Shown in pieces: positions 1 to 64,000 of a DNA stretch of 64,000 bases. The position numbers and the translations under genes were made by a program. The stretch lies in NCBI GenBank assembly GCA_900073065.1, contig FJOG01000006.1, forward strand, positions 1,798,076-1,862,075, written 5' to 3'. Numbering within the stretch: position 1 is the stretch's first letter; every line of letters starts with the position of its first letter. The notes beneath the pieces are model-generated. The model had not been told where the DNA came from. It searched no databases and was given only the letters and a program-made list of their open reading frames with translations. Source of the stretch: Phialocephala subalpina (taxonomy: Eukaryota; Ascomycota; Leotiomycetes; Helotiales; Mollisiaceae).

Positions 1-537
1 CTTACGGGCCTGTCTCTGAATGAAGGCATGGGAACGCAGCTATCCGCACTGTCCCTGAAGCATTCCCCCGAGGTGCTCTCACGCATTCGAAGCGCACACA
101 CCCCGCGAGAGCTCATGGGCGAAATATGGGACATTGCTAGGAGCTTCCGAAAAGACATGGCTGCTGAGCTTGCAGGCCTACCGAATGACAACCTCATCGG
201 CATGCTTCCATACGTATCCAGTATTCACCAGATGTTCCAAGGCAGACTGGGCAAGCCCCGATCAGACACCTACGAAGTATCTAACATCGGGACAATTAAT
301 AATGCGGTGCCAGGAGCAAAATGGAGAATCGATAGAACAATCTTCTCGCAGTCTGGCATGGGTACAGGTCCAAGCATGAGCTTCAATGTCGCTAGCGTCG
401 CAGGAGGGCCGCTCACGATCAGCGTCACATGGCTTGATGGAGACTCGGATTCGAAACTTGTAGAACTCATCACGAAAGATTTGAGCTACGCTCTGAGGTG
501 TATTGGGGAGGGAAAAGAGATCACGATAGGTCTCTAA
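1..537 (+). CDS. Alcohol O-acetyltransferase family protein, C-terminal part (5' end outside window)
   Basis: The frame is open from base 1 (first in-window Met at 28) to a TAA at 535-537, so this is the last ~178 residues of a larger protein. The segment reading YEVSNIGTINN, followed by a W, then an FSQSGMGTGPS stretch and a strand ending in ISVTWLDGD, is the usual C-terminal half of fungal alcohol acetyltransferases (AATase family, BAHD/condensation-like fold). The catalytic HxxxD lies upstream, outside the window. Such enzymes move acetyl groups from acetyl-CoA to alcohols or sterols. No intron is needed. Family assignment comes from motif memory only; another condensation-fold acyltransferase is possible. 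Confidence 0.7.
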   Translation, partial: LTGLSLNEGMGTQLSALSLKHSPEVLSRIRSAHTPRELMGEIWDIARSFRKDMAAELAGLPNDNLIGMLPYVSSIHQMFQGRLGKPRSDTYEVSNIGTINNAVPGAKWRIDRTIFSQSGMGTGPSMSFNVASVAGGPLTISVTWLDGDSDSKLVELITKDLSYALRCIGEGKEITIGL

Positions 538-624
538 TATATACAAGCCCGTCCAGTGATTGGCTGTACCAATCGTTATTTACATCCTTCTCTGTCAATT
601 GTTCCCACTATCCTGTACTTTTAA

Positions 625-1816
625 TTACTCATCCCACAACACCGCGCTCAGTCCATTATCGTTTTCTGCCTGTCCAACACTTCCTATCCTCATGCTAGCC
701 ACTTGAGGCCCGAGCAACCCTGTCGACACGTCTCTCTTGACCACAACCACATTTGCAGTCGTCTGATCGCCAATTACCACCAAGTCGCCTTCTTGATTGA
801 CCTGGAATGTTCGAGGATAGGTACCTCCAGATGATGTGAGCCCTTGGAAGGTCATAGTTCCAGAGGTGTCCAAGGAGAACGATGCCATTGAGTCATTTGG
901 AGAGAAGGTAAGATCTCTACGATTAGATGCATAAAGGAAGTTGTCCTTGACATGTACCTCACCCACTTTGGTTCCGGATGGTGCCGACTTGCCTCCCGGC
1001 ATCGTCGTCAAGGTTTGCAACTTTGTGAGAGTTATACATCCCCCTGCTGGATACGATACGCTAAATGAATGGACCGAGTTCGCAAGCTCGTTTCCGACAT
1101 ACAGAGTATTCTTCCCCCAGAACGTGGCGTGGCGAGGACCAGTTCCCGGTGTGTCTGTGTACGGAGTGCAAGCTGTGAGCTTCCCGGTGGAGGCATCAAT
1201 TTTATATATCCGAATGAGATCTGCTCCAAGATCTGGCGCCAAGATGAACGCTCCCGTGGGGTCGACAATTGTTTCGTGTGGATGTGGCACATCTTGTCTA
1301 GAGTTGGGCCCTCTGCCGCTCATCGTCAAAGTGAAGGTCTGGAAGGCCGATGCGCCAGATGTCAAGGGCAATTTGTGAGTTGTAATCATCGAAGTTTGAC
1401 TGTCAGGTACGTCAGCGCAGATCTGAATTTCCTTGAGATGTACCTTACTAGTGAGCGCTTGCGAGATAGTTTCCTCCTCCATACTGGACATTCGCTACGG
1501 CGCCCAGAGGAGCTGAGGCTTTCCCGGACAATTTCAGACCGCCATTAGTCGCAGCTGAGACGGAGGCGACTTGAGCGCTGCCAGAACCTGTCTCGTCGGA
1601 AACATACAACTCTCTTGTTGTCGAATTGAATGTCATCCAGCTCGGCTGGCCTCCAATTGCCACAGTGCTGTTCTGTGTCAAGGTGTACGAACTGCCACTG
1701 CCCGTCAAAGTCAGACTGTAGATGGTACCACTGTAGTGGGAAACGAAGATGTTTGCCGCATTGCCAGTTTGCACCAGCGCGGACAGCAGCCCTAGACCCA
1801 GGGCGAGGAACAACAT
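625..1816 (-). CDS. Secreted lactonase, seven-bladed beta-propeller (6-phosphogluconolactonase-like)
   Basis: Two exons: 1449-1816 and 625-1399, separated by a 49-nt intron (donor GTAAGG, branch CTGAC, acceptor CAG) that joins the frames exactly and gives 380 residues. The start at 1816 gives a signal peptide (hydrophobic MLFLALGLGLLSALV, likely cleavage after GNA). After that come propeller-type blades: NIFVSHYSGTIYSL, QPSWMTFNSTTRELYV, HPHETIVDPTGAFILAPDLG, GPRHATFW and YPRTFQVNQEGDLVVIG. These match the lactonase (Pgl-like) family, whose secreted fungal members hydrolyse sugar or cyclic-acid lactones. It is divergently transcribed from a secreted FAD sugar-oxidase type gene about 1 kb away, whose product could be its lactone substrate (inference). 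Confidence 0.85.
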
Positions 1817-2839
1817 GATTGATGGTCTGGCGATGAATTGGTGGGTTTGAACACTGCTACCACCAAGAAGAAATTTCTACAGGCTGCGCTGATACTTATG
1901 GGTAACGGAACGGAATTTCAGTCCATAGGACGGAACTCAAAGTCAAACAAACGTGTCCGTTTGGGGTAATCAATCCTAGAAGATGGTCCCGCCGGGTCCT
2001 TGGTTCCATGTGCGGAGTTCCTATATCAGCCTCAAAAGAACAATCCCCTCGCCGAGAAGACGCGTGAGTTCTTCCACGTTCTTTGTTCCCTCCGCATTCT
2101 TTTTTCGGGTTCCCCATACTTTACCCCGGATTCAAATTCATTCCGCAGAGAATTTTTCAGGAGAAAACAGTTCATGATGGTTGCTGGGTACCGGATATTG
2201 GTGCCGACCTATTAGGCAGAATTGTCCGTCAGCCGGTGACGGCGGCACGTTTTAGCAGCCGCGGATTAATTCGGACTGCTATGAACGACATAAAGCATCG
2301 CAAGGATCCCATTGAATAGAACGTTCCGAGACTTTCTTTAAGAGGCTATGTATACGACTGGGCGATGGGATGAATACAACATCGCACGGAGATCTAATCA
2401 TATCTAGGACCTAGATTTGTGGAGATGTGGGGCGGGGACTCGTGACCCGAACAATCGTCATCTCTTGCATTATCCATATTTCTCTCGGATCATATATTCA
2501 TGGGCACCCATCTCAGAGATTGGATGAATTCGGATTTCATTGAGGCAAAGCTCATTGCGCACCACATTCGCTGTTCACGGTAGGTACATTGGTACTGGTT
2601 AAAGGGGTGCGGGATGCTGTAGCCAAACTTCTGCAATTCTCTTGACATTCCTCCCCGTTCTTAACCGTCTGATGTGGGTGTAATCAGACCATCGTCGGCA
2701 CGAATGGCTATCTACAATTGTTTCTCGTTTTTCATATCTTGATCATGTTTGTTCCTGTTTCAGTGTGGTAGTTTTCGTTATTTCTTGGACTTGAACCCGC
2801 CATAAGTTTGCTTAGCGATCTTCATCATTGCTTTTAGAC
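1817..2839. promoter_or_regulatory. 1-kb divergent intergenic region between lactonase and FAD oxidase
   Basis: No coding segment is convincing here. The region must carry both promoters of the divergent pair. A C/T-rich stretch precedes the FAD-oxidase start at 2840. I see no clear repeat or RNA gene. Confidence 0.5.
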
Positions 2840-4683
2840 ATGTTGGCAACAACTCTTTTAGCATTGCTGCTCTCAGCAAGCGCTAATGCTATCCTCGACC
2901 GAAGAACCGCAATCGGTGACTGCTTGACCGCAGGCAGCGTCCCCCAAGTCCTGCCCGGATCATCAGCCTACAACTTAGCAATCAAGCCCTTCAATCTCAG
3001 GATCCCATTCACGCCAGCAGCAGTCGTACAACCAAAGACAGTTGACCAAGTTCAAGCAGCCGTTGCTTGCGGTGCCAAACTCGGCATCCCGGTCAGTCCC
3101 AAAGGAGGCGGACACAGTTATGCCTCTCATGGACTTGGAGGAGAAGATGGACATCTAATGGTCGACATGAAATACTTCACGAGTGTGAAAGTCGATAGCT
3201 CGACGCAGATTGCTGCTATTGGGACTGGAGCTAGACTCGGCAATATTGCCCAATCTCTCTATTCTCAAGGACAACGAGCTTTTAGTCATGGGACTTGTCC
3301 TGGGTATGTTGATTCTCTTCTAGCGGGATGGATTGAGAGCTGATTGATTTGATCAGTGTCGGTGTAGCAGGCCACGTCGTTGGCGGCGGCTACGGCTACA
3401 TCTCCCACACCCACGGCCTAGCCCTCGACAACCTCGTCGAAGCAACCGTAGTCCTCGCCAACTCCACCGTCGTAACCGCCTCAACAACATCCAACCCCGA
3501 CCTCTTCTGGGCTATCCGCGGCGCCGGTGCCTCTTTCGGAATCATCACCGAATATAAATTCCAAACTTTCGCTGCACCAATGGGCAACACTGTTTTCAGC
3601 TATACGATAAATCCGTCAAGTGCTAGTCAGGCCGCCAGTATCCATAAGGCGTTGCAGGATTATGCGAATAGTACGAGTATGCCGACGGAGATGAATATGA
3701 GGTTGTTTGTCAGTCCTGGGAGTTTTAATTTGGAGGGGGTTTATTATGGGAGTCAGAGCGCGTTTAAGAGTGCGGTGCAGCCGCTTTTGACGAAGTTGGG
3801 GGTGAGTTGACTGGGAATTCCTTTCCTGTTTTGAGGAGTCTCATAATTTCTCGAAACAGTCTTCTAGAGTGTCCTTCGGGAAGAAATTGCTGACTTCCTG
3901 TTTTCTAGATCAGCTACGGCCAAGTTCAAACTATGGATTGGATAGCGGGGCTGAGTAATTACGCGTATATGAGTTTGAGTACGCCGATTGATTATGATGT
4001 GGTATGTCCTCCCGTCACACCTCTTTCTGGGAGTGCTATATGCTAACCAAGGTTTACCTTTAGCACGAAACCTTTTTCTCGAAGAGTTTGATGACTGTAT
4101 CAATCACCGATGCAGGCTTCACCGCATTCTGGAATTACTGGCAAAGTACCGCTCGTGGCGTCAACCGAGTTTGTCTCCCCTCCTTTCTCCTTCCCTCTCA
4201 CCAAATGTTCCCTTCAAACTAAAAAGAGATAAGGATTGGTACCTAATCATCGACCTCCACGGCGGGCCCACCTCCGCCATCTCAAAAGTCGCCGACAACG
4301 CAACCTCATACGCACACCGAAACGCGCTGTTGAAGTATGAATTCTATGACCGTGTTGATTCAGGGAGTTATCCGAGTAATGGGTTTAGTTTTTTGAACGG
4401 TTGGGTTAATTCGATGCAAAATGCTAGTATGTTTTCCCTCCCCATGGTTTTTGTCTTTGATGGGAAGAGTGAAAGAGTGGTTTGAGGGGTGAGATGCTGA
4501 TGATGGGGAACAGTGCCGACAACAAACTTCGGCATGTACATCAATTACGCCGATACGTCTTTGACGATGGCGCAAGCTCATTCTCAGTATTGGCTGGGAC
4601 ATTATCCTATGTTGGCGCAGATTAAGAAGGCGTATGATCCGAAGCAGGTGTTTTCTAATCCTCAGGCTATTACGAGTACTTGA
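2840..4683 (+). CDS. Secreted FAD-linked oxidase with bicovalent flavin site (BBE / glucooligosaccharide-oxidase type)
   Basis: Six exons: 2840-3303, 3357-3801, 3909-4001, 4064-4168, 4234-4426, 4514-4683. All phases agree and give 489 residues. The ATG at 2840 is used because the TTG 12 bases upstream is not a plausible fungal start. The N-terminus is a signal peptide (MLATTLLALLLSASANA). The FAD_binding_4 domain carries PKGGGHSYASHG (His92) and, across intron 1, HGTCPGVGVAGHVVGGGYG (Cys153). A His and Cys about 60 residues apart is the signature of 8-alpha-histidyl/6-S-cysteinyl bicovalent FAD, as in glucooligosaccharide oxidases. The C-terminus has the BBE motif DPKQVFSNPQAI. Members oxidise sugars or other alcohols to lactones or aldehydes, releasing H2O2. 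The exact substrate cannot be read from sequence. Confidence 0.9.
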
Positions 4684-4891
4684 ATCAGCTTCAAGAATGG
4701 GCTTGTGTTTGACAGGGTGACCAAGACCAGTGATCGAGGCTAGAGCCGAGTGAATTATAATTTATCAGGCAAACGGAGCGACAAGCTAGCAACATTCCTT
4801 AATACCGTACATAGTTTCTTGGTCAGCACCTAGTGAGGGTCACATGAGTCGAAAAAGAGGCCGGGGAAATGTTTGTTCTCTACAGGTGCAA

Positions 4892-6940
4892 TCAAAAAAT
4901 TGTGATTATATACTCCTTATGATCTCCGACTTCTATTTCCTGCTCATAATGGAACAGGCCAGAGTCCTCGTTCGTTGCTTTGATCAGTGTTGTATGTAAA
5001 GTCTCACCCAGCGACAATTTCTTTGAGATGTTGAAGTGCCCAGCTCTGTTGTAAAGCGGTTCCGTTCCCCGATATACTGTCTTGAGCGCTATTCCTTGAA
5101 CAATGGCTGTGTCATCCAGTCCCACATCTGTCAAATAGCGAAATGCTATTGGGAGCAAGAGGAGCGAGGCGCTCAAGTCGAGCGATTCGTCGTCTAGAGT
5201 GATACTCCCCAGAGACTTATCAAGAGAATATCTTGTCAGAACGCCATTCACTGGCAAGAGAATAGTGTCCCATAGTAAAGTTCCTTGCAAGTGTACAAAT
5301 CCGCTACTCAGTTGACCAAAGACATCGGATCCAACGGGGTCTGTATGTGTCTCAATGAGCTTGACTAAAGGTTGTAGCTTTGTCTCAAAGGTGATTCCCC
5401 ATCCCAAAAAGCCAGGGACGGAAGCCCACGACCAAGAAGGCGCAACATAAGTGCCTTTTTGGTTGGTGCTAGCTCGAGGCGGTCTCTCTTGTGTAGCTTT
5501 GTGGTCGATTGACCATAGAAGCTGATGCCCGAATTCGTCTCTCCAGAGACCACCAAGGTAGTCGCATTTCAAATATCGATGGAAATGTCTGGCCACGCTC
5601 GAGACTGCGATCAGTCTATCGTCCCACTTAGTCAATGACCTGCTTGAATATTCTTGGACCACCTTCATCCACTTAGCGAGCGTCGGCGCCCCAGTGAAAG
5701 CCGCCTCGTCGTCACCGACGACGTATGAACTAAGTCCTTCCGGGCACTGCTCACAAGCTTGCATCTCTGTACACTCCCATGCAAGTTGCGAATGTGAGAA
5801 GTGAAGTGTTCTCTTAGCAAGAAATTTCTCCTGAAACACCCAGCCTCTTGTGCTTAGTGGGCCCTCGAAACAATACGCCTTTATATCAGAAGGTAGGAAT
5901 TGGCATACTCGATTTTCCCCCCGAGGCTCGTAGCTGTACATCACATTCGTAATTGCTCGCGAGATTTGCCGAGGGTGCCGCTCGACGAAGCATCCTTGAG
6001 AGCCATCGGCTGCTCGAGTTGCTGCTATATTGAAATATGCGTTGCTGTAGACGGACCCCATCTTGGCAGCTTCTCGGCGCCAATCGTCTGTGTCGTTTTG
6101 GATGATGCATAAAGTGTCAATCCAGATATATCGACATTCGAAGTACACGCTTGTAGCGATAGCGTCTTGGAAGGTTTGGGATAGACGACTGAGCTGGATC
6201 CCAATCTCCATCTCTTTCATGTTTTCTTTCAGGAGCAGGAGATATTGGTTGTTGCCCCAACAATGGCTCAGTGAAACGTACTGTACAGTAGTTTTGAGAT
6301 CATTTGAGTGATGTAGTCGAATGATGTCCCCACTGATCTCGAGAAGTCTTGTTGGAAGCTGGATCTCGGAAGCTGGTTTGCACCTCTTGTGGGAGGTTAC
6401 GCATGTCTCCAGCCAGCACTTTGCCATCGACAGTGCTTCTGGAGAACCAGTGTTTGTCCCTCGAGCCTCTTGCATTATTTTCACTGCTTCAGTTAGCTCA
6501 ATTCGCTCAAAACCCACAATTAAACAAATTTTTAATTTTGAAGGATGTTTGTTCAACTCACTCTCAATGTTCTGGAAAGTAATGGTGGGCAGCAATTTAT
6601 CCTTGCAAACAATATAGATCTTATGGACATGATCTCCAGAGTCGGGAAGTACTTCGAATGAGAACTTGCCACCCATAATGATTTCTGGGAACCGATTCAA
6701 ATCATGCGAAACTTCCTGATACAACAATGAACACAGTTGGCACCCTGAGGCTGCAGAACTATTCGTTGCCTCATAATCTCTGACATGGGTCACAACAAAA
6801 GTAGTTTCTTCCGTAGTGACGAAATCCTCGCAGAGACTGCATAGCTGCGACTTCTTTACTGCAGTCTGCTGATCAGGCTGGGGCGCCTCTCGAGTTCGAC
6901 GAAGACAGCCGCAGAACATTTTTCTGCTCAAGGAGGACAT
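4892..6940 (-). CDS. HET (heterokaryon incompatibility) domain protein
   Basis: A single 682-residue exon. The N-terminus has paired cysteines (CSLCEDF, GCQLCSLL) common in HET proteins. The HET core is clear: VQYVSLSHCWG, SRLSQTFQDAIATSVY, YIWIDTLCIIQND, DDWRREAAKMGSVYSNA, then RGWVFQEKFLAKRTLHF. The C-terminal half has the usual GLWRDEFGHQLLWSID and PSWSWASVPG segments. HET proteins trigger regulated cell death on non-self recognition, often as the effector of STAND/NLR receptors; such a receptor-like gene lies 6 kb away. No break is seen. Many HET paralogues exist per genome, so the recognised partner cannot be inferred. Confidence 0.9.
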   Translation of the reverse strand: MSSLSRKMFCGCLRRTREAPQPDQQTAVKKSQLCSLCEDFVTTEETTFVVTHVRDYEATNSSAASGCQLCSLLYQEVSHDLNRFPEIIMGGKFSFEVLPDSGDHVHKIYIVCKDKLLPTITFQNIESELNKHPSKLKICLIVGFERIELTEAVKIMQEARGTNTGSPEALSMAKCWLETCVTSHKRCKPASEIQLPTRLLEISGDIIRLHHSNDLKTTVQYVSLSHCWGNNQYLLLLKENMKEMEIGIQLSRLSQTFQDAIATSVYFECRYIWIDTLCIIQNDTDDWRREAAKMGSVYSNAYFNIAATRAADGSQGCFVERHPRQISRAITNVMYSYEPRGENRVCQFLPSDIKAYCFEGPLSTRGWVFQEKFLAKRTLHFSHSQLAWECTEMQACEQCPEGLSSYVVGDDEAAFTGAPTLAKWMKVVQEYSSRSLTKWDDRLIAVSSVARHFHRYLKCDYLGGLWRDEFGHQLLWSIDHKATQERPPRASTNQKGTYVAPSWSWASVPGFLGWGITFETKLQPLVKLIETHTDPVGSDVFGQLSSGFVHLQGTLLWDTILLPVNGVLTRYSLDKSLGSITLDDESLDLSASLLLLPIAFRYLTDVGLDDTAIVQGIALKTVYRGTEPLYNRAGHFNISKKLSLGETLHTTLIKATNEDSGLFHYEQEIEVGDHKEYIITIF

Positions 6941-7145
6941 TTCTCTTAAGGATTAGTTCAATAGACTCGTTGTAAGCATGGCAGTCGTGTTGAGGAAGTA
7001 TATTGTGGGTGTGAGGTTGAAGTGATATGACCACTCGCGTCTAACAGCCACATTCTGCCTGCTGCAGGACGTGGCGCTGGAACTTTGACCAACCTCACAC
7101 GGTGATTGGTTGCTTACTAATAACCCTGCTACATAGGAGAAAAGT

Positions 7146-8837
7146 TCATCGAGAAAGATACCGGCGTCCTCCCTCAGCGACCAAAGTGTTTGAGCTCAAG
7201 ATATCGCAAGGGGGGTACGTGATTGCCGCCCAGGAAGCAGCAATGGGAAGACCCACCTACATGAATCCTGTTAGCATGCTTCTTCTCGCCAAAAACTTGG
7301 AAGTAGAATACTTACATCCGATCCATAATCACCAATCAACTGTGCAATCGGTCCAACAAAGTATGTTTGATCCATCCCTAAGATCGCTCCAATCCAGCCA
7401 ATCAAGAACGAAATCAGTGCCGCAACCCCAATGGGCAACAGCTTCCTTTCGTTCCATACCTCCCAATTGTATCCAGTCTTTCTTCTGAAGATGAACTCTT
7501 CCTCGATCGTTAACGTGATCCAAATGATTGTCCAATATCCAATTAGCGAGAGGAAGTTGAGGAAAATAGTCAACAAATACGCTCTCCCCGCAATCGCGCA
7601 AATGGTGTAGATGACAACTGAAATCGTGCTCCATACCATCCTCGGGACCTTGACAGCCCAACCCCCAAGCAACTGGAACGACAAAGAAGCAGAATAAGTC
7701 CCAGGAATATTGTTCGCCACAACACCCAATGCCAACAACACCGCGCAGAAATTCCCAAAAGAACCAAGTGGGCTCAAAGCTTCCACTATCAAAGACCCAG
7801 TGCTGATTTTATCTGCTGCAACCCAGGTAGGATTGAGCGAAAGACCAGATCCGAGACCTATGCCCATGAATTCCACAAAGAGCTTGCCGAGGATGAGGCC
7901 TGATGCTGTCATGCAGAAGACGGCGAGGCGGGATGCTTTTGGTGGGAAGTAGACGTAGAAATCTGCTGCTGCTGCGGACCAGCCCAAAGGCCCCGACGCT
8001 GAGAGGAAGACGTATGAGAGCCGGTTTCCGATTAGTGTCGCGCCGGTGGAGGAAGATGGAGTCTTGACATCGAAGTGTGGAGAAGCGACGCCGACGAAGA
8101 TGAACAATATGCAAACCTGTGGAATCCACGTATACCTCTCAAAAATATTAAAAAACTTGATTCCGAAAGTTGAGATAGCCCAAGATATCAAAGCAGCGAC
8201 CACGATTCCGACAATGACAGACATTCCTTGGCCGTTAACGGCGGAGAGGATGAGACCAGCGACGATAGTGTCGACGACGCCGTAGCCGAGTTCGATGACG
8301 AGGTTTAGGAGGACGCAGAGTTTGGAGGGCCACCAGCCCATTGTATAGCGGGCGATGACTAGGGTTCTGTTTCCAGACATGGGGCCGAATGTCGAGATGT
8401 AGGCTGTTAGGCAGGAGCCGAGGATTGTGCCGAAGAGGCAGCATCTACCCTCGTTAGTCTTTGTTCTTTGTCTTTCTCTTTCGGACTCACATCATGGCAT
8501 CAACAAACCCCAACCCAAACGCAATCGGGCCCAAAATTCACACAGTCATATTATTCGCCGTACAGTTTGCCGAGAACCATATCATAGCCATGTAGAGGTA
8601 ATCTTTCGCTGCATATTTCCGTTCTCGTTCGGACTCGGGGACGCGTTCTATGCCTCGGGCTTCGATGCCGGCGATTGTTTCGAGGCGGTTGGCGAGGCGT
8701 TGGAGGGTGTTTGTTGGGGTGGGGATTAGAGCTGGGTCGAGGGGGGTGGTGGTGCCGATTTGGTGGTCGACTGAGCTGTTGGAAGGAGCATTTGAGACAG
8801 CGGGGTGTTTCTCGTCAATAACACTGATAGACACCAT
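7146..8837 (-). pseudogene. NCS1-type purine/cytosine permease (Fcy-like), interrupted by a TGA and a -1 frameshift
   Basis: Exons 8491-8837, 7316-8444 and 7146-7256, with introns 8445-8490 (GTGAGT..TAG) and 7257-7315 (GTAAGT..TAG). The start at 8837 gives MVSISVIDEKHP. About 12 membrane segments are visible, with family motifs WFSANCTANNMT, ILGPIAFGLGFVDAM, ISTFGPMSGNRT and ADFYVYFP. Two lesions are present. First, codon 100 (8538-8540) is TGA, exactly where the family has a Gly before ILGP, and the same frame continues intact after it. Second, in the last exon a run of six C (in the family YPPLRYLELK tail) is one base short; adding one base would restore the family ending at a TGA at 7174-7176, instead of the drift to 7146. 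The protein would have imported nucleobases by proton symport. The homopolymer lesion could be a sequencing error; the TGA is not in a homopolymer. Confidence 0.75.
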
Positions 8838-9314
8838 CGTGCTTGAGACGTTGAAAAGTCTTTGAAGGAGAGCAATGAGAAGAAAGAAGGTGGGAATTGA
8901 AAGACTTTCATGGCCCACTTGAGCCTATACCTTGAGTTATCAAAGCTCTCCTTGTCTACAGATATCGAAGCTATTGTCAGCTTCAGATAAGATGCAGAGA
9001 TCTTCGTGTCCAAGAAAACGACTGATATCGTGTTCCTTGCATCACAATCCACTTTTGAGTGTTGACGATTCGGGAGAGAAAAGCCGATAGCCAAGACACG
9101 CGCTTCTCCGTTAGGTTGGTGATATCCAAAATGCATCTCTAGAGTGTAGCTCCTGGTCTTCTAGGAAATCCTCGTGAGAACTGTGCTGCAATGCTGAACG
9201 ATGGAATTTGTTCTGAACAATCGTCGGAGGGACCAAGTCTAGAACAACCTGAGAGTTTCTTGAGTTTTGTCATCGCTTATCTCTGATCGTTGCGGCCATG
9301 TCCGTCTACCCCAG

Positions 9315-10358
9315 ACTGCGTCTCAACCTCCGGCTTCCTCTACCTAACAAACAGCGGCATCTCAGTGCCCGAGCTCGACTCAGTCTTCGCCCAAAGCAAG
9401 TCGTACTTCGAACTCCCTCTCTCCGAGAAAGCAAAAGCACCAAACAACGATCCAAATATCAATAGAGGGTACTCGGGCATGGGCATCGAGAAAACAACAA
9501 ATGTATTCGACGCAGACGGTATCGCGACCTTGCGAAAACAAGAACCAGATATCAAAGAGAGTTTAGAGATTGGGAGTGAACCTGGGGACTACCCTGTCAA
9601 GAAGGAGATGAATATCTGGCCTGAGGGATTGGAGGGCTTCAAGGAGAAGATGATATGGTTTTATAAGAGGTGTGATGATTTGCATCATGTTTTGTTGGGG
9701 GCGATTGCTGAGGGTTTGGGGATTGAGAAGGATTTCTTTCGAAGTATTAAGAATGGGGATCATGTTTTGAGGTTGTTGCATTATCCTAGCGTGGAGAGGA
9801 ATGAGTTGGATAAAGAGGGTGCGGTGAGGACTGGAAGTCATACTGATTATGGGAGTGAGTGTTCGTTGAAAAGGGGGTAGAAAATGCTAACCGAAGTAGC
9901 CATCACCCTTCTTTTCCAGGATGGAACCGGTGGACTTCAGATCCAATATCCAGATGGGAACTTCTATGATGTCGATCCAGTTCCAGGAGCTATCGTTATC
10001 AATTGCTGCAAGTTTTTGAACTCCAACGTCCGTTTATGACTGACAACATGTAGGTGACTTGCTGCAAATATCGACAAATGATGTCCTCGAATCCACTCAT
10101 CACAGAGTCCGAACACCAACCAAGATACCAGTAACAGCAGATGGGAAATATGCAGCTCGATACTCAATTGCTGTAAGTGATACCATTCTTGTTCATAAGG
10201 AAAGAATACTGAAAAAGATGCAGTACTTCTGCCATCCAGACCAGGAGTCCACGATTGATACCATCGAAACGTGTTGGGATCCGGTGAATAATCCGAAAAA
10301 GTACGGGCCTGTGGTACTAGGAGAATGGATTGCAAATCGTTTGAAGATATCGTATTGA
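9315..10358 (+). CDS. 2-oxoglutarate/Fe(II) oxygenase (isopenicillin N synthase-like), 5' end unresolved
   Basis: Exons 9315?-9854, 9900-10007, 10054-10172, 10224-10358. The intron at 10008-10053 is GC-AG (donor GCAAGT); the others are GT-AG. The reconstructed core has GFLYLTNSGIS, GYSGMG, HVLRLLHYPS, the Fe ligands in GSHTDYG and STHHRV, TITLLFQD, and the 2OG-binding RYS, so the catalytic centre is complete. What is missing is the N-terminus: the frame is stopped by TGA at 9284-9286, has no in-frame ATG before residue ~60, and the usual PxIDLS strand is absent. A CAG acceptor at 9312-9314 would fit an upstream exon, but I find none. Either the first exon is unrecognised or the gene has lost its 5' end, like the broken permease it faces. 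Members oxidise small metabolites; no substrate can be named. Confidence 0.7.
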
Positions 10359-10685
10359 GCTGAAAATATACTAACAGCACAAAATGACAAGGCGTTCAAC
10401 GTCATCAATCAATCGCTGTCACGTGTGACCGGTTACTCCAAGATATGTTGCCAGAAAAAGCGAGTAATGAACAGAGAGTTTCACCTTTCTGCCTGCAAGG
10501 AGCCGTGAACCTTATAATGGAGTTGCTCCTCACTTAGACCTACATCGAGGTCTGATTGGAGTGGTGTAGCATCGTCTAAAGCTGAATGCCTAGTGTGAGC
10601 CAGACCTTGAAGCTAGAGAATCCGAATGAAGATACAAAGCTCGTAGAACATGACAAACCAGAGAATTCGATATCATATTTCAAGA

Positions 10686-11756
10686 TCAACTCGATCTTTT
10701 GCCTCTTCCCTGCTTCTGTTTCCTCCAAAAAGCCTCTACACCCATTTCTCGGAATCTCCTCCGCTCATACGACTTCGTCGCCGCCCAATTACTCACCACC
10801 AGAACCAGAACACCAAAAGCAATAAACACCATAACTATTATCGGCACGATTATCGAAAACACAGTCAACCCATAACTTGCCCTTTGGAACGCAGTGTTAT
10901 GGCCCAACTCATCGGTCGCAATACCAAGCTGCATCGCCGTCAACGCAATAGCCACATATGCCAACACCGCCGCCAATGCCGCCAAATTGTCGCGTAAGAT
11001 GTCGTCGTAGAATGGGTTGTCGCCTACTTTTGAGTAGCCGCGGAGGAGTGAGCCTTTCTTGAAGCGGTAGACTTTGTTCAGGCGCGTCAGACGTAGTTCG
11101 CCGTACCAGTATCGGGGGTTGACGGTGGCGTAGCAGTGGTTGGTGAGGAATTGAGAGGTGAGGGTTTGCCAGTTTGACCAGGCGATGGTGGACGGGATCA
11201 GGTTGGAAGATTGGGCGATTTTGAAATCGGATTCGTAGGCAATGAGGCCGGTGTATGAGAATAGGAAACCGAGGGCGCAGCTGTATAGCTGCTGTTGTCG
11301 TTGTGAATGCATGTCCAAAGTCTCCTCGGACATTAACTTCGACTCAGAAGATATTAACTTCGATTCGGAAGGCATGAGATGGACTGTCCAAAAGTCTGGG
11401 TCGAGAAGGTATAATGGGATGGGCTTGATGAATATCCGGTCCTTCGACCATACAAGATGTAACTCCATATTCTCAGTAATTATTATGTTGCGGCCGAGGA
11501 GGATTTGAGTGTGGAGAGGTCTGGCTGGCATTGGACGACCGCATACCCAAAGGTGTTCTTGAATGGCATTTAGTCGTTTGACGAGTAGCTCCTTTTCCAA
11601 GAACTCGAGATTCGGTCGCGGGGTTATGATGCTATCGATTTTGGTGCGGGATGTTGCTGGGAGGAGGGATTGGAAGTGTTGTGTTTGGTCTTGCGCTTTG
11701 AGCGAATCGTTTTCCTCGAGAATGTTGACAGTGAAAGGGATTTGTGGAGTAGCCAT
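10686..11756 (-). CDS. Fungal membrane protein of unknown function (resembles the DUF6601 family)
   Basis: A single exon of 356 residues from the ATG at 11756; the frame is open to 11978, but the natural start is MATPQIPFTV. The N-terminal two thirds are soluble, with conserved-looking VWSKDRIFIKPIPLYLLDPDFW and NPRYWYGELRLTRLNKVYR. Two transmembrane helices follow (around LAALAAVLAYVAIALTAM and SIIVPIIVMVFIAFGVLVL) and a basic C-tail. This layout is familiar from a widespread fungal family that I recall as DUF6601; no function is known. A small internal duplication (SESKLIS/SESKLMS) is visible. The family name is from memory. Confidence 0.65.
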   Translation of the reverse strand: MATPQIPFTVNILEENDSLKAQDQTQHFQSLLPATSRTKIDSIITPRPNLEFLEKELLVKRLNAIQEHLWVCGRPMPARPLHTQILLGRNIIITENMELHLVWSKDRIFIKPIPLYLLDPDFWTVHLMPSESKLISSESKLMSEETLDMHSQRQQQLYSCALGFLFSYTGLIAYESDFKIAQSSNLIPSTIAWSNWQTLTSQFLTNHCYATVNPRYWYGELRLTRLNKVYRFKKGSLLRGYSKVGDNPFYDDILRDNLAALAAVLAYVAIALTAMQLGIATDELGHNTAFQRASYGLTVFSIIVPIIVMVFIAFGVLVLVVSNWAATKSYERRRFREMGVEAFWRKQKQGRGKRSS

Positions 11757-13180
11757 TTTGATTTGAAGAGCTTGAGAGGCAAGGAGGACTGGAATGCTTT
11801 GCCAAGGAGTTTTTGGAACACTGCAGTGATTGCAGAACCTCAGAAAACAAGTAGTAGTGCTCCTCGAAACCTGAAAGATGAGGAAGATTGGAACGTTCCG
11901 GGGAGATATACGTACGGACTTCGAGGAGCACAATGTTATTGTACTGGTAGCTTTTTGAGGCTCAGAATCGTACGTCAAGAGTCTAGTTCTATTCTCTGGA
12001 AAGCAGAGGCACGATCCTAGAATATAAGATTTTTAGGACGAGGAGCCTGCGAGGTTGTGAGATTCAACCGTCCAAACTGAATGGCGCCAATTGTCGCAAT
12101 CTCAGCATATGCTGACAGGGCTCTCTTGGCAATCCAATTGAGTTCCTTAGCAGTCATCCCTGTTTGAGTAATTTGGGTCACCGAATACAGGCACATTCGG
12201 GATTGCATGCGGCTGAGCGTCCAAGGTAAAAGCCCGATATTCTGACAAGAGGGTGGTCAGCCATTGGGGACCGATGCCTCGACCGGGACCAGTCCGACCG
12301 GGATGTTTCCGCGCGACCCTTCCCGGCGTACAGAGCTTTGAAACCTGACGATCAGGAGGCCATCGATCGACTGCAGAGATAAAGGTTTGAGGGTGTTCTT
12401 CAACGTGGGCGAGTGAAATATGTCTGAGGAAGCCGCACAGACTTTGCTGGCTACATTTACGCTTCGCCATGTCACCACTAACTCCTAAATGGACTGTGGG
12501 TGAAAGGTGGCGTTCTCGGTCGGACCAAACACACCTCGCCCAAATCCAGCCTGTCAATCCCCAGTGCAATAATGTCCATGCATACAGTTCTAACACCATT
12601 TGTAACCTGTTCACAATGAACAGAAGAGTACCTCTGGGCTTAGCTGAAAGTTGGGGCACGTTGGTGGCTGACTTCGACAGGGCTGGAGCAAAAGCGATCG
12701 CGAGCAAGAGGGGAATGGCTGGACAACTTTTTCCGTCTCCGGAACTCGACAGCCCGATATTCCATCGATTCCCATTCGAAGGCGACCTCTTCTAATCAAA
12801 AAGATGCATTGCCCTTCTCCAGACGCGGGGGATGCAGCTTCCAAAAGCAGTCATTCTCCGTCTCAAAATAGCTTGGCAAGCTTACGCTCTCCAAAACAAC
12901 GATGCACGCGAAACAAATTTCCGCCCCCAGAGCTGAATCATCAACATTTCAGCCGCTCGAACAGGCATGAGCATTTCCATTTTCTGTTTTGGCTCATCTC
13001 AGATGACAGTTCAGACGAAACTTCTGCCCACTGCAAAGACCGAACAACTGGGCGACTCAGTCAACATCAACAAGCAGCTGAGCACACCCAACTCATAAGG
13101 CTTCTCGTGCCATTTACGACTAAGGTCGATGTCCGTCGCCCAGGTTTTCACCATCACCTACATGAAATAGTGCCTTCACG
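11757..13180. other. Intergenic region upstream of the STAND gene
   Basis: It contains a 186-codon minus-strand open frame (12147-12707) and a 128-codon plus-strand frame (12804-13190). Neither has recognisable domains or clear codon bias, so I treat them as chance. The 3' part probably holds the promoter and leader of the gene starting at 13181. Confidence 0.4.
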
Positions 13181-16100
13181 ATGTCTGTAAGACGTTCAGA
13201 CACGCGGAAAGCCGCAATTGCTCGGTCTAATACCACTCGCAAACCGAAGAAGACTCTTGAGGATGTCAAGCAAGGCATCAGAACGCTTTATCCACCAACC
13301 GGATCTGATATCATTCCGGAAGTCGATATCGTATTTGTTCCTGGGCTCGGCGCCGATCCAATCAATAGTTGGCGATCAAATATCAACGATTTCAACTGGA
13401 CCTCAGACAAGGACGGACTGGTGAGAGACTTCCCAAAATCGCGAATTCTGCTGTATCTATATGAATCAGCGTGGACGGGGCCACTCAAGGTCAAACAATA
13501 TTTGGGCAACCTCGGATCAACTCTTCTCCATGGCCTGAAAATCAACAGGGAGAAATGCCCACGGCGTCCGATTGTTTTCGTCGGCCACAGCATGGGAGGT
13601 CTGGTTATTGCCAAGGCTATAACTCTTGCAGACGCGCGTAGGGACCAGTTTCCTGTAATGTTCGAGACTATAGCAGGTTGCATTTTCTTCGGAACGCCGT
13701 TTAGCGGTGCTTCTGCAGCAGCGGCGGCTAGTTTCTTTGCTTTGATTGGAGAAAAGTTTGACAAGGCGAATTCCTCAAAACTTCTTGATGTAATGAAACC
13801 TGGGGACGAAAGCCTGAGGGAACTGAAAAACGATTTTATGCGACTTGTCGGGAAATTGAGCCAAAAGATCGAGCTTTTTTGTTTTTACGAGGAACATCCA
13901 ACAAATTTTGCCAAACTAATCGGTCTACCGAGCTGGATTAAGACCCCGAAAGAGATCGCAGAATTCGTCACTCGCGATTCGGCCACCTTGCCTGGCATCC
14001 TTGATATGGGCCTTGCTTGCATCCATCGAGATCTTGTCAAGTTCGACGGCCCAAAAGATGAGCGATACCAGCTAGTTCGAAATCCGTTGAAGACAATCAT
14101 ACACGGAGCCCAGCTTGTGGTTAGAAACCGGCTCAACTCAACGCGCAATATCAACCATGAGACTATCACAGATGTCATGGAGGTTCTTGAAGGGGCTCAG
14201 ATCCAGAAGAAACGCAAAGCTTTAGGTGGAAAATACGCTGCATCTTCTTGGCTTACCAAGGAACAGCAGTATCGCGACTGGCTGTCAACTTCTTCCCCAG
14301 ATTATGATCTTGTTTCGCCTATCTCGCCCAGCTTACCAACTGATGCGAATGCTAGGGGTGTGGACTGCTTATGGATTGAAGGCCCTGAAGGGAGGGGAAA
14401 GACCAACAACGTGATCGCGGCCATTGACGAGATCGAGAAGATGATTATGGCCGACTTGGAATCACCAAGTGGCCTGGCGCCTACCCTGCTCGCGTATTTC
14501 TTCTGCGAGCCAATGGCAGACTATTGCACGGCCGAGGACGTGCTCAAATCTTTGTTGTGGCAGTTGGTCAAACAGCAAGGAGTGTTGGCCCCGTATGCCA
14601 AACACTTTGTCAAAAAGAAAGCCAAAGAGGATGCTTCAAAGTCAACGCCGCAATTGACAGTAGAGAACATGTGGCAAGTCCTCCAAGACATGCTTTCGGA
14701 CGAGTTCATTGGGAGCAGGGTATATTTCGTTATCAACAACTTGCATGTCCTTCCGGAGGACAGTGATTCGACAACAAAGTTGATGAAATTCATCAACTCA
14801 GAGCTGATGAACATCACAATCCCGAATCAAAAACGAGTGCCTGTCAGATGGCTATTCACTAGCAGGGACAAGTACGTTGTGCGGGAGGCTATGAAAGCTC
14901 CAGGAGTCCGTCTCATTGACCTTGAAGACGAGAAATACGAAAGCCAGGTCCAGCAGGAACTTCGCAAACATGCGTACCTCAAAGTCCGAGCACTGAGCGA
15001 GGAAAAGAAGTACAACAAGGCGGCAGCATACTTCACCAGCAGTTTGATTGGTAGACGGGCGCAAAATACACAATGGATCGATATCGCTTGCATCCACCTT
15101 AAGGAGATTCCTGAGAACGAGAACGAGCTCACAGTTCGTCACATCCTTGAAGATATGCCTCAAGACCTGGCATCACTTCTCGAGAGAGCTTGGCTACAAA
15201 TTTTCAGCTCGAATATTCTAGATGTCGAGAGGATCCACGAAATGCTACGGGCACTTGTTCTCACTTTTGAAGATCCAACAGAGCCTGAGCTGGGTGTCTT
15301 GACCGGTCTGTACTCTAAGGAAGAGGAAAAGAAGGACGGAGAGAAAAAGGATGAAGAAAAGTCGAAACTCCGTCAATTGGTGGAACGATGCAAGCCCCTG
15401 CTGGTTGTCAAGCGTACGGGTGGAAGTGGAACCGAAGTGAAGATCTGCTTTATGAACGTGGTTGTCAAGAGCCACCTCCTCTCAAATGCCGAAAAATTGC
15501 TGGGACTTTCAAAGGAAGCCACGGCGTGGCATCATGGAGTACTCTCCCTACGCTCTTTTTCTCACGTGATGGAACTCTTGAACTACCCGGAGCCAGAGCC
15601 CGAGCCAGAACCGGAGCCCGCTGAGGGCAAAGAAGGTGAGGACGAGGATAATGTAGGTGATTCTAGCGAGAATTCATCTGAAGCATCAGACGATGATGAA
15701 GCCGAGGACGACTCGGATGATGATGTGGAGGATGTCAGTGAAGACGACTCTGACTGGGACTCCGATTCAGAAGATGAAGAGATGGATGCGGAATCGGAGA
15801 AAGTCAAGGACACTGCGCTGGCTTACACAGTCAAACACTGGCTTCACCACGCCAGTAAAGCCACGGTGGAAATCGCGGAAGACTTGAGTTTGGAGGAGGA
15901 GTTTTGGAAACCAAAATCTCTGATCCGGCGGCGATGGCTCATTGAATATGCGCGATTAAATCCGTCGGCTTTTGAAGAGATTGACCTCGATCGAGATCTT
16001 TCTGCGCTACATGTTGCTGCCTCAGTTGGCTTTAGCCAGCTCGTTGTAGCCTTAGTCAAACATGGGCATCAAGATGAGCTCAATCTGCGTGATACAAACG

Positions 16101-18869
16101 ACGACACTCCGGTTTGTGATCCGTAAACCTTTCCAGAAATGTCCCACGACGCTAATGTTAAGACAGTTACATTTGGCAGCCTATTTCGGACGAGTCAACA
16201 TTGTCGAAGAACTGCTCAATAAGGGCGCCATCATCGACGATGGCAAAGAAGATGGAAATGACACCCCGCTGCACAACGCAGCCCTGCAAGGAAATGCTCC
16301 GATCATGAGAAAGCTCATCAACCGTGGAGCCGACATCAATGCATGTGCGCCGAACGTTGGTGGGTCGGTTGTCAATGCCGCCATTTACTCTGGTAACCGT
16401 GAAGCCATTAAGCTTCTGATTGACAAGGGCGCTTCCCTTGTCACAGTTGACTCTCAAGACGAAGATTACGATGGACCACTGTCTCTAGCTGCACAGCTTT
16501 CAGACTTGTCAATGTTTGAGTATCTCATCGATGCGTGCGCCGATAAATTGCCCCCTGAAGAATACGATAAAGCGCTGGTGGCAGCTGCGGAGGCTGGCCG
16601 AGTGGAGGTATTCTCCAAGTTGCTATCATACACCCACCCCCAGGAATGTTTTCAAGAAGCCCTGGAGCAAGCAACAGAAGAAGACAACTGGGACATCATA
16701 ATGATGCTTCTCGAACGCTACCAGGGCCAAGCACTTGATTGTAAAGATTTGTTCGAAGAAGCTTCTGGCACAACCGAGAACCAGGACAGGGTTCTCCAGG
16801 TGAGCTCATTGTCTCCCTTTTTCAAATATCTTAGGCTTCCTTGGAACTGCCCATGCATGGAAGAGTATACTAAATTGGGGTTTGTAGGCCGTGTGGAAGC
16901 ACGTCAACGGTGAACTTTTACCGGAAACACTTGATAAAGCGTTAATCAAGGCTGCGGGTTGTGGAAAACATTCCACAGTCGAAATGCTCCTTCGCGAGTT
17001 TCGCGCCAACCCGAATGCCGCGGACGAAGAGTGAGTACCATCAATTTGACCATTTACTGCATCACGGGCAGAATGCCCCTGAAATCTAGATTCATTCAAG
17101 TCGTTCAGAACTTACTGATGCTCAAATTAGGTGCGGGACTGCTTTGACAGAGGTCGCTTACAATGGTGACCTCAATCTCGTTAAACTTCTCTTGGATAAC
17201 GAGGCAGATGTAAAATCGCCAGATGGGTGGGCGTTACAGACCGCTGCAGCAGAGGGGCACGAGGAGATTGTCAAAGAACTTCTGGAGCGAGGTGCTGATG
17301 TGAATGCATGCACCGCAAACGAGAACTTCCCCGCAGGCACTGCGCTCCAGGCTGCTGCTGAAGCTGGGAAACTGGACATCGTCAAGTTGCTACTCAAGCA
17401 GAACAACATCAATCCTAACCTTGGTCCCGGGTCCGACACATGCCCTCTAATCGCCGCCACCGAGAGAGGAGAAGACAAGATCGTCGAAGTCTTAATCGAG
17501 GCTCATGCCAATGTCAATGTGTTTGGCGGATTTGATGGTTCTACGCCGTTGATCAAAGCCGCTTTATACTTGCCCAAGGAATCTGTGGAACTTATTTTGA
17601 AGGCCGGGGCTGATATCAATACACCGGACAACGAGGGCGACACTGCGCTTATTGCCGCTGCATATCGAGGAGATCAGGATTGTGTCGAATACTTGCTTGG
17701 CGAAGGCGCGGACATTATGCATTCCAACAAGGCAGGCTTGAATGCCATCCAAACAGCTGTTGAGAACGCGAGCGAAGAGTGTCTACCGCCGCTTGTCAAC
17801 CACGCGTCGGCAATTCTAAGTGCGATCAAAACCGCCATGGAATCGGGGAACTCCGTCGTCACGGATGTCATTCGAAGCGTGAAATTTGTCAAGCAGGAGG
17901 GAGACGGGCGCAGAGGAAGCGATGCCTCGTTTGTTGCGAATGACGATGCTGTCTTGTTCACCTCCAGTGTGCATGGGTCAGAGGACGGAGCAAATGACGA
18001 GGATCAGTTGATGCAGACCATTGAGACAGACCAGCCATCGTCAATGGGATTGAACTCACTCTTTGATCAGCCTTCCGAGCTCGAGGGTACCATTGAACCC
18101 AAACGCATCGATACTCCACCACCCACCACCTTTGCTGAACTTGGAGTGGATAACTGGTTTCAAGAGCCAAGCTCGAACTTCACAACAAATCAACCGACTC
18201 AGCAATGGACACCACAAACGGATACTCCTCTAACTCCCCAAACGAGGATCAAAAGAAAACCATCACCCGCAACCTCAAACTCTGGACAGCATTCACTGGC
18301 TGCCTCGCCTGGTCGCTCAGACTATGCCGGTGGCCCGTATCAACAAGAAGCCCCAACCCTGCCACCCAAACAACAGGTCGCGCCTTCCCTACCCCCCAGA
18401 ACACCTCTAGCCCAGTCCGCATCATCATACAATCCGAACCCTACTACACCGCAATACCAAACCTGGAGTCCAGATCAAAACACTTACATAAACTCGAACC
18501 AAGCAACATCCCCACCACAGAAACGACCACAATTTCAAAGTCCACCACCTGAAGGACAGCCTGCTCCGTTGAGGCCTTATGCGCCTTATAACCCACAATC
18601 GTATCCAGCGGAACAATATCCGATTCCGACACCGCCTTGGACCGGTGGTTCTTCCCCTCAGAGTCAAAGTCAGGCACAAGGTACTGGGTATTTTGTGGGG
18701 AATCCGTATGATGGGGATGAGTATGGTGGTGGGATGGGTGGAAGTGGGAATAGGTATGTCTTCAGCAGCAAGTTGATTGCGATAGAATGATGCTAATGTG
18801 AGACATAGGCCTGAGATGAAGGGTCAAAAGTCTTTCTTCAATATCAAGTTTGGGAAGAGGAGTAACTAA
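13181..18869 (+). CDS. STAND/NLR-like protein: alpha/beta hydrolase - P-loop NTPase - acidic linker - ankyrin repeats
   Basis: Five exons: 13181-16111, 16167-16799, 16888-17030, 17131-18753, 18809-18869. Phases agree and give 1796 residues. Domains in order: an N-terminal serine-hydrolase fold (DIVFVPGLGADPINSW about 50-65; nucleophile elbow VGHSMGG about 134-140); a NACHT-like NTPase with Walker A GPEGRGKT near 400-408; a Walker B position reading VYFVINNLHVL near 516, where the usual Asp is Asn; an EP-repeat plus Asp/Glu/Ser-rich linker (about 803-870); ankyrin repeats from about 938 to 1490 (for example TPLHLAAYFGRVNIVEELLN and ALQTAAAEGHEEIVKELLER); a Pro/Gln-rich disordered tail ending in FFNIKFGKRSN. 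This architecture is that of fungal NLR-like immune/incompatibility receptors. ATP turnover may be reduced by the altered Walker B. Confidence 0.88.
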
Positions 18870-18918
18870 GATTCCGAATTCTGTTCGGAAAAATTCAAGC
18901 TCAGACTCAACCTCTGAA

Positions 18919-20281
18919 CTATAACTTTGAAACCCCAATTGGTTCTCGCGTCATATGTACTGCCGCTTTCTTGATGTCTGCAATACTGGAGACTCCAGCA
19001 AGTGCCATTGTCCTGCTCAATTCCCTCCCTAGGATATTGACTACAGTCTCGACACCTTCCTGACCTTTATAGCCCAAGCCCCAAATGACCGGTCTACCGA
19101 TCAACACAAGATCTGCACCCAAAGCAATCGCCTTGAAAACATCACTCCCTCTCCGGACACCTCCATCGAAAAGCACAGGTATCTTCCCATCTACTGCTTT
19201 AGCGACTTGGGGTAAGACTTCCAGAGTGGAAGGCACACAGTCAAGCTGGCGTCCTCCATGGTTCGACACAACAATGGCATCGGCACCGCGCTCAACAGCC
19301 AAACGCGCATCTTCAGGTGCCATGATTCCCTTCAGAATGATCTTCATCGACGTGCTCCTCCGCAGATGTGACAGAACATCCCACGTGAGTTCAGGACTGT
19401 GAATCGTCTTCTTTGCCTTTTTGAGAATCTCCTTGGCTTGCTCTGCAGTGCGTGCATCCATCAAGAGTCGATTGACTGTTGGCTCTCCCGACTTGGTCGC
19501 ATTGGCATTTTTTATGTTGGCTAGGCGGAGGTGAGGTGGTAGGATCAATGGCGTCTTGCGCTCGTTGAGGCGGTTTCCTAGGACTGGTGTATCAACGGTC
19601 ACTACTAGGGCTTCATATCCTGCATCTTTATCCAGTACTCAGTCAGCTATCGCAACTGTCTGAATCTGATGATATGTCTGCTTGCCTTCTGCTCTTTTGA
19701 TCAGGGCGACGTTGTGGTTCATATCAGGAGTCAAGTAGATCTGAAACCAAAGTTTTGGAGACAATATTCCCCCAACTGCTTGTGTTTTGGCTGCAGCCAT
19801 GACATCCTCCAGAGATATGGTGGACTGAGAAGACAATGTCATATTGAGCTTCATCTTTGATGCTGTTCGAGCAACGTCCAATTCCCCATCCCCACCTGCC
19901 AGCTTCTGCATTGCGCTGGGAGCAAATGCAACGGGAAGAGTCGTCGTCCAGCCGAAGATTGTGGTCGAAGTGTCTACGAGAGATACATCTCTGAGTATGC
20001 GTGGAAGAACGTATACCCTGAAGCCTATATTAAAATCAAAATTCCCAGAGAATAGTAGATATTGGAACATCAACATACTCAGAAAATGCGTCGACGTTTC
20101 TTCTTAAGGCATATTGATCATCGGCCCCACAAGAGTAATAATCATACACTGCCTTGGGCAAACGTCTTCGAGCAAGTTGCTCGACCTCTGAAATGGTGAT
20201 TGGGTCATCCAAGACTGGTATTATGAGAGGATTAGATTCGCCCCCAGATTTGACCGCAGCATCATCTCTTATTCCAGCCAT
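18919..20281 (-). CDS. FMN-dependent alpha-hydroxyacid oxidase with a C-terminal SKL peroxisomal signal
   Basis: Exons 20079-20281, 19686-20017 and 18919-19625 give 413 residues. The second intron (19626-19685) is GC-AG with donor GCAAGC; it is the only junction restoring RAEDAGYEALVVTVDTP. Family motifs: AVYDYYSCGADD, LPRILRDVS, LPVAFAPSAM, TLSSQSTISLEDV, WFQIYL, LKGIMAPEDARLAVERGADA, the active-site SNHGGRQLD and the FMN-phosphate DGGVRRGSDVFKA. The protein ends GVSKL, a PTS1 tripeptide, so a peroxisomal location is expected. Members oxidise glycolate, lactate or longer 2-hydroxyacids to 2-oxoacids; the O2-using oxidase form yields H2O2, consistent with peroxisomes. The gene is tail-to-tail with the STAND gene, with only 49 bases between stops. 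Confidence 0.9.
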
Positions 20282-20750
20282 GTTTGGTCGTATAGACTAG
20301 AATACAAGAAGGTGCAAGAGGAGAGGAGAAACAGACACAAAAGTATTCGTTCTCTTGATGAAGCAACGGAGATAAGTACTAACTGCAAGTGCGAAAGTGG
20401 TTTCCGGTATCGGAACCGCTCGCATGTGAGACTGAATCTTCGTGGGCGTGATCAGATGTTCAGCTCCGTGGGGCTGGGAATGAAAGATGCGGAACTCCAT
20501 TGGACTGACTCCAAGGATTCGATAAAATTCACATTCATAAACGCCATGCAATCCACAATGAATGCTTAGGAATTGAGATATCGTTGGTGAGGCTCACCCC
20601 ACACTTCTCACGTTCTGTTCCGACTACCAGTGCATCGACCATACTTTTCAGGGGTTCGATACCCCGCAACCACCCCGCGCTTTTGCAGTGGAAGAAATAA
20701 GAACTCATCGGCCCTGAGCTTTTTGTGAGGACTGCCTTCTCAGTCAATTC
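20282..20750. other. Intergenic region upstream of the hydroxyacid oxidase
   Basis: Probably the promoter of the minus-strand oxidase. A tRNA-like B-box (GGTTCGATACC, near 20655) stands alone without a foldable tRNA around it. No gene is seen. Confidence 0.4.
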
Positions 20751-20964
20751 TTCGGACTCTCTTGGTATTACTTATTTAAAAAGGAATTCTTTGTTTTAAT
20801 GATCCTTGTCCATTGCAGCACGTGGACAGGAATACCATTCTCAATACTCGCTAAGCTCATTATTAGGGGCTCGCTTGCTGCCCCATTCAAGCATTTACAA
20901 GCAGGCTTGCACGAGTCGTGCTATTTGGATGTGCCAATTTAGATCTGTCTGAACTTTCAAGAAG

Positions 20965-21069
20965 ATGGAAAGAAGGGAAATAAGTTGGCAACAGAATGCA
21001 AATGACAACAAAAGTTCACTGCCTCAAGGAGCCTCTGCTTCAAACCTTCAGAGCAATTGCAGGGCTTAG
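20965..21069 (+). other. Short ORF of array unit 1 (34 residues, SWQQN motif)
   Basis: ATG at 20965, stop TAG at 21067-21069. It contains ISWQQNANDN, similar to the WQQ segments of the next units. It is too short to call a gene alone; its value is positional recurrence in the ~610-bp array. It may be an exon or a relic. Confidence 0.25.
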
Positions 21070-21372
21070 ATTTCGCTCAACCTTTCAGTCACAGATGATG
21101 GCGGGTCCAAAGGCACTGCATAACCCAGAGAGAGCCAGTATGCAGTGTCGAATGACTTTGTGATCAGGTAGGTTGTTTGAAGGAGTATAATCTCAGACGG
21201 TGTGCTTAAAAAGTGTGTTAAACTAGTAGATGATGTGGGGGAGGATGGAATGCTCTTGCAATTGTATAGATCTTGAGAACGGCATGACTCATGACCTCAT
21301 AAGTGGCTGAGCATTCACTTCCCGGCCAGAGAACTCTGACTTGCCTTTCAAATTTTGTTCTGCCAGCATCAG

Positions 21373-21380
21373 TATATAAA
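21373..21380 (+). promoter_or_regulatory. TATA box of array unit 2
   Basis: TATATAAA followed by CACCTCC; the same context recurs at 22000 and 22607 with C/T-rich, ACCGCC-like sequence after it. Confidence 0.5.
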
Positions 21381-21589
21381 CACCTCCACACCACCTTTGT
21401 CTCCTTCAACCACTGTTATCCGTGCAATGTGGGACCACTTCGGGGAAGAATAAAGGAAGGCCAAGTGATGCAGAGCAAGCTACAAGGAATCTAGCTATTC
21501 AGATATTCATTTGCGTGGACCTAAACTAGCGGGTGTACTTTGTCATGAAGAATTGCTGTACTCAAACTCAGAAATGAGTCGATAGTAAG

Positions 21590-21697
21590 ATGGAATGGCA
21601 GCAAAACGAAGTTGACGGCAGTGAAAAGTCGACACCAATACGTTCTTCTCAAGTTGAGCAGAAAGTAGATCGCATTTTTGCAACAAAGTTAGTGTAG
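21590..21697 (+). other. Short ORF of array unit 2 (35 residues, EWQQNEVDG)
   Basis: ATG at 21590 to TAG at 21695-21697, 217 bases after a TATA box. The N-terminus MEWQQNEVDG aligns with SWQQN of unit 1 and SWQQIGLDI of unit 4. Function unknown; may be an exon or a relic. Confidence 0.25.
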
Positions 21698-21999
21698 CAC
21701 ATTATACAGACTTCAACCACATGCACGAAGAAAAGAGGGAGAATATGGACAGGAAACCTTCTTCTCAGGTTGTTCCTTATCTCTCTCTGCCAATATTCCT
21801 CTTTGATGCTTGAAGAAAGCTTGCAAGGCGGTGAGGATGGTTTTATATAACCTCATGCTTGTGGTGGCATAGTCGATCTTGGGTGAGTAGAGAGCGGATC
21901 TGTGAGTCATTCCTCTTCCGTATCCCTTAGGTGACATCGCATTCATCCGTCATTACATTTCCTTTACCACATTCATTCTGCCACTTCACCCGGGGCGGC

Positions 22000-22007
22000 T
22001 ATATAAA
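22000..22007 (+). promoter_or_regulatory. TATA box of array unit 3
   Basis: TATATAAACACCTCC context, 627 bases after the unit 2 box. The coding remnant downstream (about 22170-22290) matches unit 4 at LEEGKW then has TGA where unit 4 has a second Trp, so this copy looks decayed. Confidence 0.5.
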
Positions 22008-22606
22008 CACCTCCTGACCGCCTTGTGGGTGATATAACGCCAAAAAGACCTCAACAACAACAACTATGACGAGATAATCACAACCTCTGTAGGTAGCTAC
22101 CCTTAGTCTCTTTGTTAGTATACACTAGACTTGGGAGATTGTTTGTTTCGCTTGGGTTGAGTGCTTTGCATTCTGGAGGAAGGAAAATGGTGAGCTGACG
22201 AGGTGAACTTGGATGAAATGGCAATGAGGTGGAGTTGATAGCAATACTACCATCTCAATCTGAGACGAAGAAGTAGTCTTACCTCTCGCAAGGAAAGTGT
22301 AGTGATGCAGATCCTGCAGATACCAAACTAGATTAATTCAAAGTACAGCGTAGCAAAATAAGGTCTCATCCCTTCATGAAAGCTTAAAGCTCACTCACAT
22401 CCTGATGCCACCTTGCTTAAGAACTTGTCTTGTAACCAGTCGTCAGAGCGGTAAGGAGGAACTTACATACTTCCATTCTTCTCATGGCTGCAGGGGGGAA
22501 AAAAAGCAAGCTCAGTGAGAAGCCAAATTAGCTTTCACGTTATTAGAAGCAACATCATTCACTTCTCTTCACTACATACATCTTTTCTGCCACCTCGATA
22601 AAGCAG

Positions 22607-22614
22607 TATATAAA
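22607..22614 (+). promoter_or_regulatory. TATA box of array unit 4
   Basis: TATATAAACACCCCC context, 607 bases after the unit 3 box and followed by an ATG-rich leader (ATGs near 22670-22690). Confidence 0.5.
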
Positions 22615-22775
22615 CACCCCCTCACCGCCATCTAGATAGTAAAAGCGACACCGCCCAAACTCTGGCTATCCATGGACCATGGCCACCATGACCTTCTGTG
22701 TGGGTTCTTGGTGTGCTCTCTTTGTATTTATGCAAGGGTTTGCGAGGCTGTTTGATTTACTTGTTGTGATTGCAG

Positions 22776-22940
22776 CTTGGTATGCTGGAGGAGGAGAACT
22801 GGTGGATAGATGAGGTAGGATTTGATGAGCTGACGGCACAGGGGAGTTGGCAGCAAATCGGGCTTGACATCAACACTGTCATCTCAAGCTTTGAAACGGA
22901 GCATGACCTCGGACTTGAAAGCAAGAAATACCGGGATTGA
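22776..22940 (+). CDS. Best-preserved small protein of the array (unit 4), probable second exon
   Basis: A frame of 54 codons opens directly after a TTGTGATTGCAG acceptor (AG at 22774-22775), reads LGMLEEENWWIDEVGF, continues through ELTAQGSWQQIGLD and ends at a TGA at 22938-22940. It is acidic with three Trp and no hydrophobic segment. A first exon could start at one of the ATGs near 22670-22690 with a donor near 22700-22740, but the junction cannot be fixed. I recognise no family. The same frame is stop-ridden in unit 3, which suggests selection kept it open here; otherwise it is chance. Confidence 0.35.
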   Translation, partial: LGMLEEENWWIDEVGFDELTAQGSWQQIGLDINTVISSFETEHDLGLESKKYRD

Positions 22941-23160
22941 CAGAGCAGAAATCAAGGACGAAGTCCGAAACCCAGATATCGACAGCAGAGACTTTCTCTT
23001 ATGGACCAAAGCTCGAAACGACGAGCACCGATGACGTTGATAAGAACGCCCTTCGATGAGGTCTAAAAGTAGACGGCGGGAAGTACTTGTTCATATACCC
23101 CGACCCTGCCCACTTGTAGCATTGTATTAGGATGCATGAAATGTCTTTGAATTTGCAATT

Positions 23161-23547
23161 NNNNNNNNNNNNNNNNNNNNNNNNNNNNNNNNNNNNNNNN
23201 NNNNNNNNNNNNNNNNNNNNNNNNNNNNNNNNNNNNNNNNNNNNNNNNNNNNNNNNNNNNNNNNNNNNNNNNNNNNNNNNNNNNNNNNNNNNNNNNNNNN
23301 NNNNNNNNNNNNNNNNNNNNNNNNNNNNNNNNNNNNNNNNNNNNNNNNNNNNNNNNNNNNNNNNNNNNNNNNNNNNNNNNNNNNNNNNNNNNNNNNNNNN
23401 NNNNNNNNNNNNNNNNNNNNNNNNNNNNNNNNNNNNNNNNNNNNNNNNNNNNNNNNNNNNNNNNNNNNNNNNNNNNNNNNNNNNNNNNNNNNNNNNNNNN
23501 NNNNNNNNNNNNNNNNNNNNNNNNNNNNNNNNNNNNNNNNNNNNNNN
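23161..23547. other. Assembly gap (run of N, 387 bases)
   Basis: All bases are N. It lies inside the ~610-bp repeat array, so the break is probably due to repeat collapse and its size may be nominal. Frames crossing it are artefacts. Confidence 0.99.
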
Positions 23548-24249
23548 CCCCCCCCTGCAAATGTAGCCGCTCAAGTAGAAGCGCTTGAATCGGAGAATTT
23601 CGACTCCAGAGGCAAATAGCAGGTGGGGTATAAATACCCACCATATGAACCCTCTCAGCTGTCATCAAAATAACGAACAAGATTGACATGGTACTAGAAC
23701 CCGATGTTTAAATGCACGAGAGACCAGCGATCAAAGATCCCCAATGTCCTTGCATGCGTCTCTTGGAACTTCCCATGTTAGATTCTGCTCGTTGTTTTGA
23801 CTGGATATTTCGGCCTTACTGAGGACCATTGAGTATTTGTGTAGAAGAGATAAAATGAGATGACAGCGAAGAAAACTTGATAACAGAAATCTGACATCTA
23901 ATATGTTGAAACCTACAAGAAGACTTGACCTCAAACTCGGATCCAACCAGAAAAAGATGCAGAAGCATAAATCCAAAATCGCAGAAAGTTAGTAATCAAT
24001 TTCCAATACGAGACCCGCGCAGGTCCTAGGGAGGAGACGGCAGAGCGAAAGCGAGGTTCGATCGGAAAGAAAGTGTGAGGTTGATGCTTAAATACCCCGA
24101 AACCACATCCTCTTGACGAAATTGAGAAAAGTGAATGAAGACTCTATCCAAAGAATCGGAGCCATGAGTCATCAAGTCCCCAACTCATTCTAGATATAAA
24201 ACCTCGATCACGGTCGAAACAGAAAAATAATCAAGACCAGTCAAACGAA

Positions 24250-24591
24250 ATGGCAAGATGCCATGTGCAGCCCTGGTGTAATCCTCCGTTTTGGAACAAG
24301 GAGTATATTCTGTTCCTAGATGGGAGAATGAGAGGGACGTGCGTGGTGGGAGTTACGAATGGAGAGGAGGCGACAAGAGATTATGTGATGGGAGGTGAAG
24401 AGGATGACAAAGTTGACAGCAAGTGCACGGACGTTGGCAACAAGATGAACTTCAGACACACACAGAAGCGGGTTTCGAGTCGAGACTCGAGACTCCAAAG
24501 CAAGAAAACTCGAGACCAGAACGAGGAGCAGAAACGGTTGAGACGGGGGAAGACAGCGAAATGCAAGGGTCGGTCGGCAGACTCCCAGTAG
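24250..24591 (+). other. Possible 113-codon ORF in the last array units
   Basis: ATG in good context (ACGAAATGG), 55 bases after a GATATAAAA box at about 24192. The product is basic and Arg/Lys-rich at its C-terminus, with no recognised domain. Opposite-strand frames of similar length exist, so coding is doubtful. Confidence 0.2.
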
Positions 24592-24699
24592 TACTTCTCC
24601 TGGTAGCTCCAAGCGCTGTGGGAGACACAAGTAGCAAAGCATTTGCTTATATACCCTCCTAGGTAGCTTTGATGGCATAGCACAGGCGCTACTTCAGAG

Positions 24700-25286
24700 T
24701 GATTTCGATCACAACATCAGGGCACAAGAGTGCTAGCACGGAACAGAGATTATCATTCACTCCACTCCACTTCTCTTCTTTCTCCTTCCCACTCTATCAT
24801 CTCCCGACCCCTCTATCTGTACACCTCCCCATCCCCAGTCTACCCCTCGACAAATCCATCCCAAGCTCCGACAACAGCACATCCCTTCTTTATTTATTGT
24901 GTGTGTGTGTATGCAGTTCCCACCCAAACGCCATGCAGCCAAGTGCAATCAGACCTAGCTAGCTCGCCCGCGCCCGCTATAATGTACAGACATGCAATGA
25001 AAAGAACAAAGTAAACAGCAAAAACAAAAAAAGACGTGCATCGGACGGGTATCAACATCGTACAAGATTATGCCAACAATCAGACATTCATGATCAACAA
25101 CAACGGCAGATTTCCCCCTTTCTTCTTCCGCATTATGTTGCGTATGGTGGTGTGCTCTTCGCTCCTTTTGGTGTGGTGTGTTCGGTATTAGGTATTAGTC
25201 CCTCAAATCTTCCTCGATTTCGACTTGCGTGTTCGTGTCGAGACCGTCGTGGACGAGGGCGTAGTGGTCTAAGCAAAGAAGGTGTC
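24700..25286. other. Gene-free stretch with a short GT microsatellite
   Basis: Pyrimidine-rich plus strand with a (GT)n tract at about 24899-24909. Its 3' part is likely the 3' UTR of the minus-strand gene ending at 25287. Confidence 0.4.
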
Positions 25287-27636
25287 CTATCTCACCCTCT
25301 TCCCATCCCTCCACCCCCTAGCAACCTCCCCCCTCATCCTCTTCCAATCCTCCCTCTCAGCCTCACTCTGCACCCTCCTCTGCTCAAATGCCGCCTTCTC
25401 CTCCTCACTCAAACTAAACGCCTTCTTCAACCACCCAAACGCACTCCTCTTCTTCTTAACCTTCTTCTCCGTCCCTCCTTCCGTCATCACCGTGAAATCT
25501 GTCATTACGGACATACCCATTGCTGATGGAGCGCCGCGTCGATTACCGAGTTGCGAGGGGGTATGGGCGTGGTAGTTGTTGCGTTGAGAGAGGTTGGAGG
25601 TTGAGGAGTTGCTGTGCATGTGGAGGGGATTGGAGGGGCCGGCTGTCCATGGTCGTTGGAGGGGGAGTTGGGGGAGGCTTGGACAGGGCGAAAAAATTGC
25701 TGGTCGGATAGGGGGGACGGGATGGGGTGTTGATGAAATGGCCTGCTCGTACTATATTGAGAAGTATGGGAGTGTGTCTGGCGGAGAGGTATCGAAGGAG
25801 GAGGAGCAGCCGACGGTGAAGAATTCTTCTCGAAATCGGAACAGTATGCTGAATCCAGACCTCGGGATGGAGGGGTATTTAGGGAACTATCACGAGGTCG
25901 AGTTTCGCGGTGAGAATGGGTGTTGGAATTTTTGCGTGGTCGGTCATTATGGATTGATACCTCTCGTGGTCGTTCGCGCTGTGATGAAGAAACGACTCGG
26001 TGGCGGGGGCCCCAGTACTCTTCGTCCGGAATATTATCAACATTGACCTTGAGTGTGATATCCGAAGGAGTTTCCTTTCGTTTCAGCGAGAAGCGTTCCC
26101 GCAGACTCGATCGTTTCGTTAGTTCTGGCGGCGGCTCTTGGACCGGCATAGGCGCAGAAGGAGGTATCGGTGAAGGGGCAGGGCTGTATGTTCTCGGCTT
26201 CAGAATGAAATCCGGCTCCGGTGCTTCGACCTCTGAAGATGTTTCCGAGGCATTGGAAGGTGTTCGTTCACGATCTGTAACTAACTGGAAGGCGGGGAGA
26301 GTGGCTCGTATAGCTGGAGTAATAAGATTCGGGTCGGACGGGAGATTCTTCGACATCGAGCGTCGCATCTCTTTCGACTGTGGAGGGGAAGACGGGGGCG
26401 AAGCCATCTGTGTTGTAGCAGGCTGTGTCGAGAACTGCTTTTTGTCAATACTGCGAATTTGGAAAAAGAAAAGAAGAATCATACTCTTGACTTCCGGCTG
26501 ATCTCCCCCGCACGACGGTCCATCTCTGCCACTATTGAACCCAGTTGCACCAATGCTACCCCAAGATGGTTTCCTTTTGTCTGCAGTGAAACATAGGCTT
26601 TGTACCATCCCTCGACATTCCCCTTCATCGCATCAAACACCTTCTGCATATCCGGTCGATCCCTCATCCAGACCTCGTTCTTCTCTTCCTCAGCAAGGTA
26701 TATCGTGAACTCTTTACACGCATCCAGACCCTGTTGTACATCCTTCAACGCATCATTCATCGCCGTCGCCGTCCTCGTAATAACATGCTCGATCCTCTCA
26801 TTCCCACTCACGATCTGGAGTCTGAATTGTCGGTCCTCTAGCATCGCGTCGAAGATGATGATATTCTCCAGCGGCAACTTCAGGAACTTCAACCGCTCCT
26901 CTATATCCTCCTGCGCCAAATCGAAATCCTCCAACGTCGTCTCTAGGAACTCGTCGACTTCATCTACATGGCCTTGCAAGATGGACATAACCTGATCATC
27001 ATCCTTCGCAATCCCATTCATAAGCAGGTAAACCCCGAACGAAATCTGCGCTATCAATTTCCATAGTTCATGATACCGCTGACCAGGCCGTTGTTTCCAC
27101 TTCCCAGCATGCGTCCCCTCGCTCACATCCTGATCCAACAATAATTTCCTCCTCGCAGCCGCGTTTCCAGGTCGGTTTTTGGGCACTGGAGGTGTCGTAA
27201 CGTCGTTGGCTTCCAGCATCGATTCGGCGAAGGCTGCTTGCATGGAGGGGATCGGATGGGTGGGAACCTGAACCTCTTTCATTGTATCTGCGCCCATCCT
27301 GTCTGCTGGTTCGGGGTCTCCAAATGTATGTCTATGTTCCTGCGGTATCTCGTTCCTCGGCGTCGTGGTGCCACTGCCTCCTCTCGAACTCGAATCCTCA
27401 GCTCTGAACACGCTCGGCGGAAGATAAAGTTCGCTATCCGGTCTGTTCTCATTCAGCTCCAATCCCTCCAGCACATCAACTTCAGGTCCGGGTTCGGACG
27501 TAATCGGTTCGGTATACCGATAAGGCTGCAAGAAAATCGGAAGTCCTATATCCCCCTCTTCTTCAGATGTTGATCCCAAGGATGAGGACAGCGAGAAGTG
27601 ACTGTTGGTCGTTTGTGTAGTGTTGGTGGTCGCCAT
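25287..27636 (-). CDS. Conserved fungal protein with a coiled-coil core and a disordered Pro/Ser-rich C-half (frame change near 25.7 kb)
   Basis: Exon 1 runs 26485-27636, with ATG at 27636. Donor GTATGA at 26484; in-phase acceptors give introns of 50, 62 or 77 nt, the last resuming at 26407 (MASPPSS). Exon 1 has a helical domain (WKLIAQISFGVYLLMNG, then long amphipathic helices with VDEVDEFLETTLEDFDLAQED). The second part is disordered (Pro, Ser, Arg) and ends in a compact basic motif, KKRSAFGWLKKAFSLSEEEK, with the stop at 25287. The frame changes between 25752 and about 25650. Either a 53-nt intron (25700-25752, weak GTACGA donor) is spliced or one base is missing in a C or T run. The final segment QRPWTAGPSNPLHMHSN looks native in the downstream frame. 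Function unknown. Confidence 0.65.
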
Positions 27637-29157
27637 GACTGCAGATGTGATCCTGCACGCTGCAGGCACTTATGCACGAATACGGGCGTCCTTCTTGAGT
27701 AGTGGTACCACTACATCGATGGTGAGGTTGGCATTGGCTGGCCGACTTTCGCTCTCGCGCAGGCGTGAACCCTGAACTTGTTGATGGTGGGACGATGCAG
27801 GATGAGGGGACGAAGAAGAGGCGGTTGTTCGGGAGTAGAGGTATGATCCCGTGCTTCCGGGGCGAGTTGGATTGAGCGGTCGATTGAATTAGTATGGATT
27901 GACGACGGTTGAGCTCCTCGCACGGATAGATGCAGCGTACAGGAGGAGTTGAAGCTGCAGAGAGGAGTCGATGGGGGATGTTCGGACTCTTTCTCCACCA
28001 ACGAACAGCTCCTTTGGCTAGCCAGGAACGTGGAATATCACTGCAATTCGTGTCTGTGAACGTTCTAGCCAGGGGATAGCTTGTGATGGTTGCCGAGCTC
28101 TGGAAGCTTTACTTCGAAGTAGGTTAAGCTTGGGTTCGTCCCTTCTCGAAATAGAAATTCTGCTCCGTGCGGGATCGCCCGTTCTGGACGCAAAGTATGC
28201 ACTCCGTTCAATTGGGACTTAACTTCGGGTGCACCGTGCTCGGGAACTCCCTTTGTGTTCAAAAGAGAGAGAAAGGGAAAAAATTCAAAAGGTCACGAAA
28301 CCGATCAGGGGATGCTCGAGTACAATATATTAATCACTTTGGTCACGGCGTCTTCATCTGCAAAAGGAGGGGCACATATCCAGAACGGTCTTTGGGGTGT
28401 GTCCCGATGCAGAAATTCGATAGACCTGGGCACGGCTTGGATAGTGGCCTGGAGAAGTTTGCCACGCCGTCAGGGGGAACGATTGGAGGCGTGTTTGGGG
28501 CCTGACTCGATTGCAGAAAGCCACACACGACACATTTTCTTACCTGTCATCCTGTCATCGCTGTCAAGTTTATTCCCGTTCCAAATGACCAATTAGAAGT
28601 AATACAGAGAACATCTCCACCTTCATCTCACGGCCAATACATGAGTAAATTCTACGAGAGACATCAATAGTCTCTTCATCTCGTGAAATGAACAGCAGGC
28701 TCCACGTAACCGAGAAAATGCGAGAAGATTTGAACGTGACTGTCGAATCCGGGGCTGAGCACAGATAAGGATAGCAACCCTACAGGCTTCTCTATATTTG
28801 TACCTATTATTGCATCGTTGTGCGGGGATCTCTGCAGAAGTTCGATAGATGGCGCATATGGGCGTCAAGACAGGCTTCAGTTACCAATCATTCATATAGG
28901 GGAAAAGAAACGTCCGTGGCGGACGTTGGTGACTGATCAGGACTGCAATTTCGGTTCTGGGGTGTTTGAGGGAAGCCTGGAATCGTGATGGGAAGGAGGG
29001 GAAGGCTGTTTCAAAGCCTCGTGCTGCTGTGCCGTGAAGTCGAAACATTGAGGCTGTGTTGAAGACGTTGTAGACGTTGTCTCCATGATGTGGGATGTGG
29101 CTTCATGAGTTCTTCGTGTTCGCCTCTAGAAACAAACCGTCGATTCTCTAGATCCTC
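27637..29157. other. 1.5-kb intergenic region
   Basis: It holds only short overlapping frames on both strands, none with a recognised domain. Promoters of the divergent neighbours must lie here. Confidence 0.4.
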
Positions 29158-30060
29158 ATGTCTGCAGAAACTCACACTTTGACCTTGTCCGATGGCCGGA
29201 CCATAGCCTGGAGCGAGTACGGGGATACAAGCAGCACGAAACCATCGGTCTTCTATTTTCATAGCATGCCCTCGTCGAGATTCGAAGGTGCTTTGTGGGA
29301 TGATTTAGGAAAGACGTATGGCCTCCGAATTATTTGTCCTGATCGACCTGGGAGCGGGCTCTCGTCGTACGATCCGAACAGAACCTTTCTCTCTTATCCT
29401 GCCGATATCCTCGAACTCGCGGCGCATCTCGATGTATCCCAATTCCGGCTCCTCAGTGTCAGCGGAGGTGGACCATATGCATTCGCTTGTTTGAAGAGTA
29501 TACCCGCAGAGAAATGTCTTGGAGGCCAGATCGTATCTGCCATATACCCGCTGTCGTTTGGGACGAAAGGAATGAGTTTGTCGCGTAAAGCGGTGATGTT
29601 CTTTTCGTACTGGACACCTGGATTCCTTGGATGGATGCTGGATTGGCAACTAGGAGGCGCGGCCCGCGATCCAGACCCTAAGAAACTGAAGGATATGTTC
29701 GAGAAAAGTTCAATAGACCTGCCGGAGCGAGATCAGAAGGCTTTGCTAGAGGGGAACTTCGGTAAGATCATATTTGAGGCCTGCAAAGAAAGCTGCAAAG
29801 GAGGAGCTGAAGGTATCTCGAAGGAAGCGAATCTGCTGGCATTGGATTGGGGATTCGAATTGGAGGATATCGATCTTGCAGGCAGAGACTTGACCATCTG
29901 GCATGGAAAGCAGGATGCCAATTGTCCGTTCGTTATGGCTGAGCATGCGGCTTCGTTACTGCCAAGCGCAAAAACCATCTTCCTTGACGAAGAAGGCCAC
30001 AGCGTCGTTGCACACCACACTGAAGCCATCGTGAAGAATTTCTTTGCAGTGTCTCCATAA
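29158..30060 (+). CDS. Alpha/beta hydrolase fold protein (single exon)
   Basis: 300 residues, ATG at 29158. Visible features: oxyanion-side strand VFYFHSMPSSR, DRPGSGLSSYDP, nucleophile elbow LLSVSGGGPYAFA (Ser of SVSGG), acid region LTIWHGKQDANCPF and the catalytic His in EEGHSVVAHH. The triad is complete, and length and order are typical of small soluble hydrolases (epoxide-hydrolase or proline-iminopeptidase-like branch). No signal peptide, so cytosolic. Substrate unknown. Confidence 0.87.
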   Translation: MSAETHTLTLSDGRTIAWSEYGDTSSTKPSVFYFHSMPSSRFEGALWDDLGKTYGLRIICPDRPGSGLSSYDPNRTFLSYPADILELAAHLDVSQFRLLSVSGGGPYAFACLKSIPAEKCLGGQIVSAIYPLSFGTKGMSLSRKAVMFFSYWTPGFLGWMLDWQLGGAARDPDPKKLKDMFEKSSIDLPERDQKALLEGNFGKIIFEACKESCKGGAEGISKEANLLALDWGFELEDIDLAGRDLTIWHGKQDANCPFVMAEHAASLLPSAKTIFLDEEGHSVVAHHTEAIVKNFFAVSP

Positions 30061-30787
30061 GTTCAATATATTTCGGCCGAATTTTCAGGAGTTGCCGTGT
30101 ATCAGTTTGTTCTCGAAGGTTTCGTCCACTTCAATACCGACATGGTGATGCTTGCTTGTCGAGTACCGATGCAGAATGGCTTGCGAGATTTCTCAACTGA
30201 GAATAGCGCAAAGCAGCGACCGAAGCGACGTCTCTTTCAGGTCTAGATCACCACTCCCACAGCCTTGTGCAACCAACCCTAAACACCAGTAATTAGCTGA
30301 AAACGCCATATCTAAAAGCAAAAAGAATGACATCTCCAGTCCAAAATTCAATCTTTCTTCACCATCCAACATTCACTTGAATCTGGTTCCATCGCGAATC
30401 AAACTCCTTATCCGGCACTCAAAACACCACTCTCCACCCAAGATCTCCATCTCCAATCTATCGTGCATCACCCCCTCGCCCATCTCTCCCAATTCGGAAC
30501 TAATCCCGAAAATCCAACCAGGATATACCATCGCTTGCAACAGGTTTGGGAGGTGGAGGGTATCGACGACGACGACAATTGTGGCTCTTCGTCGAATACT
30601 CTCTTCATGCGAAATACAAGACAAGCTTTTCTTTCATCGAATGATTCTTGAAGTTAAATAGTCGTGCTGCCGTCGCAGATCGTGCGTTGGATCTTGAGAC
30701 TAGGCTGAGAGATCTGTATCTGGTATACGGACGACATTCGTTTACAATCCGAGAGAGATACGAGGGAGAGAAAGGGGGGACGACAAG
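30061..30787. other. Intergenic region between hydrolase and membrane protein genes
   Basis: Only short overlapping frames. The 3' half is the likely promoter of the gene at 30788. Confidence 0.4.
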
Positions 30788-31821
30788 ATGGTAAAATGGA
30801 AGTACAACAAGTTTGAGGCTTTTCAGTTTGGGCGTGATCTTTGGGATCCGAGCCATCGGTTTGAGACGTCGTGGTTGCTGCCGCCATGGGCGCTGTTTGG
30901 GTGTAGGGCCTTGATTGTACGTATCTCCTTCGGGACATTCCAATTCTACAATGTCGCATACTAACCTGTTTCCTAGTCGCTCTATGCCTTCACTGTCACC
31001 TTTTTCATAATCGGCTGGGAAGCTTCGAATCAAGAGGGATACAGCATACACGATGTGCACAAGTCATTCTCGTTCTTCACAGGTATGCCCCGCCAAAGCA
31101 CACTCTTCACTTACCTCCCCATATCCGCCCTCCTTATGCTGATCTCATTCCAGTCCTCTGCTACTGGGGCGCCTGCTTCTACTTCGCCATCTCCGCCCTC
31201 CACACCCTAACCTACGCCCTCAACGGCGGAACCCCCCTCCTCAACCGCCTCCCCCGCCCCCTCCAAGCCCTCCACTACCTCTTCTGGTCCAGCATAACCA
31301 CCTTCCCCTTCCTAGTAACAATCGTCTACTGGGCTATCCTCTTCTCTTCCTTCGACACCACATTCGCGCTCTGGTCCAACATCTCCCAACACGCGCTAAA
31401 TTCCTCTTTCGCTTTATTCGAAATCATATTCACGAGGATAAACCCCGCCCCTTGGATCCACCTCCTCTGGCTCATAATCCTTCTCATTTTCTATCTCGGA
31501 CTCGCGTACCTTACTTATGGGACGAAACATTATTTTGTCTACAGTTTTCTGAATTTCAATCCTCCGAATAATATCATCAATGCGCAAGGCAAGAAGGAGA
31601 ATATTGGGGGTGTGGGGAAGGGAATGGTGGTCGCATATGTGTTTGGGATTGCGGTTGCTATTTGTTTGATTTTTTGTGTGGTGAGGGGACTGGTTTGGGT
31701 GAGGAAGTGGGGGACGGAGAAGAAGTTGGGGATGAAGGGGAAGTTCTTTGCTGGTAGAGAGATGGGAGCGGGAGATGTGGAGTTGGAGACGCAGAGGGTG
31801 TGGGAGGGTGGTAAGGTATGA
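30788..31821 (+). CDS. Six-helix membrane protein (fungal FAR-17a/AIG1- or rolling-stone-like)
   Basis: Exons 30788-30916, 30977-31082 and 31154-31821 join in phase to give 300 residues; intron 1 has an ACTAAC branch. The N-terminus KFEAFQFGRDLWDPSHRFE precedes the first helix (PPWALFGCRALISLYAFTVT). Further hydrophobic segments are at CYWGACFYFAISALHTLTYA, TTFPFLVTIVYWAILF, IHLLWLIILLIFYLGLAYLT and VVAYVFGIAVAICLIFCVV. The central WSNISQHALNSSFALFEIIF, with polar N/H in a helix, is typical of a fungal family annotated as FAR-17a/AIG1-like. Members are membrane hydrol(ase)-like proteins of poorly known role. Family name from memory. Confidence 0.75.
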
Positions 31822-33127
31822 GTCAGTGTTGGGGATAGGTTGGAGAGGCGTTGATGGAATGCGTAATACCCGGTGCTTTTGTTTCTTGAGAGATCCTCAA
31901 TGCATGGCTTCTTGCATTGTTGTTTGGAATCAAGGATATTCTTGACATTTCAACTGTGCGTTGCGGCGTGGGACATTTTCATGGGCCATCAAGTGGTGGC
32001 TCGGCTCAAGAAGCTCTCGAACAATGTCCCCAAAAAAGACACCTCAAGTGAGGCTAGAACATTGAAGGTTGCTCTCACCAGGCCTTCCTTCTTCTCCTTT
32101 TCACCCCTCCTGCGTATAGACCGCTGGCAGCGTATCCCGCTCCTCCTCCGCCGCCAGAGTAGGTTTGTTAGCAGGGGAGAGAGTGGGTGGAAATCTCTAT
32201 AGCAGTGCGTGTGACCGCATCCCAGAGCATATGGTTCATATAGCAGCTGAACGCAGATGGCACAATTGTTTACTGTTTTGTCTCGGGCCGGGAGAGGATC
32301 TTTTTATATCTGGTTTGAAGAGTTGTTCGGCGTGAGCGAGCCTTTTCGGATATTCCTGCATGCGAGAAAGTCCCAGCAAGGCTGCGACATTGAGACTGCG
32401 CCCAAAGCAGATGACGGTGATCGAGAGCTTCTCAACAAGCCACTCGATACGAGGAGAGGACAAGCGTCGATAAGCAGTCCGAGAAGTAGACTCTATATTA
32501 TCGAAGCTCGTCCTCCCAGTTTCGAAAGTGGTCCTCTTGGTTCTCCTTGTCACTCGGGAGCCCGGAGGGAAGAGTATACATAGCTGAAGGGGTCCACCGC
32601 AAAATGAGGAGAAGAAGCCGATCGGCTGGAATTCACCTGTTGCGAGCGTGCCTCCGATTCCGCTTGTCTGGGTATGGAGATACTCGATGTTCTGCCAAGA
32701 ACAACAGTCGAATCTGCCGCTTGCTGGAGATGTCTTAATGTAGGTTCTTTGAGATATCAGTTGCGTGTGTTTTGGAGCTTTGATTGTGTGTGCAGATTTA
32801 GGACTTTCTGAAGGAGTTGTTGAGTGAGGGGATCAATTTGAGGATAGTACGATTACCTTTGGTATCATTCTTAATCTCACCATCGCCGTTTCGAGCATCT
32901 TCTCTTCTCCTCTCGTCTACCATTACCCTCAGGGTTACCATTATACCATTTATGTCTAGCTTGTGATTTATTCCAGCAGTGCTGCATTCGAAGATGGGGT
33001 TTATTATTGACGGTCTCGTGGCAAAAAGTTTCGTTGGCAACGGCGAGGAATTCCACCGCATGGACATTAAGGATGAAAGTGAACAGCCAGAAGACAGTCC
33101 CAATGTTGGCAACAGTGAGCTCAACGA
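31822..33127. other. Intergenic region left of the hAT MITE
   Basis: About 100-codon frames overlap on both strands (32236-32583) without domains or splice continuation. No gene called. Confidence 0.35.
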
Positions 33128-33550
33128 CAATGAGCCAGAGTGTCCAATCAGTCAATCAGTCAGTCATCAGTCGAGGGTGAACCATCAGCTGACTGACTGA
33201 ATAGAGAGGGTCCGACTGACTGACTTAAACTGATTAACTGATCAGTTGAAAACTTGATTAAAAGTCACGTTACACTAAGAAAAATTGAAGATATGCTTTT
33301 CAAGTCTTGAAGCTTTTAAACTTTTAGACTATTTTCAAGTAGAGAGAAATATCTAAGTAGGTAATCGGTGTAGTTTGAAAGCATTCTAGAAGCATTTTAG
33401 ATCTTATTTTCGAGGCGTAATATTATTTTAAAATCAGGACTTTTTGGTCTATTTTTGCCCTAAAATAGGCACATTTGTACCTAAAAATAGTACATTCTAT
33501 GGCTCTTTAACTGATCAGTTAGCTGACCGATTGGACACTCTGCAATGAGC
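33128..33550. mobile_element. hAT-type MITE with perfect 8-bp target-site duplication
   Basis: The element spans 33136-33542 (407 bp). Its ends are inverted repeats: the left end starts CAGAGTGTCCAATCAGTCA, and the right end read on the minus strand is CAGAGTGTCCAATCGGTCA (one mismatch in 19). It is flanked by direct CAATGAGC at 33128-33135 and 33543-33550. An 8-bp duplication and a CAG..CTG terminus are the hallmarks of hAT transposons. Subterminal GACTGACT/CTGATCAG repeats fit transposase-binding sites. There is no transposase, so it is non-autonomous. The intact duplication and near-identical ends suggest a fairly recent insertion. Confidence 0.9.
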
Positions 33551-33833
33551 TAGACAGATTCGATCAAATGAAACTCCTGAAAGAATAATCTCTAGAAAAC
33601 TGCTGGGAAACATGCCCTTGAAGAGGCCGTTGTCGCTACTCTTATCCCTTTTCACCTGATCTGCGTTGCTATCTCAGGCCTAAAATTCTACCCTATAGGG
33701 ACATTTTAACGCCTAGGTAGCTATTCTTAAGCTGCTTCCGAGAGAGGCAGTAAACGCACTGTCAAGGATGAGCTTATCCTGATCACGAAGCCTGTCAAGG
33801 GACGTACACGTACTCTGTCGGGTGAAGGGCTCC

Positions 33834-34285
33834 ACTCTGTTGCGCGCCACAATTGATCCGACAGAGTATCAAAAATTCTGAAGTCACGGGCGTCAGAGTA
33901 ATAAGAAAAATTAAAAAGGGGGGAGTTGCGATATGCAACAAAACTCCCCAACCTTTTTTAATTCCGTTTGCCTTCCCCACAATTTGGGCTTCAAAAGAAA
34001 CTTACCTCTCTTCTAACCTTAATCTTAATCACTAACTCTAGACCCTAACTACTAATCTTAATCCTCTTAGTCCTTACGGTTTGGAATTTTTTATAAGAAG
34101 TATATATTAGAAGGGCGTTGTAATTAGTAGTACTTTTAGCGTGCCCAAGCTGCACATGCCCAAAATCAGGGGGCTGGTAATTGTGGGCGAGTAATTGGGG
34201 GCAAGTAATTGGGGCCTCAGGCTCCCAAGGCTCCTAAATCCGACTAACAAGGTCTGTTAAAATCAATTGTGGCGCGCGACAGAGT
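33834..34285. mobile_element. Possible second non-autonomous element with 24-bp inverted repeats
   Basis: 33834-33857 and 34262-34285 are inverted copies of ACTCTGT(T/C)GCGCGCCAC followed by AATTGAT, one mismatch in 24. No clear target duplication flanks them. A second smaller palindrome (TACTCTGTCGG, about 33811-33870) overlaps the left end, so the element may be nested or decayed. Inside is a short tandem of GTAATTGGGGGCA-like units (about 34178-34215). Confidence 0.55.
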
Positions 34286-34472
34286 ATGCGTATGACCGTG
34301 CTTGTCAATACGATGCACTCCACAGCTTGCTGGGTTCGCAAGACAGTTTTTTTTCGGCGACTCAGCCACCCCACTGTTGCCTGGCGAGAAATTTTCTTAA
34401 CTTCCCAATCTCATTATTTTCTATCATTCAAAATCGCTTATCAAAACTATCGCATTGCAAGGGCTTCCAATT

Positions 34473-34954
34473 ATGAGTAAAGAAGTTGATCGGGACAGGG
34501 AGGAAAGGAGACTATGTAAAAAGTACAACATATTATTCAGAGGCCCCGCACATCCGTGGCCAAAAGACCATACTCAAGCCTTTCAACACGTTTCTGTCTT
34601 GGGAAAATATTTCTTCTCTGACTATGCTGCTGAAAATGGTGGGCTCGAAGCAGGAGAGAAGCGATGGAAGTCTTCTACCATAGGTCGGACAAAACGTCTA
34701 GTGGAGACTGCGTCGAGACTTCACAGCACACAACCATCCGAGTTGAAGTGGAGGCTTGATTTGGAGAAAATCATTTACAGCCGCTTCGAGCTGGAGATTG
34801 AATGGTAAGTCGGCTAATAGACCCGGTGACAAAGCTGACAATTTCTGGAAGCTCAGAACCTGAATGCCGGGGAAGATTATGGAGATCTGAGATTGAGGTT
34901 GTTCCAGAAATTGAAGGAAGTATCATCGGAAAATCGATCTCCAAGAGGCAGTGA
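34473..34954 (+). CDS. Small conserved fungal protein with an LWRSEIE motif (unknown function)
   Basis: Exons 34473-34804 and 34852-34954 (47-nt intron, GTAAGT donor, GCTGAC branch) give 144 residues. The join reads ELEIECSEPECRGRLWRSEIE, matching a motif I recall from a large ascomycete family with LKWRLDLE..RFE.E..C..CR.RLWRSEIE. The paired cysteines could bind metal. The protein ends shortly after this motif, while family members usually continue, so this may be a shortened copy. It sits between two repeat-rich stretches. Confidence 0.5.
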
Positions 34955-35092
34955 CGTCTAAGACCTCCCCAACACACACTACGCTGTTATAGAAGATGCT
35001 AGAAGTCCAGTGGCAACACTGGAGTACTATAAAGGCAAATGCTCCCTTGGCCCTCTATATATAGGGAGAACAAACGACCTTGCACCTCCCAT

Positions 35093-35175
35093 ATAACGAG
35101 AGTACTAGCCTACGACTCGCACGAAGCCTTCGAACTACTAGACGAAAAGGTCTAGGGATTACAGCATCTTGCAAA
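35093..35175 (+). repeat. Dispersed repeat, copy 1 (homologous to 58642-58721)
   Basis: About 80 bases are shared with 58642-58721, including the identical core CTCGCACGAAGCCTTCG and TCTAGG. Both read RVLAxxSHEAFxL in one frame, so the source was a coding transposon or gene family. The copy here runs into a TAG. Confidence 0.6.
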
Positions 35176-35459
35176 ACCGCGTTCCTCTTTTTGCACACCA
35201 ACTTCCCATTTAGCAACTCCAAGACGAAGACAAATACTAAGGACGTTTAACCCCTAAAATGCGTTTCCTACGCTACACATAGTCCTCCATTAGCTGAATA
35301 GCCCCTACAACTGGACCTTATACCTTGCAAGTGAAAGATAGGCTGTTCATGCTGGTCAGCGTGTCTGGATGCCTGCATTTGAAACAAATGTTATATTGCG
35401 TGATACATTTGGATTTCCAGTATCGTCGTAAATTTAGATGCTTATTGAGCCCATCTCTT

Positions 35460-37545
35460 TCATTCAAGTGTGATAAGTCTAGGTTCGCATTGTTCAAACC
35501 AATTCCAGTGCATCTCCCAGAGCTTTTGTCTTTCCTTGTTTTCCCACACCTTGGCAAATTGATAAATACCTAGCCGTGAATAGCAACCATTACCAGTGTC
35601 TCGCAAAGCGAGGCCTCGATGCCCCCTTCCATCCTTCGCACCATCGTTTGAAACATCTAAAAGATGCACAGTGGTGGAATCTACATCTCCCATAACGAAC
35701 TCTTTTTCTAAAGCATCCGGGTAAAGGCGTGCAGACAACAGTCCTTCTAATCCTTCGATGTGGGGGTCCCGGAGCTCATCTCCATTCCCAGACCATGATT
35801 TTGTTGGACGCACCCATCTAGCCTCTCTTATTCGGCCTCTGATTTCTAGTCGGCCAAGAATGACAGCTCCATATGGTGCGTCCCCTTTTGCCAATACCAC
35901 AAAGTGGGAAAGAATTTGAATCCGGTATATATAATGGGACGCCCAATCTCTTGGACGGTAGTCAACATTCCCATTAACTGCCACCCACGACCATGAAGGC
36001 CCTTGATAAATTGTTGGTCTGTTTATCAGGTCTCCAGTATGTCGAATCTTCCAAAGAAGTGACTCGGGTAACCCTTCAAGCCACAAGCCTGCGACATATT
36101 TGCCCTGTATCATGGTGTTAAAACGTTCAGCAATTCCAGAAACAGCCAAAATTCGATCACTCTTTTCTGTCAGGCCCCGACGAGTGTATGTATCGATTAT
36201 GTAGTCCCATTCCCCAAGAAGGCTTTTTTGATTGTCAGGGTCCGGCAAGGAAGATATCGGAAAGATTGTCAGTCTATCTCTTCTTTCAGGCGACCATTCG
36301 GGTTGGACTCTCCATCCGTCTGAATATCCATCCCTTCCTTTCGTCTCAGGACATATCCATCTACTCTGACGCGTGCCGAATTCTAGAATTCTAGATGAGA
36401 GAATGCGTTCCTGTAGAGCCCAAGCACGTTGGTCCAAAGGCTCCTTTCCTTCCGGAGTTATAGGACGAAAAAGCGTTACTGACCCAAGATCGCCGTTGGG
36501 GCATTGGAATGGAAGTTCAAAAACAAGTTCTGGGTGGTTTGTGACTTCTCTCACCTCTAAGAACCCCTCATGTACACTTGCTGGTCGCGAAGCACTAATC
36601 GTTATGGCTGCTTGGCTATAAATATGCGGCATCTGGGCAATTTCTTTCGCCTTATCCTCAACATCATCTTGAATGATACAAAGGCAGTCGATCCACAAAA
36701 ACCGCAAGCCCAACTCAGAAGTCGTAATGACAGCATCGTGAATAGTTTTTGGCAGCCCCAAGTATGGAATTGTTATCAAAAAGTTTTGAAGTGTGGCTTT
36801 TTTAGTCTTGATAGGTTGGTCCCCACCCCAACAATAACTCAGTGCCGCATAGGGTTCTGTCTTGCCTGACGTAGGATGTAATTTCAGACGCCACTTTCTG
36901 TCTTGGTGCTCAATCTCAATCAGCCTTGATGGCATATAACTTGTTCGACGGTTTCGGCACATCTCATGGATTTGGTGACATTCCGTGAACCATTTACGAG
37001 CCATATCAAAGCTATACTTTGATGCCGGCCTTATATTGACAGGTCGTGTACTGATATATTAAGCTGCGAGATTTTCTGATTAACGTTAGTGAAGCTACTA
37101 AAAGCAAGGATCTTTATAGGAAGATAGAGCTAGGAATTACTGAGGTGGCATATACTTTGAAGCCTTTAGAGCCATCTCCAGCGTAGCTTAATCTGGAATG
37201 CCAAGTCGTATTGTACCACGCGAGATCATGGATGGAATGCACATCAAAGCCAATCTGTGGTAATTGCTCTGTTTTCATGCATAGTTTGAGGAAATCCTGT
37301 TCTCGAATGTCCCGTGAGTCAACAAGTGGGTTCTCTGCTTCGATACATTGGCACAGTACACAACCTTCAGATGCGGCTTGAATCAAGTCCCTATAGGTGA
37401 AATCAAGGACAACCCCTAACTGCGATTTTGTTGGCCCTCCATGGTGGCCGCTGCCCCGAGAATTCGAATCACGAATATCAATAACTAGCTGTCGACAGTG
37501 CTTGCATGTATGCGGGGTTAGGATTACTAGGTCTGGGCATGCCAT
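35460..37545 (-). CDS. HET-domain protein; exon junction near 37.1 kb does not restore frame
   Basis: Exon 1 37141-37545 encodes a Cys-rich N-terminus (HTCKHCRQLV, CVLCQCIE) in 135 codons up to a GTAATT donor. The main exon (from about 37050 or 37004 to 35460) carries the full HET core: YAALSYCWGG, LGLPKTIHDAVITTSELGL, FLWIDCLCIIQDD, MPHIYSQAAITISASRP, DQRAWALQERILSSRIL and PSWSWVAVNG. Upstream of the Met at 37004 the same frame reads RPVNIRPASKYSFDMARKW, which belongs to the protein, so the acceptor should be CAG at 37051-37053. That acceptor needs two bases from exon 1, but every donor in exon 1 leaves none. Either a small exon is missed or one base was gained or lost, which would make the gene non-functional. 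Confidence 0.75.
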
Positions 37546-38704
37546 CGTAATATAGTGATCACCTACTAACTACATGTTTGAATGCAGCAGGAAGTGACAA
37601 GGATTGATGAGGAGTAGTACAGTCGCTTGCAAAACCGGCTTCCTGTGAGATGGAAAAGAGGACTGGATTGATGATAAAAGGGGGTTCTGGCAGGCTATAT
37701 ATATACGATAGGCGGGGTATCGCTGAACTATGCCTAAATGGGCCTCTGGCGCCATATCTCGTGATCCCAACCATCTGATACTTCCCCTTCGTGTGCAACT
37801 ATTGGAACGTTCAACTCGCATTTGACTAGGGCCTCTGCCTAATCTAACTTAATACAGGAAAGGGTATAATACTTAATTATATTACTTGATAAAGTTTATA
37901 CTAATTATATATTCCTTTAAATATATATGAAAATTAAATTTCTAATTATATTTATATTATAATATTTTAGTTCTAATATTAAAATTTTAATTAAAAATAT
38001 TATCGTTTTAATTCTCGTTTAAATAAAAATTTTTTAATATGATTTATACTTTATAAATGCTTTTTATCTTCTTTTATTTTTACGCTTTAATATATTTTTT
38101 AAATTATAAACTTTTAAATTATATTTTTTTATAAGAGTTTAAAGTTATAATAATATTAATTAATATAAAGGAAATAATTTAATAGGTTTTATCAAGCGAT
38201 AAAAATTAAAAATTAAGCTTTTTATTTCTATATTTTGCAAATTATAAATAAAGTTAACTATAAATAATTAATTTAATATATATAATATAAAATTTAATTC
38301 TAAAGAAAATAAATTAAAAGAATTCTTTTTAGAAGGATTTAATTATTAATTTTTAATTTTTAGGTTCGAAACTCGAAATGAATTTTAAATTTTTTATTTA
38401 TTTAAACCCTTATATTCTAATTATATAATTTTCAATAAATAGGAATTTAAAATTATATTTAATTAGTATTATATTAGGCAATAATAATAAAAAAGTATTT
38501 GACACGATAAATTTAGCGCAATAACTATATTCGCCTCTTATTAAGCTGCGTAAAAACGAAGATAAAGAAATCGAGGTCGAATATATTCTTAGTCATTCAA
38601 CTATGGATTTGCTGTCTGGGGTTGGTCCTCCAGGTCGCCACAATAGTATTGTGCTCGTCGACTGCTACGAACCGTTTCCAAATATCAGATGGGGGTGAGA
38701 GCTA
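37546..38704. other. AT-rich island (core 37855-38560)
   Basis: Between the HET gene and the next gene lies about 700 bp of almost pure A/T with few C or G and no open frames. Such tracts in ascomycetes usually mark RIP-mutated repeats. No inverted ends or homology to other parts of the window could be seen. Confidence 0.7.
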
Positions 38705-39878
38705 TCATCGATCATCGACGAGGAGAAGAAGTTTCCTTACTTCGTCGCGTTGAGCCATGAAGTCTCCTGGTCTTCTACCATCCAGGTATACATCAAAATC
38801 CTTAGGTCCGGCTTCTACTTCTCTTGGGATTGACTCTGTCCAGGGGATAGAAGCTCGGTCCAGGTAGACGAGACGTCGTCGCACGACTGAATCGGCATCT
38901 GGTCTCGCATGGCCGATCACAAACCAAGTGTTATCGTCCAGAGTATACCGAAGAGTTACCAGCATGGTGGCTTCGGTAATCATTGTAGAAGATGAAATAT
39001 TGTTCTCCAGTAGACTCTTTTTGCCAACCAAATCCACAAGTCTCTCCCTATCCCGCTGATATAGGAACTCATCATTCATATCCTCAGTTTTAACATTGGA
39101 TCTGGAAAGATCGAGCTCAGTCAGGAACTTCTTGATGTTGACGTCGTCTCTGGCATGCGTCAAGTTTACGTACTGTGTCTAGATGGTATCCAAAGGGGAT
39201 AAAATTGGTGGCTGAAATGTCGCATAGCATTCTCTGATCATAATATTAGGGTGCTTTGCAAATACAGGTACTCCTAAATCCAAGGAGCATGCTCCTATTA
39301 GAGGTGTGAATATCAAGTTAGCGTACTGTACATCTTTCGTATTTTTCACAAGTAGGATTGAACGTCCCTGGAGTACAGGGACGTTCGGTAGGGTTTCTAC
39401 CTGAGGACGCCACAAAGCTTCTCAACACACCACACGTAAAATCTGTCGATTCCGGGCTCCAGAACGTCCAAAGGCCCGGCCGATTTGTGAAGCTCAGCTT
39501 CGTAGGTAATCCATCAATCCCTGTGTCGTCCTGGACATTGAGCCATCCTAGTCTGGGCATTGGTATTCTGATCTGGGAATTGGCCGAGACGAGCGTGAAG
39601 GTAGACACGTCTGGCTTCAACACAGTTGCGCCATCAGGCCTATGAACATCCAGAAATCTGTAAATTGTGTCTCTTTCATCTGCGTGAAGTGGCTGAGCAC
39701 ATGGTCCCAAGAGACTTAGAACACTGAAAATGAGAGCGAAATTGTATTGAGAAGATGACACTTACCACTGAAGTTGGATCTCTGGGTCGACTTCTTTTGC
39801 CGCTTTGAGAACATAACTCGATACCAGCAGAGGGCTTGTGTTGACGTGAATGCCCAGAGTCCCATCGTACAGATACAT
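38705..39878 (-). CDS. Hypothetical protein (327 residues, three exons)
   Basis: Proposed exons: 39766-39878, 39327-39723, 38705-39178. The first intron (42 nt, GTAAGT..CAG) is convincing. The second (148 nt, GTACGC..TAG) is chosen because it joins two long frames in phase and removes an in-frame TAG at 39179-39181. Recognisable stretches: VNTSPLLVSSYVLKAAKEVDP, MPRLGWLNVQDDTGIDG, TTQYVNLTHARDD and a C-terminus with DDNTWFVIGHARPDADS. I recognise no family. The product is soluble with no signal peptide. The second intron is the weak point: the sequence inside it is also open in another frame (39179-39415), so a frameshifted relic is an alternative. Confidence 0.45.
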
Positions 39879-40240
39879 CGAAATGCCTCGTAGTCTTCAA
39901 TGAGGCATTTTACTCAAGAACAAGGCGTCATGACTGTGACATCCTCCTTGAGAATCATGGACGAGGCTGAGGTGATGGGTCTTGCAGATGTCGCCCAATC
40001 CCTTCCGACGCTTGGCTATAAGGTATAGAGATTTGACATCATTGACAGTGACGATACCACCTGGCCACAAAGTTAATTGTACTGAGATCCCCAGAAAGCA
40101 TCGGATTGACTTGTGCAGACGGCAAGTAATTCATGCATAAACCCAGAATACCGCCGAAACCCCACGTGCCTAGCAACTGCCTACCAGCCCAAACCACCGC
40201 AAGCCAACGAGCTGCCTATGTCCTGCAGTTAACCATGACT
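39879..40240. other. Short intergenic stretch
   Basis: A plus-strand frame (40133-40666) overlaps the Nudix relic and is its shadow. Nothing else seen. Confidence 0.4.
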
Positions 40241-40777
40241 CTATCCCTCTGCATCGAGAAGATTCATAAAGTGCTGAACGAAGTACAAATCTTTCTCCTT
40301 GATGAACTCTCCCAGCTCAGAAATCGGCTTAGCCTCCTACATAACCAGAAATGCTCCCTGAACAGCTCCAAAACTATGCTTCAAACCCTCGGCAGCTCCA
40401 AGCTCGGTCAACTCCGGACGTCCAGTGTCCTCGGTCACCTTGGCAACATAGCAGTAGGAGATTTGATGGAGGTCGTTGTGCCACTCTTCACACTTCGCGA
40501 TGCATGGACCGATATCCGGATCGGTCTTGCAACCGGTTTTTTCGAGGATTCCCCGAGCGAGGGCTATGGAATGGTCTTCGTTGGGCTCGATACCACCACC
40601 GGGAAGCTTGAAGTATTTTCCTTTGTCGACCTTGATGATGGCGATTTGCTGGTTGATGGGGTTTAAAAGGATGGCGCGCACAGCGATGCAGTCATTATAG
40701 GTTATGGCGGGGTCTTTGCTGCCGATGACCTTCATGACGGGCTCGGGGTTGGAGTTCGAGTTCGGTGGTTGAGACAT
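40241..40777 (-). pseudogene. Nudix hydrolase with a premature TAG and a degraded Nudix box
   Basis: The start is probably 40777 (MSQPPNSN; an upstream in-frame ATG is at 40831). The Nudix fold is clear: YNDCIAVRAILLNP, IAIIKVDKGKYFKLPGGGIE, then NEDHSIALARGILEKTG. The box GX5EX7REUXEEXGU is degraded: the first Glu of REUXEE is Gly and the last is Lys, positions that bind catalytic metal. A TAG at 40337-40339 stops the frame after AFLVM, yet the same frame continues for 31 codons as EAKPISELGEFIKEKDLYF to a TAG at 40241, a normal family C-terminus. CAG to TAG would be a single C-to-T change. The ancestor hydrolysed nucleoside-diphosphate-linked substrates. Confidence 0.8.
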
Positions 40778-40831
40778 GCTGGGATCAAATTGAGCTTTCC
40801 ATTTCTGTAAAAGGTGTCGTGGATTCAACAT

Positions 40832-42409
40832 ACCTGTAGAGCTTTTGTTCCTGATACCTTAGTTCCGATCTGTAATATCTTGGCAAGGTGGACGGTTGTG
40901 ATAAGTTGTATCGGCTAGGACAAGACCTGCGAGGTAAAGACGTAGGATAAAGACTATGTTGGAGTGATTAAAAAGACAGCTGCTGCCTGACTTTCACGAT
41001 GTGCTTCCTCAGATATTTCTCAAGATATGGTAGGAGCTACCTACAGAGGTGGAAGGCGCCGCGGGCACCACTCCGTAGCGGAACAGAACCTGTAGTGCAA
41101 CCACTCATATAAAATAAACAGTCTCTGAACAGAAGGCATGACTTGAACATGACAAACCAAGAAAAGTAAAGGTTGAACAATGTAATGGACAAAATTAACA
41201 GCTCGGATCATACCCCTTTTACAGCTTTGCTGGGAGAATAAAGGCACAGAGCACTTCAACCACAACCCTGGCCAGCCTTCCAACAGCATGGTTGTGGAAC
41301 CGAAAAAGTAGCCGTCTTCATTCAGACACAACCTGCACGCTCTCCTAACGACTTATCCTTGTGGTGAGGAGCTGCCGGATGCAAATCTAGAATGTCAGCC
41401 TGTACTTTGTAGTTGTGTGAAAAGAGCTGACAGCACTTGATAACACGGACGATTGACAGTAATGGAGACAAGAGTTATTTTTTATGATGAAGCTTTAAGA
41501 CGAGAGAAGAGCAACTTGCAAGTGAATTGCGTTGTCTGAAAGCTTGTGAAAGATTTGAGGAGGTCTTGATGTCGCAAATCTCCAGGGGACATTTAACTTT
41601 ACAGCTAAACGCAATGTTCAGGTGCGATGGCCGCCTAATTCAGCAGGTTTAGTTGCTGTTTTATACAACGATTATCTTAACCTAAGGATCTACAAAGGGG
41701 CATAAGTACGCTCGTTTCGTCCACCACCGAAGATCTCCCGCATTAAAATCCACAAATTGAAAAAAAAAATCTCCCGCTATACTTTTTCGTAAAACCCTCA
41801 AAAAAGCGCTACCCCATTTTATATAAACTAAATATCTCACCATATGCGCCGATATAATTATAGCTAGTACCTTCCGCTCAACCAATAACAACGATATCAT
41901 TCTCTACTATTCAAAAACATTCTATATAATCTGGATTTTTACCCTTAAGATACTTATTCTTTTTCGTTTTTTCCCCTAAACTTTCTAACCTTATATCGCT
42001 TTTATACCTTCGAAATACCCTAGAAAAGCTTGTTGTCTCTCCTAGGGCATTGAGCAATAGGGGTTGTTTTCCAGGAGAGGGGAAGGATCGTTCCAATTAA
42101 AAATTCAACTTCGAAACACCAAGAAGAGTGTTCTATTTCCACTTCGGACATAGAGCGTAGCTAGACACTTGTTTAGGGGGGTCATTCGCTTATTTCCGCC
42201 AGAGAGCGGAAGCATTACTCCGACTACTTGGTACCTATTTATTGCTCTCATCTCTTCGAGGTGCACTGCTAAGTCTCTTGGTACACTAAGGGCTCCACTC
42301 TTAGAGAGTAACTGTCAATACGATTATACGAGATCTAACTTGTGTTCTAGAAGGAGCGGACATCAAAGACATTTCGGGATTAAAGGGTGGTTCCACTGCC
42401 CCTATCCCT
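40832..42409. other. 1.6-kb gene-free region
   Basis: Only short frames. It becomes AT-rich around 41640-42000. No inverted repeats noticed. Confidence 0.35.
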
Positions 42410-43143
42410 CTAACCGGTACGCTTCTGCGAGCCAAAGTTCACCCCACCACCATAGTCAGACTTATATCTCTCCAGACGGTAGATGATATCAAACTTTGCA
42501 ATTTGTTTCTTGCAGGGTTTCAAAAGGGGGGTGACAGTTGACAAATGCGTTCTGGTCTTTGCACTGATAGTTAGGTGATAATCAACCAAGCTTTGGGTAA
42601 AGTCTCCCGTTCCTATCCAGATATCCGCACTCCTACATCTGCTTCCACGCGACATTGTTCATACCTTGCTCCTTCACACCGAAGCTGGTCGACTTGGATG
42701 CCAGCCGAATCAACAATCACCGTCTCTGCCTTCAGGAAAATGCTTCTACAACTCCTCTTAATTTGGTTTCTTAATGCATCATATGCAATGGCACAGTACA
42801 GCTTATCGTCAACGATTAATTCCTCAATCCTTGCAGACAGTATGGGGGTTTCAATAGGCTGCTTGACCGCTCTGTAAGAAATCCAGTCTTCTTGGATCGT
42901 TGGGTTTGGCTGATCAAAGAATTTTCCAGAAATGAAACCGTTGCCTGCGACCCCACTCTTTTCAAAAGAACGAAGTCTGTGGACTTTTACTTTTGGACGA
43001 ACGACAATGTAATATATCTATGTACCTCTGAATGCTAGTTATTCGCAGCATATTGGAACCAGATGGTGGTGAGCAGCTGTGACAACGAGACGGTAATTTA
43101 CAACAACGTAGCGGTAGCAGCGGACACAATATCTGGGAGACAT
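42410..43143 (-). CDS. Hypothetical protein (182 residues, three exons)
   Basis: Proposed exons 43102-43143, 42665-43017 and 42410-42563 join in phase. The second intron (42564-42664) has donor GTATGA and a textbook CTAAC branch before CAG; removing it takes out an in-frame TAG at 42613-42615. The protein begins MSPRYCVRCYRYVV (a CxxC), then VRPKVKVHRLRSFEKSGVAG, DWISYRAVKQPIETPILSAR, DDKLYCAIAYDALRNQIK and a C-terminus with RLERYKSDYGGGVNF. No family recognised. The middle exon has no internal Met, so simple ORF scans miss it. The tiny first exon is the least certain part. Confidence 0.5.
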
Positions 43144-43362
43144 GTTGAAGGCTTGGGTCTGGTGTGCCTGAAGTCCTCGTCGGGCAGCCCTGACGAGAAA
43201 TGGAATCACACTTGATGAATTCTGTAAGAGTGTCACCTGAATTCAAGCAGATCAAACAAAAGAGTTGCTAATGCCTTGCAGACTGGTGGAACCCAGTACT
43301 AGACAATGAATGTGATAAATAAGTCTCCCGAAAATTCATGAAAGCATAGAACTTAGGACATA

Positions 43363-43817
43363 CAGTCACCTCGATTAAGTTCCCGTGATTTGATGTTTTT
43401 ACACCAAAACTCGCCTTATTCCACGCTGCGCATTACAACAACCACCTTTTAAAAATGCACAAGAATTAAAATCCCAAGTATTTCGAATAATTCTAATTAA
43501 ATTACTTCCTCGGATTGTATTTTATTAAATGTCTTGATAGAGAAGTAGGGTATTAAACTCAGAGGATACAATATTTAAGCGATTTTATTAGCGAATTGCA
43601 TCATTTTATTTAACTCTTTTATTACTAGCCCAAAATTTGCTGGGAAACTACCCGCCACTTTATTAAAAATCGGAAGAAATACGCGCAATGCTCCTATTAA
43701 AAGATCCCACGACTCAAATATCTGGTAATTAGGTGGAGATGTAGGTAAACTTTGAAGTATTACTTGTAACTTTTGGTGGTAAAACAGCAAATCACGGGAA
43801 CTTAATCGAGGTGACTG
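43363..43817. mobile_element. 455-bp MITE with long terminal inverted repeats
   Basis: The left end CAGTCACCTCGATTAAGTTC (43363 on) continues CCGTGATTTG. The right end (to 43817) is its exact inverse over 30 bases, and similarity extends to about 45 (TGTTTT-ACACCAAAA versus TGTTTT-ACCACCAAAA). The left flank is TA and the right flank TG, compatible with a mutated TA duplication as in Tc1/mariner/pogo elements. The interior is AT-rich and non-coding. Confidence 0.8.
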
Positions 43818-44358
43818 TGGTGGCTAACTGACTGTGATCTCTTAGCTTCTGGAGTGGGGACGCGTACTATATTGGAGTCTCATAATTCAGTAAACGGGAT
43901 GTACGAAAAGGGACTCAACGGTTCTATGTAAATGAAGTGACCATACTGAAGTTCATGTTCTCAAAGCTACATTTGACTTTGAGCTTTTCAATGCCACAGC
44001 TTGTGTTTTTCTGTTGTGGGATCTGGTGATGTACCTAGGCATCAAATGCGCATGAAAGCAGAAAAACCACGCTGAAAGCCAGCATCTTCAAACCAAATTG
44101 GAACGCAGATGAGTGAAGTCCAACATTTTTCTTTTTTGAAGACCTTTCCCCCGTAGCAATGAACTCTCGAAGCAATTAAATCTCGACTTCCAAAATGAAG
44201 CAAAGCATCTCCAATTCTCCACAAGTCAATGCCTGAAGACTTCGCCCAAGGGGCGGCCAGCCCGCGCATACCATCGATCGCTGCAACCCAAATATTCATC
44301 AGTCTCAGTGAACTAAAGACATAGCCAGCTCGATCCAGGAAAATTCCAAAAGGAACGT

Positions 44359-44858
44359 CTACCTTTTCTTCTTTTCGAGCTCTGTTGAAGGTGATCAGTC
44401 GAAACTCGTAATGAAACATCAGAAAGGCACGGCCTACCATCCAATTCATGTGCCTTTTTCTGCATTATCTCCAACGCCTCTCTAAAGAATGCGACATTTT
44501 CCTGCGAGAGCTGCTTCGAGTCCGGGCTTTCAAGATCTGCTTTTATCTCATCCATCGGCGACTTTGTGAATTCCATGCCCTCAAGCCGTGGATCAGCACC
44601 ATGTTGAAGGAGCAGCTCTACGACAGGGAGATTCTCATGACACCGACTGTGGTCAAACCTCGTGTCGATGGCATAGTGCAGAGGACGGCCGATGCTGAGT
44701 TCCGGGCGCCGTTCGCCGTTCTTTGTTGGGTGATCGAGCTTGTTGGGGTCCGCTCCTGAGTCTATGGCTGCTTTCATGGCGGCAAGCTTTTCGGAGATAG
44801 GATGATCGGAGAAGGGCTCCCAGTGGAGTGGTGATGACTTTGCTGTCCAAGGTGGCAT
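44359..44858 (-). CDS. Small ankyrin-repeat protein
   Basis: Exons 44438-44858 and 44359-44381 (56-nt intron, GTAGGC..CAG) give 147 residues, starting at MPPWTAKSSPLHW and ending HELDELEKKKR. Ankyrin-type helices: SPLHWEPFSDHPISEKLAAM, KAAIDSGADPN, GRPLHYAID and LPVVELLLQHGADPR. The second exon is only 23 nt, but it gives a natural charged coiled-coil end where the unspliced frame runs into low-quality sequence. Ankyrin proteins mediate protein contacts; no partner can be inferred. Confidence 0.65.
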
Positions 44859-45668
44859 TGCTCGAAGTAGCGAAATTGAAAATGGTGTCGAGATGGGTTT
44901 GAGAGAGAGCGCGATAGCTGGCTCGGATTGTCGTAATATTGCTCCCAAATAACACGGTGGAAGTAGGTGCTGGAAGGCAAGGAACGTCGTCAAATAGCTA
45001 GCCGAATGGCGCTAGTCTAGCTTTCCCGCTTCAAGCGCTGTTGGGGCCGAAACGGAATGGCTTCCTTTCGTCAACGCCCTCCATTTGGATCTGCCACGGA
45101 GACCCAACTCTTTGTATGACTCCACACGGCTATCCTATAAATGGCGCCGGGTTTTTCTTCGCGCGTTGGCTGGTCCTACATTGGCGGCTTTTTTTCAACC
45201 ATCGGCTATTGAAAACAAACCTGGTGCTAGATAGAGACCAGTCGCCACCCAACACCGGACTCGCTGTTGCTGTAGGCAAGTCGCTGAACATATGAGGTCT
45301 CCAGCTTCTTGCACATTACCATATGCCCTGGCAGCCAATTTCAGTCCCTCAAGAACAGAGTCTCAGACTTAATCGGCAGGCAGTTCAAGGACTTGATCAG
45401 CTCGATTGAGATTGGAACTATACACTCGAAATTGGTCACTCAAAGTCTGAGATTATGATCAAGAGAGTTGTTGATAATTTCTTGGTATTGCTGGTATGGC
45501 CAGGAAAGCTGCATCCCAGAAAGGCTTGATATTGAGAAATCTATATATCCCTGAGATCATCTCCCATCCGACGGCAGTACATCTCACCCATTGGAGTACA
45601 CCATATCGGAAGTCATTTGCTTGTTGATTCATACCTCTTTGCCTACAGATGCGTCACACGACTCACAT
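44859..45668. other. Intergenic region on the left flank of the RiPP locus
   Basis: A minus-strand frame at 44653-44955 is the shadow of the ankyrin gene. Nothing else is supported. Confidence 0.35.
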
Positions 45669-46655
45669 CTATCGCAGATTTGCAAACAAGTGTGCATGGT
45701 CCGTGTACCTGTTCCTCTCCGTCCACTCTTTCAGCGCTGCAAAGTTGTTGCAGACATGAGTAGTATTGCCTCCAGTCGTGTGCCATTGGCCCTTGCTTGT
45801 TAACCACGTGTTCTCGAGCGACATATCAGCGTTGCATAGAATCGATTGGCGAATATACTCGATGCAATGATCCATATGGTACATATCATGCTCTGTCAGA
45901 TGTTCTTTATTGTACACCTGAGTGTAGAAAACTTTCATCACAGCCTAGATATCATGGTTAGTGGGTGAACCCAAAGAGGAGAAGTTGAATCTCTCACCAT
46001 GCAATGATATTGATGGAAGACAGCTACTTGGTAGTGCGCAGGTTCTGAATCTGGCTCTCCGGTCGATGATATACGCACAAATCCTCGGCCAACTATGGAC
46101 AGTCAATGAATCGTTCAGGTTCGGATTATCGTGAAGAAGAGGACAGCTTACTAGGCCAATCTTCCTCCCACAGTGCATCTTTTTCTGGAGTTCTCGGGCC
46201 CATGTATCTTTCATCCTCGCCTGTCGAGAAGTACACCGTAGGTTTGTCGACTATGGTAATTCACATCAACGAGGTTCTTCTTCCCTGACAAGGCCACACA
46301 GTCCAAGGGAGTAGGAGTCACAGGACTTACATATCGGAGCAACTCTTGCAGGAGGAGCACCATTTTTGCCTTCGACCCAGGTAGCTTGGATCACTGTGGC
46401 TTGGTTACATCTCTGATTGAGGACTTTCCAGCCCGAGAACAGGATGGTAGAAGTGATGAGCAAGGCAATAGCCAGAATTGCAACACCGCTCAAAGCCCAG
46501 TATATGAGCCGAGGGACTGTGGCACGACCAGGGAAGGGAAGACGTTCCTGGAAGCTTTGCTTGTCGATGAAGGGCTTGTAGTCTTCAGCGCTGTCGTACA
46601 AGTCGACGACTTCATTTCGAATAGTCTGTTCTGAGCTTGAGGTGGTGCTGGACAT
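45669..46655 (-). CDS. UstYa-family (DUF3328) oxidative cyclase-like protein 1
   Basis: Four exons: 46331-46655, 46152-46250, 45998-46092, 45669-45944; all phases agree (264 residues). ATG at 46655 (MSSTTSSSEQ). A short cytosolic N-terminus precedes one transmembrane helix (YWALSGVAILAIALLITSTI), then the lumenal domain: KPTVYFSTGEDERYMGPRTP, ALWEEDW, GRGFVRIS, AVFHQYHC, YHMDHCIEYIRQ, THVCNNFAALKEW. The two HxxHC motifs (HQYHC, HMDHC) are the family signature and proposed catalytic metal site. UstYa proteins are copper-dependent oxidases/cyclases acting on Kex2-released core peptides in fungal RiPP pathways (ustiloxin, phomopsin, asperipin). First of four copies around one precursor gene. Confidence 0.93.
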
Positions 46656-47526
46656 CGTGTTGGTATTTTGGTATGCGTTGTGACTGCGGTACTGGAAAAG
46701 ATTTTTGGAGAAGGACGCTGGGAAAGTGACTGGATGGGGTAGACACTCTAAGTGGTCATCTACTGAATGGAAGTAAAGAGAGGTACTCTCTATGGACGTC
46801 GGCGTCGTTGAAGCAGTCAAAGGTCGGCAAGTCGGATGCACATCAGCAGGTTAGTGCTTGTGATTATCAGCTGGTAAGCACGTAGGATTCGGACATGATG
46901 CACCTGCAAGTCTTTTTGGCACCGGCGACCTCCTGCGGGGTCGTGCTTCTAACTTTATTGATATCGATGTACCCTAGTTGAACTAAAGCTTATGCAGAGG
47001 ACATGCAAGGGAGTACTAGGGTATCGGGAACTGTATGCATGCATGGTAAGGTATGGATGAACAACCCCGTCTTACATGGTATCGTGACTAATGTGAGAAG
47101 CTCGCAAGGGTCTGCACCGTTTTCCCAAATTTGAAGATGCTCTGGGTTACGATTTGCCTCACCGGATACTGATCCCAAATGGTAATACCGCAATGCCGCC
47201 CTGAGGTTCTCAATCCAGACCTGCGGAGCGCATGATGATGAATTTAAGCATGGGTAGATTGGTGTTGTCTTGTTTTCTTTCCTCTGGGACCTCGTGTAGG
47301 CTCAGCAGCAATTCATTCAAGCAAACTTCATCAGAGACAGTCATGTGTTGTTGTGAAGGAAGTAAAAATCTATTCCTGCTTCTGACTCCATTCTCGACAC
47401 TACAACTATCAAAAAGCGAGTTACAAGTCCCATGTTCGAGCTCAAGGTTCAATCTGATTTCTCCCTCTTTGTGTAACCACTGCATCTTAACTCTTAAGAT
47501 TCCCTCTCAATATTCACGAAACTCAT
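46656..47526. other. Intergenic region between UstYa genes 1 and 2
   Basis: Contains the promoter of UstYa 1; only short frames are seen. Confidence 0.4.
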
Positions 47527-48700
47527 TCAAGGAAATCCCCTTGGTGCGGGCTTCAAGGCTGTCTTCCCGTCATATCTCTCATTCATCCACTCCCGCAGGT
47601 CCCCGAAATTGCGGCAAGTATGCAGGACGTCACTGTCCGCATAGTTTCTCCCCACAGACTCATAGTATCGGGTTGGCACTGGGGTCAAATCACCAGAACA
47701 CATGACGTACTGGCGAATTTGCTCAAGGCAGTGCCCTGAACACATGATCAGCATCAGTTCAAATTGAGAGAAGAGTTGATAGCCTACTATAGTGAAGTCG
47801 GTTGACAGGTAATTTGGCATTCTTAAAGTAGTACTCTGGCCAGAGCGACTTGCGAAGTTGATTCTACGTCAAGTCAGAAGTTGCACTTCATTCAATTTTG
47901 ATCGGGTGGAGAGCGCTTTCATACCACGCAATGAAGTGTATGGAATATATCGAGTCTAATACTATTTGTTAGTCGTCAGATGACTTGAACTCTTGGCCTA
48001 ACTCACCCAGCAACATAGCCACCATGGGCTTCATTCCAGAAATGTTTCGCTTCGTCTCCCCAAGTATCAAAGGCTTCTTCCTCAGAGATGAGGATATATC
48101 GACCTATGTTAAAGTCAATTGAGTTGAATCTGAAAATAGGAGGAGAAGTGATGGTCAAAGTGGCTAATTTCTTACGATCAGTCAAGTCATCCCACAGCTC
48201 ATCAAGCTCCGGTGAAGGGTCCACGACATATTCAGTTGGATCTGGGTGCGGCACAAATGCAGTTGCGTTGGAGTCGAACTGTGGACTTCCCGTAAAAGTC
48301 TTTTGTTCAACTCGAATTGCCACACGGGCAGGTGCTGTCGCTCATGTGTTAGACGATCATCCCACGGAATTTGAAAGGAAGACAAACCAAAGTCAGTGAC
48401 ATATCCTCTGGCAAAAGAGCCCAACCCTATTTCATTTGTTTTCTCCCTGAGGCTGATGTAGGTGTGAAGAGAGAGTGAGCTAAAGACGATTGTCAGAATC
48501 CATGGAAGGGCAGTCCAGAATTTGGTGAGCCTCGAGGTTCGGCGTTGGATGGGAGCATGAAAATGAGGGATGAAGCTCTCGGAATCTCTTTCAGATGAGG
48601 TTTTCTCCATTGAATTGGTGGATTCAAGATCTTCAATTGGTGAAAGAGGACGATAGTCGGGCTTGAGACGTTGTTGCTGGAAGGACATCTTTGGGAACAT
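47527..48700 (-). CDS. UstYa-family (DUF3328) protein 2
   Basis: Six exons: 48388-48700, 48176-48334, 48007-48103, 47925-47961, 47788-47863, 47527-47735; all phases fit (296 residues). It has a long N-terminal tail, one transmembrane helix (FWTALPWILTIVFSSLSL) and the lumenal domain: VAIRVEQKTFTGSPQFDS, PELDELWDDL, RYILISEEEAFDTWG, then HTLHC, NQLRKSLWPEYY, HYRHCLEQIRQYVMCSGD and VLHTCRNFGDLREW. Both HxxHC motifs are complete (HTLHC, HYRHC); the second is created by an exon junction. Same strand as UstYa 1 and 3, 0.9-1.3 kb apart, so co-regulation is likely but not as an operon. Confidence 0.93.
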
Positions 48701-49971
48701 CTTGATTGATGATTTTGTTGACAGTGTTGACTTGGGCGGTTGAGACAGCAGAGTTTGGCAGAAGCTTTTGTGACAAGCTAGTCTGAGGCGAAGTTGCTGA
48801 GGATTGTGTCGGAGTTATTGAAAGAGGGGACGTTTCCTGAAGAACACTGACCGGGTATTCCGTCCCCGCCGAGCTTCAGCAGCGGACGTTGAGCCGTTGA
48901 GCGGGCGCTACAAACTTGGCTACGCCATGTCCTTGCCTTCTGGACTAGCTACCATGAAGTCTGGATTTTGGGAGCATCTTAGGAGCTTGGGCCAATCAAA
49001 GATGCATGTCTAGCGCATGTGCGGCACCCTTAGGCTTGAAGGATTATGGTAAACGATAGCTTTGTTCAATACCCACCTTCCTTTTTTGCTAGAAGATTTA
49101 CACGAGTCTACTCCATTGCTTATCGTATGTTTCATCGCTGACGGTGGTTAACGTGAGAGCTGTCAGTCTCCAAGTGTATGCTTGGTCTTGCCCCAAGCAT
49201 GGGCAACTAAGCGAGCTGTCAGACAGTATTTCAGCTCAGCGCTATTCCCTGACCGCCATTCCCGCACAAGTAATCTAGGATAAGTAATCTAGGATAAGAA
49301 ACTAATCCGGCCTTCCAACTAAGAAATGCAGACGCATCAGGAACGGGTAGATAGATAATGGGTGGTCAGCTTTCAGAACGGTGGTTGGCACGGCAAAAAC
49401 CCTGTCGGCCATGTCGGGTATCACGCAATTGCGGGCCGATTACGTGCAGGGGGTAGGGATTATACGCCGGAGGCTACCGAGGCACAGGAACCCGACTGCT
49501 TATTGCAACCAAGAAGCTTGTTTCAACAACAGCAGACAGCGCTACAGCGTTGCTTTGCCTGCTAATCTAACCTCAGCTCCACAATCACAAGCGTCATTAT
49601 ACCGATTTTCCAGCTATCCTCGAACATGATAGCTTTACTCATCAATGTAAAATTAAGATTTTGTTGGGATAACAGTCGTATCATGGCTTACCTCGTAGCC
49701 GCACTATCAAGTGCACCGTATCTGTATTTGGGTATGTGCTGGGAAATGCTGGCTGTCTCCGAGGATATTTGGTAATCATTGTCTATTATAATGACTGCAT
49801 TGCTCCTTTCACATGTCCTACTAATTTAGCAAACGGGCACTGAGAGATATGACCCTTAAAACTTCTCAAAATGTCTGATTTGGTGGATTAGATTCAGGCG
49901 AGAATGGTGAACCGTGAAAATAATTCATTTTTGACGATGTATCATTTATCCTCGCTTCTAAGATTCTCTTC
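48701..49971. other. 1.3-kb intergenic region between UstYa genes 2 and 3
   Basis: Contains the UstYa 2 promoter. A short tandem AGTAATCTAGGATA occurs twice at about 49268-49298. No gene seen. Confidence 0.4.
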
Positions 49972-50975
49972 TCAACCTCGCTCAACGGACAGCCCCGAAA
50001 TATTCCTCTTTTCTGCAAAGTCCCAAATAGCATCAAAATTCCTGCATGTATGCTTGATGCTAAAATCTGGCATGTATGGAGGTGACCTGGTTAGGTCTTG
50101 ATGAAGTGTGATAAGTGTCAAATCACCATGACACATCAGAACCTGTCGAAGGTAGTCGGTGCAATGGTCTTGGGAATGTCAGTCTTGGAAGTCGTCTTTG
50201 CGTTGTAGAGATTGCCGAAGAGATTACCTAAATGCATTGATTTGGAATGATCTGATTCTTTATGACTTGATGTGCCATAGACAGCTTTTCTGAGATAGTT
50301 CTGGCCTGTAATTAGCAAGGTAGAAAGGATCAAAGCGGTGGAAGAAGGGACACTACCAAGCAATGGAGCTGATGAAACACTTCGATTGTGACGAGGTACT
50401 GGCCAGGGTGCTTGATTACTTGCGCCGTGTCGAGATCAAGCTCTTTGTATTCAGACGGAGTGAGTGAGTACATTCCGACTACATTTTTATCTTCATCAGC
50501 TCAAAGCTCAATTTTGAATAGTGGGATTATGGGAGAAATGAAAGACCGAACAGACCACTCGTCAAGTGACGCCATCTTTCATCAATCCATGGCGTGGGAA
50601 TGCCTTCGTAGAGAGTCGCAGGCTCAGGGCCTTTTGCGAAGCCACTGGGTGCAAAAGTGACTTCTTCATACTGCACAATATTTTCCGCCCAGGCTACAAT
50701 ATCTCTCAATCAGCAATGGAACATTGGACCTGAAGAGTTGACTGACGAATTTCGTGTTTCAAAAGTTTGTGAGGAGCACAGGAGTTGTTGAACTCAGGCC
50801 AGGAGATCAAGATACTTGATACAATGACAAAAACATGAATCAATACAATGTAGAGCCGAAACAAAGATACTCGGAGAATCAGCAGGATTCGTTGAGGTGG
50901 CATATAATTTTGATCCCCCTTCTCGCTGCCTTGCTCTTGGTCGGGAACCGCAGAGTACAAGAATCTTCTAAACAT
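49972..50975 (-). CDS. UstYa-family (DUF3328) protein 3
   Basis: Exons 50747-50975, 50559-50693, 50357-50478, 50228-50300 and 49972-50168 are in phase (251 residues). ATG at 50975 (MFRRFLYSAV). One transmembrane helix (LFRLYIVLIHVFVIVSSILI), then WAENIVQYEEVTFAPSGF, TPWIDERWRHLT, GQYLVTIEVFHQLHCL, NYLRKAVYGTSSHKESDH, MHLDHCTDYLRQVLMCHGD and IKHTCRNFDAIWDFAEKR. HxxHC motifs are HQLHC and HLDHC, both complete. It is divergent from UstYa 4 across a 674-bp promoter region holding a 13-bp element shared with the precursor gene. Confidence 0.92.
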
Positions 50976-51649
50976 GTTAGGCAGAAAGATGAATTGTTGG
51001 AGGAATAAAAAATGAAGCGTTGGAGAGCGGGAAAAGTTTCTTTTGCTTGGGACTTTGAAGTGAGGAGGTAGTATCTTGGGTGAAAGAAAGCTCGAGCACT
51101 GTGGAAAATACCAGGATGTCAAGAGTGGCCTCGACCAACTTCATTGTAAGACAATAATAGTTTCGTTATTGGGAATAATTCTTGCCGCTGAAATACAGTC
51201 AGGTCTGCTGCAAAAGAATGCAACATCGGGAAGGTTGGCTATTGTTCTTGAAGGCCGGAGTGGTCCGATTCGACAACTCGCAAAACAGTCCAAGGCGGGC
51301 TCCACGTGCAGCGGCCGAACAGCAAAGAACTGGAGTACGACACCACAGAATTTTTGGGGATGTTCCACCAACTAAGCTGACATGTTAATACCGCAGGGGC
51401 AGGGGACCCCGGTCCTTGAAGCTGCTTCCACCGACGCTTTGCGCCTATTTATGTAGCCTCCTCTTGATCACTTGACAATCAATTCTTTAATTTCGCGATT
51501 GGAAGCTTATATTGCAAATTTCGCGTGTTGAAACTGAGGTCTTGAGGAGAAGTAGCACCGGGAAAGTAATTCGCACTTGGCAGCGCGGAGAATCTTCATG
51601 TTCGCTTGTCCAAACAACCCCTTTTCACTTCTTATCACACATCATCGTT
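50976..51649. promoter_or_regulatory. Divergent promoter of UstYa genes 3 and 4
   Basis: A 674-bp gap between head-to-head starts. It contains CAGCGGCCGAACA at 51309-51321 and other CGG/CCG half-sites (for example around 51253-51270), as bound by Zn2Cys6 activators. Confidence 0.5.
51309..51321 (+). promoter_or_regulatory. Shared 13-bp cluster element, copy 1
   Basis: CAGCGGCCGAACA, identical to 53328-53340 upstream of the precursor gene. It includes an inverted CGG pair (CGGCCG), a typical binuclear-zinc-cluster regulator site. Regulatory role is inferred. Confidence 0.45.
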
Positions 51650-52676
51650 ATGGAAACATCGACGAGTTACCGTCCAGTTCATCAAAAAGACTACGAGAAT
51701 GAGGCAGACGAGGCCTTGCTAGGACCAAGAGAGACCAACAGATTGCCGAGACGATACGATAATTACCTCAGTCTTCAGCCTGTCGTATTCCACCTCCTGA
51801 TATTTGCATTATACTCCTCTGTCGTTTGGTACAGGTTCAGCAATATATGGACTGAGCAAGAATGTATTCAAAGAATGTCTTTGTGGTGTATGTAACCCAA
51901 AACTATCCTCATGGTACAGAATTGACAGCCATGGCAGCTCCTGCAATGGATGCGATTGAATACAAAACGGTCACCATAAATGGCAATATTGTTCAGCGTA
52001 ATGAATACGTGGGGACACCTCGCCCGGAGCTCGAAGAAGCATGGACAAGAATATCGACAGGTAAGCTTGGCTTGCTACCACGATAAAACGAACATGTCTA
52101 ATTCTAAACTCATTTGAAGGGCCACCAGCTCTGCGACTTTCAGCAGAAGAACTCAAATTGATGAATAGATCCATGACGGCTCATGACTATCATCAGCTTC
52201 CAGAGGAAGCTGGGGGTGGTTACCTTGCCACCTTGGAAGTCTTCCATCTGCTTCATTGTTTGGTACGTTGCCCTGAACATTTGACAAGTTTGGAAGCTAC
52301 AACAATTTTGACAAGCAGAACTCCTTACGTAAAGCGACATTCCAAGAATACTACCCAGAAATATTTGAAGATGAGACCCGTGAAGGTCGCCATGTCCATC
52401 TTGGTTCGTTGCTTTCTCCAGCTAATATTAGCCGAGAACTAACATTGAATGCCAGACCACTGCGTCGAGATATTGCGGCAGCATCTCCAGTGCTCGGGAG
52501 ACGTCACTCCAATTGCTTTCTATGATGTTCCTACGCAGCTAACACCGCTGCCGGATTTTTCTACTACGCATAAGTGTAGGAACTTTGATAGAATCCTAGA
52601 TTGGGCTAATGGAGAGGCTGGACTTGAGAGTGGCAGGCTTGTGCCATGGGGTGAAGTTTTACCAGGTGTTGCGTAA
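51650..52676 (+). CDS. UstYa-family (DUF3328) protein 4
   Basis: Exons 51650-51887, 51938-52060, 52120-52262, 52319-52403 and 52456-52676 (269 residues). For intron 1 (GTATGT donor) the acceptor at 51935-51937 gives WSPAMDAIEYKTV, fitting the family; the next upstream acceptor is also in phase. Features: N-terminal tail, transmembrane helix (VVFHLLIFALYSSVVWY), EYVGTPRPELEEAWTRI, GGYLATLEVFHLLHCL, NSLRKATFQEYYPE, HLDHCVEILRQHLQCSGD and HKCRNFDRILDWANGE. HxxHC motifs HLLHC and HLDHC are intact. It is the only UstYa gene on the precursor's strand and the closest to it (0.86 kb). Confidence 0.92.
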
Positions 52677-53327
52677 TTCATCTTTTGGAATTCAGATATC
52701 ATCTCAATTCTGTCACTTTGAAATTCTCAAAGCGTGAGATTTGAGATCATCAATTTGAATGTGTTCACCTCCAATTGTGACCCCTCCTGAACGATCTTTG
52801 TTTGGAAAATGAAAGCTGAGAAAGCATGAAACTACCACTACTGGGCACCTATAGAGCGACATTTTCTTTTGGAAAGCTCGGGGGTATTCAGGATTTGAGA
52901 ATATCTCACAGACCATGTTCGTTAGTGAAACACTCGTAGCCTGCACTGGACAACCTTCTCCCCACTGGGATGGAGATACAGTCAGCGGTCATCAGGCGCG
53001 ACATGCGGTGAAGGATCATAGTAAGACCTGAAAGTGACGGTCCACAATTTCTCACTTCCCTGTTACGGATAATGGAGTAGTGCTTGGATATAGCTCGGTC
53101 TGTTGATCAGCCCGAGCACAACTCCTCGTCCTGAAAGCCATGGGAGTGGAACATTCGGATGTGACGTTGCCAGCTACTGCATAGTGTCAGAAGGTCTAGA
53201 AGCACGTCGTATGCACTCCAAATTACATACTTTCAAAACGAGAAGCATTTCTCGGAAAGTCCTCTCGGCTCACCCCGAATGCACATAATTCCCAGTAACC
53301 TCATTCAGAACAGCAGTGTAACCACTA

Positions 53328-53340
53328 CAGCGGCCGAACA
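53328..53340 (+). promoter_or_regulatory. Shared 13-bp cluster element, copy 2
   Basis: CAGCGGCCGAACA, 209 bases upstream of the precursor ATG and about 82 bases before the TATA-like box. Identical to 51309-51321. Flanks differ, so it is not part of a longer repeat. Confidence 0.5.
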
Positions 53341-53409
53341 CTTCCTTCTACGGAATTCAAATTGAGTAAAGGTGATGTGACAAACATGCTGGAATTCAGA
53401 AGAAAAGGT

Positions 53410-53417
53410 TATAAGTA
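53410..53417 (+). promoter_or_regulatory. Probable TATA box of the precursor gene
   Basis: TATAAGTA, 127 bases before the ATG, followed by a C/T-rich stretch typical of strongly expressed fungal genes. Confidence 0.45.
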
Positions 53418-53536
53418 GACTGGCATCTTCTCCATACCAAGCAGGCTTTTGAGCACTCAAGCAAACTCTCTACCTTTTCAGTTTCTCGAGCTTCTGAAAA
53501 CAGTCACTTTATAATCCTAAGTCAATCCTCAGCAAG

Positions 53537-54052
53537 ATGAAGCCTACTTCTGCACTCCTCGTCGTTCTGCAGTTTGCAGCCGTAGCTTTGGCATTGCCAC
53601 ACGGTTCCGGTCAGTACTTACCTACCTTGTTGCGGCGTTTTTTTTTTTTTTTTTTGATCTGATAACTGACAATCGAAATAGACAAGCGAGCCGATCTTAG
53701 CGCCCTCGTTGACGACGAACTGTACGCATCCTACGATAAGGTCAAGGCCAAGCGTGCCGATCTTGGAGCGCTTGTCGACGACGAGCTCTATGCTTCATAT
53801 GACAAGAAGAAGAGAGCCGACCTCAGTGCCCTTGTTGATGACGAGCTGTACGCTTCTTACGATAAGAAGAAGCGTGCTGATCTAAGTGCACTCGTTGACG
53901 ATGAGTTGTATGCATCCTACGACAAGAAGAAGCGCGCCGATCTGGGAGCTCTTGTTGACGACGAGCTCTATGCATCCTACGACAAGAAGAAGCGCGCCGA
54001 TCTGGGAGCTCTTGTTGATGACGAGCTCTATGCTTCCTATGACAAGAAGTAA
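53537..54052 (+). CDS. RiPP precursor peptide: secreted protein with six Kex2-flanked LYASYDKK repeats (dikaritin type)
   Basis: Exons 53537-53609 and 53682-54052 give 147 residues. The intron (53610-53681) has donor GTCAGT, a run of 16-18 T and an AACTGAC branch. Residues 1-20 (MKPTSALLVVLQFAAVALAL) form a signal peptide. From residue 26 the mature part is six near-identical repeats, each starting after KR: ADL(S/G)ALVDDELYASYDKK. Repeat 1 is two residues longer (DKVKAKR). Each unit ends in basic residues before the next KR. Signal peptide plus tandem KR-bounded repeats with a Tyr-containing C-terminal core is the precursor design of ustiloxin, phomopsin, asperipin and epichloecyclin. The core is probably within LYASYDK; DLxALVDDE would be the recognition part. 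Flanked by four UstYa genes and a peptidase gene. It could instead be a repeat cell-surface protein, but the context argues against that. Confidence 0.93.
53684..54049 (+). repeat. Six in-frame repeats (66 + 5 x 60 bp) inside the precursor gene
   Basis: Units begin (AAG of Lys-Arg) at 53684, 53750, 53810, 53870, 53930 and 53990. Units 1-4 differ at many third codon positions while keeping the protein unchanged; units 5 and 6 are almost identical in DNA, so the last duplication is recent. The only amino acid variation is Ser/Gly after ADL and the VKA insertion in unit 1. Confidence 0.95.
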
Positions 54053-54121
54053 ATAATGTCTTGTCCCAAACTTTCAGGCCGAGCGGGAAAGTGGCCAAAT
54101 AGGGTAGATCGGCGGGAGGAA

Positions 54122-54361
54122 TTATTGGATGGGTGGAAGTTCGGTCGGAGGAGTTTGTGTAGCTGGTTCATGCACAGTCTTTACTCTCAGTGCTTGGATT
54201 AGAGGACTTTCCTTGCTTGAAACTGTCAAATGAGAAGCTGTTTCCATGAAGTTCTGATTGGTCGCAATCTGAATCTCGTGATGCCTGTCCTGACCTTGCT
54301 CCCGCATTCCAAGTGCTGTGACCAAAGTAGAACACAACGTAATCAAAAAAATGAAATTCAT
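54122..54361 (-). CDS. Possible small secreted protein (79 residues) inside the RiPP locus
   Basis: ATG at 54361. It starts MNFIFLITLCSTLVTALG, a good signal peptide with likely cleavage near the LG/MR boundary, and then is hydrophilic (HHEIQIATNQNFME, PPTELPPIQ) with no Cys and no KR-bounded repeat. It lies between the precursor and the peptidase, opposite strand. Overlapping frames are short. It could be a pathway accessory, an unrelated small secreted protein, or chance. Confidence 0.35.
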   Translation of the reverse strand: MNFIFLITLCSTLVTALGMREQGQDRHHEIQIATNQNFMETASHLTVSSKESPLIQALRVKTVHEPATQTPPTELPPIQ

Positions 54362-54580
54362 TCAAGACTGCCGAGATCTTTCAGATTCTGACCCACGTTA
54401 CATCAGAGGTCTGGACATCGAATCTGAGTAAGCGAGAAGTGATGGTCGGTCAGCTGGCAGCTGCATTAGCCGTTAGGCTGTTGGACGATAAGACACTAGC
54501 CCACCCCCAGGATACTACTTCTCTCTATCAAACAGCGAGCTTCCCGCACTGTATGTTGGAAAGTTTTAGAAGTCCGTTCG

Positions 54581-56305
54581 ATGTTGACTTCCGTACTTCC
54601 AAATGCTGTGCAGGCCTTCTGCTCAGTCTTCTTCTTTGCTTCGAAAAGTCATCACACGGATCATACGCCTTCCTTAGCAGTATCACTCCAGCCTCATCTC
54701 CTGAATGGTAGCTACTCGATCTTCACCCATTTATCAATACAAGCTGAGTCGCTCTCACTCGGCACCAAGTTCCTCACCATGCCTCTCGAGATGGGACATG
54801 TTCCCACAACCAACTATAGCACATCCAATCCCATCACAGCGTACGACTCCTTTGGCTCACTCGAGCTTTACTACCAGGATGACGACAGACTGCGTCGCAC
54901 CTGGTATCCCTTCCGATCCACGAGTGGAACCATAAATTTAATCTTCACTGCATATCCACGACAAATTGTGCCTACCACCAGACCAGGGCCACGCTTTGAC
55001 CTACGAGAAGACCAAGGAGGACTCATTGGCAGCGGGGTATCGTTCATCCCCGAACTCGCTTTCATTCCCACAGAGACAGAAATGGAAATCTCTGTTTCAT
55101 GGGACCTCTCTCATTGTCCACCAGACACCAAGGCAGTCTGGACTTACAGCGAGGACATCACTTCCCATACCATAGGCAACATAGACACACTCTCCAAAGC
55201 TGTCTTTACCGTGGGTCCTCTGCAAGGAACTTCCACAAACATAACGCTGATCTCAAACCACACCGAATCATTTGGAATTTACTGTTTCGGAACACCTCCT
55301 TTCTCTCTGCAGGATCTCTTCGAGCGCCTCACACCCCTCTTTCAACAAATGGCATCCTTTTTCTCGGACGAATCCGGAGGATATAAGATCTTTCTTCGTC
55401 GCTCCACAACACGTTCCTACGGTGGGACGGCATTTCATCGGAGCTTTGTCTTCGAATGGTCTGATGACATGGTCGAGATGATCGCTCTCAACCTCGACGC
55501 AGCATTTGAACTCTTGGCTCACGAAATGGTGCACAACTGGCCAAAGCTGGATAAATGTTCCATTGATGATCCATGTGGTGCCAATAGAACTTGGTACATG
55601 GAAGGCATTGCTGTGTACTATGCTGTAGTACTTCCATATCGGTTCGGGCTGTATGATACAAAGCGGTTTCTGGAGGTGGTGAACGGCAATGCGCAGGCTT
55701 TTTATACCAGTCCGCTATTGAAGCGGTCGAATGCTGAAGTCTCGGACTTGGGATGGAGCACTTTTCATGGACAAAGAGTGCCGTACTTCAGAGGCTTCAT
55801 GTTCTTTGTGCTACTGGATGGTTGGATCAAGAAGGCTTCCGGAGGAAAGAGAACTGTAGATGACATTGTCCTGGAGATGTTGAGACGAGAGCGGAATGGA
55901 CTTTCGTATGGGCCTGATGAGTTTGTCTCTCTGCTTAGAGGCGAGCTGGGAGAGGAGAGCGTCAGAAAGTACGAAGCGATGAGTGATGGTGAACCTTTCT
56001 TTGACAGAGAAGATGGCGTGTATTTGGCTCTCAACTTCACAAGAAGTGATGCTCCGCAATATGAGCTGGGATTCAACGAGTCTTCAATCTCAGAACATAA
56101 GATTATTGGGCTTATTACTGGATCTCGGGCCGCTGAAGCTGGGTTGAAGGAAGGTGATGAGATCATAGATGGAAGTCTTTATGGATGGACAGCAGACTCG
56201 TCTGATAGGAAGATGAAGCTCAAACTGAGAAAAGAGGGCGAGGTTGTGGACATTGAGTATTCGCCAAGAACTAAATACCTTGTCGAATCGTGGCAATGGT
56301 CATAG
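54581..56305 (+). CDS. M61-like zinc metallopeptidase with a C-terminal PDZ domain
   Basis: A single 574-residue exon from ATG 54581; an internal Met (MPLEMGHV, near residue 67) is a possible alternative start. Layout: N-terminal beta domain (SLELYYQDDDRLRRTWYPF, several N-glycosylation sites such as NITL and NHTE), catalytic region with zinc-binding LLAHEMVHNW (HExxH) and downstream Glu in WYMEGIAVYY (third ligand), helical segment, then a PDZ-like ending (IIGLITGSRAAEAGLKEGDEIIDG). This order matches glycyl-aminopeptidase (M61) proteins. Hydrophobic N-terminal residues could form a signal anchor. As the only peptidase beside the precursor, it may trim Lys/Arg-extended or N-terminal residues from Kex2 fragments (inference). 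Other DUF3328 RiPP clusters also contain a peptidase. Confidence 0.85.
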   Translation: MLTSVLPNAVQAFCSVFFFASKSHHTDHTPSLAVSLQPHLLNGSYSIFTHLSIQAESLSLGTKFLTMPLEMGHVPTTNYSTSNPITAYDSFGSLELYYQDDDRLRRTWYPFRSTSGTINLIFTAYPRQIVPTTRPGPRFDLREDQGGLIGSGVSFIPELAFIPTETEMEISVSWDLSHCPPDTKAVWTYSEDITSHTIGNIDTLSKAVFTVGPLQGTSTNITLISNHTESFGIYCFGTPPFSLQDLFERLTPLFQQMASFFSDESGGYKIFLRRSTTRSYGGTAFHRSFVFEWSDDMVEMIALNLDAAFELLAHEMVHNWPKLDKCSIDDPCGANRTWYMEGIAVYYAVVLPYRFGLYDTKRFLEVVNGNAQAFYTSPLLKRSNAEVSDLGWSTFHGQRVPYFRGFMFFVLLDGWIKKASGGKRTVDDIVLEMLRRERNGLSYGPDEFVSLLRGELGEESVRKYEAMSDGEPFFDREDGVYLALNFTRSDAPQYELGFNESSISEHKIIGLITGSRAAEAGLKEGDEIIDGSLYGWTADSSDRKMKLKLRKEGEVVDIEYSPRTKYLVESWQWS

Positions 56306-58600
56306 ATGAAGGACCTTGGCATCTTGAGCAGCTGGGGTGGTCGGAGAATGCTTCAGATGTTGTCCATAAGCCGGGAAGTGAACAGAGCTGATACTTCTTC
56401 ACCCGAGTGTGGCGACCTGAATCTTTCGGGGCTAAAGCTTTGGTGAATGTTAAGTTGTTGTTCTTTTGTCATTGGGTATTAATAGTGAATGGGCTGTGTA
56501 GGTTCAGTACAGATCCTGTTAAATATCGCCTCCGAGAGTCAGTAGATGTTAGACCGGAGAAGAGAACGCGAACGATCACTCACCCGAGGTCAAATTTTCA
56601 AGTACCCCGCACTCCATTGCTCCACTTTCATTCTGCAGACAAAAGGTGTAGAGAATATCCTCGATCGCGCAAGCCTTGTGCTTGAAGACATGGTTGCCGA
56701 CGGGCCTGAAGATGTCATCAAGGTTGTGAAACTTGCCTTTGAGTTGGCGTTGTCTGACACTAATTATGCTAAAATTGAGCTCTCGGGGAAATAAGCGTGA
56801 TTTTTACGAGTTCTTCATGCACCTCTTCTAAGCTTCTTGGAAGAAATCTTTGGTGAATCCAACCGTGATCCGCAGAAGTACGAAACGCTGCGGCAAAGGA
56901 GGAGGAACAGACTTTTGAACTACAAAAGCAAGGGGTGCAGCAAAGACTGGAGACCATCTCTGTCAATCTCTCTATCTATAGCATGCAGCTTTGGGCGCAA
57001 CTTCTAGCTTTGTGTCAGCTTCTCCAAGTCCAAGTGCAGAAGGAAGTAGGGGCGTAGCTCATATATCGGGGCTGAGACGAGGCAGCGGGGCTGGCATCTA
57101 ATTAAAGCAGGAACCGCACATAAATAAAGTGCAAGGTTTTGAAATCAGTCAAGAGATTTTATAGGGAAGAAAAAAAATTCTTATAGACATCGTCAAAAGC
57201 AGCGGCTCAGTAAGCGAGGCGCCATCCCCGAAGCGGGTGCGCTAAATTCAAAGAGGCAGCGCACCTGAACGCAGTTTACCAGGAAATTCGCTGCCTTTTA
57301 TGCTGTCAGAACCCAAGTCCAAGGAGCATCCAGTCTGCCTTGAGGCCTCGGATCGCCCTTTCTGAGTCCCCATCCCTTCCCCACTTCCATACTTCTCGCC
57401 CCAATGCACGTACGGGCCCAGATCAGCTGCTGTTCCCCTGAGGAGCTGACGTGACATGCGGTTTCTTCAGCTGGATGGCGTCTCAAACCAGGGGCTTCAT
57501 CGCTTCCACCTCCTAATAATAGTGTCATTTAGACCCGCAAAGACCAAGAGGGTCACCTGCAGCGCCTCTCAAGCCCGAAGCTAAGGGAGTAAATCCACTG
57601 GTGCAGCGTGAGCCTTGCACTTGCTGTGGCCAAGGCACTCCAGCCCCGAGACCAAAGACCAAATGCCCTCCCGTGGCCATTCACCTTCCAATTACGGAGT
57701 TGGTGCGTGACGATCGAAGGAAGATGCCTTATGCAGTTCCTCAGCTCCATTGCATCCCTTGTGCAAGTTCCCGTGGCGCGGTAGGACAACCAAAGCACTC
57801 TTGCCAGGTTTGATATTCGTAGCGCCGAAGAAATTTGCCGTTAAGAACGTGTGTCGAAGGGGGAAGACTCACAGATCTTCTGGCAGCGTGTTCCAAATGA
57901 AGAAAGGGAGTATAATTGTAGTAGACAGCAAGTTACTCGCGAAGTTTCGTCGCGTAGGACTGTCACAAGTTAGCCTGTGTTATGCATTTTGCTGGGGATC
58001 CAAAGCACTCCTCCTCCGCGTGCACATGAAGGGCCTCGCACACTTCTATTCCTTTAGCGGCAAGTGATGTAGCACGATCGTCATGCCAGTTCTGAAGTGT
58101 TTGGCGCGTTATATGGCTTACCTTGATTGAGATGCTGCTCCAACGCTATATTCTTTGCAATGCACTTCGTATATGCAGTGAATAAAGTTGGCGAAAGGAT
58201 TAGTCGGGATTAAGACCCACAGCACCTTCTCGTTGCATTCGTGATCATCGTCGACCGACCCTTGAGTTTGGCTCACCGGCGCCTTGGAAGATATGCGCGG
58301 CATTTCAATGGATATTCCGTGATGCGTTCTTAGACTTGCAGTGCTGCTAGCTTTGAAACTTCACATCCTGGTGCGTTGGCAGGAGAGATGGCTTTGCCCA
58401 ACTTTAGGACGAAGGACCGTCCGTTCTCACAATGCAGTTGAATGTTAAAGGTGAGCGTCACTATCTTCGCACTCAGGGAAGCCGTGAGCAATCGAACCAT
58501 TTTCATTACACTAGTAGGCTTTCGGGAGTCATGTATCTGCCTTGACAAGGCTTTGTCGCCAAGAGAGAATTCGTTTGGTCGGTCTTTTTTTCCACGTGAT
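56306..58600. other. 2.3-kb gene-poor region right of the RiPP locus
   Basis: Short frames only. 57601-57813 (+) encodes a Cys/Pro-rich 70-residue stretch with CTCCGQG and CIPCASSRG, vaguely like Cys-rich transposon-linked proteins, but without support. No further RiPP gene (tyrosinase, P450, methyltransferase) was seen. Confidence 0.35.
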
Positions 58601-58626
58601 ACCCCTTTCCCAATCTCGGCTATTAC

Positions 58627-58854
58627 ATGGTGTCCTCCCTCCCAACAAGAGTGCTAGCCTCCGGCTCGCACGAAGCCTTCGCACTTATTAGAAGAGGTCT
58701 AGGCATAGAACATTGCAAAAATATCAAAGGTAATAACCCGCACGTGATATATGAAACAGTCCTAGTGCCTTCGGAGAAATACAAAATTATCAAGGAGATG
58801 GAAGATCAAAAACACGCGATTATAACAAGTACGTTTAACTGCGTGGTTAACTAA
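58627..58854 (+). repeat. Dispersed repeat, copy 2, within a short ORF (homology 58642-58721)
   Basis: Matches 35093-35175 over about 80 bases (RVLAxxSHEAFxL in translation). The 75-codon frame continues GLGIEHCKNIKGN and a Lys-rich end, suggesting the remains of a transposon-encoded or multicopy gene. No complete protein is present. Confidence 0.5.
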
Positions 58855-58929
58855 GAGACTCACCCTCGAGAGATGAAAGATAGAAAAGTCGGGCAAGCTT
58901 GCACCATATGTGTCATATGACTCTTTGAA

Positions 58930-59530
58930 TCATCTCCTTCTCTTACGTGGAGTGATTGGGTCCCTGATTTGGCTTGGCGATCCAAAAAGACTTGGTTGTA
59001 ACTTCCACAGCTTCAGCAATCTGAACGTCGGTCCGGATCTATCGTTGAAATTGTAACTTCCAAACCAAACTTGAACCGCAACTTTGTCACCTGCCGTAAA
59101 AGCGGAAGCTGCCAAGGTTGGTCCGTCATCGGCGTCAGTAGTGGAAGTACCGTCGAATCCGTCAGGGAATGGGTCGCCACTATTGAAAGAGTCAGACAAG
59201 AGCTCTGACTCAGGGACCTTAATCCTCAAAGAGTTGTTGATGGCATACGTTCCTCCACGACGGGACAGTAGGTCCTTCAAGGCGTCTAGTGGTGAGTCCT
59301 CCACTACTAGCTGTATCGAGAATTCCGGTTTTTCTGGGCTGCAATGGCTCTCTGCAGTCTTTAAACTCAAGAAAGTACCAAAGCTCTCCTATAAGAATCA
59401 TCCCAAATTTTGTATGTGGGTTCTCATCATTGTATTCTTGCTTAGGGTCGTTGTATGAGAGCCATTTCATAATTATCCTTTGGATAAGGTCCCAGTTAAG
59501 TGGCGGGACTAGTTCCGCAACGTTTTCCAC
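58930..59530 (-). pseudogene. Unrecognised multicopy-type protein, frameshifted
   Basis: Two overlapping minus-strand frames carry protein-like sequence. 59530 to about 59380 reads LVPPLNWDLIQRIIMKWLSY and GMILIGELWYFLEFKD. The next frame, to 58930, reads FSIQLVVEDSPLDALKDLL, AGDKVAVQVWFGSYNFNDR and ends in PRKRRR. They overlap around 59340-59370 but are out of frame by one, with no intron that fits, so a one-base indel in an A- or C-rich run is likely. No family recognised. The setting between repeats suggests a mobile-element gene. Confidence 0.4.
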
Positions 59531-60785
59531 AAATATCTCCTAGTCACGGAAGTATTTAATGTTCGGTAGGAGGATGAGGAAGGGTTTGGAGATGAGAGCG
59601 TGCTTGAAGGGCTACGGTTCAGTGTCTGGTTCGTCGGTGTTGCAGTGATAAATGAGGGTAATTGCAGACATCTTAGCATAAGGTAGCAAGGTCTTCAAGC
59701 AATCGCGTACCAAGTCCGTGTAGCCAGCCTCTTGTCCCAATTGTGTTTCAAGGTTCTTCAACATCCTTAGAGTTCAACGTCAAGCAGACGGTTATAGAAT
59801 ACCAACCTAGTTGTCGACACAAAGAGGATGTTAGGGTAATGACGTCAGATAAGACCCACGGTTCGGAAAATAGTCATACGACCAGAAGTCACGTTAAAAA
59901 GCGAGCGGAACGGACTTAAAAATTAACCGATCTTTGCAACATGTGATATATACCCCTTTAAAACCCCTTAAAAAGCTCGGCTAAATTTTTGCCCTGGAAA
60001 GTGTGTTCGGTTAGCATCTTCGAAGCCCTTCTTCTCTTAGCAAGCTAAGAGTACGAAGGCATAGTCGGGTGAAGTTCCGACGGATGGCTGGGCCGTTGAG
60101 AATGTTGGGGGCAGAAAAACGTGAACCATAGACCTCTCTGCTATTACCCTGAACATCCTTGATCGATTTGCATGCTCCACTAAAGAGCCCTCTGAATTCC
60201 AAGCTTTGGTTGGATGGGTAGGGCGTAGGAGACTGCCAACGTGGACAAGCCACTGCTAGATGCACGGAAATCGCGATCTTTAGGGACGATATATCGACGG
60301 AGTGGGACCCGACCACAACGTTCAATGAAAGCATTTAACATAGCTGTGTAGCGTTTGGGGATAGGAAAGCTTGAAATGAGGGGTGGAAAGGATGGGAAGC
60401 TGATTGCGAGGTAACGGAGGAATTACCTGGTATCCTGTATCATTACTGCATGTTTTCAACCGGTCGGCCTAGTCTGCTTGGAGCTTGTGCTCACTTCCTG
60501 TCACTATCGAATTGAATCCATGGAATCAAACACTTGTGCATGCATACCTTGTGGTGAACTAAGCGTTGACCCTCGTCTGCAACGCTCTATGATCATGCGA
60601 GGGCTTGCTAGTTTTGTATCCTGAGAAAAGCTGACATGAACGAGGCCACAACCAATGTATATGAAAGCAGTTGTTCATCAAGAACAGACCAAACGAATTT
60701 ATTGCTATGGAAGAGAAGTCCTGTTGTTCTCCCAAGCGCCGGTAGTCATAAACAGATCCAAGAACGATTGATAGTAACCAGATCC
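59531..60785. other. Gene-free region
   Basis: Short frames only (for example 60011-60334, minus, no domain). The 3' part abuts the phosphotransferase stop at 60786. Confidence 0.35.
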
Positions 60786-61547
60786 CTATAGATCAATAGT
60801 GGCAGCCAGTTCGCGAGCAAGATCCTTATCCTTAAAATGTGCGAAATGTCCCCCCCGTGTAGCACCCCATTTCTGAAATTCCGGGGGAAAGTAACCGCTG
60901 TACTCCCAGTCGATGATAGAGATCACCTCCAATGTTTCCACATCCATCATGACGTTGTGGGGTCCGAGATCGCCATGGGTCATAACATATTCTTCCTTGT
61001 CGGACGTTTTGGGCTCCCAACTTGGTCGGTGGACGGAGCCCAGGATCCACGTGGGTGGAATCACCAATCCATTGAGTCCCGTCGTGGATGATTTGAGACT
61101 CCTCAGCTCAGGTAGAAGCTTTTCTTCGACGAATTGATTGAAATTCTTCTGAGCTAAGTCGGCGCATTGGTCGCACTTCTTGCCAATCTTCTCGCCATTG
61201 AGGGAATGGAGGTTCGGCATCCGGCACTCATCCCCAGCCCTTTCGAGTTGGACTCCCGGAACAAGATCCGTCTCAAGAAACAGCAATCCTTCGCTGTCCT
61301 CTCCCCATGATCTTAAGCCAGGTACTGGAATCTTCGCTTGACTTCTGAGCAGTTGTAGTGCAGCGGCTTCGTTTTGAAAGCGTTCTTTGAACCATGGATT
61401 TTCGATAGGTTTCCCCGTCATCCTGCTAACGGCTCTCTCGGCAAGAGGCTTCTCGCGTTTCATGAAGGTGGAGGTGGTGAAATTGAAGTAATAGACTTTA
61501 TCGTCTGAATCGCCAACGACCTGCGCATCTTCATGGAGGACAGCCAT
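60786..61547 (-). CDS. Aminoglycoside-phosphotransferase (APH)/kinase-like protein
   Basis: A single 253-residue exon, ATG at 61547. C-lobe motifs are clear: YVMTHGDLGPHNVMMD (catalytic HGDxxxxN) and ISIIDWEYSGYFPPEFQKW (DFG-like IDWE). The N-lobe has NEAAALQLLRSQAKIPVPGL (helix alpha-C-like Glu) and LLFLETDLVPGVQLE (hinge). Fungal APH-fold proteins phosphorylate small metabolites and form large families; this is not evidence of antibiotic resistance. It is shorter than many homologues at the N-terminus, but the key residues are present. No intron. Confidence 0.85.
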   Translation of the reverse strand: MAVLHEDAQVVGDSDDKVYYFNFTTSTFMKREKPLAERAVSRMTGKPIENPWFKERFQNEAAALQLLRSQAKIPVPGLRSWGEDSEGLLFLETDLVPGVQLERAGDECRMPNLHSLNGEKIGKKCDQCADLAQKNFNQFVEEKLLPELRSLKSSTTGLNGLVIPPTWILGSVHRPSWEPKTSDKEEYVMTHGDLGPHNVMMDVETLEVISIIDWEYSGYFPPEFQKWGATRGGHFAHFKDKDLARELAATIDL

Positions 61548-62100
61548 AGCGCGAAAGAGTTTATAAGAGCGTGATATTATTAAGTCCGAATAATACGAGG
61601 GTTTTCCTTGAAGAGCGCGCAGGTCGGAGTTCCTTGATGATAGTTAACGAAGCGTGGAGAGCGGGAATATATAGATGAGCAAAGGAGCTAAGCCAAACTG
61701 GGTTGTCACGTGGCTTACCCATCCAACGATGCAACCTGGAACTATTCGTGTTTCCCCTCCCATCTCCTGGAGCAAACATAACTTCGATCAAAACGAATGT
61801 CAGGTTAGCGAGCCATCCTCTACCGTTCTCGACACCATGGGCACCTCTCTCATCGTCTTCGACCGAAGAAAATGGCACTCCCACGACCGCGTTATCGACA
61901 ACACTATCAAATTCTCTCGGATCTTTAAATAACATCTCAAGGATCGCACGTCCTCTGCTATCCTTAGAGCAATCAAAGCTTGTCCTCTTCGAACATTTTC
62001 GCAACAAACTTCGATTCAATAACACTGGGCGAGTCAAGAATCTAGTCCAAGTAGCGCGAGGATTTTGGGAAGCAACAAAGCTTAATTAAGTAGCGTTCTG
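61548..62100. other. Upstream region of the APH gene with overlapping unassigned frames
   Basis: Opposed frames at 61561-62037 (minus, 158 codons) and 61703-62089 (plus, 128 codons). The minus frame has protein-like stretches (DPREFDSVVDNAVVGVPF) but no family; I do not call either. Confidence 0.3.
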
Positions 62101-62992
62101 ACAATTATACCATCTAATGACCGTTAATTCAAAGATCAATACTCGTTGCCTTGATATTATATACTTTACTCATAATATTGAGCAAAGAAGAGAATCGCTA
62201 AGTAAATCCAAGCTTTCCTTAGGCAAAAGCCGACTAATTATTGCGATCAACGAAATAATTAAGGAATTACATCTTGAACGAGTAAAAGTAAAAGAAAAAT
62301 ACGATAAAAACAAAAATTATATAAAGCTTCTTCAAAGAGTTGGGCTAAAACTACTCCTTCTACTTAGTAGCCATGTAACTACCGTATAAAGTGAGAAATT
62401 CCAATATCTTATTAGCTCAAAAGACTAACGGGTACTAAAACTAAGAAAAACGACTTCGAGACGAGGATATTAACATTTTGCTTGCGTATCGATTAAAACA
62501 TCCGATAATTCTAAGTGGAGTAATTAAAGGGTATAACGTATTTACTACTCGGCTTATTATCTAACGCATTATCAACGCTAATTGGACTTCCCAATAGCTT
62601 GCAAGTATCCGTAGTGCACTAATAAATCGCCTGAGAAAATACGTCGACTTTAATTAAAAGACTCGTAAAATGGAGGAAAGGACTTTCAAGATGGAGGACG
62701 GATTTGCAGTCACAGCCATATACCAAGGAAACTCTAACTCGAGTAATATTCCTCCAAGTTAATTTGCTTCAAACGGAATTCAAAGTAAGCGATATTATAA
62801 TCAATTAAATAATACAAATTGCTTAGTTAAGCGGACACGTTATACATCGAGGGAATTGGAGGAAGTGTAGACACTTAAAAGCCCAAGCCCAAGCTTGATG
62901 CAGTTAATGGAAGCGATTGGTGAAGACTTGCAAAGGATGAGGTCGATACATGAACTGGAAATTGAGTACCCTTAATGGACTTCCGAGCCGCT

Positions 62993-63190
62993 AGAAATCA
63001 CCGCGTTCCTATAGCCTTTCTCCGAGCAGGCTCTCCCGAACACCTTGGCGTGGCCGTAATAAACATTCGAGATGCCCGAAAATATAAATCCAGAAATCAC
63101 CGCGTTCTTATAACCTTTCTCCGTGCAAACTCACTCGAATACTTTAGCGTGGCCGCAATAAACATTCGAAATACTCGAAAATACGGGAAA
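62993..63190 (+). repeat. Tandem 99-bp duplication with strand-symmetric transitions
   Basis: Copy 1 62993-63091, copy 2 63092-63190, both starting AGAAATCACCGCGTTC. About a dozen of some fifteen differences are C-to-T or G-to-A in copy 2, and the frame remains open through both (RNHRVxIxFLRA repeated). Confidence 0.8.
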
Positions 63191-63902
63191 ATCTATGTGT
63201 ATATAGCCAAATCAAGTGCACTAGGCATTAAAAGTAGCATATTCGATTGAGGAATTAATATCAGCAGATGCGTTTCTACTATTTAAATTATCTCCAGAGA
63301 CTTTATTATATTACTTGTATAACGCAAGTTTCCCTCCAATAATATAACCTCGGCATGCGTACGAGAGTTGAATACAATTTACTTTACTCGAGAACGTAAG
63401 TATATAATAAAAATTTTCTTACCCGTTTATTATTCAAATTAAGTTTTCATTTTAAATAATAAAAATATGTAAGATAATTCCCTTGGCCATTTGATTTTAC
63501 ATTGGAATTCCCAATTAAATAAATAATAGACTCGATATTCTAATTAATAAGTATAATAACATTTTGAGAGTAATTATAATATTCGATTCTTAAATTTCCA
63601 TTTTTTACTAAAGGAATCGCTATTACTAAAGTATTTGGTGGTATTTTAAAAGATTCTCCGGTAAGGATAATCGTCTCGGGAATCTAATATAATTCGAATT
63701 TATTTAAATCGAATAGTACGGCGATAAAGGAATCGCGTTTAATCTATTGGAAATTTTTTGGCTTTACTTTGCAAATAGTAAGAGTAGGGGCCACCACGCA
63801 CGGCCCACCTAAGCGAGACGCGTCGACGCGTTAAATTTCTACACTCTCTTTTTATCATCAATTATCACAACAACCATTAATCCTTTTGGCTTACAATTCG
63901 CA

Positions 63903-64000
63903 ATGAAGAACGACCTTATCTTTAGTTCTCCTCCCCAAAAAGAGAAGGGAGAATGGCCTACTCTTGTCCGCATAACGATACGCAATTTAGGACGTCAAGG
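63903..64000 (+). CDS. Start of an unrecognised ORF, truncated by the window end
   Basis: ATG at 63903 opens a frame of 32 codons running off the window (MKNDLIFSSPPQKEKGEW..). It follows a GC-rich patch in an AT-rich region, and I suspect a transposon gene. Too short to classify. Confidence 0.3.
   Translation, partial: MKNDLIFSSPPQKEKGEWPTLVRITIRNLGRQ

What the first reader, a model, noticed from the sequence alone, without database searches (positions are those of the whole stretch)
45669..56305. Apparently undescribed dikaritin-type RiPP biosynthetic locus
One 10.6-kb stretch contains a secreted precursor with six KR-flanked repeats, four UstYa/DUF3328 proteins with complete double HxxHC motifs, and a zinc peptidase. 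This combination defines fungal UstYa-type RiPP clusters (ustiloxin, phomopsin, asperipin-2a, epichloecyclin). The repeat core LYASYDKK matches none of the cores I know, so the product should be a new Tyr-containing, probably cyclised peptide. Having four UstYa genes and, within the window, no tyrosinase, P450 or methyltransferase is also unusual.
Basis: partly seen in the sequence, partly recalled or inferred. Interest (0 to 1): 0.95.

Follow-up and report, generated by a model that had tools for sequence, protein, structure and literature searches.

The report
Fungal cyclic-peptide (dikaritin-type) gene cluster
A fungal genome carries a small gene cluster that looks built to secrete a repeated, tyrosine-containing peptide and crosslink it with UstYa-type oxidases; it is a genuine but ordinary new member of a large known class, and at least three sister loci with other peptide cores lie in the same genome.

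Summary
Window 45669-56305 of a 68.1-Mb fungal genome encodes four UstYa/DUF3328 proteins, each with two HxxHC motifs once spliced, a 147-aa secreted precursor with six KR-delimited repeats (ADL[S/G]ALVDDELYASYDK) and an M61-type zinc peptidase. The repeats are not chance or fresh copies: pS 0.72, pN 0.03. Best reading: a dikaritin-type RiPP locus, in which Kex2 cuts out the repeats and UstYa enzymes oxidatively crosslink a Tyr-containing core (YASYD or LYASYD). No product has been seen.

A published survey lists 1,758 such precursors beside DUF3328 genes; phomopsin has five of these genes, asperipin-2a needs no tyrosinase. At least three more UstYa loci in this genome carry their own repeat precursors (cores near LYKTN, IYSYYAxP, SFYK), and no tyrosinase was detected within 58 kb of any of 33 UstYa loci. 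The string YASYD was not found in the papers searched; published supplementary catalogues could not be checked. The M61 peptidase, where S41 peptidases are usual, is the only odd part, and its membership rests on adjacency alone.

The parts
45669..46655 (-). U1, UstYa/DUF3328 protein, 264 aa, 4 exons, HQYHC and HMDHC, N-terminal hydrophobic segment; lowest Pfam score of the four
47527..48700 (-). U2, UstYa/DUF3328 protein, 296 aa, 6 exons, HTLHC and HYRHC; its N-terminal hydrophobic segment is weak (1.41, below the 1.6 mark used)
49972..50975 (-). U3, UstYa/DUF3328 protein, 259 aa, 5 exons (second intron acceptor ambiguous), HQLHC and HLDHC
51650..52676 (+). U4, UstYa/DUF3328 protein, 269 aa, 5 exons, HLLHC and HLDHC; divergently transcribed from U3
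53537..54052 (+). Repeat precursor, 147 aa; exon 1 53537-53609 encodes the probable signal peptide, exon 2 53682-54052 the repeats
53684..54049 (+). Six tandem repeats KR-ADL[S/G]ALVDDELYASYDK, each preceded by KR; probable core YASYD/LYASYD
54581..56305 (+). M61-type metallopeptidase, single ORF, 574 aa, HEMVH plus an invariant Glu 27 residues after the first His; C-terminal stretch resembles a PDZ domain (recalled motif, no Pfam match). Cluster membership inferred from adjacency only

Best explanation
A dikaritin-type RiPP locus. The precursor enters the secretory pathway by its signal peptide (inferred from hydropathy). Kex2 cuts after each KR, and trimming of the trailing lysines leaves 16-mers ADL[S/G]ALVDDELYASYD (inferred; one Kex2-type P-domain match is present in the genome). 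The conserved acidic ADLxALVDDE part acts as a recognition segment built into every repeat (inferred). Membrane-anchored, copper-dependent UstYa oxidases act on the C-terminal core YASYD or LYASYD, most likely making one or two Tyr side-chain crosslinks and perhaps other oxidations, since four diverged copies suggest divided labour (inferred from characterised relatives). A peptidase, perhaps the neighbouring M61 enzyme, then removes the recognition segment (speculative). Shown here: gene content, motifs, repeat conservation, linkage. Not shown: expression, processing, product, bioactivity.
For: Four UstYa proteins with both HxxHC motifs; hydrophobic N-terminal segments over the 1.6 mark in U1, U3 and U4. 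Precursor with hydrophobic leader, six KR repeats and two Tyr per repeat, 0.9 kb from U4. Strong purifying selection on the repeats (pN/pS 0.04). Three other UstYa loci in the genome also carry such precursors: C43:1614375-1614754 (3 repeats), C112:1343324-1343774 (7 repeats), C34 near 1607464 (5 repeats); the first two share the layout of one intron right after the signal peptide. One Kex2-type P-domain match. In a survey of 1,461 strains, DUF3328 genes sit on average 3.09 genes from repeat precursors, and 65.6% of DUF3328-linked precursors have Tyr in the repeat (PMC7329392). RiPPs made from such precursors and cyclised by UstYa homologues are what is called dikaritins (PMC10512285, passage). 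UstY-family enzymes are described as having a dicopper site (PMC12186524, passage). UstA cores are flanked by conserved ED and KR (PMC6514808, passage), comparable with DDE...KKKR here.
Against: No expression or mass data. The whole 19-residue unit is conserved, not only the presumed core, so conservation does not mark the core's boundary. The hydrophobic segment of U2 falls below the mark (1.41). No homologue of the precursor was found at E<=1, so no comparison with another species supports the cluster. No regulator, transporter or methyltransferase was recognised, but only 24 of 76 window ORFs of at least 130 aa outside the spliced models were profiled; a pattern search found no Zn2Cys6 or P450 haem motif in the window and three flanking 10-kb stretches, and would miss motifs split by introns. 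No shared promoter motif once the overlapping U3/U4 promoter is counted once. UstYa proteins also serve non-RiPP pathways (PMC12048977).
Confidence: 0.87

Rival explanations
1. The precursor is a linear Kex2-processed signalling, pheromone or cell-wall peptide, and the UstYa genes are neighbours serving something else.
For: 78% of repeat precursors in the survey have no DUF3328 gene nearby (PMC7329392). The entire 16-mer is conserved, as expected if the whole peptide is the product.
Against: Four UstYa genes in 7 kb beside it; three further precursor plus UstYa pairs in the genome; in the survey, putative pheromone precursors have no DUF3328 gene nearby, with three exceptions; no pheromone match in Pfam.
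Confidence: 0.08
2. A RiPP locus in which only some of the four UstYa genes act on this precursor and the M61 peptidase is a bystander (a narrower form of the best explanation; the confidences overlap).
For: U1-U4 are highly diverged from one another (24-36% where aligned), and U2 is closer to a UstYa on contig C46 (43%) than to its neighbours. M61 relatives occur in fungi, a Clostridia bin and metagenomes (57 at E<=1e-10); in the 13 aligned, no clear signal peptide is seen by eye. The only other M61 match in the genome is on a contig with no UstYa match.
Against: Compact arrangement with all four UstYa frames intact after splicing; in phomopsin three UstYa homologues are essential for cyclisation and desaturation (PMC10512285, passage).
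Confidence: 0.35
3. The repeat ORF is a non-coding tandem array or a pseudogene.
For: Tandem array with a 60-bp period.
Against: High synonymous and very low amino-acid divergence between repeats, hydrophobic leader, open frame, GT-AG intron.
Confidence: 0.01

Closest known systems
DUF3328-linked Kex2-processed repeat proteins (KEPs/dikaritins), 1,758 counted in Umemura 2020 (PMC7329392)
   Same: Signal peptide, repeats between Kex2 sites, Tyr in the repeat, UstYa genes close by
   Different: Repeat sequence: YASYD not found in searchable text, its presence in the supplementary catalogue unchecked. Four UstYa genes against a mean of 1.7
Phomopsin cluster (five DUF3328 genes)
   Same: Several UstYa proteins around one repeat precursor; Tyr-containing core
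   Different: Core YVIP with a Tyr-Ile ring and a tyrosinase; here two Tyr, no Ile in the repeat, no linked tyrosinase detected
Asperipin-2a cluster (AprA/AprY)
   Same: No tyrosinase in its four genes; core with several Tyr; ether links from Tyr to beta-carbons
   Different: One UstYa gene, plus a transporter and a reductase; core FYYTGY
Ustiloxin B cluster
   Same: Repeat precursor whose cores are flanked by acidic ED and KR; two UstYa proteins
   Different: Needs tyrosinase UstQ; core YAIG; further tailoring enzymes not recognised here
Epichloecyclin (gigA)
   Same: Repeat precursor with Kex2 sites giving Tyr-linked cyclic peptides
   Different: Four repeats and another core; sequences were not compared here

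Membership tests
Dikaritin (UstYa-type RiPP) | Precursor with ER signal peptide | tested here: met
   Hydrophobic N-terminus, mean hydropathy 1.85 over 19 residues; hydropathy only, no signal-peptide predictor was available
Dikaritin (UstYa-type RiPP) | At least 3 repeats of at least 8 aa between Kex2 sites (survey's criterion) | tested here: met
   Six repeats spaced 20-22 aa; criterion from PMC7329392
Dikaritin (UstYa-type RiPP) | DUF3328/UstYa gene near the precursor | tested here: met
   Four, over the Pfam cut-off, each with two HxxHC
Dikaritin (UstYa-type RiPP) | Tyr in the repeat (typical, not obligatory) | tested here: met
   Two Tyr in each of the six repeats
Dikaritin (UstYa-type RiPP) | Oxidised/cyclised peptide product dependent on UstYa | not testable with these tools
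   Needs mass spectrometry and gene deletion
Ustiloxin/phomopsin subtype | Linked tyrosinase (UstQ/PhomQ) | tested here: not met
   Nearest PF00264 match at E<=0.001 on the contig is about 525 kb away
Ustiloxin/phomopsin subtype | S41 peptidase in the cluster (reported as conserved, not in every cluster) | tested here: not met
   The only S41 match on C43 is at 312 kb; the locus is at 1.84-1.85 Mb
Ustiloxin/phomopsin subtype | YxIx core | tested here: not met
   Core region is LYASYD; no Ile in the repeat
Peptidase family M61 | Profile match, HExxH zinc motif, downstream Glu | tested here: met
   PF05299 29.8 bits against 22; HEMVH and Glu (E368 of alignment A1, 27 residues after the first His) invariant in 13 aligned sequences
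Fungal alpha-type pheromone precursor | Match to a pheromone profile | tested here: not met
   No such Pfam match at E<=0.01

The most novel reading that the evidence does not exclude
A tyrosinase-free, four-UstYa dikaritin pathway in which the two tyrosines of a five- or six-residue core are both crosslinked by division of labour among the UstYa enzymes, and in which an M61 metallopeptidase, not an S41 peptidase, frees the product; the locus is one of several parallel precursor-plus-UstYa units in one genome that each carry an in-repeat recognition segment but make different cores.
Probability: 0.2. Interest if true: 0.5.

Novelty: new member of a known kind. Interest (0 to 1): 0.3.

Why it matters
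A 2022 review counts five dikaritins reported from filamentous fungi (PMC10512285, passage) against 1,758 DUF3328-linked precursors predicted in 2020, so a compact locus with a defined repeat and calculable product masses is a useful target. This genome holds at least four such loci with different cores, a natural comparison for how UstYa enzymes recognise their substrates. It does not overturn anything known.

Tried and rejected
Precursor homologues: 159 candidates, none at E<=1. Weak evidence of absence, since the precursor has an intron and many entries appear to be single-ORF predictions (inference). Precursor paralogues in the genome: besides its own two exons only a chance-level match, E 7.43 on C20. 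Tyrosinase and S41 linkage: none detected. Shared promoter motif: a first test suggested more shared 9-mers than expected, but it counted the overlapping U3/U4 promoter twice; corrected, nothing significant remains. UstYa (U4) sequence against solved structures: none at E<=0.001. Precursor against the C112 precursor: no BLASTP alignment, so the likeness of their repeats (AD...LY) is an impression only. NCBIfam gave nothing for the M61 ORF or five flanking ORFs. Pfam on five ORFs of the flanking stretches L015 and L016 gave one match, an alcohol acetyltransferase. First splice models of U2, U3, U4 and the precursor were wrong and were replaced. The repeat scan also flagged ORFs in L016 and L025 and antisense frames of two of the arrays; these were dropped by eye as scattered or low-complexity matches. 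The text search returned 86 papers, of which the 20 listed look unrelated by title; it says nothing firm about the other cores.

Full report
What is there. Splicing by hand gives four UstYa proteins of 264, 296, 259 and 269 aa, each with two HxxHC motifs, all over the Pfam cut-off for PF11807. Between U4 and a 574-aa peptidase ORF lies a two-exon gene for a 147-aa protein: hydrophobic leader in exon 1, six repeats in exon 2. The peptidase matches Peptidase_M61; HEMVH and a downstream Glu are invariant in the 13 sequences aligned.

Is it real. Among the six repeats (19 codons compared, 15 pairs) the proportion of synonymous differences is 0.72 and of non-synonymous differences 0.03; one residue varies, Gly or Ser. 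The array has therefore been kept as protein for a long time. The presumed spacer is as conserved as the presumed core, so either the spacer is a recognition element or the whole 16-mer is the product. UstA cores are likewise flanked by conserved ED and KR motifs (PMC6514808, passage), which favours the first.

Context in the genome. A UstYa profile search gave 56 exon-level matches at E<=0.001, which group into 33 loci at 10-kb linkage. I held the window or 18-27 kb around 9 of the 33 loci (window; C43:1.61 Mb; C36:42 kb; C46:155-164 kb; C8; C112:1.10, 1.34 and 1.41 Mb; C62:487 kb), and a repeat scan found KR-repeat precursors at 3 of the 9. Five further loci, held only as about 3.5-kb pieces (L002, L003, L005, L006, L008), gave none in the same scan. 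A homology search with one precursor then led to another beside the UstYa match at C34:1.609 Mb. The remaining 18 loci were not examined. Sister precursors: C43, three repeats DVGIYSYYA[V/T/P]PRKDKDKR; C112, seven repeats of the kind ADADTATLYKTN-KR; C34, five repeats of the kind NEDADAGMSFYKEKR. In C112 the last repeat ends at LYKTN with no KR, which suggests where the mature C-terminus lies. The last repeat here ends YDKK, so trimming of lysines to YD is plausible but not shown. No tyrosinase match at E<=0.001 lies within 58 kb of any of the 33 loci.

How it most likely works. Secretion, Kex2 cutting at KR, lysine trimming, oxidative crosslinking of the Tyr-bearing core by UstYa enzymes, removal of the recognition segment, export. 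Only gene content, motifs and conservation are shown here. The chemistry is inferred from characterised relatives: UstY-family enzymes are reported to use a dicopper site, for instance for the Tyr-O to Phe C-beta ether of asperipin-2a (PMC12186524, passage), and three UstYa homologues are essential for cyclisation and desaturation in phomopsin (PMC10512285, passage). With Tyr at positions 1 and 4 of YASYD and no Ile, an asperipin-like crosslink is likelier than the ustiloxin Tyr-Ile type (inference). Membrane anchoring is supported by hydropathy for U1, U3 and U4; U2 is below the mark.

How new. Umemura 2020 (PMC7329392; abstract and outline, passages, part 1 of section 6 and section 13 read) reports 7,878 such precursors in 1,345 of 1,461 strains, 1,758 of them with DUF3328 genes among the 15 nearest genes, 1.7 DUF3328 genes each on average, and 2,560 stand-alone precursors without homologues. 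A unique core is therefore normal for the class. A full-text search for YASYD found one unrelated paper; supplementary catalogues could not be consulted. A 2025 lichen survey (PMC12048977; abstract, results and part 1 of 2 of the discussion read) reports 987 RiPP clusters, 827 of them singletons, and notes that UstYa genes also occur in non-RiPP pathways. Other papers were seen as passages only: PMC9233826, PMC6339444, PMC6514808, PMC12186524, PMC10512285.

The M61 gene. It is one of two M61 matches in the genome. It has 57 relatives at E<=1e-10 among 7,853 candidates (the window's own protein included), in named fungi, a Clostridia bin and unnamed metagenome contigs. In the 13 aligned no clear signal peptide is seen by eye. 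S41 peptidases are the ones reported as conserved in dikaritin clusters, and the only S41 match on this contig is about 1.5 Mb away. It may be a cluster peptidase or a neighbour; nothing here decides.

Verdict.

Noticed in passing
L018:1976-2355 (C43:1614375-1614754): Second repeat precursor (three DVGIYSYYA[VTP]P repeats) about 1.4 kb from a UstYa gene, some 183 kb before the window.
   Followed up: partly
L029:1325-1775 (C112:1343324-1343774): Third repeat precursor (seven LYKTN-type repeats, pS 0.78, pN 0.05) near UstYa genes; some repeats start EP, AP or VP after KR, like the Ste13 signatures described in PMC6339444.
   Followed up: partly
L034:559-912 minus strand (C34): Fourth repeat precursor (five SF[YH]K repeats, read as one exon) about 1 kb from a UstYa gene.
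   Followed up: partly
C35:774447 and C35:780892: The genome's only other M61 match lies about 6 kb from a tyrosinase match, with no UstYa match on that contig.
   Followed up: no
window 13166-18787: ORF with an NPHP3-type NTPase domain and a weak alpha/beta-hydrolase match, followed by ankyrin-repeat ORFs: looks like a fungal NLR-type protein.
   Followed up: no
window 4895-6952 and 35463-37058: Two HET-domain (heterokaryon incompatibility) ORFs.
   Followed up: no
window 62993-63183: 99-bp tandem duplication, 1.9 copies.
   Followed up: no
window 23161-23547: A block of N, a gap or a masked stretch.
   Followed up: no
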